Origin: Pseudomonas asgharzadehiana
Lineage (GTDB): Bacteria > Pseudomonadota > Gammaproteobacteria > Pseudomonadales > Pseudomonadaceae
NCBI RefSeq assembly: GCF_019139815.1
Contig: NZ_CP077079.1
Location: 2,418,001 to 2,482,000, forward strand
Length of the DNA stretch: 64,000 nt
Direction of reading: 5' to 3'
Below, piece by piece: positions 1 to 64,000 of the stretch (position 1 is its first letter; every line of letters begins with the position of its first letter). The notes under the pieces are model-generated. The model had not been told where the DNA came from and did no database searches. It worked only from the letters and a program-made list of their open reading frames with translations. The translations under genes were made by a program, and so were the position numbers.

Positions 1-1786
1 CTTTCCATGAGGGGCACATGGCGTCGTCTGGGTCAAAGTTGTAGCAGGCGCCATTCCCGTTGCAGTGGACAGCGGTGTCGAAGCTTCGCCATACGCGTTC
101 GTCGATTGTGCGGTCTAAGTCGCCTCGTAACTCAATGCCATCTACCTGAGTAAGCCGAGCTTCAGGTACCGTTTTGGGGGTTGCGATTTTTCCAGGATTA
201 AGTTGGTTGTACGGATCGAAAGCAGCCTTTAAATCTTGTAACGCAGGGTAAAGGTCACCGAAGTAATCTGGGACATATTGGGATCTCAATCCCTTCCCAT
301 GTTCGCCCCACAATAAGCCGCCATGCTTTTGAGTCAAGGCAGCGACGGCGTCGGAAATGGGGCGGATCAATGCAGCCTGGACCGGGTCTTTCATGTCCAG
401 AATCGGGCGCACATGCAGTACGCCGGCGTCAACATGACCAAACATTCCGTATTGCAATTCATAGCCGTCCAGCAGCGCCCGAAACTCTTGGATGAAGTCA
501 GCAAGGTTCTCTGGAGGCACAGCGGTGTCTTCTACAAAAGGCTGCGGCCTAGCTTCACCCGTGACGTTGCCCAGCAGTCCAACCGCCCGTTTACGCATCG
601 CATAGACACGCTTGACTGCATCGGCGCCTATTGCGAATGTGTGGCCCAAGCGCACCACAGACGTGTCGCTCTGTAGATGCAAGACGAAGTCATGAACGCT
701 TTGCTGGACAGCAGCTTCATCGTCGCCGCTGAACTCGATGAGGTTGATGCCCGAGGTAGGTTTGTCCGGGTCTGCAGGAAAGTATTCGGCAACGCCATGC
801 CAGACGATGTCCTTCATCGCCAGCATCAGGACTTTAGAGTCGACAGTCTCAATCGACAAAGGTTTGAGCAGCATTAATGCCTTCGCATCGCGCAACGCAT
901 TCATGAAGCTGGCATAACGTACGTTAACCAGGATGGAATACTTAGGGATCGGCAAGACGTTGAGTTTGGCCTCAATAATGAAACCCAGGGAGCCTTCGGA
1001 GCCGCACAGCACACTGTTAAGATTGAACAGATCACCCCGTTCGCGAAGGTGCGCAAGGTCATAGCCCGTGAGGCAGCGGTTGAGTTTAGGAAAGGTATGC
1101 TCAATCAGATCTGCCTGATTATCCGCGATGTCGACCGCACACCGGTAAACCTCACCGATCCGATCCGGGCGCGCAGTTTCTTGCTCCAGAGCACCTTGCT
1201 CTAGTACCCCGCTGCGGAGTAACTCACCTCCAAGCAATACCGTGGAAAGCTCTAGAACGTGGTCGCGGGTTTTGCCATAAGTACAGCTGCCCTGGCCGCT
1301 GGCATCGGTGTTAATCATGCCGCCAATCGTTGCTCGGTTGGACGTGGATAACTCCGGCGCGAAGAAAAGTCCGTAAGGTTTAAGCGCAGCATTCAGTTGA
1401 TCTTTCACCACACCACTTTGAACGCGCACCCACCGCTCTTCAGCGTTAATTTCAAGAATGGTGTTCATATGGCGTGACAGGTCGACGACGATACCATCAG
1501 TCAACGACTGACCATTGGTGCCGGTGCCGCCACCTCGTGGTGTCAGCACGACCGACCTATGCTTAGGATCGGCGGCCAGAGTCGCCAGGATCGCTACGTC
1601 CTGAGCGTCAACGGGGAATACGGCTGCTTGAGGCATTCGCTGATAAATAGAGTTATCCGTCGCAAGCGCCATCCGCTGCCCGTAGCTGTGAACAATGTCC
1701 CCTCGGAAGCCTGTTTTAGCGAGCTGCTTCAGAAAGTCGTTGTAGCTCACGCTTTGATTTTTGGGCGGTGGCAACCGTGCGATCAT
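1..1786 (-). CDS. FAD-binding oxidase / D-2-hydroxyacid dehydrogenase, YdiJ-like (3' part outside window)
   Basis: The reading frame is open from an ATG at 1786 to the left edge, giving the first about 595 residues. It is preceded by a GGAG about 9 bases upstream. The N-terminal part has the PCMH-type FAD-binding signature TPRGGGTGTNGQSLTDG (about residue 85) and the second FAD motif NRATIGGMINTDASGQGS. A FAD-oxidase C-terminal domain follows, and just before the edge the Cys pattern GNGACYNFDPDDAMCPSWK opens the iron-sulfur region that YdiJ-type proteins (about 1,000 aa) carry after the flavin part. The family oxidises D-2-hydroxyacids such as D-2-hydroxyglutarate or D-lactate and passes electrons to the respiratory chain. 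It is the last gene of a leftward set with a hydroxyacid dehydrogenase and an RraA-like aldolase, so a role in organic-acid catabolism is inferred; the substrate is not readable from sequence. Confidence 0.85.
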   Translation of the reverse strand, partial: MIARLPPPKNQSVSYNDFLKQLAKTGFRGDIVHSYGQRMALATDNSIYQRMPQAAVFPVDAQDVAILATLAADPKHRSVVLTPRGGGTGTNGQSLTDGIVVDLSRHMNTILEINAEERWVRVQSGVVKDQLNAALKPYGLFFAPELSTSNRATIGGMINTDASGQGSCTYGKTRDHVLELSTVLLGGELLRSGVLEQGALEQETARPDRIGEVYRCAVDIADNQADLIEHTFPKLNRCLTGYDLAHLRERGDLFNLNSVLCGSEGSLGFIIEAKLNVLPIPKYSILVNVRYASFMNALRDAKALMLLKPLSIETVDSKVLMLAMKDIVWHGVAEYFPADPDKPTSGINLIEFSGDDEAAVQQSVHDFVLHLQSDTSVVRLGHTFAIGADAVKRVYAMRKRAVGLLGNVTGEARPQPFVEDTAVPPENLADFIQEFRALLDGYELQYGMFGHVDAGVLHVRPILDMKDPVQAALIRPISDAVAALTQKHGGLLWGEHGKGLRSQYVPDYFGDLYPALQDLKAAFDPYNQLNPGKIATPKTVPEARLTQVDGIELRGDLDRTIDERVWRSFDTAVHCNGNGACYNFDPDDAMCPSWK

Positions 1787-1875
1787 GATAGAACTCCAGC
1801 CGCTTTGCGGCTTTTTTGGCTAACTAACTTTGGGCCGTCGGAAAGACGGCGATGCCCTTAGGGATGTTTGAGAGA

Positions 1876-1975
1876 TTAGGTATCGAAGTCGTATAGCTTC
1901 ACCGCATTATCCCGAAGGATGAAGCGCCGATCACATTTTCCGGTGCCAGATCGAGGACTTGGGCACCGATGGGTT
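1876..1975 (-). pseudogene. 3' remnant of an amidohydrolase family gene
   Basis: On the minus strand the end of an amidohydrolase-2 type protein can be read, with LAPENVIG in one frame and FILRDNAVKLYDF followed by a stop in the next. Joining them needs one extra base, which restores the usual ...VIGRFILRDNAVKLYDF ending of this family. Nothing upstream of about 1975 continues the protein, so only the tail survives. Its place between the RraA-like gene and the FAD dehydrogenase suggests that the operon once carried an amidohydrolase (such as the hydrolases or hydratases of ring-cleavage acid pathways) that was deleted. The rest of the 1787-2128 gap shows nothing else. Confidence 0.55.
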
Positions 1976-2128
1976 ATTCGGATTTCATCGTCGGGTGAGA
2001 TGACTTCTCTACTTCAACCTGTCGGCTCTGGATTTCACGAGCGCTGAAGCAATTTCTCCAAAAGGAATTCAGTGCTCGAACGTTATTCACGGGTGGCTAA
2101 ATAATACCCCTGTAAGCTCCGGCGGCTC

Positions 2129-2767
2129 TTAGCGAATGCTCGCGCGGACCTTTTCTCTGAAAGTGTTTTCGATCCCATCCTGGATCTTGAGCTTGTCTGC
2201 GAGCGTTGGAACGAGGTGGCGGCTGATGACGACAATCCCGTCTTTGTCGCCCAAAATTGCGTCGCCCGGGTTGCAAACAACATTGCCACAGGCAACCGGA
2301 GCACCGACCTGGCCCGGGCCGTACTTTGATGGGCCAGCAGGACTCACGGCGCGCGCATAAGTCGGAAGCCCCATAGCAGTCAGCTCCTCCACATCTCGAA
2401 CCGCGCCATCTATGACCACCGCTGCGACCTTGCGAGCCAGACACACTTCACCCAGCAAATCACCAAAGACCGCACGGTTGGTTTCACCGTTGCCGTTGAT
2501 CACTAGAACATCACCTGGTTTGGCATCGTCTAACGCCCGGTGGATGGCCAGGTTGTCACCTTCCCAAGTGAGGATAGGCAGTACCGTTCCGTAGAACGAA
2601 GCTTTACCTGCAACGTGGTGGATAGCGGACGCCATCATTCCGAGGCGCTGTAATACGTCACCGATTAGTGCAACCGGGTAATGGGATATCTCTTCAACTT
2701 CTTTAAGGGAAGCGCGTTCCCAATCTGCGCTCACGGTAATGCTTTCATCAGATACATTGATAAACAT
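2129..2767 (-). CDS. RraA-like / 4-hydroxy-4-methyl-2-oxoglutarate aldolase family protein
   Basis: This 212-residue protein has the RraA/HMG-CHA aldolase fold. It shows the central GDVLVINGNGE motif, the substrate/metal region DLLGEVCLARKVAAVVIDGAVRD with the conserved RD pair, and the C-terminal GNVVCNPGDAILGDKDGIVV stretch. Family members are either class II pyruvate aldolases acting on 4-hydroxy-4-methyl-2-oxoglutarate or 4-carboxy-4-hydroxy-2-oxoadipate, or the RNase E inhibitor RraA. The metabolic reading is favoured because the gene lies 33 bases after a 2-hydroxyacid dehydrogenase gene and an MFS transporter gene, in one direction. The exact substrate is unknown. The start is the ATG at 2767. 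Confidence 0.75.
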   Translation of the reverse strand: MFINVSDESITVSADWERASLKEVEEISHYPVALIGDVLQRLGMMASAIHHVAGKASFYGTVLPILTWEGDNLAIHRALDDAKPGDVLVINGNGETNRAVFGDLLGEVCLARKVAAVVIDGAVRDVEELTAMGLPTYARAVSPAGPSKYGPGQVGAPVACGNVVCNPGDAILGDKDGIVVISRHLVPTLADKLKIQDGIENTFREKVRASIR

Positions 2768-2800
2768 GGTGACCTCGGCGTGAATCTGTTCGGAGTGCTA

Positions 2801-3775
2801 TTAGTTGAACGTCTTGGATACAGGATTGTTGACTGGATGTTGGGGAGCTTCGCCGCGCAAGACAGCGGCAATAGCCTCAACTGCGCTCATGCCAACGCGC
2901 AACAATGACTCATTTGTTTGCCCTGCGACGTGAGGCGTCACAAGTAGGTTTGGAAGATCGGCAATGGGGAATTGGTTGCAACTGAACGGGGTGATCATGT
3001 CGATGTTTTCAGCAGCCAAAACATCAATTCCCGCGCCACCCAGCTTGCCGCTGCGCAGGGCGTCAGCAACTGCAGCTTCATCGATCACGCCACCGCGGCT
3101 GGTGTTAATCAGGATGGCACCGGTCTTCATCTTTTCGATTTCCGCCCCACCAATGAGACTCTCAGTGCTTGTTTGCAGAGGAACATGGAGGCTCACAACG
3201 TCTGCCTGAGTTAACAAGGTATCGAGATCGACCATGCGTTTATCGAAGCTCGAATCATAAGCAGGGTCAGTCGCCAGAACCTTCATACCAAAGGCCTCAG
3301 CAACTGGCGCAACGTGCCGACCAATGTCGCCAAATCCAATCAAACCTAAGGTGCGACCCTCGAGTTCTATGCCCGTGAGAGACAGCCGATCTGCCGCCCA
3401 AATATTATTTCGGGTCTGATCAGTCGCTAGCTGAAGCTTGCGGCTGATACCCAGTAGTAAAGCGAACACATGCTCGACAACACTTCTTCTGTTTGCGCCT
3501 GGTGTGTTGGTTACCCAGACACCCAACTCGGCTGCTGCTTTGTAGTCAACGTTGTCGTATCCCGCTCCGTGCCGAGCGACGATCCGCAGTTTAGGGGAGG
3601 CGGCGATCATCTCCGCAGAGATGTGGCCACCGCGCAAAAATACGGCACCTACTCGTTGTTGGATATCTGCATAAGACACCGCATCTGGGCCATAGCCGAG
3701 TCGAACTTCACCTACCGTAGAAAGGGCTTTCAATACATCTGGATGGATAGGGCTTGTCACATAGATCAAAGACAT
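2801..3775 (-). CDS. D-isomer-specific 2-hydroxyacid dehydrogenase
   Basis: A 324-residue NAD(P)-dependent hydroxyacid dehydrogenase. It has the Rossmann motif GLIGFGDIGRHVAPVAEAFG in the middle, the catalytic Arg in INTSRGGVIDE, the Glu in the following segment, and the catalytic His in LLVTPHVAGQTNES. An upstream in-frame codon would add 19 residues, but the ATG at 3775 has AAGGTG 6 bases before it and gives the normal family N-terminus (MSLIYVTSPIHPDV). It starts 10 bases after the MFS transporter stop and is surely co-transcribed with it. The family interconverts 2-hydroxyacids and 2-oxoacids (glyoxylate, hydroxypyruvate, phosphoglycerate-like). With the RraA-like aldolase it suggests processing of a branched or dicarboxylic hydroxyacid. 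Confidence 0.85.
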   Translation of the reverse strand: MSLIYVTSPIHPDVLKALSTVGEVRLGYGPDAVSYADIQQRVGAVFLRGGHISAEMIAASPKLRIVARHGAGYDNVDYKAAAELGVWVTNTPGANRRSVVEHVFALLLGISRKLQLATDQTRNNIWAADRLSLTGIELEGRTLGLIGFGDIGRHVAPVAEAFGMKVLATDPAYDSSFDKRMVDLDTLLTQADVVSLHVPLQTSTESLIGGAEIEKMKTGAILINTSRGGVIDEAAVADALRSGKLGGAGIDVLAAENIDMITPFSCNQFPIADLPNLLVTPHVAGQTNESLLRVGMSAVEAIAAVLRGEAPQHPVNNPVSKTFN

Positions 3776-3785
3776 GATTATCACC

Positions 3786-5135
3786 TTATGAGAATTGGTG
3801 GGTGTTGGCGTCATCGCCAGCCGCCGGTGCATTTTTTCGAACGGTCGAGATAACGATCAGTCCCAAGAGACCTGATGCGCACAGAATGAATGCGGGCGTG
3901 GACTGGTTGCCGGTGGCTCCGATCAACCATGTGGCCAGGAATGGGCCTGAGCCTCCGCCGATAACCGCGCCTACGCTGTGGCCAAATGCGACACCGGTGT
4001 GGCGGATATGCATCGGGAAGAATTCCGGCATTACCGAGTAGGTGCCCGCCTGGCAGAGGGCGTAAGGGATCATGCCGAGGGCAAGTCCGACCATAGCCAA
4101 GCTTACTGAGCCTTGCTGCATCAGCATGAAGGACGGTATCGATAACAAGGCATAGGCCACGTATGCATAGCGCAATATCGATTTTCCGCCGCGATACGAG
4201 CCGAGCTGACCAGCGAGGGGAATTAAAAACGCAGCAAGGATCACAGCAACCAACACGATGGTGGACGCTTGGCTTTTGGAGTATCCGAGAATTGAACTGA
4301 AGTACGCTGCAATGAATACAGTTCCGATATAGGTGCCGATGTTTTGCACCATCGAGATCATGATCACCTTGGTCAAAGGCTTGCGATAGTCGCGGATCAG
4401 CTCAGCGAAAGGCTGGCCTTTCTTGACTTCGGCATCGTTCTTCTTGGAGGCAAACTCAGGGCTGTCCTCAATGCTCAGTCTCATGTAAAGACCAATAATC
4501 CCGAGCGGCAGAGCTAGAAGGAATGGGATACGCCAGCCCCAAGCTAGCATTTCAGGATCTGTGAGATAGGCCGCTGCCAAACCGGCAATCGCTGCCGCCA
4601 AGCCTTTACCGAACTGTGCAATGGAAGGAAGAAAAGAGATGTACAAGGCGCGGCGTTTAGGTGGTGCCCATTCGCGAATGTAACTCGCCGCTCCACCGAT
4701 CTCGCCACCGGCAGAGAACCCCTGAAGCATGCGCAACGCAACCAAAAGGATAGGGGCCCATACACCGATTTGCGCGTAGCCTGGCAGTAGACCAATGAGC
4801 GTAGCCGCGGCACCCATCAGGGTGATGCTAGCGATCAGACTGAAGCGTCTGCCTACTTTGTCACCTAGCCAGCCGAAAGCGATAGCCCCAAGTGGTCTCA
4901 CCAAAAACGCGGACCCGAATACAAGGAAAGTGTTAAGCAGGCCGGTTGTCGCATTGTCCGAGGGAAAGAAAACCGCTGCGAGGGTCGCGGCTACATATCC
5001 GTAGACGCTGAAATCGTAATACTCGACAAATGTACCAAATACAGCAGCCCGCGTTGCTTTCTTGGCCTTTCTTGTCTGTTCCGTCTCTTCGACGGTCTGC
5101 ACGACGGGCTCGGCCATAACGTTATTGTTGTTCAT
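3786..5135 (-). CDS. MFS transporter, metabolite:H+ symporter type
   Basis: About 449 residues with 12 predicted membrane segments. It carries the hallmark loop between helices 2 and 3 (GWLGDKVGRRFSL) and the RMLQGFSAGGEIGGAA motif typical of the metabolite:H+ symporter group (KgtP, ShiA, ProP relatives). Members import organic acids and betaines with protons. A GTG at 5141 is possible, but the ATG at 5135 has GAGG 5 bases upstream and is preferred. It is the first gene of the leftward operon with the hydroxyacid dehydrogenase and RraA-like aldolase, and is divergent from a tandem IclR regulator that probably controls the shared 170-bp promoter region. The likely role is inner-membrane uptake of the acid catabolised by this operon. 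Confidence 0.85.
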   Translation of the reverse strand: MNNNNVMAEPVVQTVEETEQTRKAKKATRAAVFGTFVEYYDFSVYGYVAATLAAVFFPSDNATTGLLNTFLVFGSAFLVRPLGAIAFGWLGDKVGRRFSLIASITLMGAAATLIGLLPGYAQIGVWAPILLVALRMLQGFSAGGEIGGAASYIREWAPPKRRALYISFLPSIAQFGKGLAAAIAGLAAAYLTDPEMLAWGWRIPFLLALPLGIIGLYMRLSIEDSPEFASKKNDAEVKKGQPFAELIRDYRKPLTKVIMISMVQNIGTYIGTVFIAAYFSSILGYSKSQASTIVLVAVILAAFLIPLAGQLGSYRGGKSILRYAYVAYALLSIPSFMLMQQGSVSLAMVGLALGMIPYALCQAGTYSVMPEFFPMHIRHTGVAFGHSVGAVIGGGSGPFLATWLIGATGNQSTPAFILCASGLLGLIVISTVRKNAPAAGDDANTHQFS

Positions 5136-5306
5136 GGGCACCTCGGGTTATTGGACATAGGCCTCATTCAAAAAATGGGACAGCGTCCTGTTATTGTTTG
5201 TCTAGCTTCTAGAACGCTGGGCCTGTTGTCAACAGCGAGGATGTGATTTGCCGTTGGGCAGCGTTAGACCCCAGAATGGGGGTCCGAACCCTTGATATGA
5301 CTCGTG

Positions 5307-6854
5307 ATGTCTCAATCAAATCGCTCTATTCCAACGTCATTGGCTGTTGCCCCGGCGTCCAGCCATACCAGGTTGATTCAGATTGTCGATGCACTCGTGA
5401 GGCGAACTGGCGGGGAGCCGTGGGGCGTGCGAGAGCTTGCGGCAGAGCTTTCAGAGAGCCGGAGCACCGTTAATCGGATTCTGGTCTCGTTGGTTGAGAT
5501 CGGCCTAGCGAGTGAGTTAGGAGTTGGTAAGTACAGCGTAGGGCCCAGAATCGACGTCCTGACGAAAGCGCTCAGCGATTCAAGTGTGCTTCTTGGCCGG
5601 AACGGTGAATTGCTCAGTGAGCTCGCTGATGCCTCAAAGTGCACAGCTCTTGTCTCTGTCTACTGCCCGCAAAGTAGGGGCTATTTTATAGCTGCATGTA
5701 GCGAAGCTAATGCAACACTTACCTTCAGGCCTCAGCTAGGCGTGGTGTACCCACTTACGTTTGGAGATATTGGTAGACAGTTTGCTAAATATCTAGAGAC
5801 CATTGCTTCACGTTTAAGCCCGCGAGATGAGAAGGGTGATGTAGATTACATCTTTCGGACGAATGATGCCCTAGGGCAGTTATCGGAGCCTGAGTTCCCC
5901 AGCGCTTTGTCCATCCGCGTAGGAAGTGCAACGAACGGACTTATCGTATCAGTCTCTCTCCACTCCGCTGGAAATGCATACTCAAAAATGCAACAGCAGT
6001 TGGATGCAGATGTGCTACGAGTCATCGGACAGATAATGGCTGACATTGAGTCGAAGAGCCTTCAAAATCTTCAGGCCCATCCCTGCATCTCTACGAAAGA
6101 TAGTAAGTCTACAGTTAACCGTCTTGAGAGGCTTCTCCTGCTTTCCTGCGCCTTTCCTGACGGCATAATTACGTCATCTCACTTAAATGATCATCTTCTT
6201 TGCAATGCGGCCACGGCCAAGCGACTCATACAGTCTGGTGTTGAGGCTGAACTGGTCAGCTTGTTTGGGGGTACTTTATTCCCTGGCCCAAGGCTTTACC
6301 AATGGGCGGCAAAGATGAACTCCGCCCATCGCAATCTTGCTGATATTACCAAGAAAATATTGTCTTCATTAGTCCAAGAGACCGGTGAAACAATTGCGCT
6401 TCTTTCATTCGATGGTGTGACTGGAAAAGCCGAGTTTCTTGACGTCATACAGGGATGGAGACCAATCCAATACAAGCTTCAAATCAACGTGAATGTCCCT
6501 CTCTATGCCGGTGCTGCCGGGAAGGCTGTATTGGCTCACTGCGATCCACACTTAGTTGACTCTCTTGATCTTGTAAAAATTACGGATGCTACCATTACCT
6601 GCCGCAAGGCACTTAAGGAGGATCTGTTAACTATTAAAAAACGGGGTTGGGCAACTGGTGAAGGTGAGCGTGTGCTAGGGGCTTTTGGCTTAGCAGTGCC
6701 TTTTTTTGTCGATGGTAAAATTCGAGGTTCTATTTCCGCAACTATTCCTCAATACCGCAAAAATGAGCGCGACTTGCCGACGCTCATTAACCTAATGCGT
6801 GAATCAACAGGTAGGATTGAGCGTTTGTTGTCTTTAGGCCTCAAAGCTCAGTAA
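5307..6854 (+). CDS. double-length IclR-family transcriptional regulator
   Basis: This is a 515-residue protein, about twice the usual IclR length (250-270). Residues about 24-80 form a good winged helix-turn-helix (WGVRELAAELSESRSTVNRI). A weakly conserved effector-domain-like segment follows to about 250. Residues about 265-315 look like a second, degenerate helix-turn-helix region (NRLERLLLLSCAFPDG...), and residues 320-510 form a complete C-terminal IclR effector domain (VPLYAGAAGKAVLAHCDP, KKRGWATGEGERVLGAFGLA, VPFFVDGKIRGSISAT). The start is GTG 5304 or ATG 5307 with no clear Shine-Dalgarno. It is divergent from the MFS/hydroxyacid operon, the classical position for its local regulator. 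The gene is AT-richer than most of the window. The ligand is unknown. Confidence 0.8.
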   Translation: MSQSNRSIPTSLAVAPASSHTRLIQIVDALVRRTGGEPWGVRELAAELSESRSTVNRILVSLVEIGLASELGVGKYSVGPRIDVLTKALSDSSVLLGRNGELLSELADASKCTALVSVYCPQSRGYFIAACSEANATLTFRPQLGVVYPLTFGDIGRQFAKYLETIASRLSPRDEKGDVDYIFRTNDALGQLSEPEFPSALSIRVGSATNGLIVSVSLHSAGNAYSKMQQQLDADVLRVIGQIMADIESKSLQNLQAHPCISTKDSKSTVNRLERLLLLSCAFPDGIITSSHLNDHLLCNAATAKRLIQSGVEAELVSLFGGTLFPGPRLYQWAAKMNSAHRNLADITKKILSSLVQETGETIALLSFDGVTGKAEFLDVIQGWRPIQYKLQINVNVPLYAGAAGKAVLAHCDPHLVDSLDLVKITDATITCRKALKEDLLTIKKRGWATGEGERVLGAFGLAVPFFVDGKIRGSISATIPQYRKNERDLPTLINLMRESTGRIERLLSLGLKAQ

Positions 6855-6895
6855 TAACCTACGAGCTGCTTGCTTGTGAAAGAATTCTGGGCGCT

Positions 6896-7870
6896 TCATT
6901 TTCTTGTTTCCTCACTAGACTTGAAGCGTGCGCGATACTCACCAGGTGTTACAGCATAGTTTTTCATAAAACAGCGTATCAAGGTTGCTTCATTACCTAG
7001 GCCACACTTGTGGGCAATCGTTTTGAGTGGCGTACGTGACGTGACCAGCATATGACGAGCAGCTTCCAAGCGAATTTTCTCTACCATTTTGCTAGGCGTA
7101 CAGCCATTGGCCTCACGATACTTCCGAGCAAATGTTCGTTCACTCATATTCATGAAATTGGCTAGCGAAAATACCGATAAATCGCCACTAAGATTGGCGT
7201 TAAGCCATGCGTGTAGGTCTGAAAATTGACTGCTATTGGATTGTAGAGTCAATGATGAACTGAATTGGTTCTGATCTCCAGGACGCTTCAGAAAAACAAC
7301 CAAATGTCGTGCAACTTCTAGTGCCGCAGCATGCCCCAAGTCTGCTTCGACTATTGCAAGAGCTAGATCGATGCCTGACGTAACGCCAGCCGAAGTCCAT
7401 AGATCTCCATCGTTAATAAATATAGGCCCGCGCCTTACTTTTGCGAGAGGGAAGTCAAGTTCCAACTTGTCATAGGCAGACCAGTGAGTCGTCACGTTTC
7501 GCCCGTCTAATTTTCCGGCAGTCGCTAGCGCAAATATGCCCGTGCAGACGGAAACTAGACGCTTAGCTTTTTCAGAATGTCTTACAAATTGTGTAAAAAA
7601 TTTTGGATGGTCACAAAATTTATGAATCCCAGGCCCGCCTGGCACGATCAGCGTGTGCGCTGCCGGTGTTTCAGCTTCCAAAATAGCGGCGTTTAGCGAG
7701 AAGTTGGAGAAAATCTCCGTCGTGCGACTCAACGATAGAATGGATAAAGAGTAAGGCGGATTATCGGGATGCGCGAAATGGTTCGCCGCGATAAACACGT
7801 CTAAAGGGCCAGCTAAGTCGAGCAGGCTGACTTCAGGGTAGGTAATGATCTGAACAGATTTGCTAGGCAT
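6896..7870 (-). CDS. GlxA-family transcriptional regulator (DJ-1/PfpI domain + AraC HTH)
   Basis: 324 residues. The N-terminal part (about 1-190) is a DJ-1/PfpI amidotransferase-like ligand domain with the elbow LVSVCTGIFALATAGKLDG and the TLIVPGGPGIH motif. The C-terminal part (about 215-320) is an AraC double helix-turn-helix (FSLANFMNMSERTFARKYRE, then LKTIAHKCGLGNEATLIRCF and the ending VTPGEYRARF). AAGGAGG lies 10 bases before the ATG at 7870. Proteins of this layout regulate amine, arginine, carnitine or nitrile metabolism in Pseudomonas. It is divergent from a small monooxygenase-like gene at 8103, which may be its target. The inducer cannot be read from sequence. Confidence 0.85.
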   Translation of the reverse strand: MPSKSVQIITYPEVSLLDLAGPLDVFIAANHFAHPDNPPYSLSILSLSRTTEIFSNFSLNAAILEAETPAAHTLIVPGGPGIHKFCDHPKFFTQFVRHSEKAKRLVSVCTGIFALATAGKLDGRNVTTHWSAYDKLELDFPLAKVRRGPIFINDGDLWTSAGVTSGIDLALAIVEADLGHAAALEVARHLVVFLKRPGDQNQFSSSLTLQSNSSQFSDLHAWLNANLSGDLSVFSLANFMNMSERTFARKYREANGCTPSKMVEKIRLEAARHMLVTSRTPLKTIAHKCGLGNEATLIRCFMKNYAVTPGEYRARFKSSEETRK

Positions 7871-8102
7871 TTTGGATTAAACCCTCCTTAGAGAGCACTT
7901 CGTGGACTGGGGGGATCTTGGCAGGAATCATCAACGTTTTGTCATTTTTCTAACCGATTTCCGTCTATTGTTAGGCTTATCTAAAGCTATGCAGGATAGC
8001 CAGATGTCACATGTGAGGTTTTTAGTGACACTTACTATCCTTATGTCTTGGTTAACAGTTTGCCCAGCTTCATTAACTTATGTCAGCGTGGAGGTTCATT
8101 TT

Positions 8103-8384
8103 ATGTCGGGTCTTATGAAGAGCGCTATGGGATTCGAAGTGAACATGGATGATGATTTTGAGCACAGGATTTCTACTATTCTTGAGTTGTTGATAAGCAA
8201 TTCGTCGGGTGTCGTCAAATGTGAGTTAAAAAATATTTCCGAACCAAATCGTTGGATAATCGAGTGTTTATGGCACGATCAACAGGCAATGCATGCCCAT
8301 TTTTTGTCATGTCAACTGCAGAATTTGATAGGTCTGTTAGCTTCTCGATCCCGTAAAATTGTGTTTGAATGCGGGAGTGTATGA
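8103..8384 (+). CDS. small protein, antibiotic-biosynthesis-monooxygenase (ABM)-like
   Basis: The frame is open from 7902, but the ATG at 8103 has a GGAGG about 8 bases upstream and gives a compact 93-residue protein. Residues 15-93 have the length and pattern of a ferredoxin-like ABM/quinol monooxygenase fold: FEHRISTILELL, a central Cys-containing strand (GVVKCELKNIS), a Trp-containing strand (NRWIIECLWHDQQAMHAHF) and an MHAHFLS-type helix. The match is only at motif level. The DNA here is distinctly AT-rich compared with the flanking genes, which suggests recent transfer together with the GlxA regulator. No partner enzyme is adjacent. Confidence 0.45.
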   Translation: MSGLMKSAMGFEVNMDDDFEHRISTILELLISNSSGVVKCELKNISEPNRWIIECLWHDQQAMHAHFLSCQLQNLIGLLASRSRKIVFECGSV

Positions 8385-8512
8385 GTCTGATGCTCTAGAT
8401 TTCCTGAGGCGCTTAGTTAGTCTACTTGTCATTTCAGATGATCAAGTATAACAAGTTCGGCACCTCAGGTTTCCGAAATGCTGAGCCAAATAGGCCTCAG
8501 CAATCTCCCACA

Positions 8513-10594
8513 TCAGAATTCCACAGTCACTCCGGTATAAAATGCGCGACCATCACCAGGCGAATGCAGTGATGCCTGCGCACCGTCCGGGTCGTACCAG
8601 ACGTATTCATAATATCGGTTGGTTAGGTTTTTCAGCTGTAGGTCGACGCTCACTGACTGCGTCACTTTGTAGGTTGCACCGAGGTTCATCAACACGTAAC
8701 CGCCATAAGTACCTTTCTTGTTTTCCCGCTCCAGGTAATAATTAGTCTGGCCGTTCATCCAGGCGGTCAGCTGTAAGGCAGGTGTCGCGTCATAGCTGAC
8801 GCCAGCGTTGTATAGGTGATGCGGGATGTGATCGATTTCCTGATCTTTGCTGTCAGGCAGCGTGGCACTTGGCTGGAGTATTTTCGAGTACTGCCAAGAG
8901 TACCCAATCCATATTTCAGTTCGGTCATTAGGGTGAAGGTTTATCTGCAAGTCATAACCCCACCGCCGGGTTTCACCGACGTTATCTGATTCGCCGCTCG
9001 GGTCGTTTAGCCTCCGACTGACCTCACCTGAAGCCTCTTGCTGCCAATGGGCAACACGCCCGTCCACCCAGTCAGCCGGCGTGAACTTGATCCCGGTTTC
9101 CCAACCTTCGTTGATCGACGGAGCCAAGTCTGTATCCCTGGGTGGAATCTTGTAAGCCGCAGCTCCAGCGCCCACTTGAAAGGTTCGTCCCCAGTTCGCA
9201 TAGAAACTGACGATGTCCCACGGGGAATAGACCACGCTGATTTTTGGCTGTTTGATCAGCCCATAATCGTTGATGTTGTAGTTTGCGTTGGTCATTTCAT
9301 TGGTAAAGTTGCCTTGGATCCTGTCGACGCGGTAGGCCGGTACGATCTTCAACGACTCGACTGGTTTAATCTCGGCCTGGACATATGCGCCGTGAGTATC
9401 GAAATCAAACCGCTGGTCGCGCGTGGTCGCCAGGCGCACACGGTCTTTGGTGCGATAGCGCTCACTTTTGTTTTGCTGCTGTTGCACGTCCGCACCGCCT
9501 TCGAGGGCGAAATCGTAGAGCCAACTGACATCCGGGCGCCAGGTAAGAGAGGTGAGGAGGCCATATTGCGTCTCGTAGGTGTCGCGCTCTTGCTGCGAGC
9601 TTGTGCGCCAATATTCCGTCCAGCGCCTGTCGTCGAAGGTGTTGATGTAGGTCTTCGCTGACCAGGCGAGGGTATCAGCCAAGTCTGTATCGAAATGCAT
9701 ACTGACCTGGTTCATGCGGCGCGTGCCTTTGTCCGTCGCGTTGAACCTGTTGGTCATTTCCGGATGATGTCGGGCATCGCCCTCAGCCAGATAACCTGGC
9801 TCTTGAGCCTCGGTTTCGTAGTGACGAGCGATCAGTCCAATGCGATAGCTTTCATCGTCCGGCGTGTAGAACCATTTGCCTGACATTGAAAACTTGTCTG
9901 CTTCGGCGTGATTCCGGTAACCATCGGATTTTTGATAGGCGAAGAAATAGTTCTGTGTCCAGTTGCTGCTCTCAACGCCCTTGGCGAGTTGGGCCTCCTG
10001 AGTATTGAAGCTGCCATAACGCAGCCGCACCTTGTTGTAATCGCCACCCGTACGAGTGAGCATGTTGACGTTGCCGGCAATGTTGTTCAGGCCATAGCGT
10101 GCGTCGCTGGTGCCACGCACCACCTCAATGCTGTCCAGCTCCATGGGGAAAATCATGTCCATGTACGGCATGTTGCCGTCATTGCTGTTACTGGGGATGC
10201 CGTCGATCAGCAATTTGACCGCGTTCACTTCGCCTTCGCCGTTGAAACCTCGAAAGGAGATTTTGCCGGAGGTGGTGCCTTGATTGAACTCGGTCAGCAT
10301 CACACCCGGTGCGCGGCTGAACAGCTCCCAGCTGTAGTTGACGGGCATCTTTTCAAGGATATCCGCGCCCAGGATATCGATTGAGCTCAGTACGCTATTG
10401 GTGCTTAACGGGCCGCTGGCCGAGCCCTGGACATTCACCGCACCCAGCGTCAGCGTTGAGTTTTCGAGTTTACTGGCTTCAGCCAATACCAGCGACAGCG
10501 GGCTCAGTGCGAGCACGCCGATTGAAAACACGGGCCACATGGAGCGGGACACAGACAAACGCTTCGCATAGCGCAAAGAAAACGGAGCAGGCAT
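8513..10594 (-). CDS. TonB-dependent outer membrane receptor
   Basis: About 693 residues with an N-terminal signal peptide, a plug domain (about 60-180, with EVVRGTSDARYGLNNIAGNV) and a 22-strand barrel ending in the terminal aromatic residue (YTGVTVEF). TLTLGAVNVQG just after the signal peptide is the probable TonB box region. The ATG at 10594 has AGGAAG 8 bases upstream and is preferred to a GTG at 10603. The family takes up metal chelates, vitamins or sugars across the outer membrane with TonB energy. The gene follows a DUF2946 gene at a 109-base gap in the same direction, the same arrangement as the second receptor at 13.1-15.2 kb, so it probably serves a metal or metal chelate. No Fur box was recognised. 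Confidence 0.85.
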   Translation of the reverse strand: MPAPFSLRYAKRLSVSRSMWPVFSIGVLALSPLSLVLAEASKLENSTLTLGAVNVQGSASGPLSTNSVLSSIDILGADILEKMPVNYSWELFSRAPGVMLTEFNQGTTSGKISFRGFNGEGEVNAVKLLIDGIPSNSNDGNMPYMDMIFPMELDSIEVVRGTSDARYGLNNIAGNVNMLTRTGGDYNKVRLRYGSFNTQEAQLAKGVESSNWTQNYFFAYQKSDGYRNHAEADKFSMSGKWFYTPDDESYRIGLIARHYETEAQEPGYLAEGDARHHPEMTNRFNATDKGTRRMNQVSMHFDTDLADTLAWSAKTYINTFDDRRWTEYWRTSSQQERDTYETQYGLLTSLTWRPDVSWLYDFALEGGADVQQQQNKSERYRTKDRVRLATTRDQRFDFDTHGAYVQAEIKPVESLKIVPAYRVDRIQGNFTNEMTNANYNINDYGLIKQPKISVVYSPWDIVSFYANWGRTFQVGAGAAAYKIPPRDTDLAPSINEGWETGIKFTPADWVDGRVAHWQQEASGEVSRRLNDPSGESDNVGETRRWGYDLQINLHPNDRTEIWIGYSWQYSKILQPSATLPDSKDQEIDHIPHHLYNAGVSYDATPALQLTAWMNGQTNYYLERENKKGTYGGYVLMNLGATYKVTQSVSVDLQLKNLTNRYYEYVWYDPDGAQASLHSPGDGRAFYTGVTVEF

Positions 10595-10703
10595 AAAGCG
10601 CACTTCCTGATCATCAAGAAACTTTAAGGGCGTTCAGCGTCCTTCTCAGGTCGCTAAACAGATTTAAAGCAGGCAACACCGCACGACATCAGCGATGTTT
10701 TGA

Positions 10704-11093
10704 TCAGGCGAAGGGAGAGGCGCGAGGACTCAAGCTGGGCCAGCGAATGCGTGGATGCAGCGTCGGCAGGACAGGGTTCTCGAGGGCAGTGTTGGCGGCG
10801 TACTGCGGCAGAAAATGCCGGTAGTAATTGGACGGTAATGCCGCGAGTCCGGCATGTCCGCAACAGCAGTCGCCGTGCTGCATGGCAGATTTTGACTGAG
10901 GCAGTTGCAGGCCATCAATCGCCTTGCCGAGATCTTTTGGCAAAACACTCAAGTTTCCGCCCGAACAAAAACCACCCCAAAGCATCAGGCGCATGTCCGG
11001 CATCTGCATCGCACGACTCATCGGCGTGGTGATCAGGTTGAGCAGGATGGCCAGACAGGCGATCCAGGGACGGATGCGTTTCAACGAACTCAT
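10704..11093 (-). CDS. DUF2946 family exported protein
   Basis: 129 residues. A hydrophobic N-terminal segment (PWIACLAILLNLITTPMSRA) reads as a signal or anchor. A Cys/His cluster MQHGDCCCGHAG follows in the middle and the C-terminus ends in the family-typical SLSPRASPF. DUF2946 proteins are small, often Cys/His-rich, and in Pseudomonas are frequently found beside TonB-dependent receptors or copper genes; their biochemical role is not established. It lies directly upstream of the receptor at 8513 in the same direction. The CCCGH motif would suit metal binding, but that is inference. Confidence 0.7.
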   Translation of the reverse strand: MSSLKRIRPWIACLAILLNLITTPMSRAMQMPDMRLMLWGGFCSGGNLSVLPKDLGKAIDGLQLPQSKSAMQHGDCCCGHAGLAALPSNYYRHFLPQYAANTALENPVLPTLHPRIRWPSLSPRASPFA

Positions 11094-11164
11094 AAATGAA
11101 ATCGCCGCGAAGGGGGGGCTATTTAGCCCGCTTTAAATAATGAAGTAAATTTTTCCTGGGTGCG

Positions 11165-11419
11165 CTATTTCGCCACAGGTCTTATCGGACCCGAAGGAAA
11201 GGCTTCATCCAAACAACACGCCTGCCCAGCTAGCGAACCAATTTCAGCAATCGCCAATGCCATATTGTCTGCGGCCATGGTCACTGGTTCTGTGTGGAAG
11301 TTGCCGCCAGAGACCAGGTCGCTTTCAACGGCAAAGACCAGCGGGTTATCGGATACGGCATTCCTTTCGACGATCAATACTTCCTCGACCTTGCGGAGCT
11401 GGGTCAGACACGCGCCCAT
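11165..11419 (-). pseudogene. hutH: internal fragment of histidine ammonia-lyase
   Basis: The minus-strand frame encodes about 65 residues that match the C-terminal half of histidine ammonia-lyase: [29 protein letters not shown], then [16 protein letters not shown] and [13 protein letters not shown] (here with Met in place of the first Leu). The MIO-forming Ala-Ser-Gly and the remaining about 440 residues are absent. The frame ends in unrelated sequence ([17 protein letters not shown]). This is a dead relic of a histidine-utilisation gene, about 85 residues long, sitting between a DUF2946 gene and a broken chemoreceptor gene. Confidence 0.75.
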
Positions 11420-11426
11420 GATTTGA

Positions 11427-11697
11427 AGTTAGCGCAGAGAGAAGGAATCTTAGACCTAGCGGCGGTCCTTGTGCGAATCGGCGACCTCACTGCTTTGTCC
11501 CAGCAGGTCGCGATAAGCAGTAGCAGTAGCAATCTGGCCGCGAGCAGCATGGATGCCTGCGTCAAGCGGTGAGCGGGAGCCCAAGATTGGGCACTTGGAG
11601 ACGTGGTGAAGGTCAGTACGATCCGCACCATCAATGACGCGAGTGGTCCCCCCGTGGCGTCGTTGGCGTGGACGTATCGCTCAAGTAACTGACTGGG
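11427..11697. other. stretch without recognisable gene
   Basis: About 270 bases between the hutH fragment and the chemoreceptor fragment. Neither strand gives a convincing protein, promoter or repeat. It is probably scrambled remnant DNA at the junction of the two relics. Confidence 0.5.
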
Positions 11698-12848
11698 TTG
11701 GTTAAAATGATTCTTATGGCCTGGATGGCGTTTTATTGGCCTAATCAGCGTGACGAGGTGATGGCCGATGCCATGAGTCTGACCTGGTTGATCGCAGCCA
11801 TCGCAGCCGCATTGGCGGCGTTTTTTGCCATCGTCGGTGCTGGTTTTTCCGGCATGATCGTGCGCCCGATTCGTGGCGTAGCTGATGGCTTGCAAGAGAT
11901 CGCCGAAAGTGAGGGTGACCTTACACGTCAACACCAAGTACGGGGCAAGGACGAAACCGCCAACCTGGCCAGTTGGTTCAACCAACTCCCAAGTATGATT
12001 GCTCAATTGGTGAAGCGCATCGGCAATGCGTCGTTCGATCTGCAAATCGCCGCCGCCAATACCAACGAAGTCGCCAATAACATGAACCTGGCTGCGGGCC
12101 GCCAACGTGAGGCCGTGGAACTGGTAAGCACCGCTTTCAATGAAATGCTCGCCACTTCCAATGAGGTCGCGCGTTCTATGGTGCCGCGATGTTGAGTACT
12201 GCCGAAGGCTACCGAGATGTGCACGATACTCAGAAGCAAATCAGCGAAACGACCGGCAGCGTGCTCAAGCTCAGTGAGGACCTGGTGATATCGGCCCAGA
12301 CCATGCAACTCCTCGAACAAGACTGCAAAAACATCAATGCCATTCCCGACATTGGTCGCCCGATTGCCCAGAAGACCAACTTGCTGGCGCTCAACGCCGC
12401 CATTGAGTCCGACCGCGCTGGTGATCAAGGGCATGGCTTTGCAATGGTCGCGGATGAAGTCAGCGCCCTGGCTCGTCGCACCTCCTACTCCACCGGCGAA
12501 ATCGACAGCCTACTGAGTAACCTTGCTCGCCGTACCCAGGAAGTCACCCAGCAGATGCACGGCAGCTTGCAAGCGTCACAGGCTAGCCTGCAGCGGATCC
12601 AGCGGGTCCGCGACAGCTTCGACAAGATCCGCGCTTCAGTGGACTCGAGTCGCGGCCAGAATACCCGGATCGCCACGGCGGCAGAGGAGCAGCTTCAGGT
12701 GGCGGAGGAAATCAATCGACACATTGCACAGATCCACGCCGATACGCAGACGGTAGAAGAGTATGCGCATTCAGCGCATGCCGGATCGGGGCGAATGACG
12801 GATATTTCTGGTCAGCTTCAAGGATTGGTCGGGCGATTCAAATATTAA
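11698..12848 (+). pseudogene. methyl-accepting chemotaxis protein, 5'-truncated and frameshifted
   Basis: Two consecutive frames together encode the second half of a chemoreceptor. The first (11698-12195) holds a transmembrane helix (LTWLIAAIAAALAAFFAIVG), a HAMP domain (IVRPIRGVADGLQEIAESEGDL) and the start of the signalling domain. The frame is lost near 12180 and resumes in another frame at about 12189 to the end (12848). The periplasmic sensor domain and first membrane helix are missing. The normally near-invariant hairpin tip ([20 protein letters not shown] in most receptors) is altered here to [20 protein letters not shown]. Truncation, frameshift and loss of conserved tip residues all indicate a decaying gene. 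Confidence 0.8.
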
Positions 12849-12944
12849 TCTGTACAAAACAATGGGCATTTAATTGCCGGGGTAAGCCCCTTGGGAATGA
12901 AACAATGCCATGTGCCAACCGCTCTCATCTAGAGAAAAAACAGT

Positions 12945-12966
12945 AAAAACCGCCGTCCCTGGCGGT
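12945..12966 (-). terminator. Rho-independent terminator of the TonB receptor gene
   Basis: On the minus strand ACCGCC-AGGGAC-GGCGGT forms a 6-bp stem with a 6-base loop followed by TTTTTACTG. It lies about 120 bases beyond the stop of the receptor gene at 13089 and points in its direction. The remaining gap between 12849 and 13088 shows nothing else. Confidence 0.65.
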
Positions 12967-13088
12967 CCCGTTCAACAGGCCAAGCTATCAGGCTAATCGG
13001 CGCGGGACAGCCTGTACTCCGAATCATGAACAGACACGTCAGGCCGATCAGCCAGCCAAGTCACGCATGGCATTACCGTTCAGCCTCG

Positions 13089-15239
13089 TCAGTACTTCCA
13101 CTGCACAGCGACTTCCAGGCTGCGCGGCTCCCCTACGTAATATTGGGTGTTGCTCTGGTGGATGAAACGGGCGTAGACCTCGTCGGTCAGGTTACGCAGA
13201 CGCGCGCTGAGCTGCACGTGTTTGTCCAGGTCGTGAGTCATGGACAAACCATAGACGGTGTACGACGGCACCCACGTCGTATTGGCGGTATTGGCGTAGG
13301 CCGACGACACGTAACGTGCGTCGGCCCCGAGTTGCCAGTCTGGAGCCACGTCATAGGTCAGCCAGAGATTGGCTACGCGGTCTGGAATGTTCACCGGATT
13401 CTTGCCTTTGCGCGAGTAAACGACGCCTGCGATGGTTTCATTAAATTCGTCGTACTCGGCCCTGACCCAGCTGAAGTTACCGGCGGCCACTAGCTTGGGC
13501 GTGATCTTGAACGAAGTCGCCAGCTCGATGCCGGTAGAAGTCTGCTGACCCGCTTGTTCGGTGGTGTTGGGTACCGTAGAGGAGGGGACGGAGATGTTCT
13601 TGCGCACGATGCGGTAGGCCGCGGCGGTGGCCGAGCCGCGACCGTCAAGAAAATCGAACTTGCTGCCCACCTCGATTTGGCGGCCGGTGCTCAAGTCGAA
13701 GTCGCCCACTTGAGAAATGGAGGCGCCGGTAAGCGTCCCTCCCGGTGGCTCGGCTGACGTACTGTATTGGGTATAAAGGCTAATATTCGACGTCAGGTCG
13801 TACACCAGGCCCAGGCGACCCGTGACTGCATCCCAACGTTTGTCGAACCTGGCCTGGGCCGCATGATCGACGACCTCGAAGTCGATATGGTCATAGCGCA
13901 GCGCAGTAATCAGCGCCAGTCGCTCGGTCAGACGCGTACGGTTCTCGACGAAAGCCGACGTGGTATCAGTCCAGGTGCTGCGACCTTTACTGCGCGGCGC
14001 ATCCATCCCGGGAATGTCCAGGAAGTGGCCCGGCTCGAAGCCATCTGGATCGATAGTGTCGAAAGCGCCTTTGGACAATGGGTAGTTGGTTTGCTGGTTG
14101 GTGTTGTAATCCACGCCCAGGGCCCAATCGCTGGTCCGGCCGAACAGTTGAGCCTGATGAGTCAGCTCGATACGGTCACCGTTGACCTCCTGATCGTGCC
14201 TTTGGCGGTAACCGGCGGAGCGGGCGATGGCGCTGTTATCGCTGTTGTAGCGGTAAACCTCAAGGTTGCGGTAATCGCGCTGGCCCTCGTAATGGTAGAA
14301 GGTATTGCGCAACTGGGTGTTGTCGTCCAGATGGTAGTCGGTGATCGAGCGTATCCAGCGGGTGCGCTGCTCGTAGCGGCCATCTTTTACGTTGTAGTTG
14401 TTGAAGCGGTTGCGCTTGTCGATGTGCAATCTGCCGGTCATTGGTTGCAGTACCGGTGTGCCCCAGTAAGGACTGTCTTCTTTCTCTTCCAGATATTCGA
14501 TCGCCAGCGTATGGGAGAGTTGGTCGTTGATGTCGCTGAGCAGCGAGAAGGCCAGGTTGCCCGCACCGTTCTCCTGGCGGTCGATGTAGCCGTTGCTGTT
14601 GGTGCGGCTGTAGTCGAGGCGCGCATAGTGGCGTGGGCCATCGCCACTGTTGAGCGCTTTATTGAAGCCGACCGCGGTTTCCCAGGTGTCGTAGCGACCG
14701 TAGCTCATCCGGCCTTCGAAGGTATCTTCGTCGCGGTTGGCAAGCTTGGTGATCACGTTCAGGCTGCCACCAACGGCACCGCTACCGTTGAGGAACGAGG
14801 AGGGGCCGCCTAACAACTCCACCCGGTCATAAATCCAGGCCCCGACCGGACGGGCTGCGCCACCGTATTGCAGGTTGATGCCGTTGAACAGCTGACTGAT
14901 CTGGGCACCGTTGAAGCCACGGTACGACACATAGCCGCCCCAGCCGGGCGGTGCAGAAGCGTTTATCCCAGGCAGGGCGTTTGCCGCGTCCTGAAAGTTT
15001 CGTGCTCCAATGCGTTCCATTGTCTTGCGGTCGGCCACACTCACAGAGGCGGGATTTTCCCGGGCGCTGAGGTTCAGGCGCGAGCCGCTTTCGATGGGGG
15101 TGTCCAGGTCGAGGATAGTGGCCGGTTTCGGCTGTTCGGCCGAGGCGTTGATGTAGCTGGTGGGCAAGTTCAGGGTGGCGTCTTGCGCCCACGCGCAGGT
15201 GCTGCCTGCGAGCAGCGCTAAAGTAGTCAAGCGAAACAT
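13089..15239 (-). CDS. TonB-dependent receptor, siderophore/metal-chelate type
   Basis: 716 residues with a signal peptide (MFRLTTLALLAGSTCAWAQ). A plug domain follows with SRLNLSARENPASVSVAD, the RNFQDAANALPGINA segment, RGFNGAQISQLFNGI and VELLGGPSSFLNGSGAVGGS. The barrel ends in a terminal aromatic (VAVQWKY). The NPASVSV/MERIG plug style is that of siderophore receptors of the FhuA/FecA class. It follows a DUF2946 gene at a 71-base gap in the same direction, repeating the arrangement at 8.5-11.1 kb. The likely role is high-affinity outer membrane uptake of a metal complex; the ligand is not known. A terminator follows on the same strand. Confidence 0.88.
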   Translation of the reverse strand: MFRLTTLALLAGSTCAWAQDATLNLPTSYINASAEQPKPATILDLDTPIESGSRLNLSARENPASVSVADRKTMERIGARNFQDAANALPGINASAPPGWGGYVSYRGFNGAQISQLFNGINLQYGGAARPVGAWIYDRVELLGGPSSFLNGSGAVGGSLNVITKLANRDEDTFEGRMSYGRYDTWETAVGFNKALNSGDGPRHYARLDYSRTNSNGYIDRQENGAGNLAFSLLSDINDQLSHTLAIEYLEEKEDSPYWGTPVLQPMTGRLHIDKRNRFNNYNVKDGRYEQRTRWIRSITDYHLDDNTQLRNTFYHYEGQRDYRNLEVYRYNSDNSAIARSAGYRQRHDQEVNGDRIELTHQAQLFGRTSDWALGVDYNTNQQTNYPLSKGAFDTIDPDGFEPGHFLDIPGMDAPRSKGRSTWTDTTSAFVENRTRLTERLALITALRYDHIDFEVVDHAAQARFDKRWDAVTGRLGLVYDLTSNISLYTQYSTSAEPPGGTLTGASISQVGDFDLSTGRQIEVGSKFDFLDGRGSATAAAYRIVRKNISVPSSTVPNTTEQAGQQTSTGIELATSFKITPKLVAAGNFSWVRAEYDEFNETIAGVVYSRKGKNPVNIPDRVANLWLTYDVAPDWQLGADARYVSSAYANTANTTWVPSYTVYGLSMTHDLDKHVQLSARLRNLTDEVYARFIHQSNTQYYVGEPRSLEVAVQWKY

Positions 15240-15310
15240 GAAAAGCTTCCTGGCTTAATTCTATGAGCACACACCGGCCGTGCGTCATGCAGCGGCAAGT
15301 GGTGATGATG

Positions 15311-15700
15311 TCAAAGCGCGGGAAGCAGGGCGGGGGAGGCGCGAGGATTGATTAGGGGCCAGCGCTGCCTGGGTGAGCAGCGCGCCGGTTGTGTGGGCAA
15401 GGGCTTGGCTGGCTCGCCCCCAAGCATGGCGAGCAGTCCGAAGAACGCAGCCAGCAGAATCGCACCGAACAGGCTGGCAATGACGCAATCGCCATCGACG
15501 GACAGCGGAGGGGCGGGCACATCCTGCAGGCCTTCGTATACCGCGCCGCTGTTCGAAGTGCAAAACAGCCCACTGTCCAAACCGCTCAATCGCAAGCCGG
15601 CCATTTGTCCATGGCCCATCGCGCACAGCAACGAACCGAACAGGATGCTGAAGTACAGCACCCAGGCAATCATCGATTTTTCGCGGCTGGCCAGCTTCAT
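15311..15700 (-). CDS. DUF2946 family membrane or exported protein
   Basis: 129 residues from the ATG at 15700; an upstream TTG is less likely. An N-terminal hydrophobic segment (MIAWVLYFSILFGSLLCAMGHG) and a second one (CVIASLFGAILLAAFFGLLAML) suggest membrane association. The C-terminus RQRWPLINPRASP closely resembles the RIRWPSLSPRASP end of the DUF2946 protein at 10704. It lacks the CCCGH cluster of that paralogue but keeps three scattered Cys. It precedes the second TonB receptor gene in the same direction. Function is unknown; the repeated pairing points to a role tied to the receptor's substrate. Confidence 0.65.
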   Translation of the reverse strand: MKLASREKSMIAWVLYFSILFGSLLCAMGHGQMAGLRLSGLDSGLFCTSNSGAVYEGLQDVPAPPLSVDGDCVIASLFGAILLAAFFGLLAMLGGEPAKPLPTQPARCSPRQRWPLINPRASPALLPAL

Positions 15701-15761
15701 CAGCAAAGCTCGTTGAGAAGGAACGGTTTATCGGCGAGCGGATTTTACATTTTTTGATCTG

Positions 15762-16337
15762 TCAGTGAACTTTTAAACAGTTCGACATACAGGCAACAGC
15801 CTTGCTGTCCGGTCTGTCATCGGTATAAAAGCCGTCTCGATTCGGCATCATTACATTTGCCAAGGTCGATGCATCCACGGTCGCGTTGGCTTCCAGCAGC
15901 TTGTTCATGTGCAGGATGTAGCCGGTCACTGCGTAGACTTGTTCGTTGGACAATGACTGTGGCGCCTGGAAGGGCATGGCTCTGCGGATGTAGTCGAAAA
16001 GCGTCGTTGCATACGGCCAATAGCTGCCGACTGTCTTGAGCGGTTTGTCAGTAGTCAGGGTTCCTTCGCCCCCCACCAACGCAGGACCGACGCCGCCTTC
16101 GAGCTTCACGCCATGGCAACTAACGCAGCTGTTCATGTAAACCTTTTCCCCGTCCGCCACCGTCGCGCGCCCTTGAGGCAAAGCCTTGCCGTCGGGCGCG
16201 ACATCGATGTTCCAACTGGCGATCTGCGCTTCGGTAGCCTTAGTGCCCAAACCGTATTGGGATTGTGCTGAGGCATGAGTCAGCGCACAGGCGCAAAGCA
16301 AACCTATGAATAACGAACCACCTTTAAGCCCGTCCAT
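15762..16337 (-). CDS. class I c-type cytochrome, sulfite dehydrogenase subunit (SoxD/SorB-like)
   Basis: 191 residues with a signal peptide ending near HASAQ. A single haem c site C71-V-S-C74-H75 is followed by a plausible axial Met121 (RRAMPF). Its start overlaps the end of the soxC-like gene by 14 bases, so the two are translationally coupled. SoxD-like cytochromes accept electrons from the molybdenum subunit in the periplasm and pass them to the respiratory chain. It is far shorter than classical dihaem SoxD and has one haem motif, so it resembles the single-haem partner of a sulfite:cytochrome c oxidoreductase. The C-terminus contains an extra Cys pair (AVACMSNCLKVH). Confidence 0.8.
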   Translation of the reverse strand: MDGLKGGSLFIGLLCACALTHASAQSQYGLGTKATEAQIASWNIDVAPDGKALPQGRATVADGEKVYMNSCVSCHGVKLEGGVGPALVGGEGTLTTDKPLKTVGSYWPYATTLFDYIRRAMPFQAPQSLSNEQVYAVTGYILHMNKLLEANATVDASTLANVMMPNRDGFYTDDRPDSKAVACMSNCLKVH

Positions 16338-17631
16338 TGGTCACCTCCCCACTGCTGGCCACGCGCCAAGGTTGCACCGAGTTGTTGTGATAGAAAGAGA
16401 CCTTGCCGCGTTCATTGATCAACTGTTCCAGCATCGGCTGAACATATCCGGTCTCATCGATGGCGCGGCTCATGATCATTAACTCTTGGCCGGTCCATTC
16501 GAAAGGAGCCCTGAAGGCGGTCAGCGCCCTGGTCAGAATGGGCTCCTGTAATTTGGCTTGCGTCCAGGTATTGCCGCCATCAACGGAAACATCGACACGG
16601 GTGATTTTGCCGTGGCCGCTCCAGGCGATGCCACGCATCTCATGCAGGCCCTTGCGCGTCAGTTTCTGGGTGCCGGAAGGGTAGGTCACCAGTGATTTGC
16701 ATTCCATGACAAAGGAAAATTTCCGAGCTTTGCCGTCGGCCATCAAATCGGTGTATTTGGCGGTTTCTTCCCGGCTGTAGGCGGGCGCATTGGTGACATG
16801 AAGTCGGCGTAGCCATTTGATGTGGGTATTGCCCTCGTAGCCGGGGACAAACAGGCGCAGCGGGTAGCCCTGTTCCGGCCTCAGACGCTCGCCGTTCTGG
16901 CTGTAGACGACCATCACATCGTCCAGGCATTTCTCGATGGGAATACTGCGCGTCATTGCCGCACCGTCCGCACCTTCGGCGATGATCCACTTGGCTTGCG
17001 GCTTCAGCCCGGCTTCATCCAGCAGGGTTTTCAGGGTAACGCCCGTCCACTCAGCGCAACTCACCAGGCCGCTCACTTCGGCTGCGGTTTTACCCCAGGG
17101 AGGTAGAAACGATGGATTGCCCGAACACTCCATGAAGTGCACGCGTGACACGGCGGGGAACTGGCGTATCTCGTCCACGGTAAAGATCAAGGCGTTTTCG
17201 GTGAGGCCGTGGATCACCAGCCGGTGTTCCGCCGGATCGATTTGCGGGACGCCCGCGTGATGGCGCTCATAGAACAGGCCGTTCGGGGTAATGATGCCGT
17301 CCAGCTCTTGAAGTGGGGAGGTGCTGTAGGCGGACATCGTGTCCTTCAGGCCGGGATATAGATTCCTGACGGCTTTGGTTTCGAACGTTGAAGGTTTGCC
17401 ATAAGGGCTTGCCGTGGGGGCGCCAAGGCTACGGGTCCATTGCGGGACTTCAAGAGGCAGGTTCGGATCAAGAGGGGCGATGTTGGTCGTCTCGGCGCTG
17501 ACAAGATCGCTATCACCCAGAGCAAAGGCAGCGGTACCGATAACGGCCCCGCTTTTAATCAGGAAATCCCTGCGAGCCAACGATGTTTGAGGCGTGTCTT
17601 GCTTGGCGGGGACCATGGATTTTTTTGTCAT
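16324..17631 (-). CDS. soxC: sulfite dehydrogenase molybdopterin subunit, SoxC-like
   Basis: 435 residues. A twin-arginine signal (ARRDFLIKSGAVIGTAAFAL, residues about 19-38) directs the folded molybdoenzyme to the periplasm. The sulfite-oxidase molybdopterin domain carries the Mo-ligating Cys169 in HFMECSGNPSF, and the C-terminal Mo-co dimerisation domain contains WSGHGKITRVDVSVDGGNTW. The family oxidises sulfite or a protein-bound sulfur to sulfate. No other sox genes (soxXYZAB) are in the window, so a stand-alone sulfite:cytochrome c oxidoreductase working with the overlapping cytochrome is the likelier reading. A TetR-type operator sits 50 bases upstream. A diverged fragment of the same gene is found at 32.4 kb. 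Confidence 0.85.
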   Translation of the reverse strand: MTKKSMVPAKQDTPQTSLARRDFLIKSGAVIGTAAFALGDSDLVSAETTNIAPLDPNLPLEVPQWTRSLGAPTASPYGKPSTFETKAVRNLYPGLKDTMSAYSTSPLQELDGIITPNGLFYERHHAGVPQIDPAEHRLVIHGLTENALIFTVDEIRQFPAVSRVHFMECSGNPSFLPPWGKTAAEVSGLVSCAEWTGVTLKTLLDEAGLKPQAKWIIAEGADGAAMTRSIPIEKCLDDVMVVYSQNGERLRPEQGYPLRLFVPGYEGNTHIKWLRRLHVTNAPAYSREETAKYTDLMADGKARKFSFVMECKSLVTYPSGTQKLTRKGLHEMRGIAWSGHGKITRVDVSVDGGNTWTQAKLQEPILTRALTAFRAPFEWTGQELMIMSRAIDETGYVQPMLEQLINERGKVSFYHNNSVQPWRVASSGEVTNGRA

Positions 17632-17680
17632 TGTTGTTCCCTCTGGTTCTTTGTCGGGATGGACCCAACAGCAAGTCTAT

Positions 17681-17698
17681 AGACCGATCGGTCGGTCT
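17681..17698. promoter_or_regulatory. probable TetR operator in the soxC promoter
   Basis: AGACCGATCGGTCGGTCT contains the perfect 12-bp palindrome GACCGATCGGTC and also an AGACCG-N6-CGGTCT inverted repeat. On the minus strand it is directly followed by a -10-like TATAGA, 50 bases before the soxC start. The same core occurs at 18535 in the promoter divergent from the TetR gene, which suggests this TetR protein is the ligand. Confidence 0.6.
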
Positions 17699-17813
17699 GT
17701 GGTTAGCCTAGAACGAAAAACGCGCGTGGTCCAGTCGCAAAGACAACCATCGGTGATGGAGCTTGAATGAGGGGGACGAGGGAGGCGGCGCATTGAAGCG
17801 CCGCAGATGACAG

Positions 17814-18431
17814 TCAAGCCGGGCGCGGCTCAACCTTCAGTCCGGGCAGGAGGGTGTCGCAGAAGAACATCGCGATGGATTCCGGAGAGCGCGGGCCACC
17901 GGGCTTGATCCACAGGTAGCTGTAGTGGTGTATGCCAAGGATAGCCTTCACGGCTAACGAGTCCGATGTGCAGAAGGTGCCTTCGCTCACACCGGCCTTG
18001 AGGATCTGCGACCAGAGCTTTTCATACTGGCGGTGCAGATCGAGCAACTCGGTCTGGCGCTCGCCAATGACCGAATACACTTCCCGGAAACACACCGTCA
18101 TTTCGGCCAGGTGGGTGACAATCGTGCGCATCACGATGGCCGAAAACTGGCGAAATTTATCTTCCGCGGGCAGATCGCTCTCGCACAGAGGCTTACCTTC
18201 GGCGATGAGCACCCGCAAATACCGACTCGTGATTTCGAACAGCAATTCTTCCTTGCTGCCAATGTGGTAATACAGCGCGCCTCGAGCCAGTCCAGTGGCT
18301 TTTTCCAACTCAGCCATGCCGGTCGCGTGAAAGCCGCGCGTCGAAAACAACTGCGCAGCAATCTTCAGTATCCGTTCCTTGGTGCTTGTTTCAGCAGGTT
18401 CGGCAGCGACGACGGTGTTCTTTCTTCCCAT
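17814..18431 (-). CDS. TetR-family transcriptional regulator
   Basis: 205 residues. A classic N-terminal TetR helix-turn-helix (residues about 15-62: RILKIAAQLFSTRGFHATGM, then LEKATGLARGALYYHIGSKEELL) precedes an all-helical ligand domain. The layout and the LARGALYYHIGSKEELL segment resemble KstR2/FadR-like repressors of fatty-acid or steroid CoA pathways, but the ligand cannot be assigned. Matching ACCGATCGGT palindromes lie both before soxC (17682) and in the promoter between this gene and the divergent DMT exporter (18535). It therefore probably represses itself, the exporter and soxC plus the cytochrome gene. Confidence 0.85.
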   Translation of the reverse strand: MGRKNTVVAAEPAETSTKERILKIAAQLFSTRGFHATGMAELEKATGLARGALYYHIGSKEELLFEITSRYLRVLIAEGKPLCESDLPAEDKFRQFSAIVMRTIVTHLAEMTVCFREVYSVIGERQTELLDLHRQYEKLWSQILKAGVSEGTFCTSDSLAVKAILGIHHYSYLWIKPGGPRSPESIAMFFCDTLLPGLKVEPRPA

Positions 18432-18532
18432 GGGTCAATTCCAACCGGTTGAGCGTCAATCATACCCATGCGTGCGCGCTGAAGGATACAGACGGGAGGA
18501 GCTCATCCCATAGTCGCAGGAAGATAGTTGTA

Positions 18533-18562
18533 TTGACCGATCGGTACAGAGGCGTCTATAAG
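18533..18562 (+). promoter_or_regulatory. sigma-70 promoter with embedded TetR operator
   Basis: TTGACC, an 18-base spacer and TATAAG form a good promoter reading toward the DMT exporter gene. The palindrome ACCGATCGGT (18536-18545) overlaps the -35 box and the spacer. The core is identical to that before soxC, so binding here would block initiation. Confidence 0.65.
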
Positions 18563-18593
18563 CCCACCGTAGTTGAACGTGTTTCAAAGGGCG

Positions 18594-18620
18594 CGGTGGC
18601 GTCGAGAGTTCTGAGAGCCT
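18594..18620. repeat. short imperfect repeat shared with 32574-32601
   Basis: CGGTGGCGTCGAGA is followed by CTGAGA and, after a short gap, ACC and AGGC. The same run of blocks occurs at 32574-32601, at the junction of the mmsA and soxC fragments. The match is about 80% over 27-28 bases with one gap. Its nature is unknown; it may be a relic of the event that copied soxC-flanking DNA. Confidence 0.35.
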
Positions 18621-18641
18621 ACCCAGGCATTGGGATCGACC

Positions 18642-19535
18642 ATGACAATGAGCAAACACTTCACTCGGGCGTTCAAATCGTCAGCATCGACAAGATTGAT
18701 AGCGATGACCTGTTTCGCCATGTTCGCCTTTGCCGCGAACTCGCTGCTGTGCCGCCTGGCGCTTAAACACACCGACATCGATGCCGCGAGTTTCAGTATT
18801 GTCCGGCTGGCCAGCGGGGCCGTGGTGTTATGGCTGATGTGTGCCTTGAGACGGTCCTCAACCACGATCAAAGGCAGTTGGAAGGGGGCCGCAGCTTTGT
18901 TCGTTTACGTTTTCGCTTTTTCCTTCGCGTACCGTCATTTGGAGACCGGGACGGGCGCGTTGCTGCTGTTTGGGGCGGTTCAGCTGAGTATGGTTCTGTA
19001 CGGCATGCTCAAAGGCGAGCGGATGCACACGCAGGCAATCGCTGGATTTGTATTGGCGCTTGCTGGCTTGGTCAGCCTGCTGCTTCCAGGCGCAGCCGCC
19101 CCTGACCCCGCTAGCGCGTTCACAATGCTGTTGTCGGGATTGGCATGGGGAGTTTATTCACTGCTTGGTAAAGGTGTCGGTGATCCTCTGGCGGTCACTG
19201 CCGGAAACTTCATCCGCTCCATTCCGCTGGTCCTGATGGCAAGCTTGCCGTTTCTGGCGGGGTTGCGTTGGGACCCGCTGGGGGTACTTTATGGTGTTCT
19301 TTCCGGAGCGCTGGCGTCAGGCGTCGGCTACGCGGCCTGGTACGTCGCGGTGCGTCATCTTGCCTCGTTTCAAGCAGCGACAGTGCAGTTGAGCGTACCC
19401 ATCCTGGCTTCGCTGGCTGGTATCGTTTTTCTGGGGGAAAGCCTGAGCATAAGGATGGTATTGGCATCCGTCGCTGTACTGGGTGGTGTTGCGTTGGTGC
19501 TGGGCGGCAAACATGGCAGCGCCACAGGCAGCTAG
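18642..19535 (+). CDS. EamA/DMT-superfamily transporter
   Basis: 297 residues with ten hydrophobic segments in two EamA repeats, about residues 15-140 and 150-285. Conserved DMT features include an ASFSIVRLASGAVVL segment and LIMASLPFLAGL-type helices. The protein ends in a short polar tail. The start at ATG 18642 is preferred to the TTG at 18630. DMT proteins export amino acids, drugs or metabolites across the inner membrane. It is divergent from the TetR gene and its promoter holds that regulator's operator, so it is probably an inducible exporter. Confidence 0.8.
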   Translation: MTMSKHFTRAFKSSASTRLIAMTCFAMFAFAANSLLCRLALKHTDIDAASFSIVRLASGAVVLWLMCALRRSSTTIKGSWKGAAALFVYVFAFSFAYRHLETGTGALLLFGAVQLSMVLYGMLKGERMHTQAIAGFVLALAGLVSLLLPGAAAPDPASAFTMLLSGLAWGVYSLLGKGVGDPLAVTAGNFIRSIPLVLMASLPFLAGLRWDPLGVLYGVLSGALASGVGYAAWYVAVRHLASFQAATVQLSVPILASLAGIVFLGESLSIRMVLASVAVLGGVALVLGGKHGSATGS

Positions 19536-19639
19536 AGGCTCAGATCTCTCAATCAGGTACGCCTGGGCCTGCCTGTATTTGTTCGCTCAGCCGCTCAAGG
19601 ACTAGACTGGTGCGGTCCAGTCATCAGGCCCGTCAGACT

Positions 19640-20440
19640 ATGCTCCTCGTCCCGCCAGATACCGTCGAACAGACAAAGCTCACCCTCGAGGTGGTGCTGC
19701 GCTATCACATGGCCTGGAAGCAGCGCGACCTGGAAGCGATACTAGCGCTCTATCACCCGCAAGTGCAGTACAACGATTTTTTCCAGAACCGCAGCATGGG
19801 CCTGAGAGAGCTGCGCGCTTACATCACCGGCACGTTGCCGCGCCATCCCGATGAGTATCTTGAGCACAATGACCGCATCCGCGCGGACGGCTGCACGGCA
19901 TTCATCCAGTACCAGACTGCTCTGAAGGGCAGTGGCGAGCGGGTGGTTTTTCGTACCAGCGAGGCGATCACGGTATGTGATGGTCTGATCCTGCGTGTAA
20001 ACGAATATGCGTCACTGGTGCGCGACGGCGAGCCGCACGCCGGGCGTTGCGCCCCCGCCATCAGTAAGCTAGGGCTCTCGGCGCGCCAGTTGAGCTTCAT
20101 GGCGCGAGACTTGGCCGATTACTTTACCCGCCAGCAGCCATTCCTGGACCCTGATCTGGATCTTGCACGGATCGCCAGCGCCACCGGGTACAGCCGTAAT
20201 CAGTTGTCTTACCTATTGAATCAAGTGCTGGGGCAAAGCTTCTATCGCTACGTGACTCAGGCTCGCTTGGCCTACCTCCTTGAACGCCTCGCCAGTTACG
20301 ACGAAAACGCACCCATCGATGCCCTCGCGGTGGCTGCCGGATTTAATTCCACCTCGGCGTTCTACAAGGCTTTCCGCAGTCATACCGGCTGCACACCTAA
20401 AGCCTGGTTGAAGGCCAATTGCGCGCGTACCCGCAGATAA
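19640..20440 (+). CDS. NTF2-like (SnoaL) domain fused to AraC-type regulator
   Basis: 266 residues from the ATG at 19640; a longer upstream frame lacks a start signal. Residues about 8-125 form an NTF2/SnoaL-like cone (YHMAWKQRDLEAILALYHPQ, then VQYNDFF, and EHNDRIRADGCTAFIQYQTA). Residues about 160-262 form an AraC double helix-turn-helix (DLARIASATGYSRNQLSYLL, and PIDALAVAAGFNSTSAFYKA followed by FRSHTGCTPKAW). The usual AraC cupin sensor is thus replaced by an NTF2-like domain that would bind a small hydrophobic or amine ligand. The gene stands directly before an amine-oxidase/cupin/PotF-like cluster and is its probable activator. Confidence 0.8.
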   Translation: MLLVPPDTVEQTKLTLEVVLRYHMAWKQRDLEAILALYHPQVQYNDFFQNRSMGLRELRAYITGTLPRHPDEYLEHNDRIRADGCTAFIQYQTALKGSGERVVFRTSEAITVCDGLILRVNEYASLVRDGEPHAGRCAPAISKLGLSARQLSFMARDLADYFTRQQPFLDPDLDLARIASATGYSRNQLSYLLNQVLGQSFYRYVTQARLAYLLERLASYDENAPIDALAVAAGFNSTSAFYKAFRSHTGCTPKAWLKANCARTRR

Positions 20441-20485
20441 CACAAGCCCCTTCGCTGCGCATTAAGCTCTGTCGGCAATCAACCG

Positions 20486-21922
20486 ATGGAGCAAATGATG
20501 GCTGGCTGGGGTGGTGTGAGTTTGTGGATGGAGCAAGTCGACGAGGCGCTGACGCCGCGTCCGGCGTTGCATCAGGATCTGCAAGCAGATGTGGTAATCA
20601 TCGGCGCGGGTTACAGCGGCCTTTGGACGGCCTATTACCTGAAACAGCAAGCACCGCACCTAAACATCGTCATAGTTGAGGCACATATTGCCGGTTTCGG
20701 CGCCTCCGGCCGCAATGGCGGCTGGTTGATGGGTAATCTGCTAGGCGAAGACCGGCTCCTGGGGCCTTTGCCTGCCGTGCAACGTCATTCGGGGTATCAA
20801 CTGCTGCATGGGATCCCCGATGAGGTGGCGCGGGTGTGCCACATCGAAAGCATCGATTGCGATCTGCGTAAAGGTGGCGTGCTGTACTGCGCTGCGCGGT
20901 ATCCCGAGCAAGAACGGCGCATGCGCGAACAACTCGCTGCCGCCCGTGCGCAAGGCCTGGGTGAAGACGACTATCGCTGGTTGAGTCCTCAGGCCCTGCG
21001 CGAACAATTAAATGTGGCCCAGGCGTACGGCGCGCTGTATTCACCCCACTGCGCGACCATTCAACCTGCCCGGTTGGTAAGGGGGCTAGCCGAAGTCGTG
21101 GGACGCATGGGGGTGCGCATTTTCGAGCAAAGCACTGTGCTCGACTGGAAGGCAGGCCAAGTTCGAACCGAGCACGGTCGCGTGAGCGCCGACTGGGTGG
21201 TCCCGGCGGTCGAGGGGTATGCCAGCGCCTTGCCCCCGTTGAACAAATATCAACTGGCCGCGCAGAGCCTGATCGTTGCGACTGAGCCGCTCCCGGCCGA
21301 TGTATGGGCCGAAATTGGACTCAGTCGTGGTCAGGCTTTCAGCGAAAACAGTCGCCAAGTCACCTACGGTCAGCGCAGCCGCGATGACCGCTTGGTGTTT
21401 GGTGCCCGCGGTGGCTATCGCTTTGGAGGTCGCCTGCGCAGTGACTTCAACCTCAGTCTGGCCGAACGTGAGTTGCGTCAGTACCTGTTTAGCGAGCTAT
21501 TTCCTATTTTGCGCAATGTTCGCCTGACTCATGCCTGGGGCGGGAATCTGGGCGTCGCCCGGAGCTTTCACCCGCACATGCTGGCCGACCGCCGCCAGAA
21601 GATCGCACTCGCCGGCGGTTATGGCGGCGAAGGTGTAGGCGCCAGCAACCTGGGTGGCCGCACCGTGGCCGCACTGATTCTTGGTCAGGACAATGAACTG
21701 ACCCGCCAGCCTTGGGTGTTGGCCGACCGTCCGCTGGCCTCGTTGCCACGCTGGGAGCCAGAGCCCCTGCGCTGGCTGGGTTACAACGCCATTATCCAGA
21801 GCTTTGTTCATGAAGATCGGATATTGGCCAACCTCCATGCGCCGCGCTGGCGCCGCCAGATGGCTGAGGGTTTGGCTGGTTGCATGGAACGCCTGATGAA
21901 GTCCAAGGAGCCGTTCGCATGA
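20486..21922 (+). CDS. FAD-dependent amine oxidoreductase (DAO family, PuuB/OrdL-like)
   Basis: 478 residues. The N-terminal Rossmann dinucleotide motif DVVIIGAGYSGLWTAYYL is followed by GFGASGRNGGWLMG, the usual second FAD signature of gamma-glutamylputrescine oxidoreductases. The C-terminal FAD motif is ALAGGYGGEGVGASNLGGRT. These enzymes oxidatively deaminate amines or gamma-glutamylated polyamines to an aldehyde, H2O2 and ammonia in the cytoplasm. The stop overlaps the start of the cupin gene (ATGA), and a PotF-like binding protein gene follows, so polyamine or related amine catabolism is the best inference. ATGs at 20486, 20495 and 20498 are all possible. Confidence 0.82.
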   Translation: MEQMMAGWGGVSLWMEQVDEALTPRPALHQDLQADVVIIGAGYSGLWTAYYLKQQAPHLNIVIVEAHIAGFGASGRNGGWLMGNLLGEDRLLGPLPAVQRHSGYQLLHGIPDEVARVCHIESIDCDLRKGGVLYCAARYPEQERRMREQLAAARAQGLGEDDYRWLSPQALREQLNVAQAYGALYSPHCATIQPARLVRGLAEVVGRMGVRIFEQSTVLDWKAGQVRTEHGRVSADWVVPAVEGYASALPPLNKYQLAAQSLIVATEPLPADVWAEIGLSRGQAFSENSRQVTYGQRSRDDRLVFGARGGYRFGGRLRSDFNLSLAERELRQYLFSELFPILRNVRLTHAWGGNLGVARSFHPHMLADRRQKIALAGGYGGEGVGASNLGGRTVAALILGQDNELTRQPWVLADRPLASLPRWEPEPLRWLGYNAIIQSFVHEDRILANLHAPRWRRQMAEGLAGCMERLMKSKEPFA

Positions 21923-22260
21923 AGATCGATCATTTCCGCGACACCACGCGCTTGTCTCTCGGGGAACCTAGCACTGTCGGTATACCGCTGGGTGAGCCGC
22001 TTTCACAGGTTGCCGCGATCAGCGTTAAGCGCGATGACGGCGTCGAGGCCGGCGTGTGGGAATGCACCCCTGGCCGCTGGCGGCGCCAGATTGTGCAGCA
22101 GGAGTTCTGCCATTTCATCCAGGGGCGCTGCACCTTCACCCCGGATGGCGGTGAGATCCTTCATATCCAGGCCGGCGACGCATTGATGTTGCCTGCGAAC
22201 ACCACGGGAGTCTGGGATATACAAGAAACCGTTCGCAAAAGCTACGTGCTGATTTTCTGA
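21919..22260 (+). CDS. small cupin protein (DUF861 / EutQ-like)
   Basis: 113 residues. The ATG at 21919 overlaps the stop of the amine oxidase gene by 4 bases. The single cupin barrel shows EAGVWECTPGRWRRQ, a QQEFCHFIQGRCTFTPDGGE strand pair and a second motif AGDALMLPANTTGVWDI. Such (S)-ureidoglycine-aminohydrolase-like cupins often accompany amine oxidases in polyamine and ectoine gene sets; their reaction is usually not known. Co-translation with the oxidase suggests a role in the same pathway. Confidence 0.78.
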   Translation: MKIDHFRDTTRLSLGEPSTVGIPLGEPLSQVAAISVKRDDGVEAGVWECTPGRWRRQIVQQEFCHFIQGRCTFTPDGGEILHIQAGDALMLPANTTGVWDIQETVRKSYVLIF

Positions 22261-22304
22261 ACTGCCTTCATCCATAACGTAAAGAACAAAGGTTGAGGTC
22301 TCGT

Positions 22305-23378
22305 ATGTTGAAGTCGATCGTTCCGCTACTGTTGATCGCGTCCACCGCTCAGGCTGCAGACACCGTCAGGATCTACAACTGGAGCAGTTACATCGCCCCA
22401 GATACCCTGCAAAACTTTACCAGCCATACCGGGCACCCGACTCAGTATGACTTGTACGACAGCAATGAGGTCCTCGACGCCAAGCTGATGGCCGGCCATT
22501 CCGGGTATGACGTGGTGTTTCCCTCCAATCACTTCATGGCCCGGCAGATCAAGGCCGGCGCACTCAAACCGCTCGACCGCAGCAAACTCCCAAACTGGCA
22601 GAACCTCAACCCGACGCTGATGAAAGTTCTGGAGGCCAATGACCCCGGCAACCGATACGGTTTCCCTTACCTGTGGGGCAGCACAGGCATTGGCTACAAC
22701 GTCGCCAAGGTCAAGGCGGTCCTGGGCGATGTGCCGATAGATTCATGGGACATCGTCTTCAAGCCGGAGAATATGAAGAAACTCGCCCGATGCGGCGTAG
22801 CCATGCTCGACAATGGCCCTGAGATCCTTCCCATCGCCTTGAACTACCTGGGGCTTGCACACCACAGCAAGGACAAGGCCGACTACGAGAAGGCCCAGGC
22901 CCTGCTGCTCAAAGTGCGGCCCTATGTGAATTACTTCCATAACTCCAAGTACACCAGCGATCTTGCAACGGGCGATGTGTGTCTGGTCGTGGGTTTTTCT
23001 GGCGACGTGATGCAGGCGGCAGCAAGAGCCAATGAGGCCGGGAACGGCCAGCAGATTGCTTACGCCATTCCCAAGGAAGGCTCACCGATGTGGTTCGACA
23101 TGGTCGCCATGCCTGCCGATGCTCCGAATGAAGCGGCCGGTTACGCGTTTCTGAACTACCTGCTGGAACCCAACGTCATGGCTGACATCAGCAACCACGT
23201 GCACTATGCCAACGGCAACGCTGCCGCTGAGGGCATGGTCGACCAGGCTATTCTCAACGACCCGATGGTGTACCCGCCTGAAAGCGTGATGAAGAAACTC
23301 TTCGTGCTGGAAGCGATGCCGCTAGAGACCGACCGGCTGCGCACGCGTATCTGGAGTCGGGTTAAAAACGGGCAATGA
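22305..23378 (+). CDS. PotF/PotD-like polyamine-binding periplasmic protein
   Basis: 357 residues. The signal peptide ends at STAQA and is followed by the family start DTVRIYNWSSYIAPDTLQNF. Further PotF-type motifs are YDSNEVLDAKLMAGHSGYDV, VFPSNHFMARQIKAG, YLWGSTGIGYN and GYAFLNYLLEP. The ATG at 22305 follows a GAGG 7 bases upstream; earlier in-frame codons are unlikely. The family delivers putrescine or spermidine to an ABC importer, but no permease or ATPase genes follow. The protein would therefore have to use a transporter encoded elsewhere or act as a sensor component. It belongs to the amine oxidase/cupin transcription unit. Confidence 0.82.
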   Translation: MLKSIVPLLLIASTAQAADTVRIYNWSSYIAPDTLQNFTSHTGHPTQYDLYDSNEVLDAKLMAGHSGYDVVFPSNHFMARQIKAGALKPLDRSKLPNWQNLNPTLMKVLEANDPGNRYGFPYLWGSTGIGYNVAKVKAVLGDVPIDSWDIVFKPENMKKLARCGVAMLDNGPEILPIALNYLGLAHHSKDKADYEKAQALLLKVRPYVNYFHNSKYTSDLATGDVCLVVGFSGDVMQAAARANEAGNGQQIAYAIPKEGSPMWFDMVAMPADAPNEAAGYAFLNYLLEPNVMADISNHVHYANGNAAAEGMVDQAILNDPMVYPPESVMKKLFVLEAMPLETDRLRTRIWSRVKNGQ

Positions 23379-23385
23379 AGTCAAT

Positions 23386-23418
23386 CGCCGGTGATGCGGG
23401 TAACCCGGATCATCGGCG
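23386..23418 (+). terminator. hairpin after the amine-utilisation cluster
   Basis: CGCCGGTGATGCGGGT and ACCCGGATCATCGGCG form a 16-bp arm pair with two mismatches, 8 bases after the PotF-like stop. There is no T-run, so it could be a Rho-dependent or mRNA-stabilising hairpin rather than a full terminator. Confidence 0.45.
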
Positions 23419-23572
23419 GCAGACCCCGTGCCTCATATCGATTTCAACTGGGAATCGGTCTAGTGTTATGCGAACCTCAAAGCGCTTGGATTTAATGGAT
23501 TGCCGCGACCGTCGCCTACCTCAGTGCTTCTCCATCAGACAGTAAAGCAATGATTGGTGAGTTGAAGTGTTT

Positions 23573-23746
23573 TCATCGTCCCTCGCTGAGTTGTTCTTCT
23601 AGGTTGCGCAGGAGCCTGCCTCGACTTTCATGGTCGAGCGCCGATCGATGCTGTCCGTGCGCAGTACCGCAAGCCAATAGATTAAACAAGAAGCATGCAT
23701 AGAGCATCCAGGCTATCAGCGAGTGGTCTGTCTGAGTTCGATCCAT
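23573..23746 (-). pseudogene. truncated DUF2946-like gene
   Basis: About 57 residues can be read (MDRTQTDHSLIAWMLYACFL, then FNLLACGTAHGQ). They align with the N-terminus of the DUF2946 protein at 15311 (MKLASREKSMIAWVLYFSIL, then FGSLLCAMGHGQ), but the reading stops where that protein's second half would begin. No receptor gene lies downstream. It is probably a third, decayed copy of the DUF2946 cassette. Confidence 0.5.
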
Positions 23747-23861
23747 GGCGATGACGTAAGCATCCGGCTTTCGAGCGTGCCACATACCCGAGTAATGACT
23801 TCGTGTTATTCCAGAACCTTTAATGTCTTCAGTACTAAAAATGCGGATCAGCGTATTGGAA

Positions 23862-24107
23862 CTATTTTTTCCAGTCTCTGTTTTCCAAGACGACTGACAC
23901 TGATAGGTTTCCGAAAGCAGCTTCTTGGATATGGTCGCTCCACCAGGCCATCATTGGGCGTTTGCGCTCGATGCAATCCGCTCGGTTATAGGCGCTGCGC
24001 ACCTCATCTTTATCGACGTGGGCGAGTGCAACTTCGATCAATTCAGGATCCCTCCTCTGCCAGTTCAGGATGGTGCTCGCCATAGGGCACATTCCATGGC
24101 TCAACAC
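23862..24107 (-). pseudogene. C-terminal fragment of a P4-type tyrosine integrase
   Basis: The minus-strand frame encodes ELIEVALAHVDKDEVRSAYN followed by RADCIERKRPMMAWWSDHI. This is the C-terminal end of P4-type integrases, which normally read ...LAHxxKNxVRxAYNRAxYLxxRRxMMxxWADYL. The catalytic R-H-R-Y core upstream is lost; the frame is replaced by the start region of the LysR gene. It is a relic of a mobile element, in keeping with the island-like character of this half of the window. The rest of 23419-24116 shows no further gene. Confidence 0.7.
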
Positions 24108-24116
24108 GCTGGATGA

Positions 24117-25007
24117 ATGGCCATGTCACTACGCGCACTTCGAACACTTCTTGCCATTGCCCAATACGGTTCTTTCGTCAGGGCAGCAGACGCCGTGCAT
24201 CTCACCCAGTCCGCAGTCAGTCTTCATGTTCGGTCGTTAGAGGAGGATTTCAATGCACTCCTGTTTGACCGTTCACGGCGCTTGCCGGTTCTTACCTATG
24301 CGGGCCATATCGCCGTGGAGCGCGCGAGAGAAATTCTAAGTCTCTACGACGGCATCTCATCTGAAATCGGCGGTGATATCGAGTTACGCGGCAAGCTTCG
24401 AATCGGCGCCATCCAAACCGCGCTGGCAGGCCCGTTGCCACTCGCGCTTGCGGCATTACGCGCCGAGCATCCGCACCTGCGAATCACTGTTGCATCAGGA
24501 ATGTCCGCTGAGTTGGCCACGCGCGTAGAAGCGGGAGAGCTAGACGTGGCGATCACCACGGAACCGGTGAGGCCGCACCCTTACGGTCTGGTGAGCACGG
24601 TGCTTTACGAGGAGGGTTTCTGGATCGTTGCGCCAGTGTCGCACGCGCATGAGGACTTGCATCTTCTACTTAAAAGCCAACCTTTCATCCGCTTTGATCT
24701 CCGCGCTTGGGCAGGTCGGACAATTGAGCGAGAGCTTCGCAATATGCGACAGCGGGTGCAAACCAGCATGGAGCTTGATAGCCAGAATGCGATTATTCAG
24801 ATGGTATCAAACGGACTCGGCATATCAATAATTCCGCTCGCGCGGCATCAGGTTGAAAGCCTGACGAAGCTCGCTTGTGAGCCATTCGGCACGCCTCAGA
24901 AAACCAGGCGTGTGGTATTGCTGGAGCGCGAAGACCGTCCTCTTGGGCGATTAGCTACAGCGTTGGCACACGCCGTAATCGCGCATTCCCCATCCGATGA
25001 CCAATGA
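24117..25007 (+). CDS. LysR-type transcriptional regulator
   Basis: 296 residues. The N-terminal winged helix-turn-helix is ALRTLLAIAQYGSFVRAADA, then VHLTQSAVSLHVRSLEEDF (residues about 5-60). The substrate-binding domain follows from about residue 90 (GKLRIGAIQTALAGPLPLAL, then IQMVSNGLGISIIP). It sits 147 bases before an AEC transporter gene in the same direction and probably regulates it. The effector is unknown. The start at ATG 24117 is immediately downstream of an integrase remnant on the other strand. Confidence 0.87.
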   Translation: MAMSLRALRTLLAIAQYGSFVRAADAVHLTQSAVSLHVRSLEEDFNALLFDRSRRLPVLTYAGHIAVERAREILSLYDGISSEIGGDIELRGKLRIGAIQTALAGPLPLALAALRAEHPHLRITVASGMSAELATRVEAGELDVAITTEPVRPHPYGLVSTVLYEEGFWIVAPVSHAHEDLHLLLKSQPFIRFDLRAWAGRTIERELRNMRQRVQTSMELDSQNAIIQMVSNGLGISIIPLARHQVESLTKLACEPFGTPQKTRRVVLLEREDRPLGRLATALAHAVIAHSPSDDQ

Positions 25008-25154
25008 GAAATACTTGTTGGTTGCTAAACTTTAAATCGTTTTTATTTTAGGGACTGACTTCTTATCGTGGTGCCCACTCCGACGGTTCCTCGAGGCCAC
25101 GATGAGTAAATCGCGGGCTGTGAACGGTTGGTTCAAAAAAATCGAGACAAGTGC

Positions 25155-26081
25155 ATGACCCTCTCTCTGTTGATTGCCTTATTGCCCATCGCAATACTGA
25201 TCGTGCTGGGTGCATGGCTTAAGCGTCGTCAGTTTTTAGCAGATATTTTTTGGGCGCAGGCGGAACGCTTGGCGTATTACGTATTGCTGCCTTCACTTTT
25301 CTTTCACGGACTGGCGACCGCCAAGCTTGATGGGCTGCCCTTTCAAAGCATGGTCTCTGTGCTCATATTGTCGACTGTGGTGGTGGCGCTAATGCTGCTG
25401 GGAGCGCGAGCGCTAATCACTACGGACAATGCGGCGTTCACCTCGGTTTTTCAGGGTGGCATTCGTTTCAATAATTACGTGGGCGTGTCTGCAGCAGCCG
25501 GCTTGTTCGGTGCGCAAGGCATCGCCCTGGCAGCCGTCGCGAATGCGGCGATAGTGCCCACAGTGAACATCTTGTGTGTGATGGTTATCGCGAAGTATGG
25601 ATCGGGTGGCAGGATGCCTTTCAGCAAAGTTCTAAAGCAAATAGCTCTGAACCCGCTGGTACTGGCTTGCTTCGCAGGCGGATTGATACAGGCGTCAGGC
25701 TGGGGGTTACCCGTAGGTATCGAAGCGGTGCTCAAAGCCTTGGGGCAAGCGTCATTGCCGCTCGGTTTACTCTGCGTTGGTGCCGCGCTTGAGTTCGTGA
25801 GTTTACGACAATGGCTGCGCCCTGTCGGATATTCGTCGTTAGTAAAGTTTTTAATCATGCCGTTAGTCACGCTTTGCGCCTGCCATCTGTTTGGGCTAGA
25901 CGGAAAGGCCGCAATTGCAGCATTGCTATTCCAGGCACTGCCTACTGCATCATCCTCTTACATCATGGCAAGGCAGTTAGGGGGAGACGCGCCTCTCATG
26001 GCTGGAATCATCGCTTGCCAAACCATGTTGGCAGCCATAGCGCTCCCCGCCGTTGTTCTAATAATGTCCCAGTGGGTTTGA
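25155..26081 (+). CDS. AEC-family transporter (auxin efflux carrier type)
   Basis: 308 residues with ten hydrophobic segments. It shows typical AEC features: AERLAYYVLLPSLFFHGLAT near the N-terminus, RFNNYVGVSAAAGLFGAQG in the middle and LFQALPTASSSYIMARQLGG near the end. An upstream TTG at 25128 adds 9 unlikely residues. Bacterial AEC proteins move malonate, malate or other small carboxylates. It is probably controlled by the LysR regulator just upstream; the substrate is not identifiable. Confidence 0.82.
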   Translation: MTLSLLIALLPIAILIVLGAWLKRRQFLADIFWAQAERLAYYVLLPSLFFHGLATAKLDGLPFQSMVSVLILSTVVVALMLLGARALITTDNAAFTSVFQGGIRFNNYVGVSAAAGLFGAQGIALAAVANAAIVPTVNILCVMVIAKYGSGGRMPFSKVLKQIALNPLVLACFAGGLIQASGWGLPVGIEAVLKALGQASLPLGLLCVGAALEFVSLRQWLRPVGYSSLVKFLIMPLVTLCACHLFGLDGKAAIAALLFQALPTASSSYIMARQLGGDAPLMAGIIACQTMLAAIALPAVVLIMSQWV

Positions 26082-26252
26082 GCAAATATCGCAGTGCCGA
26101 CTAGTCCATGCATCGCTTTTGATCAAAAAATTCTGCGCGCCAAAGGTACCTAAGAAGTCTCTCATTTAGCGGGGGGCGGCGGATTATTTTGTCATTTTTT
26201 TCCTCTGGACCTTTTGCCTGGACGGACACATCGATCTATCTATGATCCGAGC

Positions 26253-26264
26253 GACCGATCGGGC
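26253..26264. promoter_or_regulatory. GACCGATCGG element resembling the TetR operator
   Basis: GACCGATCGGGC shares 10 of 12 bases with the palindrome before soxC. It stands about 300 bases upstream of the PQQ dehydrogenase start and 230 bases upstream of its sigma-54 promoter. It may be a third site for the TetR protein or a chance match; the second half-site has lost its final T. Confidence 0.3.
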
Positions 26265-26370
26265 AGTAAGCCTGTGTCAGCAAGGACCAGGGTATCGTCG
26301 CGTCGCTGTCTTAAGAGGGGCTGATGGAAAAAACCATGGCGATACATGCCGAGGTTAGGGCAAACAGAAG

Positions 26371-26417
26371 TGTGCCAGGAGTGACACAAATGCCCCGTAG
26401 GTGCGACAACTGTCGCA
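26371..26417 (+). promoter_or_regulatory. tandem upstream activator sites of the sigma-54 activator
   Basis: Two inverted repeats lie 30 bp apart centre to centre, about three helix turns. TGTGCCAGGAGTGACACA (26371-26388) has one arm mismatch. TGCGACAACTGTCGCA (26402-26417) is a perfect 7-2-7 palindrome. They lie about 75 bp before the -24 element of the sigma-54 promoter. The TGT...ACA pattern is that of sites bound by AcoR-type activators, and such an activator is encoded at 30313. Confidence 0.65.
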
Positions 26418-26485
26418 GGTTGACTCAGTTATCGATTCTGGTTGTAAGCCCGATACGACGTGGCTTACAGCTCTTTAGCGAGGAC

Positions 26486-26501
26486 TGGCATAGGGGTTGC
26501 T
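26486..26501 (+). promoter_or_regulatory. sigma-54 (-24/-12) promoter of the PQQ alcohol dehydrogenase
   Basis: TGGCATAGGGGTTGCT matches the consensus TGGCAC-R-N4-TTGCW at every strongly conserved base, with GG and GC 10 bases apart. Transcription would begin near 26512, giving a leader of about 47 bases before the ATG at 26559, which has its own AGGAG. Confidence 0.75.
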
Positions 26502-26558
26502 CTTGTTCCTCTGCGCAGCGCAATGGCTTCGCTACTAATAAGAATCAGGAGTTCCCCC

Positions 26559-28736
26559 ATGACACAGATTGGCCTCGCCGTGCCTACTGCTTCTCGGAGC
26601 GCGCCCCTTCGTGTTCCGCTCAAGACGCTATTTGTCGTGCTGGCGCTGACGCTCAATGCCGCGCCGGGCTGGGCAGAGGACATGCCAGCGAATGTCGACG
26701 GCAAGCGCATCATCGCCGCCGATCAGGAGCCCGGTAACTGGATGAGCACCGGCCGCACCTACGACGAGCAGCGCTACAGCCCATTGAAGAAAATCAGCGA
26801 CCAGAACGTCGGCCAGCTGGGGCTCGCCTGGAGCTACAAGCTGGACCTGGATCGGGGCGTCGAAGCCACGCCTATCGTGGTCGACGGCGTGATGTACACC
26901 ACCGGTCCGTTCTCCGTGGTCTACGCCCTGGACGCACGCGACGGCAAGCTGATCTGGAAGTACGACCCCAAGTCCGACCGCAACCGCGCCGGCGAGGCGT
27001 GCTGCGATGCGGTCAACCGTGGCGTCGCGGTGTGGAAGGGCAAGGTCTACGTGGGTGTGCTCGATGGTCGCCTGGAGGCCATCGATGCGAAGACCGGCCA
27101 GCGCGTCTGGTCGGTGGACACCCGGGCCGATCACACGCGCAGCTACACCATCACCGGTGCCCCTCGCGTGGTCAACGGCAAAGTGGTGATCGGCAACGGT
27201 GGTGCCGAGTTCGGCGTACGCGGTTATGTCACCGCCTACGACGCCGAAACCGGCAAGCAGGCCTGGCGTTTCTTCACGGTGCCGGGTGACCCCAAGCTGC
27301 CGCCGGAAGACAAGGCCATGGCCATCGCCGCCAAGACCTGGCACGGCGATGCCTACGTTGCTCAAGGCGGTGGCGGCACGGCCTGGGATTCCTTCGCTTT
27401 CGACCCGGATCTGAATCTGCTGTACATCGGCGTTGGCAACGGTTCGCTGTGGGACCCGAAATGGCGCAGCCAGGCCAAGGGCGACAACCTGTTCCTGTCC
27501 TCGATTGTCGCCGTCAACGCCGACACGGGCGAGTACGCCTGGCATTACCAGACCACGCCCGGAGACGCCTGGGACTACACCGCCACCCAGCACATGATCC
27601 TGGCGGAACTGCCGATCAACGGCAAGCCGCGCAAAGTCCTGATGCAGGCGCCGAAAAACGGCTTCTTCTACGTGATCGACCGCGCCACGGGTGAGCTGCT
27701 GTCGGCCAAGGGCATCGTTCCGCAAAGCTGGACCAAGGGCATGGACATGAAGACCGGGAGGCCCATCGTCGATGACGAGAACGCCGCGTACTGGAAGGAC
27801 GGCAAGCGCAAGTTGGTCACGCCCGCGTTCTGGGGCGCCCACGACTGGCAGCCGATGTCCTACAACCCGAACACCGGCCTGGTGTACATCCCGGCGCACA
27901 TCATGTCCGCCTATTACGAACACATCCCCGAAGCGCCCAAGCGCAACCCGTTCAAGAGCATGTACCAACTGGGCCTGCGCACCGGGATGATGCCCGAGGA
28001 CGCCGATGGGTTGCTGGAAATGGCCAAGGGCTGGTCGGGCAAACTCATCGCCTGGGACCCGGTCAAGCAGCAACCGGCCTGGGAAGTGCCCTACGTGACG
28101 ATCTTCAACGGCGGCACCTTGAGCACCGCCGGCAACCTGGTGTTCGAGGGCAGCGCCGATGGCCGGGTGATCGCCTATGCCGCCGACACCGGCAAGAAAC
28201 TCTGGGAGCAGCCAGCGGCCAGTGGTGTCATGGCTGCGCCGATTACCTACAGCGTGGATGGTGAGCAATACGTCACCTTCATGGCCGGTTGGGGCGGTGC
28301 CTTCTCGACGTTCGCGGGTGCCTTGTCCTTGCGCGCCGGGGTCCGGCCGTTTTCCCAGGTGTTGACCTACAAACTGGGCGGCACCGCCAAGCTCAACGAG
28401 CCGGCACCGCTTGCCGACACCCCAAAACCGCCGCCATTGACCGGTGAGACCGCCGCGGTGGACGCCGGCGGCAAACTTTATGACGGCTATTGCTCGCAGT
28501 GCCACGGCATCCATGCGGTCAGCGGCGGCGTGCTGCCGGACCTGCGCAAGCTGACGCCGGAAAAACACCAGATGTTCCTCGGCATTCTGTTCGGTGGCCG
28601 AGTGCCCGACGGCATGCCGTCCTTTGCCGACGCCTTCACGCCGGCACAGGTGGAGCAGATCCATCAATACCTGATCAAGCGCGCCCACGACCTGCAGCAG
28701 GAAGGCGGCGTCTGGAAAACCTTTAGCGCCAAATGA
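26559..28736 (+). CDS. PQQ-dependent quinohaemoprotein alcohol dehydrogenase (type II, periplasmic)
   Basis: 725 residues from the ATG at 26559 (AGGAG 7 bases upstream). A signal peptide ends near APGWAE. The eight-bladed PQQ propeller (about 40-590) carries the vicinal disulfide pair C148-C149 (GEACCDAVNRG) that covers the quinone. It also has W-docking repeats such as ALDARDGKLIWKYDP and the catalytic-region GDAWDYTATQHMIL. A C-terminal cytochrome c domain has C645-S-Q-C648-H649. The enzyme oxidises primary alcohols to aldehydes in the periplasm and passes electrons through its own haem. An aldehyde dehydrogenase gene follows. Codon use is more GC-biased than in the neighbouring genes. Confidence 0.9.
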   Translation: MTQIGLAVPTASRSAPLRVPLKTLFVVLALTLNAAPGWAEDMPANVDGKRIIAADQEPGNWMSTGRTYDEQRYSPLKKISDQNVGQLGLAWSYKLDLDRGVEATPIVVDGVMYTTGPFSVVYALDARDGKLIWKYDPKSDRNRAGEACCDAVNRGVAVWKGKVYVGVLDGRLEAIDAKTGQRVWSVDTRADHTRSYTITGAPRVVNGKVVIGNGGAEFGVRGYVTAYDAETGKQAWRFFTVPGDPKLPPEDKAMAIAAKTWHGDAYVAQGGGGTAWDSFAFDPDLNLLYIGVGNGSLWDPKWRSQAKGDNLFLSSIVAVNADTGEYAWHYQTTPGDAWDYTATQHMILAELPINGKPRKVLMQAPKNGFFYVIDRATGELLSAKGIVPQSWTKGMDMKTGRPIVDDENAAYWKDGKRKLVTPAFWGAHDWQPMSYNPNTGLVYIPAHIMSAYYEHIPEAPKRNPFKSMYQLGLRTGMMPEDADGLLEMAKGWSGKLIAWDPVKQQPAWEVPYVTIFNGGTLSTAGNLVFEGSADGRVIAYAADTGKKLWEQPAASGVMAAPITYSVDGEQYVTFMAGWGGAFSTFAGALSLRAGVRPFSQVLTYKLGGTAKLNEPAPLADTPKPPPLTGETAAVDAGGKLYDGYCSQCHGIHAVSGGVLPDLRKLTPEKHQMFLGILFGGRVPDGMPSFADAFTPAQVEQIHQYLIKRAHDLQQEGGVWKTFSAK

Positions 28737-28743
28737 ACGCCCG

Positions 28744-28778
28744 CGATGCAGGGGGGCGGGGCGCCCCTGCATCGTTTT
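28744..28778 (+). terminator. perfect-stem hairpin between alcohol and aldehyde dehydrogenase genes
   Basis: CGATGCAGGGG and CCCCTGCATCG form an 11-bp perfect stem with a 9-base loop, followed by TTTTCG. It stands 8 bases after the dehydrogenase stop and 30 bases before the aldA-like start. It would act as a terminator or partial attenuator that lowers aldehyde dehydrogenase expression relative to the alcohol dehydrogenase. Confidence 0.7.
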
Positions 28779-28803
28779 CGACACTGTCCGCGAGAGCAAG
28801 CAC

Positions 28804-30240
28804 ATGAACGAAATCATCGATTACCAGAACTTCATCGCCAACGCCTTCGTTCCTGGCGACCCCAGCATCGAAGTGCGCAACCCGGCCAACGACCGACTGT
28901 TGGCGCGGGTGCCCGAAGCCAGTGGCGAGCACGTTGAAGCGGCTATTGCCGCGGCGCGCAAGGCGCAGAAAAGCTGGGCGGCCCGACCGGCCATCGAACG
29001 CGCCGGCTACCTGCGCAAGATCGCCAGCAAAGTGCGCGACAACGCCGAACGACTCGCCCACATCATCACCGCCGAGCAAGGCAAGGTGCTGGGGCTGGCG
29101 CGGGTGGAGGTCAACTTCACCGCCGATTACCTGGATTACATGGCCGAATGGGCACGGCGTCTCGAAGGTGAGGTGCTGACCAGCGACCGCGTCGGCGAAA
29201 GCATCTTCCTGCTGCGCAAACCCCTGGGTGTGGTGGCCGGCATCTTGCCGTGGAACTTCCCGTTCTTCCTGATCGCTCGCAAAATGGCGCCAGCCTTGGT
29301 GACCGGCAACACCATCGTGATCAAGCCCAGTGAAGAAACCCCGATCAATTGCTTCGAGTTCGCCCGCCTGGTGGCCGAGACCGACCTGCCGGCCGGGGTG
29401 TTCAACGTGGTCAGCGGCACGGGGGCGACAGTGGGGCATCAGCTGACCAGCCATGCCGGCATTGATCTGATCAGCTTTACCGGCAGCGTCGGCACTGGCT
29501 CGCGGATCATGGCCGCGGCGGCGCCGAACATCACCAAGCTCAACCTGGAACTGGGGGGCAAGGCGCCGGCTATCGTGCTCGCGGACGCCGACCTGGAGCT
29601 GGCGGTCAAGGCCGTCACCGCGTCGCGGGTGATCAACACCGGGCAAGTCTGCAACTGCGCCGAGCGGGTGTACGTCGAACGCAAGGTCGCCGATCAGTTC
29701 ATCGAGCAGATTGCCGCGTCGATGGCCGCTACCCGGTACGGCGACCCGCTGGCCGAAGACGATCTGGACATGGGGCCGCTGATCAATCAGGCCGCGCTGG
29801 ACAAGGTCGCGCAGATGGTCAAGAGCGCCACGGGGCAGGGCGCCGAAGTGGTGACTGGCGGCGCCGTGGCCGACAAGGGCCAGGGTTTCCATTACCAGCC
29901 AACCGTTCTGGCCGGCTGTGGCAGCGACATGGCGATCATGCGCCAGGAGATCTTTGGCCCGGTGTTGCCGATCCAGATCGTCGAAGACCTGGACGAAGCC
30001 ATCGCCCTGGCCAACGACAGCGAATACGGCCTGACTTCATCGATCTACACCCGCAGCCTGAGCGCGGCCATGCGCGCCAGTCATGAACTGGATTTTGGCG
30101 AAACCTACATCAATCGCGAGAACTTCGAAGCGATGCAGGGCTTCCATGCGGGGACGCGCAAATCCGGCATTGGCGGCGCGGACGGCAAGCACGGCTTGTA
30201 TGAATACACCCACACCCACGTGGTCTACATTCAGATCTGA
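28804..30240 (+). CDS. aldA: aldehyde dehydrogenase, AldA (glycolaldehyde/lactaldehyde) type
   Basis: 478 residues of the NAD-dependent aldehyde dehydrogenase family. It shows GVVAGILPWNFPFFLIARKM, the NAD-loop FTGSVGTGSRIM, the catalytic Glu in LNLELGGKAPAIV and the catalytic Cys in NTGQVCNCAERVYVER. The CNCAERVYV sequence is characteristic of the AldA/lactaldehyde dehydrogenase subfamily. It would oxidise the aldehyde produced by the upstream PQQ alcohol dehydrogenase to the acid in the cytoplasm. Base composition matches the alcohol dehydrogenase and regulator genes, so the three form one acquired unit. Confidence 0.87.
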   Translation: MNEIIDYQNFIANAFVPGDPSIEVRNPANDRLLARVPEASGEHVEAAIAAARKAQKSWAARPAIERAGYLRKIASKVRDNAERLAHIITAEQGKVLGLARVEVNFTADYLDYMAEWARRLEGEVLTSDRVGESIFLLRKPLGVVAGILPWNFPFFLIARKMAPALVTGNTIVIKPSEETPINCFEFARLVAETDLPAGVFNVVSGTGATVGHQLTSHAGIDLISFTGSVGTGSRIMAAAAPNITKLNLELGGKAPAIVLADADLELAVKAVTASRVINTGQVCNCAERVYVERKVADQFIEQIAASMAATRYGDPLAEDDLDMGPLINQAALDKVAQMVKSATGQGAEVVTGGAVADKGQGFHYQPTVLAGCGSDMAIMRQEIFGPVLPIQIVEDLDEAIALANDSEYGLTSSIYTRSLSAAMRASHELDFGETYINRENFEAMQGFHAGTRKSGIGGADGKHGLYEYTHTHVVYIQI

Positions 30241-30260
30241 TCGCTGGTCCGTGCGCAGAG

Positions 30261-30295
30261 AAATGCCGACACCCGTGAGGGCGCCGGCATTTTTA
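30261..30295. terminator. bidirectional terminator between aldA and the sigma-54 activator
   Basis: AAATGCCG and CGGCATTTTT pair outside an inner CCC/GGG stem, with T-runs on both strands. It lies between two convergent genes. Confidence 0.65.
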
Positions 30296-30312
30296 TTGGT
30301 GCGGACGTGGTA

Positions 30313-32256
30313 TCAGGGCTGGTCGTTGGGCGCGACGACGCCGTGCTTTTTCATCTTGCGATACAGCGTCGAGCGCGAGATGCCCAGGTCCGTCGCGGCG
30401 GCGCTGATGTTCCAGCGATGCCGGCGCAGAGTGCCCAGCAAGTGGCGGGACTCTTCGCCGCCCAGTTGTTCTTCCAGATTGCCGGCCTGCGGCTTAACGC
30501 CGGTAGCCAGTGGCAGCCTCTGCGGTGTCAGCAATTCGCAGGGCAGGCAGTCCAGATCGATCACGCCGCCTTCGGCCAGGGCCACCGCGTAGCGCAGGCT
30601 GTTGAGCAGTTGGCGAATGTTGCCGGGCCATGGGTAATCGAACAGGCATCGGCGGGCATCGGCGTCCAGCCGCAACCCGCGGGCGTCGGTCTGGGCTGCG
30701 AGCAGCGTGTCGATCAGCTCGGCTCGGTCACTGCGCTCGCGCAACGCCGGCAGCGCGAGGTTCATGCCGGCGAGGCGATAAAACAAGTCTTCGCGAAAGC
30801 GCTTCTCGCCGATCATGCTGTGCAGATCCTGATGGGTGGCCGAGATCACTTGGACGTCCAGCATCACCGGCGCCTCGGCCCCCAGTGGCGAAATTTCTCG
30901 TTCTGCCAGCACGCGTAGCAAGCGGGTTTGCAGGTGGGCGGGCATGTCGCCGATCTCATCGAGAAAGAGGGTGCCGCCGTTTGCCAGTTCCAGCTTGCCT
31001 TTCATGCCCTTTCGGTTGGCGCCGGTGAAGCTGCCGGCGCGATAGCCGAACAGTTCGCTCTCGATCAACGTCTCCGGGATAGCCGCGCAGTTCAGCGCAA
31101 CGAAAGGTCCGGCGCGACGACTGCTGGCATGGTGAATGGCACGGGCAAAGGCCTCCTTGCCGGTGCCGGTCTCGCCGGTGATCAGGATCGCAATGCCCTT
31201 GTCGATCACCTTGCGCACGCGCCGCACGTTCTGTTGCAGCCGGGCATCGCTACCTGCGAGTTGTTGCAGTTCCGGGTGGGCCTGAAGGGCGGGGCGGGCG
31301 ACGGGCAGCGGGCGGTGCTGTTCGGAGGGGATACGCAGGCCGACGTCCAGCAAGGCCTCATCACGCAGGCCACGCAAGCGCACCCCCTGGGCGCCACCGT
31401 TGGTGAGCTGGAGCAGTTCGTCCACCGTGGTTGGGAGCAGGCTATCGATGCGAGCGCCGAGCAATCTGGGATTGTCGGCCAGATCCAAGGCGACAAACGC
31501 GGCACGGTTGGCCCCGATGATGCGACCGCTTTCATCCAAAGCGAGCAGTTGCTCGTTGGCCAGGTCGGCGATTTCATCGATGGGTTTGAGGGACAGGGTC
31601 AGGCGGTCGCGGTAGCTCTGGCGAAAGTGTGCGTTCTCGATCAGGCGGGCGTACATGATCACCAGTTGCAACGTGAGGTACTGGCTTTCCCGAGGACCCT
31701 CGTTGTTCATGCAGGTCGCATTCAGGCAACCGCGCAACAAGCCTTGCGCGTCGAAGATCGGCGCCACCGAGCAGCTCAGGCGGAAGTTGGACGCCAGGAA
31801 GTGCTCTTCCCGGTGAATGATCAGCGGTTGCGCCGCCGCCAGGGTCGTGCCGATGCCGTTGGTGCCGACCTCCGACTCATCCCACCGCGCGCCCACCACC
31901 AGCCCGGATCGGGTGTAGGCATCGTGCTGGCTGGGCAGCCGGGAATCCAGGGTGATGCCGTGCTCATCGCTCAGCAGTACGGCAAAGCCGGCGGGCACCA
32001 CGCGCCGGGCCAGGCCGTTCACACCCTGGCTGGCAATGGAAAGATATTGCTGATGCTGTTCCTGGTGACGACGGATGTCCTCGGCGCCAAGGATATTCTT
32101 GCGGCTCGCCGCGCCCGGATCCAGCCGGTGCTGCACGACGCTGCGGTACCAGGACTGTGCAATGACCCCATCGGGCCTGAGGCCGCGCCCGGAAAAATGG
32201 TCGTTGACGAACGCCGCGAGTTCGCTGGGGATCGTCTGCGTGTCATGCAAGGTCAT
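30313..32256 (-). CDS. sigma-54-dependent activator, AcoR/GAF type
   Basis: 647 residues from the ATG at 32256 (GGAG 6 bases upstream); the longer frame is not supported. The N-terminal half (about 70-210) is a GAF-type sensor. Residues about 335-565 are the AAA+ domain, with Walker A GETGTGKEAFARAI, the sigma-54 contact loop GSFTGA (a Ser variant of the usual GAFTGA) and Walker B GGTLFLDEIGDMP. The C-terminus is a Fis helix-turn-helix (ISAAATDLGISRSTLYRKM). Members of this group respond to alcohols, acetoin or aldehydes. It is convergent with the PQQ dehydrogenase/aldA genes, whose promoter has matching upstream sites and a -24/-12 element, so it is the probable activator of these genes. Confidence 0.87.
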   Translation of the reverse strand: MTLHDTQTIPSELAAFVNDHFSGRGLRPDGVIAQSWYRSVVQHRLDPGAASRKNILGAEDIRRHQEQHQQYLSIASQGVNGLARRVVPAGFAVLLSDEHGITLDSRLPSQHDAYTRSGLVVGARWDESEVGTNGIGTTLAAAQPLIIHREEHFLASNFRLSCSVAPIFDAQGLLRGCLNATCMNNEGPRESQYLTLQLVIMYARLIENAHFRQSYRDRLTLSLKPIDEIADLANEQLLALDESGRIIGANRAAFVALDLADNPRLLGARIDSLLPTTVDELLQLTNGGAQGVRLRGLRDEALLDVGLRIPSEQHRPLPVARPALQAHPELQQLAGSDARLQQNVRRVRKVIDKGIAILITGETGTGKEAFARAIHHASSRRAGPFVALNCAAIPETLIESELFGYRAGSFTGANRKGMKGKLELANGGTLFLDEIGDMPAHLQTRLLRVLAEREISPLGAEAPVMLDVQVISATHQDLHSMIGEKRFREDLFYRLAGMNLALPALRERSDRAELIDTLLAAQTDARGLRLDADARRCLFDYPWPGNIRQLLNSLRYAVALAEGGVIDLDCLPCELLTPQRLPLATGVKPQAGNLEEQLGGEESRHLLGTLRRHRWNISAAATDLGISRSTLYRKMKKHGVVAPNDQP

Positions 32257-32397
32257 GAAATGCTCCCATAAGGCGTGAAGGCCACAAAGGACCATCACTG
32301 CGATCTTGTTATTAGAGGCTGGCCGCAGCTGCAACTATCTACCATAGACGCTAGTGCGAAAACTTTCAGCCTTGGAGCAACAAGTCTCATCTACCCG

Positions 32398-32575
32398 GCG
32401 CAACACACCAAACCACTCTCTACGGCGGCAGTTTTACCCCTGGGGCGGAAGGAATGGGGGGCCCAGCACTCCATGAAGTGCGCTCGTGATACGGCATGGA
32501 ATTGACGTATATCATCCATCATAAAGATCAAGGTTATTTCCGTGAGGCAATGGATCAGCAACCGATGTTCCGCCG
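32398..32575 (-). pseudogene. soxC: diverged internal fragment of soxC
   Basis: About 60 residues in frame (PPAEHRLLIHCLTEITLIFM, then DDIRQFHAVSRAHFMECW) align with residues about 132-190 of the intact SoxC protein at 16324 (DPAEHRLVIHGLTENALIFT, then DEIRQFPAVSRVHFMECS). The DNA is about three-quarters identical. The piece includes the Mo-ligand Cys but neither end of the gene. It is fused in frame to the mmsA fragment that follows. Confidence 0.8.
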
Positions 32576-32601
32576 GTGGCGTCGAGAACTCTGAGAACCG
32601 T
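32574..32601. repeat. short imperfect repeat shared with 18594-18620
   Basis: CGGTGGCGTCGAGA is followed by CTGAGA, ACC and AGGC, in the same order as upstream of the DMT gene at 18594. It marks the exact junction of the soxC and mmsA fragments. Confidence 0.35.
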
Positions 32602-33592
32602 ACCAAGGCGTCATATTGTTCTTCAAGGCTGTTCACACGCACGATACAAAGCATCGGTCCGAAGATCTCTTCTTTACAAATAGTCTGGTCGGTGGTGACG
32701 TGGTCGAACAGGCAACCGCCGATGAAGAAGCCCTTTTCGTGGCCAGGCACTTTGAGATCCCAACCATCTACCACCAGGCTCGCTCCGGCCTCGACGCCTG
32801 CGTTCACATAGCCGATGACCTTGTCCATGTGCGCGCGTGTGACAAGCGGGCCCTTGTCCAATCCGCGTTCGGTGCCGGCACCGATCTTCAGTGCCTTGAT
32901 CTGTGGCATCAGCTTGGCGATCCGTCGTCCACTTGATCACCCACACAAACGGCGACGGAGATGGCCATGCAGCGTTCGCCACAGGAGCAGTATGCGGCGC
33001 CCATCAACGCGTTGACCGTGTTGTCGAGATCAGCGTCCGGCATAACCACAGCGTGTTTTTTTGCACTGCCCAGCGCCTGCACGCGTTTGCCGCGTCGGGT
33101 GCCTTCAGTGTAAATATACTCAGCAATAGGCGTGGAGCCGACAAAGCTTAGCGCCTTGACTTCCGGTACCTCGATTAGCGCGTCGACCGCAATCTTATCG
33201 CCAGGCACGACGTTCAGAACGCCCTTGGGTAGGCCGGCATCGTGGAACAGTTGCGCAATTAATAGCGTTGAGCTCGGATCACGTTCCGATGGCTTGAGAA
33301 TAAAGGTATTGCCGCAGGCGATCGCCAATGGATACATCCACAATGGGACCATGGCTGGGAAATTGAAGGGTGTAATGCCCGCTACCACGCCGATGGGCTG
33401 GAAGTCAGACCAGGCATCAATACTCGGCTCTGCGTTGCGGCTGAACTCGCCCTTGAGAATTTCAGGCGCGGCGCAGGCGTACTCGATGTTCTCAATCCCG
33501 CGCTTGAGTTCACCCGTTGCGTCCTCCAGCGTCTTGCCATGTTCCTCACTGATCAGTTGGGCAATTTCGGCTTCATTGGATGTGCTGAGTTC
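32596..33592 (-). pseudogene. mmsA: methylmalonate-semialdehyde dehydrogenase, truncated and frameshifted
   Basis: Pieces of a CoA-acylating methylmalonate-semialdehyde dehydrogenase can be read on the minus strand: [75 protein letters not shown], then after a frame change near 32915 PQIKALKIGAG and KEEIFGPMLCIVRVNSLEE. The first about 95 and the last about 100 residues are missing. The N-terminal piece is in a frame different from the start of the central piece, and the 3' end is replaced by a soxC fragment. The Cys nucleophile region (GERCM) is present. Such a gene cannot make a working enzyme. Confidence 0.82.
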
Positions 33593-33684
33593 AGGCGAAC
33601 TGAAAATCCGATTTTTTCAACACATTCGGCCAATAGTTGTCGATCGGGCATGCCCGCGTGCAAGAGGATAGACCGCAGGTTGAA

Positions 33685-34494
33685 TCATTCAAAATTGACA
33701 TGTTCCTTGCAATATAACTTTCGGTAAACGGCAGGCGTCATACCGACCTTGCGTATGAAAAGACGGCGCATGTAGGCGCTATCCTTGAAGCCGCAACGTT
33801 GCGCAATGACCGCGATCGATGAGTCGTTTCTCAAAAGCATTCGCTCCGCTGCCGTGATTCGCTGGCGATGAATCGCCTCTGTGATGGTGACGCCGAATGC
33901 CTGGCGAAATACCCGTCCAAGGTAGTCGGCATTGCAACGAAGCAATTCAGCGAGCGACGACGCGCCAAGCTCATCCCCGAACCGGATGCCAATCTGTTGT
34001 CGGGCACGGTAGGCCAAGGCCATGCCTCGTTCGGCAATGCCCGTTTTCTCCTGATGACGGGACAGCCGCTGCAGCATCAGGAGCACTAGCAGCCCTAAGG
34101 TTTCAGGCGGTGCGCCATCTTCCTGTTCACCGAGAAAAAGCCTGAGCAGGGCCACGAATCGCTCAGGCTCTGTCACTGCAGTTCGGCGTCGCACCACAAA
34201 GGACCCGCTCTCCGGAGCGGTAGTGGGCGCCAGCTCGAAATGCAACCAGTAGAAACGCAATGCGGGGTCATAATCAGTGATTCCTTCATGCAATTGTCCG
34301 GGTTGCAGCAGTAGGGTTTCGCCTGCACCCAACACGAAGTCTTCGTCTTGCTCGCGCAAAGCAAGACTGCCCTTGTCCACGTAAATCAACTCGTAAGAGT
34401 CGATGACCCTTCGCGGATGCCGACCCACCCCGCGCGAAATGAAATAGCCGCCGTTCTGCGCCACGATTGGACTTGCGAATTTCAAAGCCAACAT
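33685..34494 (-). CDS. AraC-family regulator of the arabinoside locus
   Basis: 269 residues from the ATG at 34494 (GGAG 9 bases upstream). The N-terminal cupin-like sensor domain (LALREQDEDFVLGAGETLLL, then QPGQLHEGI) resembles sugar-binding AraC proteins. The C-terminal double helix-turn-helix includes SSLAELLRCNADYLGRVFRQ, IAVIAQRCGFKDSAYMRRLF and the ending MTPAVYRKLY. It is divergent from a GPH sugar transporter and GH127 arabinofuranosidase across a 215-bp gap, so it most probably activates them in response to an arabinose-related sugar. Confidence 0.85.
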   Translation of the reverse strand: MLALKFASPIVAQNGGYFISRGVGRHPRRVIDSYELIYVDKGSLALREQDEDFVLGAGETLLLQPGQLHEGITDYDPALRFYWLHFELAPTTAPESGSFVVRRRTAVTEPERFVALLRLFLGEQEDGAPPETLGLLVLLMLQRLSRHQEKTGIAERGMALAYRARQQIGIRFGDELGASSLAELLRCNADYLGRVFRQAFGVTITEAIHRQRITAAERMLLRNDSSIAVIAQRCGFKDSAYMRRLFIRKVGMTPAVYRKLYCKEHVNFE

Positions 34495-34709
34495 AAGAAC
34501 GCTCTCCAATAGCCAACTGACGTACTTACCGTGTAAACCTTCAAGGAAAGTCGGAATCGTCCCGCTCTTCTACCGTTTAGCTCTCTTGAGGAGAGGCTCG
34601 GGCAGGTGCCACCATACTGACCACACGGCCTGCGTTTTCAAGCGCAATACCGTCCAAACGCCTGTTATGCAGCCAGGCGCTAATAATTACAAGAATTGGA
34701 GAGCATTGC

Positions 34710-36101
34710 ATGACTACGTCAGCCTTGGCGTCCGCGGTTGCGGCCTCGACGCAATCGCAGCCTACAACATTATCCCGCTCGGAAAAATTTGGGTATGGCT
34801 TGGGTGATGCGGGAGGCACGATCATCACCTGCTTGATTGCCAACTTCCTCACGTTCTTCTACACCGACGTCTTTGGACTGACCCCTGCCGTTGTGGGCAC
34901 GTTATTTCTGTTGTTGCGCGTCGTGGACGCCGTCGCTGACCCCTTAATGGGCGCCATCGCCGACCGCACCAATAGCCGTTTCGGGCGTTTTCGCCCTTGG
35001 CAACTCTGGGCTGCCTTGCCTATAGGCTTGGCTGGCATTCTTACCTTCAGCACGCCGGAGTTGAGCGCTACGGCCAAGATCGCCTACGCCTTTATCACCT
35101 ACCTAATACTGTCGCTGAGCTACAGCGCAATCAACGTACCGTACTGCGCGCTGATCAGCACCATGACCAAGGACCATCAGGACGTCATGTCTTGCCAGAC
35201 CTGGCGCTTCATGCTCTGTGGCGTCTCCGGTTTCCTGGTGTCGGTGGGCCTGCCGTGGATGGTCGACATGCTTGGGCAGGGCGACATCGCAAAAGGTTAC
35301 CACTGGGGCGTGACGATACTCTGTGGCGTGGCCGTGGCCATGTTTCTATGGTGCTTCTTCAGCGTGCGCGAACGCATCACGCTGACCGAACTGGGTACCT
35401 TCAGCCTACGCCAGCACTTGGCGGGCATGCGCCAGAACGATCAACTGATGTTGATGCTGGCGTTGTCATTTCTATTGATTAACGTGCTCAATATTCGCGG
35501 CGGCGGTTATCTGTATTTCATTACCTATGTCCTGTACGGCGATACGGCCTATACGTCGCTGTTTTTCGGCATGGTGGCTGTGGCGACCATTCTGGGAGCC
35601 TTTCTAGTGCCGATTTTGTCGCGCGGCATCGATCCATTGAAACTGTACCTAGGGATCAACCTATGGTTGGCGCTCTGGAGCGCCGGGCTCTATTTTGTCC
35701 CAGCCTCCGAAAACCAAGCAGGTCTGTGGCTAGCGTTGATATTCATCACGTGCCTCATCCAGGGCATGACATTACCTTTGCATTTTTCCTTCATGGCCTT
35801 CGCCGATGATTATGGTCGTTGGAAAACCGGAATTCGCTCGTCGGGCATGAACTTCGCGGCCAATCTGTTCTGCATCAAGTTGGCGTGGGCCTCCGGCGCC
35901 TTGGTTATCAGCATTCTCTTCACCCTAGTGGCCTACCAGCCGGGCCAGTCTGCGCAGACCCCCGCCTCCCTGGGTGGCATTACTCTGCTGCAAACCCTGA
36001 TTCCCGCCGCATTTCATCTGCTGCTGGCCGCAGTGCTGGCTTACTGCAAGTTGGATCGAACTTTACTAAAACGCATATCCGCAGAATTGAAGACTGTTTG
36101 A
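34710..36101 (+). CDS. GPH-family sugar:cation symporter
   Basis: 463 residues with 12 membrane segments. The N-terminal [20 protein letters not shown] and the loop [17 protein letters not shown] (the GPH form of the MFS helix 2-3 motif) place it with glycoside-pentoside-hexuronide transporters such as XynP, YicJ and LacS. GGAG lies 8 bases before the ATG. These carriers import oligosaccharides or glycosides with Na+ or H+. The GH127 gene starts 19 bases after its stop, so the substrate is probably a beta-L-arabinofuranosyl disaccharide or glycoside. Confidence 0.87.
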
Positions 36102-36120
36102 TCCCAAAGGAGAATATTTC

Positions 36121-38088
36121 ATGTCTGATTACAACAACAGCATCGGCAACACACGTGCACAAGTCGTGGATGGCTTTTGGACGACCTACCAGAAGTTGGT
36201 CAGGGACGTCGTGATTCCCTACCAATGGGACGCGTTGAATGATCGCATTGATGAAGCCGAGCCTAGTCATGCGATCGAGAACTTCCGTATCGCGGCGGGT
36301 CGGCAACAAGGAGAACACCATGGCATGGTGTTTCAGGACAGCGATGTCACCAAGTGGATCGAGGCGGTCGCCTATCAATTGAGTGGGGCCGGCGATTCAA
36401 CTTATGAGGCGATCGTTGACGAGGTGGTCGAACTCATCGGTGCCGCACAGCAGGAAGACGGTTACCTCAATACCTATTTCACAGTCAAGGCGCCGGCAGA
36501 CCGCTGGTCCAACCTGGCCGAATGTCACGAATTGTACTGTGCCGGGCACTTGATCGAAGCAGCGGTAGCCTATTACCAGGCCACAGGGAAAACTGCGTTG
36601 TTGGAAATCGCGAGACGGTTGACCGACCACATCGATCACGTCTTCGGTCCGGCACCGGGCCAATTGCGAGGTTACCCCGGTCATCCTGAGATCGAATTGG
36701 CGTTGACGCGTCTCTACGAGGTCACGAACGAGGAGCGTTATTTGCGTCTGTGCCGTTTTTTCGTGGAGGAGCGTGGGCGGACACCTCACTTCTATGATGA
36801 GGAATATGCACGCCGAGGACACACCTTCTACTGGCACAGCCACGGGCCCGCGTGGATGATCAAAGACAGGGCCTACAGCCAGGCGCATGAGCCCATCGTC
36901 CAGCAGACAAAAGCGGTGGGGCACGCGGTTCGCTTGCTTTACCTTTATACGGGGGTCGCCCATCTGGCGCGACTGAGTAACGATACGCAACAGGCCGCAG
37001 CCTGCCATCGCATCTGGGACAACCTGACTCAGCGCCAGATGTACGTGACCGGCGGCGTCGGCGCGCAAAGCCATGGCGAGGCCCTTGCCAGCGATTATGA
37101 TCTGCCCAGCGACACCGCTTATGCCGAGAGCTGCGCCTCGATTGCCCTGGTAATGTTCGCCCGGCGCATGCTTGAACTGACGCCAGAAGCGCGCTACGCC
37201 GACGTCATGGAGCGCGCACTGTACAACACGGTACTCGCCGGCATGGCCCTGGACGGTCGGCACTTTTTCTACGTCAATCCCCTTGAAGTGCACCCGTCGG
37301 ATTTGGCGGGCAACCATCTCTACGATCACGTCAAAGCGGTACGCCAGCGCTGGTTTGGATGCGCCTGCTGCCCGCCGAATATTGCACGCATCCTGGGCGC
37401 GCTGGATCAGTACATCTACCTTCTGCGCCAGGACGTCCTCTATGTGAACCTGTATATAGGCAGCGACTTGCGGTTTGAGGTTGCTGGTAAGACTTGGCAT
37501 CTGCAACAGCGTGGCAACTATCCTTGGCAGGGAAAAATCAGCTTCACCCTCAGGGGGCATGAAAGCGTAAGCCTAACCCTGGCCCTGCGTATGCCGGACT
37601 GGTGTGCTGCTCCGGAGGTTTGGGTAAACGGCGAACGGTTCGAGTCAGAGGCGTCGATGCTTGCGGGCTACTTGCGAGTAGAACGAGAGTGGAGTGAGGG
37701 GGATCGAGTCGATGTGATCCTGCCGATGTCACCTGTGCGACTCAGGGCCCATCCCGCCGTACGCAAATTAGCCGGCAAGGTCGCCGTGCAACGCGGTCCG
37801 ATAGTTTATTGCCTGGAACAGGCTGACAACGGTACGGAGCTGCATCAATTGGCATTGGCGCAAACGGCCGTTTTCACTGAGGTCGATGGCCAGGGCGCGC
37901 TGGAGGGGATGGTGCAACTTAAAACTGAAGGGCTACGATTAGCGACGGTTGATCCAGAGCAGCCGCAAAGCTTGTATAGCCAGGCCGCTGCCCCGAGGCC
38001 GAGTGCGCAGACGTTGACCTTCACGCCTTATTTCGCTTGGGCCAATCGGGGAGAAGGCGAAATGCGGGTCTGGGTGGACGAGCGATAG
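36121..38088 (+). CDS. beta-L-arabinofuranosidase, glycoside hydrolase family 127
   Basis: 655 residues, the family length. All residues known from the Bifidobacterium enzyme HypBA1 can be placed: the acid/base Glu at E320 (GGVGAQSHGE), zinc ligands E336 and C338 (YAESCASIALV), and C416-C417 in GCACCPPNIARIL, the first being the catalytic cysteine nucleophile. AAGGAG precedes the ATG. The enzyme cleaves terminal beta-1,2-L-arabinofuranosyl units, as found on plant hydroxyproline-rich glycoproteins (extensins). No signal peptide is visible, so it acts in the cytoplasm on sugar brought in by the GPH transporter and the LamB-type porin. Confidence 0.92.
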   Translation: MSDYNNSIGNTRAQVVDGFWTTYQKLVRDVVIPYQWDALNDRIDEAEPSHAIENFRIAAGRQQGEHHGMVFQDSDVTKWIEAVAYQLSGAGDSTYEAIVDEVVELIGAAQQEDGYLNTYFTVKAPADRWSNLAECHELYCAGHLIEAAVAYYQATGKTALLEIARRLTDHIDHVFGPAPGQLRGYPGHPEIELALTRLYEVTNEERYLRLCRFFVEERGRTPHFYDEEYARRGHTFYWHSHGPAWMIKDRAYSQAHEPIVQQTKAVGHAVRLLYLYTGVAHLARLSNDTQQAAACHRIWDNLTQRQMYVTGGVGAQSHGEALASDYDLPSDTAYAESCASIALVMFARRMLELTPEARYADVMERALYNTVLAGMALDGRHFFYVNPLEVHPSDLAGNHLYDHVKAVRQRWFGCACCPPNIARILGALDQYIYLLRQDVLYVNLYIGSDLRFEVAGKTWHLQQRGNYPWQGKISFTLRGHESVSLTLALRMPDWCAAPEVWVNGERFESEASMLAGYLRVEREWSEGDRVDVILPMSPVRLRAHPAVRKLAGKVAVQRGPIVYCLEQADNGTELHQLALAQTAVFTEVDGQGALEGMVQLKTEGLRLATVDPEQPQSLYSQAAAPRPSAQTLTFTPYFAWANRGEGEMRVWVDER

Positions 38089-38157
38089 CCACGCCAACGC
38101 GGATTACTAACAGTGGTCCGGAGTGTGCTGAGCACAGTTAAAAACAAGCCTAAACAT

Positions 38158-38196
38158 CTCCTGCTGCCGAGGCTTTGAGCAATCGGCAAGCAGGAG
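38158..38196 (+). terminator. hairpin after the GH127 gene
   Basis: CTCCTGCTGCCGA and TCGGCAAGCAGGAG pair with one bulged base and a 12-base loop, 70 bases beyond the GH127 stop; there is no T-run. The rest of 38089-38384 holds a CGATATCG palindrome (38230-38237) and AT-rich DNA likely to be the porin promoter, with no gene. Confidence 0.5.
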
Positions 38197-38300
38197 CGGC
38201 ATCTGCACGAAAGGCTGTTGTTAAAATAGCGATATCGTTTATGCGTAATGCCGACGTCTGAATGAAAGCAATATGAGTAACTAAGGTTGCTTGAATCTAA

Positions 38301-39611
<1,311 letters not shown>

Positions 39612-39841
39612 GCCACCGCATGCTGGTGATTGAGGAAAACCTCTGGCCAACTGAGATCGATGGGAGGCGGTTGCCCCGGCTGAGCCCCTGCAGGCGCGCC
39701 CCGCAATACTGTCTGCATATATCAAGCCCTCCAGCCATGTTTGCCGCCCATTGGCGAAGCGAATAGACAGAGATGCAGCAATCCGGCGTCGGTATTGGTT
39801 GCCTCAAGATCCAGCTGCGCGCGCTGCTTTCCCTGCTTCTC

Positions 39842-39985
39842 CTAGTAGCTACGGGCAGGGAGAGGGATACCAGCTTTGCGGCAAGCCTTGGCGACGGCGA
39901 CGTCAGACACACCGACGTCCTGAGCCAACTTGACCATCGGCGTTTCCCATACTTTTTCGAACAGTTCCGCAATGGAGAAGGTCAC
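39842..39985 (-). pseudogene. remnant of a DNA-binding-like protein gene
   Basis: From a GTG at 39985 a 47-residue frame reads IAELFEKVWETPMVKLAQDV, then GVSDVAVAKACRKAGIPLPA, and ends at an amber codon where family members normally have a Tyr-Trp pair. This is the N-terminal helix-turn-helix-like segment of a protein seen in Pseudomonas genomes; beyond the stop the frame continues only as low-quality sequence. It is probably a nonsense-mutated, truncated gene. Function is unknown. Confidence 0.5.
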
Positions 39986-40228
39986 TAATGTGTACATGCA
40001 GTCTGCCATCCCAATCTATCGCGAGTTTAGGTCAACTCGGTCGGAGCGGATGTTAAATTTCAGAGAGTTTTTGGGCACAAGCAGTCCACATGGCGGGCGT
40101 GTTCCGCTGGTGCTGAAAAGGCATCATTGACTCGGTCGGCGCGTGCTCGCTCGTGACGAGATGAGCCTGCCGTCCTTCACGGACCGACGCGTCATCGTCA
40201 TCTCGTAAACCACCGCCTAACTGTCCAG

Positions 40229-40249
40229 ACCGGACGCTTCCCGTCCGGT
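40229..40249. other. perfect hairpin in non-coding DNA
   Basis: ACCGGACG-CTTCC-CGTCCGGT forms an 8-bp stem with a 5-base loop. It stands in a 400-bp stretch (39990-40394) with no recognisable gene. There is no T-run; its role is unknown. Confidence 0.4.
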
Positions 40250-40395
40250 TGGCTATGGATAGAAGGAAATGGCACAGCCCGGAGTCACCCCTTCTTGGCC
40301 CTTGATACTCCCCAAAAACGAGTCCAGAATTAAGTCTTTTCCTGCTTCGGCAAGAAAAGAAACCCCTTAGATTTCAACGAGTCGGACACCTGATG

Positions 40396-40416
40396 CGAGT
40401 CTCGTTTCCCGCTCCA
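40396..40416 (+). repeat. tRNA-Gly 3'-end copy: probable att site of an integrative element
   Basis: The 21 bases end in GTCTCGTTTCCCGCTCCA and equal the 3' end (T-arm half plus acceptor strand and CCA) of bacterial tRNA-Gly(GCC). The bases upstream do not continue the tRNA. The 18-base part is the attachment sequence known for ICEclc/PAGI-2-type elements. It is followed after 8 bases by a strong terminator of the kind found after a tRNA. Both facts fit the distal attachment scar of an island that lies to the left. Confidence 0.75.
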
Positions 40417-40424
40417 AGATTCAG

Positions 40425-40456
40425 AAAAAAGCCACTCAGATGAGTGGCTTTTTTTT
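40425..40456 (+). terminator. strong Rho-independent terminator
   Basis: AAAAAAGCCACTCA-GA-TGAGTGGCTTTTTTTT is a 14-bp perfect inverted repeat ending in eight T. It is probably the original terminator of the tRNA-Gly transcription unit, left behind after island insertion. The stretch from here to 40798 shows no gene. Confidence 0.85.
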
Positions 40457-40798
40457 GTGCCTGAAAATTGCTTTCGCCCATGCCTACAGGTCTTTCCGGC
40501 CCATGCTGTGTAAAAACGCAGTTCCAGAATGCATGGCACGCCAGCACCGACCCCCAAAATCCGCCGGGTCTGCGCGCAGTGGGCATGTTAAGACTATGCT
40601 AATCGCCACTGCAGGCCATGTACTGGTTTGAGTTGTCGTCCGCCAAGGAAAGGAGTCTGTACGTGTCTGGTTCTTCATACCCGGTTCTATTATCGCAATG
40701 GCCTCATGAGCCGTCCGGCCCGCCGAAGAAGCGTTGGTCGGCAACGCCGCAGTGGCCTCACCCACAGGCAGTCAATCCCAGGCACGATGGAGATCGGT

Positions 40799-41899
40799 AT
40801 GAAGGCTGACCCGATCTACGCAGTCCTCTGGCGCTTCGCCGCCTGCATGGGCGGGTTGCTGATGATTGCCGCCAGTCCGGCCCACGCTGCCGACAGCGGT
40901 ATCGCCGGCGGCCCGACCGCAAGCCATAGCATTGCCTTCAGCAATTCATACGCGGGCAGCGATTTTCGTAAGGTGATGGTGCGCAATTGGCAGGAGATAG
41001 CAGCGCAAGCGCAAAAGGAGGGTTTGATCCGTGAGGCGCCGGTGGTCAGTGCCAATAATTCGGCGTCGGAACAAGCGGCCCATATCCAGGACTTGATCGT
41101 CAAGGGCGTCGACGCCATCGTCATCCTGGCCGCGTCCGACACGGCGCTCGATGGGGTGATCCGCGATGCGTGTAACGCCGGCATCGTGGTGGTGGTCATG
41201 GCCAGCCTGGTCACCGAAGGCTGCGTCTATACCGTGGACTACAACTGGTCCGCCATGGGCCGCATAGAAATTGATTACATTGCCAAGCGCCTCAAGGGTA
41301 ACGGCACGCTGCTGGAGATCCGCGGCATTGCTGGTGATGCCACCGATAAAAATATCAGCGACGGCATTCGTCAGGCCGCCAGTGAATATCCGGGCCTGAA
41401 GTTCGCCAAGACCGTGTACGGGAACTGGACAGGCGCTGTGGCGCGCAAGGAGGTGGCGCTGGCGCTGCCGTCGCTGCCCGGCATTGATGCCGTCGCGACC
41501 CAGGGGGGCGACGGGTATGGCGCGGCGATGGCGTTCAAGGCGGCGGGCCGACCATTGCCGATCATCGTGATGGGTAACCGTCAGGATGAACTTGCCCTGT
41601 GGAAACAGGAACGCGATGCCAATGGCTACGAGACCGTCTCTGTTTCGGCTTCCCCCAGTGTCTCCCAAGTGGGGTTCTGGGTCGCCCAGCAGGTTCTGGC
41701 GGGCAAGCAGGTGCCCAAATTCGTCGAGGTGCCGCTGGTGCGTATCGATGCGAAAGACTTGGACGCCTGGCTTGCCGACATGCCGGTGGGGGGGGCCGCC
41801 AATCCGTTCTACAGCCAGGCTTCCGTTGCGGCAATGATCGACGCGGCCATCAACCATACGGCGCCGCCGGCGCCTTTGCCGGAGGTGATGAAGCAGTAA
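40799..41899 (+). CDS. periplasmic sugar-binding-like protein partner of the hybrid kinase
   Basis: 366 residues from the ATG at 40799 (GGAG 6 bases upstream), with a signal peptide ending at SPAHA. It has the two-lobed fold of type I periplasmic binding proteins (IVKGVDAIVILAASDTALDG, then VIRDACNAGIVVVVM, then GDATDKNISDGI, then IDAVATQGGDGYGAAMAF). Its stop is 19 bases before a giant hybrid kinase gene and no permease or ATPase is nearby. The inference is that it acts as a ligand receptor that signals through the kinase's periplasmic domain, as in TorT-TorS or LuxP-LuxQ. The ligand is unknown. Confidence 0.8.
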   Translation: MKADPIYAVLWRFAACMGGLLMIAASPAHAADSGIAGGPTASHSIAFSNSYAGSDFRKVMVRNWQEIAAQAQKEGLIREAPVVSANNSASEQAAHIQDLIVKGVDAIVILAASDTALDGVIRDACNAGIVVVVMASLVTEGCVYTVDYNWSAMGRIEIDYIAKRLKGNGTLLEIRGIAGDATDKNISDGIRQAASEYPGLKFAKTVYGNWTGAVARKEVALALPSLPGIDAVATQGGDGYGAAMAFKAAGRPLPIIVMGNRQDELALWKQERDANGYETVSVSASPSVSQVGFWVAQQVLAGKQVPKFVEVPLVRIDAKDLDAWLADMPVGGAANPFYSQASVAAMIDAAINHTAPPAPLPEVMKQ

Positions 41900-41918
41900 T
41901 GGCGGGCAGGGAGCGAGG

Positions 41919-44900
41919 ATGCGGGGCGCCATGTTGACATTCAAACCGGTCGTGGACCGGCCCATTGCCGTCAAAATTGGCCTGGCGGTCGCCGCATTGG
42001 TGTTCCTGATGCTGGCGGTTTCGCTAGTGAACCTCTACGGGCTGCGAGGCATGGTGCGCGCGGTGGATTCTGCCAGCCATTCCGCAGAAATTCTGGCGTC
42101 GGTCAACGCGGCCACCGGTCGCGTGGAAAACTTCATCGCCACCCGCGACCAGCAAAGCCTGGCCCAGGCCGAAAGCATGGTTGCGACGGCTATCGCCGGG
42201 CTCACCGCTATTCCGGTGGCCGAAGCGCAGTCGCTCAACGGCAGCCTGGAGCGGCTCGCCGCAGCGATCACGGCCTTGCGCGTGGCGAGCCTGACCATGG
42301 ATGGCGAAACCGAGAACATGACCGCCCATTACGGCCGGATGCGAGAGGCAACGACCCTGGTCGAACAGGGCATCGCCGATGGGTTGAAGGGGCTCGACGC
42401 TCGCGCCGTTGAGCACAAGGCGCGGGTGAGCGACATCGACAGTGCCCACCGCATCCTCAATGTCCTGCGCAACGGCGAACGGATCATTACCGCCAATGTC
42501 GCCAGGGTGCTGGTGACCGGGGATGCGGCAGCCGCCGCTGCGGCGCATAGCGCTAGCGTCGCGCTCCAGCCCGTGGTCGAACAATTGCGCGAGGTGATGG
42601 GGGCGCCGCAGCAGAGCGAGGCCCTCGACCAGTTGGCCGCAGCGCTCGCGGCGGCTGGCGTGGCGGTTGAGCGCCTTGGCGAGGCGCCCAGACTGCGAGG
42701 GGGCGAAGCCTTGCGGCATCTGGCCGCCGTCGCAGATGGGGCGGGACGCCTCGAGACGATGTTGGATGATGTGGATGGCGACGTCGCCCACGACGCCAGC
42801 GATATTCAGGCGGCCACCGGCTTGCTGCACAATGCCGCCGCGCTATCCAAGCGTTTCGCCGAGCGCGTGGCGACCTTGGAGGCGCAGACCTTGTCGTTTC
42901 GTCTGTCACCGTCGGCCGAGGTCGCCAAATCCGTCGTCACCCTCCTGGACGAGCTATCCCGTCTCTCTCGGGTGCTTCCATCCTCCGTGGGGCTGCAAGC
43001 CACGGCGACGCCGCTGACGGTCAGCGAACAGATTGCCGGCTATCGGGCGGCATTCGCCAGGTTCCATCAAGCGAGCAACGCCTTGAGCGACGCGCGCGAC
43101 CAGGTTCGCAATGAAGCACGCAGCGCGGGCCTGTTGGTTGCTCGTTTTGCGGGCCAAGCGCGCTCCGACGCCTTGGTCCACAATGATCGCGGCATGCTGG
43201 CGACGATCATTGCGGTCACCGTCGCTATCCTGCTGGCCGGCGCCATTGCCTGGAGCACCTCACGATTTATCGCGCAGCCCATTGTGGCCCTGGCCTCGGT
43301 CATGCGCCGGCTTGCGGCGGGCGACCTGCACGCCGAAATCGCCAGCGCCGGGCGCGGTGATGAGATTGGCATCATGACCCGCGCCGTTCGGGTGTTCCAG
43401 GAAACTGCCCTGCGCATCCGCGTGCTGGAGGCCGAGGCCGAAGCCGAACGACAGCAAGTCCAGGCCTCTTTGGAGCGCATGGTCGCCGAGCGCACCGACA
43501 CCCTGCATCACCAGACCGAGGTGCTGGAGGCGCAGGCCGTCGAGCTTATTGAGGCGCGCAACCAGGCCGATACGGCCAACCAGGCGAAAAGCGATTTCGT
43601 GGCCACCGTCAGCCACGAATTGCGCACCCCCTTGACGCTCATTCTCGCGCCTCTGGAGCAGCTTTCGGCGGCGGCCACCCCGCCCGCAGACTGGCGAGTA
43701 CAGATCGAGCGCGCCCAGCGCAATGCGCTGCGCTTGATGAACCGGGTGAACGACATCCTCGATTTCTCCAAGGCCGAAGCGGGCAAGTTCGAGGTGTGCC
43801 CAGCGCCCGTCGACTTGAACAAAGCAGTGGGCGTGTTGGCCGAGGATGCCGCCCTGGTGGCCGAGAGCAAAGGCTGCACCTTGACGTGCAGCATCGATCC
43901 CTCGCTGGGCACGGTGTTCCTGGACCCCCGGCACTTCGAGAAGATCCTGCTCAACCTGGTGAGCAATGCCATCAAGTTCACCCCCGCTGGCGGCACGGTG
44001 CACGTGGCAGTCACGCCGATCGATGGCGAGCGATTTGAGCTGGCGGTGCACGACTCGGGGATTGGCATTGCTGCCGACAAACTGCCGCTGCTGTTCCAGC
44101 GCTTTTCCCAGATCGATAATTCCGCCACGCGCCACTACAGCGGCACAGGCATCGGCCTGGCGCTGGTCAAGGATCTGGTCGAATTGATGGGGGGCGAAGT
44201 CGGCGTCAACAGCGAACCCGGACGCGGCTCGTGTTTCTTCGTTCGACTGGCGCTGGGGGTTGAGAAAAACACCGTGCCGACCGACGCCGGCACGCTGCGC
44301 GAGCAGTCTTCACCGAGCGCGACAGGCTCGGCCGAGCAGCGCCAGCTGCGTTTCGACGACGGCCGCCAGGACGGTTCGACGCATGACGCAGACGACGAGC
44401 AGCTGCCGGAACACGCCTCGCGATCCAGAGTGCTGGTGGTCGACGACAGCCCGGAAATGCTCAGCTATCTGCGCGAGCTGTTGCACGACGACTACCTCGT
44501 CGCCACCGCCACGGATGGCGAACAGGCGTGGGCACTCCTGCAGCGTCGACCCATCGATGTCGTCGTTTCGGATGTGATGATGCCGCTGCTCGACGGCTTC
44601 GGCCTGACCGCCAGGATCAAAGCCAGCGCGGGTTTTGCCCATTTGCCCGTGATCCTGGTGACCGCCCGCGGCGGTAGTGATGCCTGCGTAACCGGGTTGG
44701 AAAGTGGCGCCGATGACTACCTCGCCAAACCCTTCTCGCCGCTGGAACTCAAGGCTCGCGTCCGCGCGGCGCTACGCATGAGCCAGGTACAAACCGAACT
44801 GCACGCAAAGTCCCGCCAGGCGGGCATGGCCGAAATCGCCACGGCGGTGCTGCATAACGTCGGCAACGTTCTTAACAGCGTGAACGTCTCGGCAGACCTG

Positions 44901-45638
44901 GTCAGCAACCAGTTGCGCGCTTCGAAAGCCCAGGGCTTGAGCAGGGTGGCTCAGTTGATGAGCGAGCACGCCAACGACCTGGGCGACTTTCTCACCCAAG
45001 ACCCCAAAGGCAAGATGCTGCCCGATTACCTGGTCAAGCTGGCGCAGGCGGTGACGGCAGAGCAGCAAGGCATTGTCCAAGAGCTCGGGCAACTCACCAA
45101 GGGCATCGACCACATCAAAACCATAGTTGCGGCCCAGCAGTCCTACGCCGTTGCTGTCAGTGTCGTGGAGGCAGTCTCGGTCACGGCGCTAATCGATGAT
45201 GCCTTGCGCATGAGTGCCGGCTCACTGGAGCGCCAGGGGGTAGCGGTGGTCAAGGCGATTGCCGAGTTGCCCCTGCTCTCGCTGGACCGGCACCGGGTGC
45301 TGCTGATTTTGGTGAACCTGATCGGCAATGCCAAGCACGCGTTGGAGGGCGTGGTCGATCGTAGCCCGAGCGTCACGCTCCAAGCGTGCCTGGATGACGC
45401 ATCAGCACTGCGCATTTCAGTGGCCGACAACGGCAGCGGAATTACCCCAGAGCACCTGGCGCGGATTTTTTCGCATGGCTTCACCACTCGCAAAGACGGT
45501 CACGGCTTTGGTCTGCACAGCTGCGCACTCGCGGCACAGGAAATGGGGGGGCGCTTGACTGTACACAGCGACGGCGCCGGGCAGGGCGCGACGTTTACCC
45601 TGGTTATTCCCCTGGATGCTTCGCTGAGTCAGGGATAA
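41919..45638 (+). CDS. hybrid sensor histidine kinase with two kinase cores and a receiver
   Basis: 1,239 residues. There is a membrane helix at about 18-40, a large helical periplasmic domain to about 425, a second helix at 426-448 and a HAMP domain to about 500. A short coiled coil leads to a HisKA with phosphoacceptor H566 (TVSHELRTPLTLIL). The first ATPase domain contains NLVSNAIKFTP and HDSGIGIAADKLPLLFQRFS. A receiver domain has the acidic pair in VVDDSPEML and phospho-acceptor D885 (VVSDVMMPLLDGF). A second HisKA-like helix pair with H979 (TAVLHNVGNVLNSVN) and a second ATPase domain (NLIGNAKHALEG, then DNGSGITPEHLARIFSHGFT, then GHGFGLHS) close the protein. It is co-transcribed with the periplasmic binding protein. 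No DNA-binding response regulator is adjacent. Confidence 0.87.
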   Translation: MRGAMLTFKPVVDRPIAVKIGLAVAALVFLMLAVSLVNLYGLRGMVRAVDSASHSAEILASVNAATGRVENFIATRDQQSLAQAESMVATAIAGLTAIPVAEAQSLNGSLERLAAAITALRVASLTMDGETENMTAHYGRMREATTLVEQGIADGLKGLDARAVEHKARVSDIDSAHRILNVLRNGERIITANVARVLVTGDAAAAAAAHSASVALQPVVEQLREVMGAPQQSEALDQLAAALAAAGVAVERLGEAPRLRGGEALRHLAAVADGAGRLETMLDDVDGDVAHDASDIQAATGLLHNAAALSKRFAERVATLEAQTLSFRLSPSAEVAKSVVTLLDELSRLSRVLPSSVGLQATATPLTVSEQIAGYRAAFARFHQASNALSDARDQVRNEARSAGLLVARFAGQARSDALVHNDRGMLATIIAVTVAILLAGAIAWSTSRFIAQPIVALASVMRRLAAGDLHAEIASAGRGDEIGIMTRAVRVFQETALRIRVLEAEAEAERQQVQASLERMVAERTDTLHHQTEVLEAQAVELIEARNQADTANQAKSDFVATVSHELRTPLTLILAPLEQLSAAATPPADWRVQIERAQRNALRLMNRVNDILDFSKAEAGKFEVCPAPVDLNKAVGVLAEDAALVAESKGCTLTCSIDPSLGTVFLDPRHFEKILLNLVSNAIKFTPAGGTVHVAVTPIDGERFELAVHDSGIGIAADKLPLLFQRFSQIDNSATRHYSGTGIGLALVKDLVELMGGEVGVNSEPGRGSCFFVRLALGVEKNTVPTDAGTLREQSSPSATGSAEQRQLRFDDGRQDGSTHDADDEQLPEHASRSRVLVVDDSPEMLSYLRELLHDDYLVATATDGEQAWALLQRRPIDVVVSDVMMPLLDGFGLTARIKASAGFAHLPVILVTARGGSDACVTGLESGADDYLAKPFSPLELKARVRAALRMSQVQTELHAKSRQAGMAEIATAVLHNVGNVLNSVNVSADLVSNQLRASKAQGLSRVAQLMSEHANDLGDFLTQDPKGKMLPDYLVKLAQAVTAEQQGIVQELGQLTKGIDHIKTIVAAQQSYAVAVSVVEAVSVTALIDDALRMSAGSLERQGVAVVKAIAELPLLSLDRHRVLLILVNLIGNAKHALEGVVDRSPSVTLQACLDDASALRISVADNGSGITPEHLARIFSHGFTTRKDGHGFGLHSCALAAQEMGGRLTVHSDGAGQGATFTLVIPLDASLSQG

Positions 45639-45646
45639 AAACCGAC

Positions 45647-48535
45647 TCACTCGCGGCGTTGTATCTGCTCCAGTATCAGGCTGTCGGTGATGTTCATGTC
45701 GTCCAGTAACAGAAACATCTTGCTCAGCACCTCGGCCATTTTCTGATCGGTGTCGGCAAACGGCAGGTAGAACTCCTTGACGCCGCTGCCGACGGGCACG
45801 ATGCACAGGTAATTGCCGGGCTCGATATGGATGGCTGCGCTGCCCAGATGAATGCGATAGTTCGCGCGCTGCCCGGTGATGTACAGAAAATGCCCTGCGC
45901 ATTTAACGTTTCTCAACCCTAGCCCCTGAATCAATTCGCCGACCAGTTCGGCGCGGCGTTGCAGGGTTTCGTTGCTGCTGCTGTAGTCGTCTGCGGCGTG
46001 GGCCACGGAGACCAGCAGGTCGGCGTCACGCATGACTTCCGAGAACAACAGCGGCGGCACTTGCTCAAGGGGGATAGCTTTATGGTCGCGGTAGAACGCG
46101 ATCGTGTCGAAGGTGACGTGCTCGGTTTCCGAGAGGTAATGGCCCGTGTCCAAAAAGTTGAACAGGGCGTAAATGCCGTGCTCCTTGCTCTCGTAATAGA
46201 TGTCTTCGACGCTTGAGGTCGACCAGTTACGGACCTGCAGCAGCCGGGCGGCGACTTTGCTTTTGAGGCGATGGCCGGCAAAACGGTGGGTCCACAGGCC
46301 GCTGTCTCGCTCGGCAGGCGTCAACAAGTACAACTCGCGAAAGGCCTGTTTGAACGGCTGCACGCGGCGATGGGTGATCACTTCTTTTTGCCAGGCCGAG
46401 AGTTGGCCTGCGGTGAACAGATGGAAAGGGTGAGCAATACGCAGGTTCTTTTTCGCGAGATGTTGGCGGCCCTCAAGGTCAGTCACCGTCAGCGTTGTGC
46501 TATCGAGCCAGCCCAGCACAGTGTCGTCGGCCTGCACGATCAGTTGTTCCATCAGCAGGCGAACCGCCGGCATGTTCAACAGGGGTTTGAGGTCTTCGAG
46601 CGCCAGGGTTTCGCCGCTGCTCATCATCGCTTCGAGGGTGCGGCACAAGCGCGCGATCTGCTCCTTGAGCCCGGTTTGCTGCATCTTGAGCGCGATGAAG
46701 GCGGTGTGTTTGCGAATCGCAGGCGGTGCGGTTTTCAGCGTTTTTCCGGCTTTGCCGATGTGCAGCGTGGGCGACAAACCGTCAATAAGCAGGGTGATGT
46801 CGTAGCCATCGATGTGGGCGGCCGTTACGGCGGCTTCGGCGATCTGCGCTTCCATGGCCCATTCCAGGCGGATTGCCGAGGGGTAACCGGCGACGCGTGC
46901 GAGGTTTTCCAGGCCAGCCTGTATCGCCGCATGGGAGTTGGCCTGCCGTTCGGCGCCGTATTTACGCACGTCTTTATGCAGTTTCTTGAATGTCAGATAG
47001 CGTTGGCGTACATCGTCCGCCTCCGTGACGGGCAGCACGCCGTAGATGCGCATTGCCGCCTGTGCGTGGCGGGTCAACTTCTTTTCCAGCGCCGCTCGGC
47101 CGATGCCCTGGTAGGCGTCGAGCAGTATTCGCGTCTCGGGAAACGCCCAGGGCGAGGGGGCGAGTGCCGCGAGGTACTCGCGCAGGTGGTTTGGGTCGGC
47201 TTCGGCCAGCGCCTTGTCCAGCAGGTAACGGTCCACCACGCCCACGGTTTCATCTAGCGTATTGGGCAGGTCGGTGCCCCAGTCGGACTGAGGTGCCAGG
47301 GCAATGCTCAGGTATTCACGCTGGAAGGCTTGCAGGTCACTCCAGCCGAGAGCGTCGAGTACCACTCGGCTGGCTTGCCCGGCATAGGGCAGGGCGGTCA
47401 GCAGGCTGTTTCTTGAAAACCCGCCGAGTGCCGCGAGCAGCTCCGCCGACGAGGGCTTGGGCAATGCCTGAAGCAACAGGAAGCGCTCGAGCACTGCGGC
47501 GGTATCGGCCCAACGCTCGAAAAAATCCTCCGGCGTCATGCGCAGTCGTTCGACGACCGCCAGGGCCTGCAGCAGCCAGCGGGCCTGATACACCTCAACC
47601 GAACGGAACGTGTCGGCCAGCTTCTGGGCGTTATCGGGCAACCCAGCCAAGGCGTCCTCGATATAGCGAACGGTGAAGCGTGCCAGCTCAGGATGGCTGG
47701 CTGCGGGTGCTCGCGTAGTGGGGGCATCGCTGTGGGATGATTCGTCATCGTCGAGCACGTCATCGGCGTACCGATCCATGTCCACATCATCGCTGTCCAG
47801 CCCGGTGTCGTCTGTGTAGAACATCATGGCGCGCCCCCAGGTAGTGGCCGCCCGCACGAAGCGCGGGTAATCGAGGCGGCCGGCTTCGAGCAGGCCCAGC
47901 GCGATGCGCTCGATTTCCTGGTGCACGTAGGGATACGCGTCGGCGACTTTCGTAGGCTCCTCGTCTGGCGTTGAAGGGGGCTGCTCGCGGTTCCAGTCGC
48001 CGTCCAGCAACCATTCGGCGAACGCCTGCCAGGCTGCGGTTGGCGGGTAGTTGCTCAGGCGGTTGATGCAAGCTTGAACGTCAGGAAAGGCCCAGGCCTG
48101 GTCCGGGCGCCTGCGGTAATAGGCGGGGCCGTCTTCGTCAGTGGGCAGTGGGTAGTCGCTGTCTTCGAAGGCAAATTGCAGCATGTGCCGCAGTCGCGCG
48201 CAGATCTGCTCCAGCGCGTAGGCGTCCGGATGCGCCGTGACCCACGCATCACAGACTCGATATTGCAGGCCATAGCGCTGTTGATCGCGGCGATCCTCCA
48301 GGTCGTCCCAGACGGTAGGGAACACAAAACCATCAGCCAGGGCTTTGGGCCCATCCTTGGGCTGGTGCCTGACCCAGTCATCGGCGATGCGCAGGAAGTC
48401 GATGCCGTCCCAGAAGTCCAGTTCGAATTCGTCATATCGGCTGAGTTCGGGATAGTCATCCAGCGCTCTGTCACAAAATGCTCGCAGCGCAGCGAGGCGG
48501 GTGGCTTGGTCGGGCGCAGGGCGGCGTGAGTGCAT
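45647..48535 (-). CDS. large DUF4132 domain protein
   Basis: About 962 residues from the ATG at 48535; a TTG at 48577 would overlap the upstream gene by 11 bases and cannot be excluded. The C-terminal third matches the DUF4132 type (TVTDLEGRQHLAKKNLRIAH, then PFHLFTAGQLSAWQKEVITH, RVQPFKQAFRELYLLTPAE, HRFAGHRLKSKVAARLL). The N-terminal two-thirds is helical and probably repeat-like, with an Asp-rich acidic linker around residue 250-280. No signal peptide or membrane segment is seen. DUF4132 proteins include E. coli YehI/MolR-type proteins, whose biochemical function is not established. A small gene upstream in the same direction probably encodes a partner. Confidence 0.72.
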   Translation of the reverse strand: MHSRRPAPDQATRLAALRAFCDRALDDYPELSRYDEFELDFWDGIDFLRIADDWVRHQPKDGPKALADGFVFPTVWDDLEDRRDQQRYGLQYRVCDAWVTAHPDAYALEQICARLRHMLQFAFEDSDYPLPTDEDGPAYYRRRPDQAWAFPDVQACINRLSNYPPTAAWQAFAEWLLDGDWNREQPPSTPDEEPTKVADAYPYVHQEIERIALGLLEAGRLDYPRFVRAATTWGRAMMFYTDDTGLDSDDVDMDRYADDVLDDDESSHSDAPTTRAPAASHPELARFTVRYIEDALAGLPDNAQKLADTFRSVEVYQARWLLQALAVVERLRMTPEDFFERWADTAAVLERFLLLQALPKPSSAELLAALGGFSRNSLLTALPYAGQASRVVLDALGWSDLQAFQREYLSIALAPQSDWGTDLPNTLDETVGVVDRYLLDKALAEADPNHLREYLAALAPSPWAFPETRILLDAYQGIGRAALEKKLTRHAQAAMRIYGVLPVTEADDVRQRYLTFKKLHKDVRKYGAERQANSHAAIQAGLENLARVAGYPSAIRLEWAMEAQIAEAAVTAAHIDGYDITLLIDGLSPTLHIGKAGKTLKTAPPAIRKHTAFIALKMQQTGLKEQIARLCRTLEAMMSSGETLALEDLKPLLNMPAVRLLMEQLIVQADDTVLGWLDSTTLTVTDLEGRQHLAKKNLRIAHPFHLFTAGQLSAWQKEVITHRRVQPFKQAFRELYLLTPAERDSGLWTHRFAGHRLKSKVAARLLQVRNWSTSSVEDIYYESKEHGIYALFNFLDTGHYLSETEHVTFDTIAFYRDHKAIPLEQVPPLLFSEVMRDADLLVSVAHAADDYSSSNETLQRRAELVGELIQGLGLRNVKCAGHFLYITGQRANYRIHLGSAAIHIEPGNYLCIVPVGSGVKEFYLPFADTDQKMAEVLSKMFLLLDDMNITDSLILEQIQRRE

Positions 48536-48566
48536 GATGGGTATCCGAGAAAGTGAGCGACGAGGA

Positions 48567-49007
48567 TCAACCGCCAATCAGCGGCACCAGACGGATAAAT
48601 GCGAGGGTGGAAGGTGGGCCCAATTGGATCGACTCATCAAGCCGTTGCAGCATGACGCCGTTATGCAGAACGCGAAACGCACGGGTTTCAAACCCTTTCA
48701 AGGCGCGCTCGACCTCAACACCGACATCCAACTGCGCAGGCGCGCTGGCCTGAGGCATCGCAATCGCGCCGGCACCGGCTTGCTGGCGAATGTCGTGCTC
48801 GCTCAGGTATTGGCGGTCGAGCACTTCGCGCACCGACAGGTGTTCCAGCCAGTGCTGCACCGACAGCGCGGCAATCTGTTCGGTAACGGTCAGGCGAATA
48901 AGCTCGGCGACGGTCAAGGTCAGGGAGGCCGGTATCAGGGTGATAGGCGGCAGCAAAAGCTCCTGGCGTGCGCCTTTCAGGCAATAGCTATGAACCACGA
49001 ACTCCAT
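48567..49007 (-). CDS. hypothetical protein upstream of the DUF4132 gene
   Basis: 146 residues, not recognised. It shows alternating beta-strand and helix predictions (FVVHSYCLKGARQELLLPPI, then a long helix TLTVAELIRLTVTEQIAALS), no signal peptide and no membrane segment. It ends 31 bases before the ATG of the DUF4132 gene, or overlaps its possible TTG start, so the two are probably translated from one message. Its start faces the nickel/cobalt repressor gene across about 190 bp. A conserved pair with DUF4132 is inferred. Confidence 0.6.
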   Translation of the reverse strand: MEFVVHSYCLKGARQELLLPPITLIPASLTLTVAELIRLTVTEQIAALSVQHWLEHLSVREVLDRQYLSEHDIRQQAGAGAIAMPQASAPAQLDVGVEVERALKGFETRAFRVLHNGVMLQRLDESIQLGPPSTLAFIRLVPLIGG

Positions 49008-49135
49008 GACGCATTCCTTGCAAGCCAGGCCAGCCGGGCGGATGGCGCATCAGCATAGCCCGGTCGGCAATAAACGTCATCGCGCGGCGCGATCGGGAGC
49101 AGCGATAGAAACCTGCCAGGTCAACGATGATCGGT

Positions 49136-49165
49136 TTGACCATATCCCCCCAGGGGGGATAGGAT
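49136..49165 (+). promoter_or_regulatory. sigma-70 promoter with embedded CsoR/RcnR-type operator
   Basis: TTGACC (49136-49141), an 18-base spacer and TAGGAT (49160-49165) form the promoter. The perfect 19-bp palindrome TATCCCCCC-A-GGGGGGATA (49143-49161) fills the spacer. G/C-tract inverted repeats flanked by TA are the known operators of the CsoR/RcnR repressors, and the repressor gene itself begins 39 bases further on. Metal binding would release the repressor and switch on both it and rcnA. Confidence 0.85.
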
Positions 49166-49200
49166 GCCGGCGCAATTCACTGATTCCCGAGGGTCAAGTC

Positions 49201-49494
49201 ATGAGTGAGCACGAACACAGCCACCCACATACCCATCAAAGTCATGAGGCGATCATCAAGCGCCTGAAGCGCGCGGACGGCCATCTACGCAGCATCATCA
49301 CCATGATCGAAGAAGGTCGTGAATGCGTGGACATCGCCCAGCAGCTGCACGCGGTGGAAAAAGCGGTATGCCAGGCCAAGCGCACGTTGATCCAGGACCA
49401 CATCGATCATTGCCTGGAAGATACCGTTTCGGCGCTGGGCACCGGCGAGCGCGGTCCGTTGGAAGCGTTCAAACAAATCACTAAGTACCTTTGA
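49201..49494 (+). CDS. nickel/cobalt-responsive CsoR/RcnR-family repressor
   Basis: 97 residues from the ATG at 49201; the frame is open upstream but that start is not supported. The His-rich N-terminus MSEHEHSHPHTHQSHE precedes the all-helical repressor fold (IKRLKRADGHLRSIITMIEE, then GRECVDIAQQLHAVEKAV). The candidate ligand set is H10, C42, H67 and C71. Its spacing (32, 25, 4) is the same as the H21-C53-H78-C82 set of the cyanobacterial nickel sensor InrS, and it differs from the C-H-H set of E. coli RcnR. It is 6 bases from the rcnA-like efflux gene and has a palindromic operator in its promoter. Confidence 0.87.
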   Translation: MSEHEHSHPHTHQSHEAIIKRLKRADGHLRSIITMIEEGRECVDIAQQLHAVEKAVCQAKRTLIQDHIDHCLEDTVSALGTGERGPLEAFKQITKYL

Positions 49495-49500
49495 GCCGAC

Positions 49501-50607
49501 ATGCCTAATTTTGCTGAACTGCTGCAACAAGGCGGGGCTAACGCCTGGTTGTATTTCCCCAGCGCTATTTTGCTGGGGGCGCTGCACGGCCTGGAGCCGG
49601 GCCATTCGAAAACCATGATGGCCGCGTTCATCGTGGCCATCCGTGGCTCGGTCAAACAGGCGGTTTTACTGGGGCTGGCCGCGACGTTGTCGCACACGGC
49701 CGTGGTCTGGTTGGTCGCCATCGGTGGCATGTACCTGGGCAAGGGGCTGGACGCGCAAACCACCGAACCTTACTTCCAGCTTGCGTCTGCGGCACTGATC
49801 ATCGGGATTGCGCTTTGGATGCTGTGGCGCACCTGGCGTGGTGAGCGGATGTTTATGTCCGAGCAGGGCGCTGGTCATTCCCATGACCCTCATGATGAGA
49901 CCCACCGGATCGATACTGGCCATGGCCGTGTTGAATTGGCGATCTTCGAAGACGGCGTTCCGCCGCGCTGGCGCCTGACAACGTTGACCGGCCATGCGTG
50001 GGGCGCCGCCGATGTTCGCCTGATGACAACCCGTCCGGACGGCGCCAGGCAATCGTTCTCTTTCGTAGAGCGCGACGGCTACCTGGAGTCTGCCATCGAT
50101 GTCCCGGAGCCTCATGAGTTCAGCGCACGCTTGAGTCTTGGGCATGCGGGCCACTCCCACGACTACGATTTGGAATACCAGGAGCATGACCATGCGCATG
50201 CCGGACTGGAGCTGTCGACTGATGGCTATCAGGATGCGCATGAACGTGCCCATGCCAACGATATCCGCAAGCGCTTCACCCGCCGCGAAGTCACGACCGG
50301 CCAGATCGTCATGTTCGGCCTGACGGGCGGCCTGATTCCTTGCCCGGCAGCCATCACCGTGCTGTTGCTGTGTCTGCAGGTTAAAGAGGTTGCCCTGGGG
50401 GGCATGCTGGTCCTGTGTTTCAGCATCGGATTGGCGCTCACCTTGGTTACGGTCGGCGCTGCGGCGGCGGTGGGTGCCAGGCAGGCTTCCAGCCGTTGGC
50501 CATGGTTGGGTACCGTGGCTCGCCGGGCGCCATACTTGTCCAGTGCGTTGATCATCGGTGTTGGCCTGTACGTGGGCTTTCATGGCTGGATCGGGTTGAA
50601 TGCTTGA
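49501..50607 (+). CDS. rcnA: nickel/cobalt efflux transporter, RcnA type
   Basis: 368 residues with six or seven membrane helices. The signature GALHGLEPGHSKTMMAAFIV near residue 25 is the NiCoT/RcnA metal-transport motif. Two cytoplasmic His/Asp-rich loops follow (GHSHDPHDETHR at about 125 and GHSHDYDLEYQEHDHAHAGL at about 218). The second half has GGLIPCPAAITVLLLCL, the repeated channel motif. RcnA exports Ni2+ and Co2+ across the inner membrane. The gene starts 6 bases after the repressor stop and is controlled with it. Unlike E. coli RcnA it has a large inserted soluble domain between the loops. Confidence 0.88.
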   Translation: MPNFAELLQQGGANAWLYFPSAILLGALHGLEPGHSKTMMAAFIVAIRGSVKQAVLLGLAATLSHTAVVWLVAIGGMYLGKGLDAQTTEPYFQLASAALIIGIALWMLWRTWRGERMFMSEQGAGHSHDPHDETHRIDTGHGRVELAIFEDGVPPRWRLTTLTGHAWGAADVRLMTTRPDGARQSFSFVERDGYLESAIDVPEPHEFSARLSLGHAGHSHDYDLEYQEHDHAHAGLELSTDGYQDAHERAHANDIRKRFTRREVTTGQIVMFGLTGGLIPCPAAITVLLLCLQVKEVALGGMLVLCFSIGLALTLVTVGAAAAVGARQASSRWPWLGTVARRAPYLSSALIIGVGLYVGFHGWIGLNA

Positions 50608-50629
50608 TGCGGCGCGCAGGTGATGAGAG

Positions 50630-50650
50630 GCCGGCGCGGACCGCGCCGGC
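50630..50650 (+). terminator. GC-rich hairpin after rcnA
   Basis: GCCGGCGCGG-A-CCGCGCCGGC is a 10-bp perfect inverted repeat 23 bases after the rcnA stop, with no T-run. From here to 50960 there is no gene; the AT-richer DNA there is the probable promoter region of the polysaccharide cluster. Confidence 0.5.
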
Positions 50651-50960
50651 GCCCCATTGCGGCGTGCGTCTACTCTCATCGCACAAACACCGGAAACCAT
50701 GCGCAACTTATTTGATCGGGCGGTGTCTGCATAAAGTATTTCCTCGTATTACAGCGGCTTAGGCTGCGAGAAGAGCGGCGTTTGACATGGGACGCTGCTT
50801 TGGAGCGGGTGGGAAAGTGCGCGGTTGCCTGACCGTATATGTAAAGGTAAGCTCATGCGCCTTTTCGTATTGGGGGGTAAGTGTTGGACTTTGATGGGTT
50901 TAAAGGGCCACGGAAGGTGCATTGTCGGTATGAAATCAAGCGGCTAAGGCGGATAAATGG

Positions 50961-51983
50961 ATGCTTCAGTTTAATTTGGCAGATCAATTGAACTGCGACT
51001 CAAACCCTTCAGGTGAGCAACCTAATTCCGACTTGGATTCCAGGACGGGTGCGCGCACAGCTTTGCCCACAGTTGCTATTTTGCTCTGTACCTACCAGGG
51101 GCAACGCTATCTGGCTGAGCAATTGGCTTCTTTCGAGACCCAATCTCACTCCAATTGGAGCGTTTGGGCCTCCGATGACGGTTCAAAGGATGACACGCGA
51201 GGGATTCTTGCGGCGTACCAGCAAAAGTGGCCTGAAGGTTCGTTGCATGTGTTCTCTGGGCCGGCGGAGGGCTTTGCCGCCAACTTTGTCTCGCTGACGT
51301 GTAATGACACCATCCAAGCGGATTTTTACGCCTATTCCGATCAGGACGATATTTGGGAGGCGGATAAGCTGGCCCGCTCAGTGCAGTGGTTGCAAACCTT
51401 ACCCGCAGATGTACCTGGCTTATATTGCTCCCGCACCCGGTTGGTTGATGCCGACAACCATGAAATCGGCTTTTCGCCACTCTTTTCCAAACCTCCCAGT
51501 TTCGCCAATGCGCTGATGCAAAACATCGGTGGTGGTAACACCATGGTGTTCAATAACTGTGCCAGGCAGCTCCTGCGTGAGGCCGGGGAACACAGACCGG
51601 TCGTCACCCATGACTGGTGGGCATATATGTTAGTGACGGGCTGTGGTGGCCAGGTTTTTTACGACCCCGAGCCGACTCTGCGTTACCGTCAACATGGTTG
51701 TAACCTGGTGGGCACCAACTCTGGCTGGATGTCTCGCTTCAAGCGTATTCGCATGTTGTTTCAGGGGCGTTTTAAACAGTGGGGCGATAGCAATATTGTC
51801 ATCTTGAGCGCACTCGAGCATCGACTCACTCCCGAAAACCGGAAAATACTTCACCGCTTTATGGCAGCCCGCAAAATGAGTTTGATCCCACGTTTGATTT
51901 GTCTGAAACGCACGGGTATTTACCGTCAAACGTTGCTCGGAAATATCGGGCTTATCACGGCAGCCGTCTTCGGGAAAATTTAA
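50961..51983 (+). CDS. glycosyltransferase family 2, rhamnosyltransferase-like
   Basis: 340 residues. The catalytic GT-A domain has VAILLCTYQGQRYLAEQLAS at the start, the nucleotide-sugar Asp in WASDDGSKDDTRGILA, and YSDQDDIWEADK, the DxD-like motif. THDWWAYMLVTGCGGQVFYD follows at about 215. This WAYMLVT/YDPEPTLRYRQH pattern is typical of O-antigen alpha-rhamnosyltransferases. It is the first gene of the surface polysaccharide cluster and would add a sugar to the lipid-linked repeat on the cytoplasmic face. Confidence 0.82.
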   Translation: MLQFNLADQLNCDSNPSGEQPNSDLDSRTGARTALPTVAILLCTYQGQRYLAEQLASFETQSHSNWSVWASDDGSKDDTRGILAAYQQKWPEGSLHVFSGPAEGFAANFVSLTCNDTIQADFYAYSDQDDIWEADKLARSVQWLQTLPADVPGLYCSRTRLVDADNHEIGFSPLFSKPPSFANALMQNIGGGNTMVFNNCARQLLREAGEHRPVVTHDWWAYMLVTGCGGQVFYDPEPTLRYRQHGCNLVGTNSGWMSRFKRIRMLFQGRFKQWGDSNIVILSALEHRLTPENRKILHRFMAARKMSLIPRLICLKRTGIYRQTLLGNIGLITAAVFGKI

Positions 51984-52398
51984 TCAATGGCAATCATGAG
52001 TAGTGTCTTCACGGAAAGCCATTTGCTGCTCGATTAACCTGCGGCAGCGCTTTGCGTGGGCATGCCAGCCAGGCTCGTGGTGAGACCTCTGCCAGATGCA
52101 TCATTGGCGAAAACCTTACTCCTGAAATCGAGCGGCACTGTGCCGCGGCAAAGTATTCCCATTTTCTGCAACAAGCCGGCATGGCGTCCAACAGCTTTGT
52201 GTTTGCTGCTGGTAAGCTCTGCGGCGAGCTTCGCTGGGAACGCCATAGCCCTGAATGATGCAAGATTATTAGGTTAAGGATCAGCATGAAACACAACGGC
52301 AGCATCTTTTTAAGCGGTCAAAAAAGCCCCGCGATTTTTTTTACCGAGATGTCGGGTGATGGCAATGTGCCTGTAGCGATCAGGGAGTACATAGCCTG
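51984..52398. other. gap without recognisable gene
   Basis: About 415 bases between the GT2 gene and wzm. Short open frames exist on both strands (for example 52056-52277 on the plus strand), but none has a start signal or a family match. The gap may hold the wzm promoter. Confidence 0.45.
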
Positions 52399-53217
52399 AT
52401 GCAAGTGCATTCTGCGGGTCCTACGGCAATGCTGGTCAACTTATGGCGCTACCGACAACTTATCTGGGCTTCAGCCAAGCGAGAAGTGCTCGGGCGGTAC
52501 CGCGGGTCGGCCTTGGGGTTGCTCTGGTCGTTCTTCAATCCCGTGTTCATGCTAGTTGTGTACACCTTTGTTTTCAGCGTGGTGTTCAAGGCCCGATGGA
52601 GCAGCGGCAGTGATTCAAAAGCTGAATTTGCCTTGGTGTTGTTTGCCGGATTGATGGTCTTCAACCTGTTCTCCGAGTGCATAAATCGCGCGCCGGGCCT
52701 TATTCTTTCCAACGTCAACTACGTCAAGAAAGTGGTGTTTCCGCTGGAAATCCTGCCCTTCGTCACGCTGCTGTCGGCGCTGTTTCACATGGGCGTCAGC
52801 TTGGTGGTGTGGTTGCTGGCCTATGTGATCCTGATCGGGCCGCCTCACCTGACCGTGCTTTATCTGCCGCTCATCCTGCTACCGCTGGCGTTGTTGATCA
52901 TGGGGCTGAGTTGGGCGCTGGCATCGCTTGGCGTGTATCTGCGGGATGTCTCGCAGCTCATTGGCGTGGTCACGATGTCGCTGATGTTTTTAAGTCCGAT
53001 TTTTTATCCAGTCACGGCACTGCCGCAAACCTATCGCTATCTGCTCTACCTCAATCCGCTCACTACCGTCATCGAGCAGGCCAGGGCGGTACTTTACTTC
53101 GGAGCGTCGCCGGACTTTGCCCTCTTGGCGGCCTATTTGGCGGCTACCTGCCTTGTTGCCTGGTTGGGCTTTGCCTGGTTCCAGAAAACACGCAAGGGGT
53201 TTGCTGATGTCCTCTGA
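52399..53217 (+). CDS. wzm: ABC-2 polysaccharide export permease Wzm
   Basis: 272 residues with six membrane segments. The N-terminal amphipathic part LIWASAKREVLGRYRGSALG with LLWSFFNPVFMLVVYT is the typical start of ABC-2 O-antigen permeases. YLRDVSQLIGVVTMSLMFLS and PIFYPVTALPQTYRYLLYLN follow near the end. With Wzt it carries the finished undecaprenyl-linked glycan across the inner membrane. Its end overlaps the wzt start by 11 bases, showing translational coupling. Confidence 0.9.
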   Translation: MQVHSAGPTAMLVNLWRYRQLIWASAKREVLGRYRGSALGLLWSFFNPVFMLVVYTFVFSVVFKARWSSGSDSKAEFALVLFAGLMVFNLFSECINRAPGLILSNVNYVKKVVFPLEILPFVTLLSALFHMGVSLVVWLLAYVILIGPPHLTVLYLPLILLPLALLIMGLSWALASLGVYLRDVSQLIGVVTMSLMFLSPIFYPVTALPQTYRYLLYLNPLTTVIEQARAVLYFGASPDFALLAAYLAATCLVAWLGFAWFQKTRKGFADVL

Positions 53218-54592
53218 AGTTGCCATTAAGGTCGAGAACCTTAGCAAGTGCTACCACATCTACGACCAGCCTCGCGACCGGCTCAGGCAGTTTGTGCTCC
53301 CTCCCGTACAGCGCACGCTCGGTATGCGTTCGCGCCAGTATTATCGAGAGTTCTGGGCGCTCAGAGGGGTGAATTTTGAGGTAAAAAAAGGAGAAACCGT
53401 CGGAATAGTCGGCCGTAATGGCAGTGGCAAGTCGACGCTCCTGCAAATGATCTGCGGCACGCTCAACCCGACTGACGGCAGCATTCAAACCCAGGGGCGA
53501 GTTGCCGCGTTACTGGAGTTGGGGGCGGGTTTCAATCCGGAGTTTACCGGGCGTGAGAACGTCTATCTGAACGCGGCGATATTGGGCCTCAGCAAAGAGG
53601 AAACCGATCAGCGCTTTGACGATATCGCGGCTTTTGCCGAAATCGGGACGTTTATCGAGCAACCGATCAGAAGCTATTCAAGCGGAATGATCGTACGGTT
53701 GGCGTTTGCGGTAGCCATCAACGTTGACCCGGACATTCTTATCGTTGACGAGGCGCTGTCGGTTGGCGACGAGTTGTTTCAGCGCAAATGTTTCTCACGC
53801 ATAGAAACCATACGAAGCTCGGGGGCGACGATTCTATTCGTTTCTCACTCCGCATCAACAGTCGTGGGCTTATGTGACCGCGCTATCCTGTTGGACTCTG
53901 GGGAGCTGCTCGCGGTCGGAGAGCCGAAACGTATTGTCGGTAGCTACCAAAAACTCCTTTATGCGCCGGCGGCTACGCGAGAAGAGCTTCGTGAGGCAAT
54001 GCGTGCCAATCGCCATGATCCGATCGGCGCCGAGCAGGAAGGTGACGCGCCGGTCGTGACGGGCAGCGCTTGCGTCAGCGAGAGCGCCGACGCCGATCAA
54101 GAGTCCTTTGATCCTGAGTTCGTACCCCAGAGTACGATCGTGTTCGAATCCCGTGGGGCGACGATCGGCGATACGCGGATCTTTACCCCTGAAGGCGTCC
54201 AGGTAAATGGGCTGGTGCGGGGGCGCACCTACCTTTTCCGTTACGACGTATCCTTCGACCAGCTTGTGACCAATGTCCGTTTTGGGATGTCGATCAGGTC
54301 ATCCAGCGGAATGCCCTTGGGCGGTGGATTATCTGCCTCGAGGCCCACCGACGCGATTTTAGTGGTCGAGCCGGGCACCCGGATATCGGTCGAGTACTCC
54401 TTTAAATGTCATTTGAACCCCGGCGTGTTTTTCCTGAATGCGGGTGTGTTCGGTTGCGATGATTCGAAAGAAGAAATGGTGCTGCATCGCAAGGTTGATG
54501 TGGTCGCCTTCCGTGTATTGCCTGTCGTCGATAATCGAGCAACGGAACTGATCGATTTTGGCTTTGAATGTTCGGTGGAAATGAATGCATAG
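53207..54592 (+). CDS. wzt: ABC polysaccharide export ATPase Wzt with C-terminal glycan-binding domain
   Basis: 461 residues from the ATG at 53207; a longer frame lies inside wzm. The ATPase part has Walker A GIVGRNGSGKSTLLQMICG, the Wzt-type EFTGRENVYLNAAILGL, signature SYSSGMIVRLAFAVAI and Walker B ILIVDEALSVGD. Residues about 320-455 form the Wzt_C jelly-roll (VFESRGATIGDTRIFTPEGV) that in E. coli O8/O9a recognises the modified non-reducing end of the chain. Presence of this domain means export is coupled to a terminal cap, so a capping activity should exist in the cluster. The next gene overlaps by 8 bases. Confidence 0.9.
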   Translation: MSSEVAIKVENLSKCYHIYDQPRDRLRQFVLPPVQRTLGMRSRQYYREFWALRGVNFEVKKGETVGIVGRNGSGKSTLLQMICGTLNPTDGSIQTQGRVAALLELGAGFNPEFTGRENVYLNAAILGLSKEETDQRFDDIAAFAEIGTFIEQPIRSYSSGMIVRLAFAVAINVDPDILIVDEALSVGDELFQRKCFSRIETIRSSGATILFVSHSASTVVGLCDRAILLDSGELLAVGEPKRIVGSYQKLLYAPAATREELREAMRANRHDPIGAEQEGDAPVVTGSACVSESADADQESFDPEFVPQSTIVFESRGATIGDTRIFTPEGVQVNGLVRGRTYLFRYDVSFDQLVTNVRFGMSIRSSSGMPLGGGLSASRPTDAILVVEPGTRISVEYSFKCHLNPGVFFLNAGVFGCDDSKEEMVLHRKVDVVAFRVLPVVDNRATELIDFGFECSVEMNA

Positions 54593-57218
54593 CTTGTTTG
54601 ATGGTTTGCTGGTTTCGTGCCCGAATGACGGTGGACTTTTCTTGGTTCATGGGGGGAAGGCAAACCGTCTGGACTCTGCGGGTTGCACCGGCCTTGATGT
54701 CAGCGGGGCTTCCGTTCTGCTGGGGCTTCAGCCCGCCGGGTTGTCGTTGACAGGCCATCGCAATTGGTCGCTGACAGGTGACGCGAAGTTGGTCGATGAC
54801 GTGCATGACGTCCTGTTTGATGGCGAGCTGTGCTACGTCGTTGGCACCACCGGAAACGAAGTTGTCTGCTTCAACGAGGCAGGCATCGAGACGCAGCGCT
54901 GGACGTTTTCTGAGCAGCCCGACTCCTGGCACCTGAACTGCTTGGCCCGCTGGAAAGACACCATCGTCTTTTCCGCCTTCGGAATGTCTGAAACAACCCG
55001 TGGATATAAAGGCAACACCCAGGGCGCCGGGTTTGTTCAGGATTTGTTCTCTGGGCAAAAATATATCGAGGGCCTGTCGCAACCCCACAGCCTGGTTCCT
55101 TACGGCAACAACCTGTTGCTTGCGAACTCCGAGACCAAGGAAATCCGTGAGTACTCGTCGGACGGCAAGCTTGTACGCGCCGCAGTCCTGGACGGGTATA
55201 CGCGGGGTATCTGCGTAGTGGGTGAGCTGCTCTATGTCGGCTTGAGTTGCTCGCGCAATATCGACGAAGCTCACCTTTCGTCCGCCACGGTAGTGGCGCT
55301 GGACGTTACGACGTGGGTGGAGAAGGGGCGCATCAGTTTGGATGCCCTCGAAATCTATTCGATCGTCTCGGTACTTGATACAGAAGTGCTGCTGAATGCC
55401 TTGGGGCCGTTGAGCCAGAGTATTGTCGACCGACTGACCTCGTCGCTGCGCGACAGCAAGGGGCTGGCCGTAAGGCTGGAGCGGCGTGTCGCCGAATGTG
55501 ATGAACAGTTGCAGGAGAAGGACCGTATCTGGGCGGCCCGGGTCGAGCAGGTGGTGGCTGATCATGCCGCGCTGGCCCAGCAAATTGTGATCGCCAAGGA
55601 TGAGACGCTAGCGGAGCGTGTCGAGCAGATAGAAATTGATCATGTCGCGCAGATTCAGCGGTTGGCGCACGAGCGCGATGTAATGCTGACGGAAAAGGAT
55701 CGGATATGGTCCGAGCGCCTCGGGCAGGTAGCAACGGAACATGTCGCAGAGGTTCAGCGAATTTCACATGAGCGGGATCTGATCCTTCAGGACAAGGATA
55801 AAGTCTGGTCGGCGCGACAAGAACATTTTGCCTACGTCGAGGCGCGGCGTACCGAAATGATGAAGCGGATTTCGCCCAACGTCAGCGTGGTAACGGTCAA
55901 CTACAACGGTAAAGCGTTCTTGCGCGAGCTGATCGCGAGCCTCCTGCGCCAGACCTATCTGCCTGCAGAAATTATTGTGGTCGACAACGCCTCTCATGAC
56001 GGCTCTGTAGAGTTTCTGCGTGAGGAGTTTCCCTCGGTCAAGGTCGTGCGTAGCGAAGTCAACCTCGGGTTTGCAGGCGGTAACAATCTGGGCGTGAGTG
56101 CCGCCACTTCTCCGTTGTTGGCGTTGATCAACAACGATACGGTGGTTTCCGACACGTGGCTTGAAGGGCTCGTGGCTACTTGGACGCAAGGCACCGCAGC
56201 GGGAGAGAAGGTGGGTGCCGTATCTCCTAAAATTGTTTATTTCAAACGGTTCCTGAAGATCAAGCTGCGTGCGCCGACTCAATCGCCAGGCGGTGACGAT
56301 GGGCGGATGCTCGGGGTGGCGGTCGATCTATCGGAAACTGCATTTGTGGGCGTTGCCTACATAAAGCCTATCGTCGGCCAGGGTTTTTATCACGAGGAGC
56401 GCTGGCCCGAGGGCCGGGTCGTGCGTTGGACCGGCGAGACGGCCGAGTTGATGCTACCTGTAGGAGAGGCGCAACTGGGCGGGCCACTGACGCTGAGTGT
56501 CGTAGCGACTGCCATTGGGCGGCCTGAAGGCGTTTGCCTGGAAGTTGAATGCGACGGGCATTCGCTCGGCACTTGTCTCGTGCATGAAGGGTTCGCGCAG
56601 TTCCAGTTCGATGTCCCCGCCGATGTGGCAAATAACGCCGAGTGGGTTGTCAACAATGCGGGCAGCGCCCTTGATGGCCGAGGGAATGCTGCGGATATCG
56701 GGATCAATCAGCCCGATGCCGGGCAATTTGATCAGCCTCGGGAGCTGGAGGCTTTTTGCGGTTGCAGTGTGCTGATACCCCGCAAGCTGTTTATCGACCA
56801 TGGCGGATTCGACGAGCGCTTCTTCATGTATTACGAAGATGCCGACCTTTCCTGGCGCATTCGCAAGGCGGGCTGGAAGCTTCTGTATGAGCCCCGTTCG
56901 GTGGTTCGTCACATTCATGCGGGAAGCAGTGGTGAATGGTCGCCGGTTTTTCGCTACCACGTGACGCGTAATTACTGGCTTAACGTTTTTAAAAATGCCG
57001 GGGCGAGCCACTTGGTGGTACAAACCGCTCGGTTTATCCGTGTGCTTGTGCGGGCAGTTCGAGTTAATAGACGTCTCGGCTTATTGTCGTGGCGCGGAAG
57101 GTCATTGAATGAGATGACGCCTCAGCAAATCGAGTTCAAGGCACTTCTGAAAGCGACGTTGATGCTTCCCGCTATTTTAGGGAAGCGTCTGCGGGTACTA
57201 ATGCGAAAGGATCGCTAA
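54585..57218 (+). CDS. giant multidomain glycosyltransferase (propeller-like domain + coiled coil + GT2)
   Basis: 877 residues. Residues 1-280 resemble a DUF4915-type propeller (LLVSCPNDGGLFLVHGGKAN, WHLNCLARWKDTIVFSAFG). Residues about 300-425 form a long coiled coil of repeats with the motif EKDRIW followed by a variable AxRVEQVxxxH segment (at least three copies). Residues 430-800 form a GT2 domain (NVSVVTVNYNGKAFLRELIA, LALINNDTVVSDTWLEG, then the acceptor/base region FFMYYEDADLSWRIRKAGWK). About 150 residues of a beta-rich insert (YIKPIVGQGFYHEERWPEGR) split the GT2 domain. The coiled coil may set chain length. It overlaps wzt by 8 bases. Confidence 0.8.
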   Translation: MHSLFDGLLVSCPNDGGLFLVHGGKANRLDSAGCTGLDVSGASVLLGLQPAGLSLTGHRNWSLTGDAKLVDDVHDVLFDGELCYVVGTTGNEVVCFNEAGIETQRWTFSEQPDSWHLNCLARWKDTIVFSAFGMSETTRGYKGNTQGAGFVQDLFSGQKYIEGLSQPHSLVPYGNNLLLANSETKEIREYSSDGKLVRAAVLDGYTRGICVVGELLYVGLSCSRNIDEAHLSSATVVALDVTTWVEKGRISLDALEIYSIVSVLDTEVLLNALGPLSQSIVDRLTSSLRDSKGLAVRLERRVAECDEQLQEKDRIWAARVEQVVADHAALAQQIVIAKDETLAERVEQIEIDHVAQIQRLAHERDVMLTEKDRIWSERLGQVATEHVAEVQRISHERDLILQDKDKVWSARQEHFAYVEARRTEMMKRISPNVSVVTVNYNGKAFLRELIASLLRQTYLPAEIIVVDNASHDGSVEFLREEFPSVKVVRSEVNLGFAGGNNLGVSAATSPLLALINNDTVVSDTWLEGLVATWTQGTAAGEKVGAVSPKIVYFKRFLKIKLRAPTQSPGGDDGRMLGVAVDLSETAFVGVAYIKPIVGQGFYHEERWPEGRVVRWTGETAELMLPVGEAQLGGPLTLSVVATAIGRPEGVCLEVECDGHSLGTCLVHEGFAQFQFDVPADVANNAEWVVNNAGSALDGRGNAADIGINQPDAGQFDQPRELEAFCGCSVLIPRKLFIDHGGFDERFFMYYEDADLSWRIRKAGWKLLYEPRSVVRHIHAGSSGEWSPVFRYHVTRNYWLNVFKNAGASHLVVQTARFIRVLVRAVRVNRRLGLLSWRGRSLNEMTPQQIEFKALLKATLMLPAILGKRLRVLMRKDR

Positions 57219-58756
57219 TGAAAATCGGCATTTACAATCGATACTGGAATACGTTTGGTGGCGGCGAAAACTACACGGGTTCGGTAGCTGAAATATTGTC
57301 CAGAGACCACGAAGTTGAGTTGATATCGATTGAACCTGTGGACTGGAGCCGTCTGGAGTCAAGGCTTCACTTGGATCTGTCCCGATGCACCATGCGGGAA
57401 TGGCCGAACGAGCCATGCGAGCGATTGTCGCCCCGTTCTTCGCATTACGATTTATTCGTCAACAGCACTTACTCATCATCGCTGATGCCGCGCGCGAAGA
57501 AGTCGGCATTGATTTGTTATTTTCCACATCGTGTCGATGCCTTGTCGTCGATGCGTGGGCGAGCCGTGCAATGGGTTCGCGAACTTGTGCGCGGCAGCAA
57601 GAGAGACTTACTGCGTATCGGCCGTCGGCGAGGTGACGTCATTACGCCAGTTGCCGGGGTGTATGACGTTGAGCCTGATGGGCGTGCCTGGATCAGTGCC
57701 GAGGCTATTTTGATGGTGGCTGGCGCACAGTCCCGCCCTGTGAGGATTCCTCTGTGGCCAGAGGCCTACAACGGTATTGAAATGATTCGACTGGATGGCG
57801 AAGAGCTGCCTTGGCACATGGAAGGCAATATCCTGCACGTGCCCTGCAAGCCGAATGATAAGCGCCATAGCCGTCTTCTTTCGATTTTTTGCAAGCCGGT
57901 CGTGATGAGCGAACTGGCGCTTTCATCCGACTCTCGACAGTTGGGCGCTTGTATCGACACGCGCTCGCTCAAATGGGGAAGTGAAGGGGCTCTTAAACGA
58001 CACAGTCCGCGTGATGCGCTGCGAGCTTATGACCGGATCATATCCATATCGAATTTCACGTCGGAGTGGATTGATCGGCGCTGGCAATTGCCCTCCACCG
58101 AATTGCAGCCGCCGATCGACACTAAACTCTTTGGCCTCGACGGTCCGCCTGCAAAAGAAAAAATCATTCTTACCGTCGGGCGTTTTTTTGCCGGGGGCCA
58201 TAACAAGAAGCACCACGAGATCGCGAGCGCATTTATTCGCCTGCGGCAGGAAGGCGTCATTCCAGACGGCTGGCGCCTGGTATTTGTTGGCTCTCGGCAT
58301 CGTGAGCACCAGATGCATCTTGATTACTTTGATCGCCTCACGGAACTGTGCGCGGGCCACCCCATTGATATTCTTCCCGACCTGCCTTTTGCTGATCTGC
58401 TGACCTACTATCGCAAGGCGTCGATATATTGGCACGGTGCTGGCTGGGGAGAGCGCGTCGAACAATTTCCGGAGCGCTTCGAGCACTTTGGCATGACCAC
58501 CTGCGAGGCTATGGCTTGTGCCTGTGTTCCGGTAGTATTCGACGCGGCCGGCCAGCGGGAAATCGTCGCCAGTGAGGATCTTGGGTTTCGTTATTCGACT
58601 TACGAAATGCTGGCGACTCAAATGGGGATGTTGGTTAACGCTTCGCCTGAAATGCTGGCGCAAATCGGTGAACGAGCGCAAAAGTCCATCGAGCGCTTCG
58701 CGCGTGCCAATTTCCAGGCAAGAGTCAGGGAAGCATTTCGTGGGCTTGCGTATTAG
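57218..58756 (+). CDS. glycosyltransferase family 4-like protein with beta-rich insert
   Basis: 512 residues; the ATG overlaps the preceding stop by one base. The start MKIGIYNRYWNTFGGGENYT is a GT-B N-terminal Rossmann. Residues about 125-255 are a beta-strand-rich insert with a GVYDVEPDGRAWISAEAIL segment reminiscent of the insert in the preceding glycosyltransferase. The C-terminal GT4 lobe has ILTVGRFFAGGHNKKHHEIA, WHGAGWGERVEQFPERFEHF and GMTTCEAMACACVPVVFDAA with the E-x7-E pair. It would transfer a sugar from an NDP-sugar in polysaccharide assembly; donor and acceptor are not identified. Confidence 0.82.
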   Translation: MKIGIYNRYWNTFGGGENYTGSVAEILSRDHEVELISIEPVDWSRLESRLHLDLSRCTMREWPNEPCERLSPRSSHYDLFVNSTYSSSLMPRAKKSALICYFPHRVDALSSMRGRAVQWVRELVRGSKRDLLRIGRRRGDVITPVAGVYDVEPDGRAWISAEAILMVAGAQSRPVRIPLWPEAYNGIEMIRLDGEELPWHMEGNILHVPCKPNDKRHSRLLSIFCKPVVMSELALSSDSRQLGACIDTRSLKWGSEGALKRHSPRDALRAYDRIISISNFTSEWIDRRWQLPSTELQPPIDTKLFGLDGPPAKEKIILTVGRFFAGGHNKKHHEIASAFIRLRQEGVIPDGWRLVFVGSRHREHQMHLDYFDRLTELCAGHPIDILPDLPFADLLTYYRKASIYWHGAGWGERVEQFPERFEHFGMTTCEAMACACVPVVFDAAGQREIVASEDLGFRYSTYEMLATQMGMLVNASPEMLAQIGERAQKSIERFARANFQARVREAFRGLAY

Positions 58757-58937
58757 CCACGTCGCTCGCTGATTGGCTTGTTGAACCGTTGAATGATCTG
58801 GTCGGCGCCCGGTTTATCCCAAGCGGCAAGGGTCGCAGAAGTGGGTGCGCGGTACCGTCCTGTCAGCCGATATCGTCAATGGATGCTTTGGCGTGGACGT
58901 TACCCAATGTCCCGTGAATATAAAGGAATGCGAGTAC

Positions 58938-61070
58938 GTGAGTTCTATCCGAAATAAGCTGAGTGCCAAGGCTCCCTGGTGGCGCGCAAACGGGACTTTT
59001 CCGCTGGGGCTCCAGGTCCTGCTGGCCTGTTTAATGTGCGTAGTTCTCATCGTGTTCCTTACCGGTAAGCCTGCGAGCGCTCTGACCGCGCTTTGGGGCA
59101 ATATCTATGAGGTACGCAACGCCGCAACCATCGTAGTGGTGCTCACCCTCGTTGCATTTGTCGCTACCTTTCGGCCTCATCCGGTCAATGGCGTAGTGGC
59201 GGTACTTGCAGCGTTTGTCCTCATGGCGGGGCCGGTCGCAACGTTATGGGCATTGGCCGCAAGCTTCGTTGCCGCCGCGTTGGGGTATCAGCTTATTGGG
59301 CTGAAGGCACGCGCGCAGCTTGCCCGCTCGGACCTGGCGCGTATAGCGCTGGCATTCTGGGTGGGAAAAGCGATGTTTTTGCTCATCCTCGCCGCACTCA
59401 GTTTTTTCCCGATCAATACACGTTTCATGGAAGGCGCGCTGATGGGCGCGCTGTTGCTGCTTTCTCCGATTGGGCGTGGCGAGGTCGTGCGTGTGCTGCG
59501 CGAGCTTCTCGTTTCTCGTCCAAGGCAATTGAGAGCGGTGGGGGGCTGGAAAGTTCCGCGGTTCTTCCTGCTTCTGTCCATCATGCTGTTAATTGTGGCG
59601 TCCGTGCATCCCGGGTTTGACGGGGACGCGATGACGATGCATATGCGCATCGCCCGTGAGATGCAAAGCAAGGGCATGTGGGGTTACGACGTCCGTGAGT
59701 ACGTATTTGCGGTCATGCCACTCGCGCCTCAGCTTAATTTCAGCGCAATGTTCATTGCCGGGAACGTCGAGGCGGTCAAGGTTGAGCTTGTACTGCAATT
59801 TCTCGTCATGCTGGCGCTCGTCGCTACGGGCGGCGGTTTCCGTTTGCGCCCCACCGGCGTGGCCATGGCGGCGGTGTTGGCCTTTGTGCCGATGTTCGTG
59901 CGTGAGGTTTCGGGGTTGTTCATCGAGGTGACCCTGTGTGGTTTCATCCTCGCATCGGCGGTCCTGTTAACGTCTTCGCTGCGTCACAAATCCATCGAGT
60001 TGGCGTTGTTGGCGGCTCTGTGCGCGGCAGGCGCCAGTGCGACCAAGACGTTCGGCTTGCTGCTGGCGCCAGTGATCCTGGCGGTGCTGGTGGTCAATTG
60101 GCGCGAGATCGGCAAGACCACCGATCGGCTTCGTTTGTCGCTGATCCTTTTGGCTGCATTGGCGCTGGCACTGTTTTTTTACGTGGTGGCGTGGCTGAAG
60201 ACCGGCAACCCACTCTTTCCGTTCTTTAACGGCGTGTTCAAATCACCCTACTGGGATCCTATCAACTTCCTGGATGGTCGTTGGGCTGGTCACCTCAGCT
60301 GGGACTTGCCCTGGAAAATGACCTTTGAATCGTCCCGCTACGAGGAATCCAGTGATGGTTCCATGGGGCTGATAATCTTGTTTTTGTTGGCCTGTGCGGG
60401 AAGTTTGGTTGCGGTGTGCCGGCGCAACCTGCTGGCGTTGGTGCCATTGGGTATCGGGGTGATCTACCTGGTTGCGGTTGGTGCCCAGATCCAGTATCTG
60501 CGTTACTTTTTACCGGGTATGGCCCTGCTGGCGATGAGCATCGCCTACTACCTGCATATCGTTATCAAGCGGCCACAAAACGTATTGTGGATGATCATCC
60601 TCGGTTGCCTGTTTGCCGCGAATCTGTTCGGGTTGCCGGCGAGCCGCTTTGTTAACGGGATGATGCATATTCCAGCGATGAACATGCTATCGCCGAGCCC
60701 TTATCGTGGAGTGACATCGGCAAATTACGCCGAAGAAATGCTCAACGCCCACCAATACATGGGCAATATCCTCGCTGCTTCGCTGCGCAAAACCCCCACG
60801 GTATTGCTGCTGGGTTGCCCTTATGGCGCCTATTTCAAAGGTCGAACCATTTACACGACGTGGCACAACTACAGCTGGGCGAGCCGGCAATCACAGTTGC
60901 TCGATACTGCGCAATTCGCACGTTACCTGGCGGAAAACCAAGTAAGCCACATCGTTATGGATGGCTGTACGACGCCAGAAGTACGTGCGGCGCTTGGCCC
61001 CTACATCCAACAGCATTTCCCGCGAATGGCGGAGTTGTGGGGTGTGGAAATGTATGAAGTCACCCAATGA
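58938..61070 (+). CDS. GT39-like multispanning membrane protein
   Basis: About 710 residues from the GTG at 58938 (AAGGA 9 bases upstream); an earlier GTG at 58845 is less likely. Eleven or twelve hydrophobic segments alternate with loops. The first large loop has HPGFDGDAMTMHMRIAREMQ, resembling the Asp-containing catalytic loop of dolichyl-phosphate-mannose/ArnT-type (GT39/GT-C) transferases. The C-terminus is a soluble periplasmic domain. Such proteins transfer a sugar from a polyprenyl phosphate to a periplasmic glycan or lipid. The following gene could supply that donor. Confidence 0.7.
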   Translation: MSSIRNKLSAKAPWWRANGTFPLGLQVLLACLMCVVLIVFLTGKPASALTALWGNIYEVRNAATIVVVLTLVAFVATFRPHPVNGVVAVLAAFVLMAGPVATLWALAASFVAAALGYQLIGLKARAQLARSDLARIALAFWVGKAMFLLILAALSFFPINTRFMEGALMGALLLLSPIGRGEVVRVLRELLVSRPRQLRAVGGWKVPRFFLLLSIMLLIVASVHPGFDGDAMTMHMRIAREMQSKGMWGYDVREYVFAVMPLAPQLNFSAMFIAGNVEAVKVELVLQFLVMLALVATGGGFRLRPTGVAMAAVLAFVPMFVREVSGLFIEVTLCGFILASAVLLTSSLRHKSIELALLAALCAAGASATKTFGLLLAPVILAVLVVNWREIGKTTDRLRLSLILLAALALALFFYVVAWLKTGNPLFPFFNGVFKSPYWDPINFLDGRWAGHLSWDLPWKMTFESSRYEESSDGSMGLIILFLLACAGSLVAVCRRNLLALVPLGIGVIYLVAVGAQIQYLRYFLPGMALLAMSIAYYLHIVIKRPQNVLWMIILGCLFAANLFGLPASRFVNGMMHIPAMNMLSPSPYRGVTSANYAEEMLNAHQYMGNILAASLRKTPTVLLLGCPYGAYFKGRTIYTTWHNYSWASRQSQLLDTAQFARYLAENQVSHIVMDGCTTPEVRAALGPYIQQHFPRMAELWGVEMYEVTQ

Positions 61071-61154
61071 TGTGCAAGGGCGGATGCACCTTGCGGAGCA
61101 CGCTGCCCGCACGCTTGGCTAACGGTCAGTCTCGTACTTGCAAACGGAAAAATT

Positions 61155-62162
61155 ATGACCATGACGAATAGTTCTCCACCCAAAGTAGCCGTGGTGATTC
61201 CTTGCTATAAGGTCAAGAACCATATTCTTGGCGTGATTGGCGGAATCGGTCCTGAAGTGGTGCGTATCTATGCTATCGACGATTGCTGCCCTGATGGTTC
61301 GGGTGATTTCATCGAGGCCAACTGCACCGATGAACGGGTGACTGTTCTACGACATTCCGAGAATCAGGGCGTTGGTGGTGCGGTGATGACGGGCTATCGA
61401 GCCGCCATTGACGAGAATATGGAAATCATTGTGAAGGTCGATGGTGATGGTCAGATGGACCCGAGCCTGATCCCTGATTTCATTGCGCCGATCCTCGCCG
61501 GTGAAGCCGATTACACCAAGGGCAATCGTTTTTTCGATTTGGAAGAAATTCGGGCAATGCCACGTATGCGCTTGTTCGGCAATGCAATGTTGTCGTTCAT
61601 GACCAAGCTGTCGTCAGGTTATTGGGATCTGTTCGATCCCACCAATGGCTATACCGCTATTCATGTGACAGTGGCCAGGCACTTGCCTTTCAAAAAAATA
61701 AGCCATCGTTACTTTTTCGAAACGGACATGCTGTTTCGGCTGAACACCATCCGCGCGGTGGTGGTGGATGTGCCGATGAATGCCAAGTATGTCGACGAAG
61801 TCAGCAATCTGAAAATCTCCAAGATTGTCGGCGAGTTTCTGGTCAAGCACGTGCGCAACTTCAACAAGCGAATCTTTTACAGCTATTACCTGCGAGACAT
61901 GTCTGTCGCTTCCCTGGAGTTGCCGCTGGGCCTGCTCTTTCTGGGTTTCGGGCTTTTGTACGGTGGCTACCATTGGGTGAGTTCCGCCCAGATGGGCGTG
62001 CCCACACCGGCTGGAACGGTAATGATGTCGGCGCTGCCGATTATCGCCGGCATACAGTTTCTGCTGGGGTTTATCAGTTACGACGTAGCTTCGGTTCCCG
62101 TGCGCCCCCTTCACCGGAGTATTCGCAGACCCGGCGTCAATAATGTGGGGCCGCGCGTATAA
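61155..62162 (+). CDS. GT2 glycosyltransferase, polyprenyl-phosphate sugar synthase-like
   Basis: 335 residues. The N-terminal GT2 domain has VAVVIPCYKVKNHILGVIGG, IYAIDDCCPDGSGDFIE and VKVDGDGQMDPSLIPDF with the DGDGQ metal motif of dolichol-phosphate-mannose synthases (DPM1/GtrB type). The sequence FDPTNGYTAIHV follows. Two membrane helices at about 250-310 anchor it (LELPLGLLFLGFGLLYGGYH, then ALPIIAGIQFLLGFISYDVA). The enzyme would load a sugar onto undecaprenyl phosphate, the donor needed by the GT39-like protein upstream. Together they may attach a side-chain sugar to the glycan. Confidence 0.82.
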   Translation: MTMTNSSPPKVAVVIPCYKVKNHILGVIGGIGPEVVRIYAIDDCCPDGSGDFIEANCTDERVTVLRHSENQGVGGAVMTGYRAAIDENMEIIVKVDGDGQMDPSLIPDFIAPILAGEADYTKGNRFFDLEEIRAMPRMRLFGNAMLSFMTKLSSGYWDLFDPTNGYTAIHVTVARHLPFKKISHRYFFETDMLFRLNTIRAVVVDVPMNAKYVDEVSNLKISKIVGEFLVKHVRNFNKRIFYSYYLRDMSVASLELPLGLLFLGFGLLYGGYHWVSSAQMGVPTPAGTVMMSALPIIAGIQFLLGFISYDVASVPVRPLHRSIRRPGVNNVGPRV

Positions 62163-62264
62163 GCTGCCTTGCGATTTGCAGGGCAGGGGGCAAGTCAGGT
62201 CGGGCAGTCGGAAGACGTGCCCGCCCTGGAACTGATTACCCGGCGCCTGGCCGGCAGGTTGGCT

Positions 62265-64000
62265 TCATCGATTATTGAGCAGCAGTGCCATTAAGTGTTT
62301 GACCGTCATCTCGATGTCCAGATCCGACGTGTCAAGCTTGAGGGCTGGCTGTTCGGGCGCTTCGTAGGGGCTGTTGATACCCGTCATGTTCGGCAACAGA
62401 CCGCTTCGCGCTTTTTTGTAGAGCCCCTTGGGGTCACGTCGCTCACAGATGTCCAGTGGCGTGTCCACAAACACCTCGATGAAGTTGTCCTCTCCGATCA
62501 ATTGCCGCGCCATCTCGCGCTCGGCCCTGAAGGGGCTGATGAAGGCTGTCATTACGATCAGGCCGGCATCCATCATCAGTTTGGCGACTTCGGCCACTCT
62601 ACGAATGTTCTCTACCCGATCAGCGTCGGTAAACCCCAAGTCCTTGTTCAGGCCTTGGCGAACGTTGTCACCATCCAATATGTAGGTGCGCTTGCCTTGA
62701 GCGTGGAGTTCTTTTTCCAGCGCGTTGGCAAGGGCTGACTTACCGGAGCCGGAAAGGCCGGTAAACCAGATAACTTTCGCGGTATGCCCGTTGAGCCGCT
62801 CGCGGTCTATACGGCTGATGCTCAACGCTTGGCGATGTACATTCTGGGCCCGGCGCAGGTTGTGCCGGATCATGCCGGCGGCCACGGTGGCTTGGGTAAA
62901 AGGGTCGACCAGGATGAAGCCACCCAGCGTCTGCGATTGTGCATAGGGCGCAAATACCAGCGGCTTACTGAGGGCCAGGTTCGCCACGACAATGTCATTG
63001 AGCCTGAGTTGTCGGCACGCTTCGTGTGCTTGAGTGTTTACATTCACCCGGAACTTCAAGGTGGTGATGCTGGCAGCGGCCCACTGGGTGGCGAGCTTCA
63101 GATCATAAGTCCGGCTGATCAGCCCTGCTTCGTCGGCCATCCATACCAGCGTGGCTTCGAATTGATCCGTCATTTCCAACGGCTGATCTGCCCGCGCGAT
63201 CACATCCCCACGAGAGACGTCCACGTCCTGATCCAGCACCAGCGTTATCGCATCCCCAGCACTGGCTTTGGGCTGGTCGCCATCAACGGTTAAAAGCCGC
63301 GCGATTTTTGCGGTTTGCCCTGAGGCGGTAATGCGTACCTGGTCACCCAGGGCCAGTTCACCGGATGCAAGTGTGCCGCTGAAACCCCGGAAATCGGCAT
63401 TGGGGCGGTTGACCCATTGCACTGGAAACACCGTTTTATCGCCGCTGGAGCGCGGGGCCTCGATGGTTTCCAGGTGGCTGATCAAGGTTGGGCCCGTGTA
63501 CCAGGGCGTGTTGGCTGACCGAGTGGTGATGTTGTCGCCCTTGAGCGCCGATAACGGAATGGCCGTCAGGGTTTGAAAGCCCAGTGATTCGGCCACCGTT
63601 TGGAAGGTCGCCCGGATTGTGTCAAAGACCTGCCGGTCGTAAGCCACGAGATCCATCTTGTTAATGGCCAAAATGATGTGGCGGATACCTAGCAGCGACG
63701 CCAGGTAGGCATGCCGTCGAGTCTGGGTGAGCACGCCTCGTTGAGCATCGACCAACAACACCGCAACATCGGCGGTTGAGGCGCCTGTGACCATGTTACG
63801 GGTGTACTGCTCATGCCCCGGGGTGTCGGCGACGATGAACTTGCGCCGAGGCGTCGAGAAAAAGCGATAGGCCACATCGATGGTAATACCTTGTTCACGC
63901 TCGGCAGTCAGCCCGTCGACGAGGAGTGCGAAGTCCAGCTCATTGCCCTGCGTACCATGGCGTTTGGAGTCGATCTGCAGGTCACGTAGCTGGTCGTCGA
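62265..64000 (-). CDS. cysNC: bifunctional sulfate adenylyltransferase subunit 1 / APS kinase (CysNC), start outside window
   Basis: The frame is open to the right edge, giving 577 C-terminal residues; the P-loop GTPase start lies beyond. The visible GTPase part has the G3 [17 protein letters not shown] and G4 AINKMDL motifs, followed by two beta-barrel domains of the EF-Tu type. The last 190 residues are an APS kinase with P-loop [18 protein letters not shown] and [17 protein letters not shown]. CysN with CysD makes APS and the kinase makes PAPS in the cytoplasm. The sequence looks divergent from the housekeeping Pseudomonas CysNC and resembles NodQ-type enzymes. Convergent with the polysaccharide genes, it may supply PAPS for glycan sulfation. 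Confidence 0.87.

Follow-up and report, generated by a model that had tools for sequence, protein, structure and literature searches.

A 22-nt copy of the 3' end of a tRNA-Gly gene, found at positions 40396-40417 of the DNA studied here, is in our reading the attR of an integrated and probably self-transmissible ICE of the ICEclc/PFGI-1 class, measuring 170,971 bp from repeat to repeat, and we give this reading a probability of roughly 0.93. The window, that is the whole stretch of 64,000 nucleotides that was analysed, corresponds to C1:2418001-2482000 of its own genome (G000), a single contig of 6.107 Mb. With the border of the 171-kb element thus fixed, the first 40.4 kb of the window are best taken as horizontally acquired cargo and the rest as chromosome. 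A first-pass annotation of this DNA had proposed that the left part of the window is an integrated island, and the proposal holds, positions 1..40395 being the end of the element's cargo. The features at this border are as follows:

1..40395, no strand assigned: right-hand 40.4 kb of the element (cargo), continuing to the left up to G000 2287446; from the att pair, the integrase and the conjugation module
40289..40395, + strand: conserved right-end sequence just inside attR; from alignments in congeners
40396..40417, + strand: attR repeat; positions 40399-40416 are the 18-bp ICEclc att as printed in PMC9960961
40422..40457, + strand: terminator hairpin; from the fold, and from the same or nearly the same sequence after the whole tRNA-Gly in G193, G145, G146 and G181
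40628..45638, + strand: chromosomal right flank, two frames, a periplasmic binding protein and a hybrid histidine kinase; from Pfam

The repeat copies the tRNA-Gly 3' end exactly over 22 nt, so the 21 bases initially annotated were correct as a match and one base short of the true span; the ICEclc att that had been recognised within them is indeed there. No second match to the 22-nt repeat was found within the window at up to 3 mismatches, and none of 100 shuffles contained a match. Since ARAGORN finds no tRNA in the window, the copy is a tRNA fragment. Genome-wide, the 18-mer AGTCTCGTTTCCCGCTCC occurs five times, always in forward orientation (5 forward, 0 reverse): three copies belong to a cluster of tRNA-Glu and tRNA-Gly genes around 2081 kb, a fourth to a tRNA-Gly(GCC) that stands alone, and the fifth is the scar itself, while the reversed pattern, used as a control, gave 0 copies. 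A terminator had also been announced right after the scar, and a 59-nt stretch there folds at -23.3 kcal/mol with its hairpin at about 40422-40457; the consensus promoter/terminator scanner did not list this hairpin, which was seen by folding. It is probably the terminator of the tRNA-Gly, moved away by the insertion.

The annotation had placed the element and its intact integrase to the left of the window, or else considered them lost. The former is the case: on that side there is an intact tRNA-Gly bearing the same repeat, together with an integrase frame free of interruptions, and loss is ruled out, as the 171-kb element is still in place in G000 with its integrase frame and conjugation genes. 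The lone tRNA-Gly(GCC) is found at G000 2287370-2287445, 171 kb left of the scar and behind pgsA, and direct repeats of its 3' end mark both borders (2287425-2287446 and 2458396-2458417, 22 nt). It is adjoined by a tyrosine recombinase of 613 aa (2287668-2289509, a 640-codon open frame with no internal stop) that carries Arm-DNA-bind_3, Phage_int_M and Phage_integrase domains. IntB13 is called P4-type in PMC13393423, a name that we apply to the Arm-binding recombinase found here. We found 124 relatives of this integrase in named genomes, and among the 80 that were kept the closest (83-96% identical) came from Pseudomonas, and other Beta- and Gammaproteobacteria contributed many with about 60% identity. 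Identity was 58.7-59.4% to three plasmid records covering at least 80% of its length; for the P. putida plasmid record NZ_AP015030.1 (483 kb) it was 58.7%.

The integrase tail that had been noted at 23.9 kb is real, if faint:

23895..24122, - strand: probable remnant of a different tyrosine recombinase (C-terminal part); from the match to the element integrase

Its 31.6% identity over 76 residues (E 7e-7) concerns residues 342-417 of the element integrase. It was rejected as a part of that enzyme, the element's own integrase being at the opposite end, and it is probably the leftover of another tyrosine recombinase inside the cargo.

Integration would have proceeded as follows. The 613-aa recombinase would have joined the repeat of a circular element to the 3' end, identical in sequence, of the tRNA-Gly(GCC) that stands alone behind pgsA; the copy brought in would have restored a whole tRNA gene at attL, and the displaced 3' end with its terminator would now lie 171 kb off, at position 40396 of the window. 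The reverse reaction is the putative route of excision, and a MobH relaxase with a PFL_47xx-type T4SS the putative machinery of transfer; the element may still be active. Between 2300808 and 2348249, G000 contains relaxase, T4SS, TraD, TopB, ParB and ParA-like genes of the PFGI-1/ICEclc class. Thirty frames were scanned with NCBIfam, 8 of which remained without a match. Above cut-off were the MobH relaxase of PFGI-1 class (NF041494 and TIGR03760), the PFL_47xx-type T4SS set (TIGR03744, 03749, 03752, 03755, 03756, 03754 and 03759, with TIGR03746, 03748, 03751, 03761 and 03765 in addition), which includes a TraC-like ATPase and TraD, as well as ParB (TIGR03764) and TopB (NF005829, TIGR01056). 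TraG_N and STY4528 were matched too, and the ParA-like frame stayed under the cut-off of its best model, NF041546 (81 vs 180 bits). A 10-kb segment with a small XerC/D-like recombinase lies in the conjugation module (G000 2319089-2329544), and the alignment with the genome G287 is broken there.

We then compared the site in congeners. The pgsA-tRNA-Gly stretch was matched in 119 of the 119 genomes searched, own genome included. The right-flank DNA was matched in 6 genomes out of 119 in one search and in 28 out of 398 in another, with the own genome counted in both, and its distance to the tRNA is very variable, so it is not a neighbour that every congener has kept beside the tRNA. Twenty-seven congeners carry the right-flank gene. 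Of these, 8 show a GCCACTC/GAGTGGC terminator no more than 60 nt from tRNA-Gly, 7 have one integrase match longer than 400 residues (in one case only 50% identical), 8 a partial or broken match and 4 neither. For 29 congeners chosen by their best pgsA-tRNA matches, with one genome entered twice, the counts were 5 for the terminator, 4 for the integrase, 9 for partial or broken and 12 for neither. The comparison with strains lacking the segment, suggested in the first-pass annotation, gave empty sites: 4 of the 27 right-flank congeners (G193, G145, G146 and G181, half of the 8 with the terminator) carry the post-scar sequence right behind tRNA-Gly, and the exact repeat does not recur in the next 20 kb or so. 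The G193 junction consists of 77/77 bp from the tRNA side and 75 bp that match the post-scar sequence at 97%; the two matches overlap by exactly the 22-nt repeat, and no integrase match was found within the 19.9 kb of G193. The other junctions are alike (G145, 94% over 70; G181, 93% over 70; G146, 100% over 62); in G146, a degenerate att-like match was noted 15.3 kb further down. The remaining terminator-type genomes, G293, G361, G409 and G334, have more copies of the 18-mer 7-45 kb downstream, each preceded by the same right-end sequence, and therefore look like arrays of units. Since such tandem units exist, the terminator alone is no proof of an empty site; we rejected the equation of every terminator-type site with an empty one and kept the four named above. 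It counts against our reading that in none of the 27 congeners was the right-flank gene seen at a distance of a few hundred bases or less from tRNA-Gly. G253 comes closest: at about 7 kb it has the same right-flank pair downstream of tRNA-Gly and of the same terminator, with a 2.8-kb insertion in between that is delimited by a degenerate scar; in several of the 27, tRNA-Gly and the right-flank gene are on separate contigs.

The right end of the element recurs as well. Alignments of the right-end sequence run into the repeat in G120 (86%), G017 (89%), G060 (94%), G010 (81%), G133 (87%) and G073 (87%), some of them extending past it into the terminator, and the sequence is 90% identical over 122 bp in G287. 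The G287 element, which spans the contig end and measures 146.8 kb if that contig is circular, shares its ends and core with that of G000 but differs in cargo, which gave no match of at least 300 bp to the G000 stretch 2268001-2562000. Its core is 91-92% identical to that of G000 over the first 30 kb, and then 87% and 84%, values no higher than the 86% of the 1.9 kb of adjoining chromosome. We count the same ends and core with other cargo, and the 91-92% of the first 30 kb vs 86% for the chromosome, in favour of the element being mobile. Serial scars were observed at the lone tRNA-Gly of G361, G409, G293, G334, G288 and G310, each after the same right-end sequence; many are then followed by the same terminator, G409 excepted, and what comes after the scar in G334 and after the first scar in G288 resembles the integrase-side left end. 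In G120, the scar of a 154-kb element is directly followed by sequence 68% identical to the integrase end (C1:2462300-2482200), where a second element probably stands in tandem. In G017, the pgsA-tRNA-Gly stretch and the scar are 44 kb apart and point in opposite directions, and uvrC is turned round with respect to pgsA, which suggests an inversion across the island site.

Several known elements resemble this one by their published descriptions. The putative ICE of Pseudomonas fluorescens F113 also lies downstream of a tRNA-glycine and is of similar size (175 vs 171 kb); its att, TTGGAGCGGGAAACGAGACTCG, is published as the exact reverse complement of the 22 nt found here, and its order by locus tags, with integration genes, a small T1SS cluster, the GI-T4SS and a large cargo, is that of our element (PMC3570484). 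Compared by description, its cargo differs (dit, nos2-nor2; PMC3570484). ICEclc of P. knackmussii B13 has in common with our element the 18-bp att GTCTCGTTTCCCGCTCCA, a tRNA-Gly with GCC anticodon, a P4-subfamily integrase, a T4SS and catabolic cargo (PMC9960961, PMC6563109, PMC10732049), although it is 103 kb long vs 171 kb here (PMC10732049). Elements of the ICEbph-sal type, such as that of KF707, have the integrase beside tRNA-Gly, VirB4 and VirD4 components, parA/parB, 18-bp repeats and catabolic cargo, but they target tRNA-Gly(CCC) with another 18-bp repeat, and in KF707 the cargo is just downstream of int with par near the right end, the reverse of the layout seen here (PMC6563109). Island 3 of BG33R, from the same P. 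fluorescens group as the host here, is an ICE-class island of 154 kb that occupies a tRNA-Gly gene, one of five, and almost half of it is given over to genes for integration, maintenance and conjugation; by its description it differs in carrying indole-acetate catabolism and other cargo, and it is reported without conjugative pilus genes (PMC3390384). A literature search for the single combination of an ICE at tRNA-Gly in Pseudomonas brassicacearum found nothing.

The layout was surveyed in 11 genomes with the integrase beside this tRNA (own included), using TIGR03744 and the G000 ParA at E <= 1e-40. Both were found near the site in 8 of the 11 and neither in G060, G225 and G088. In seven of the eight (G000, G287, G310, G301, G288, G120 and G010), the distance from the tRNA is 44-61 kb for ParA and 140-298 kb for the first exact 18-mer downstream, which leaves 84-252 kb between parA and attR. 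Degenerate inner att sites were scanned for in G000, and in G287 with 1 mismatch; the other genomes were read by the exact 18-mer, of which G288 and G310 have an additional copy past the first. In the eighth genome, G030, whose integrase is 70% identical, the next 18-mer is found at 2.5 kb from ParA, but it is part of a complete tRNA-like sequence and may come from a different unit. The six relatives sharing the layout have integrases 93-99.5% identical over about the first 420 residues. The ICEclc family in the narrow sense, ICEclc itself included, has its cargo beside int and its par genes near attR, an arrangement that is typical and not defining, and that the G000 element does not show. 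The end of its parA is at about 61 kb counted from attL, with 110 kb still to go to attR, and we therefore file it under the PFGI-1/ICEclc class and not under the ICEclc layout.

How the interior came about is a separate matter, and cargo segments shared with G060 together with the internal recombinase remnant suggest that it was built in steps. The island of G060 (C9:1025609-1084018, 58 kb) has the same right end and an integrase whose first 426 residues are 97% identical; TIGR03744 and ParA gave no match in it at E <= 1e-40, and several of its segments match the G000 cargo at 74-94%, in a comparison that covered all but 3.1 kb of the island. It can be cited for an element composed by accretion, in which an ICE of about 61 kb, from integrase to parA, would have been joined in tandem by one or more non-conjugative islands whose ends were the same; with the loss of att sites and integrases in the interior, the outer repeats would now bound a fusion, the scar being originally the attR of a second island. 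The serial 18-mer copies in G288, G310 and G361, the integrase-like sequence after the G120 scar and the remnant in the G000 cargo are in keeping with such a history. However, the matching G060 segments are scattered and reordered and form no single block, and between attL and attR of G000 we found neither an inner att relic at up to 3 mismatches, a scan near its limit since the reversed att pattern gave 1 match at that setting, nor an inner right-end relic at up to 8/32 mismatches. Accretion, which concerns the interior and not the borders, is possible, with the odds somewhat against it.

The integrated ICE could also be a dead remnant, still in place and no longer able to excise or transfer. 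Gene debris in the cargo, an in-frame TAG in ParA of both G010 and G310, and the T4SS gene of the F113 relative, described as broken by an IS66 transposase (PMC3570484), point that way. In G000, however, the integrase, TIGR03744 ATPase and ParA frames have no internal stop, the relaxase, TraD and ParB frames cover nearly their entire profiles, and TopB covers 2-644 of 706, so that we hold this to be rather unlikely. That a tRNA fragment was copied by chance or by a non-mobile duplication, with no element involved, would fit the lack of a tRNA gene within the window and is hardly credible: the shuffles and the genome-wide count rule out a chance repeat, the match is exact over 22 nt, an integrase stands at the partner tRNA, the same right-end sequence precedes the scar in six congeners and in G287, and congeners have empty sites.

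An integrated ICE of a class already known is thus the reading that we retain, and what novelty there is lies in its layout and in the idea of accretion. A distinct lineage of ICEclc-class elements may exist in the P. fluorescens complex, with cargo on the par-attR side and growth by accretion, although we hold this to be less likely than not. In such a lineage, non-autonomous islands equipped with the same integrase and right end would enter this tRNA-Gly one behind another, the inner att sites would disappear, and the genes of the islands would become ICE cargo. If so, the pgsA-tRNA-Gly site would be a workshop where ICEs gain metabolic modules. The recurring parA-cargo-attR order, with the same-end islands devoid of conjugation markers, makes cargo capture by accretion testable.

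The element adds metabolic and defence-type cargo to the known class. From parA to attR, 110 kb of cargo are rich in enzymes, transporters and regulators, with a GC content of 0.538 vs 0.586 in 19 kb of left flank and 0.611 in 104 kb of right flank. Among 68 cargo frames, a subset submitted to Pfam, 64 were matched at E <= 1e-6, including these within the window:

8513..10603, - strand: TonB-dependent receptor
13089..15239, - strand: TonB-dependent receptor
26460..28736, + strand: PQQ-type dehydrogenase with cytochrome c domain
28804..30240, + strand: aldehyde dehydrogenase
30313..32334, - strand: sigma-54-dependent activator
34710..39611, + strand: three frames at attR, an MFS_2 sugar transporter, a GH127 beta-L-arabinofuranosidase and a LamB porin

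Many broken genes had been reported on this side; the part of the claim that was checked yielded two partial-profile frames, 32391-32909, covering only positions 292-385 of 461 of an aldehyde dehydrogenase profile, and 25128-26081, covering only 195-340 of 343 of Mem_trans. Cargo outside the window includes a molybdopterin oxidoreductase, malonyl-CoA decarboxylase, DUF1329/DUF1302/MMPL, a methylamine-dehydrogenase heavy-chain-like protein, thiolase and acyl-CoA dehydrogenase. A group II intron-type reverse transcriptase and a HamB-like helicase are located near the integrase, and a CBASS-type cyclase with a 2TM effector lies near the integrase end at G000 2297583-2299479.
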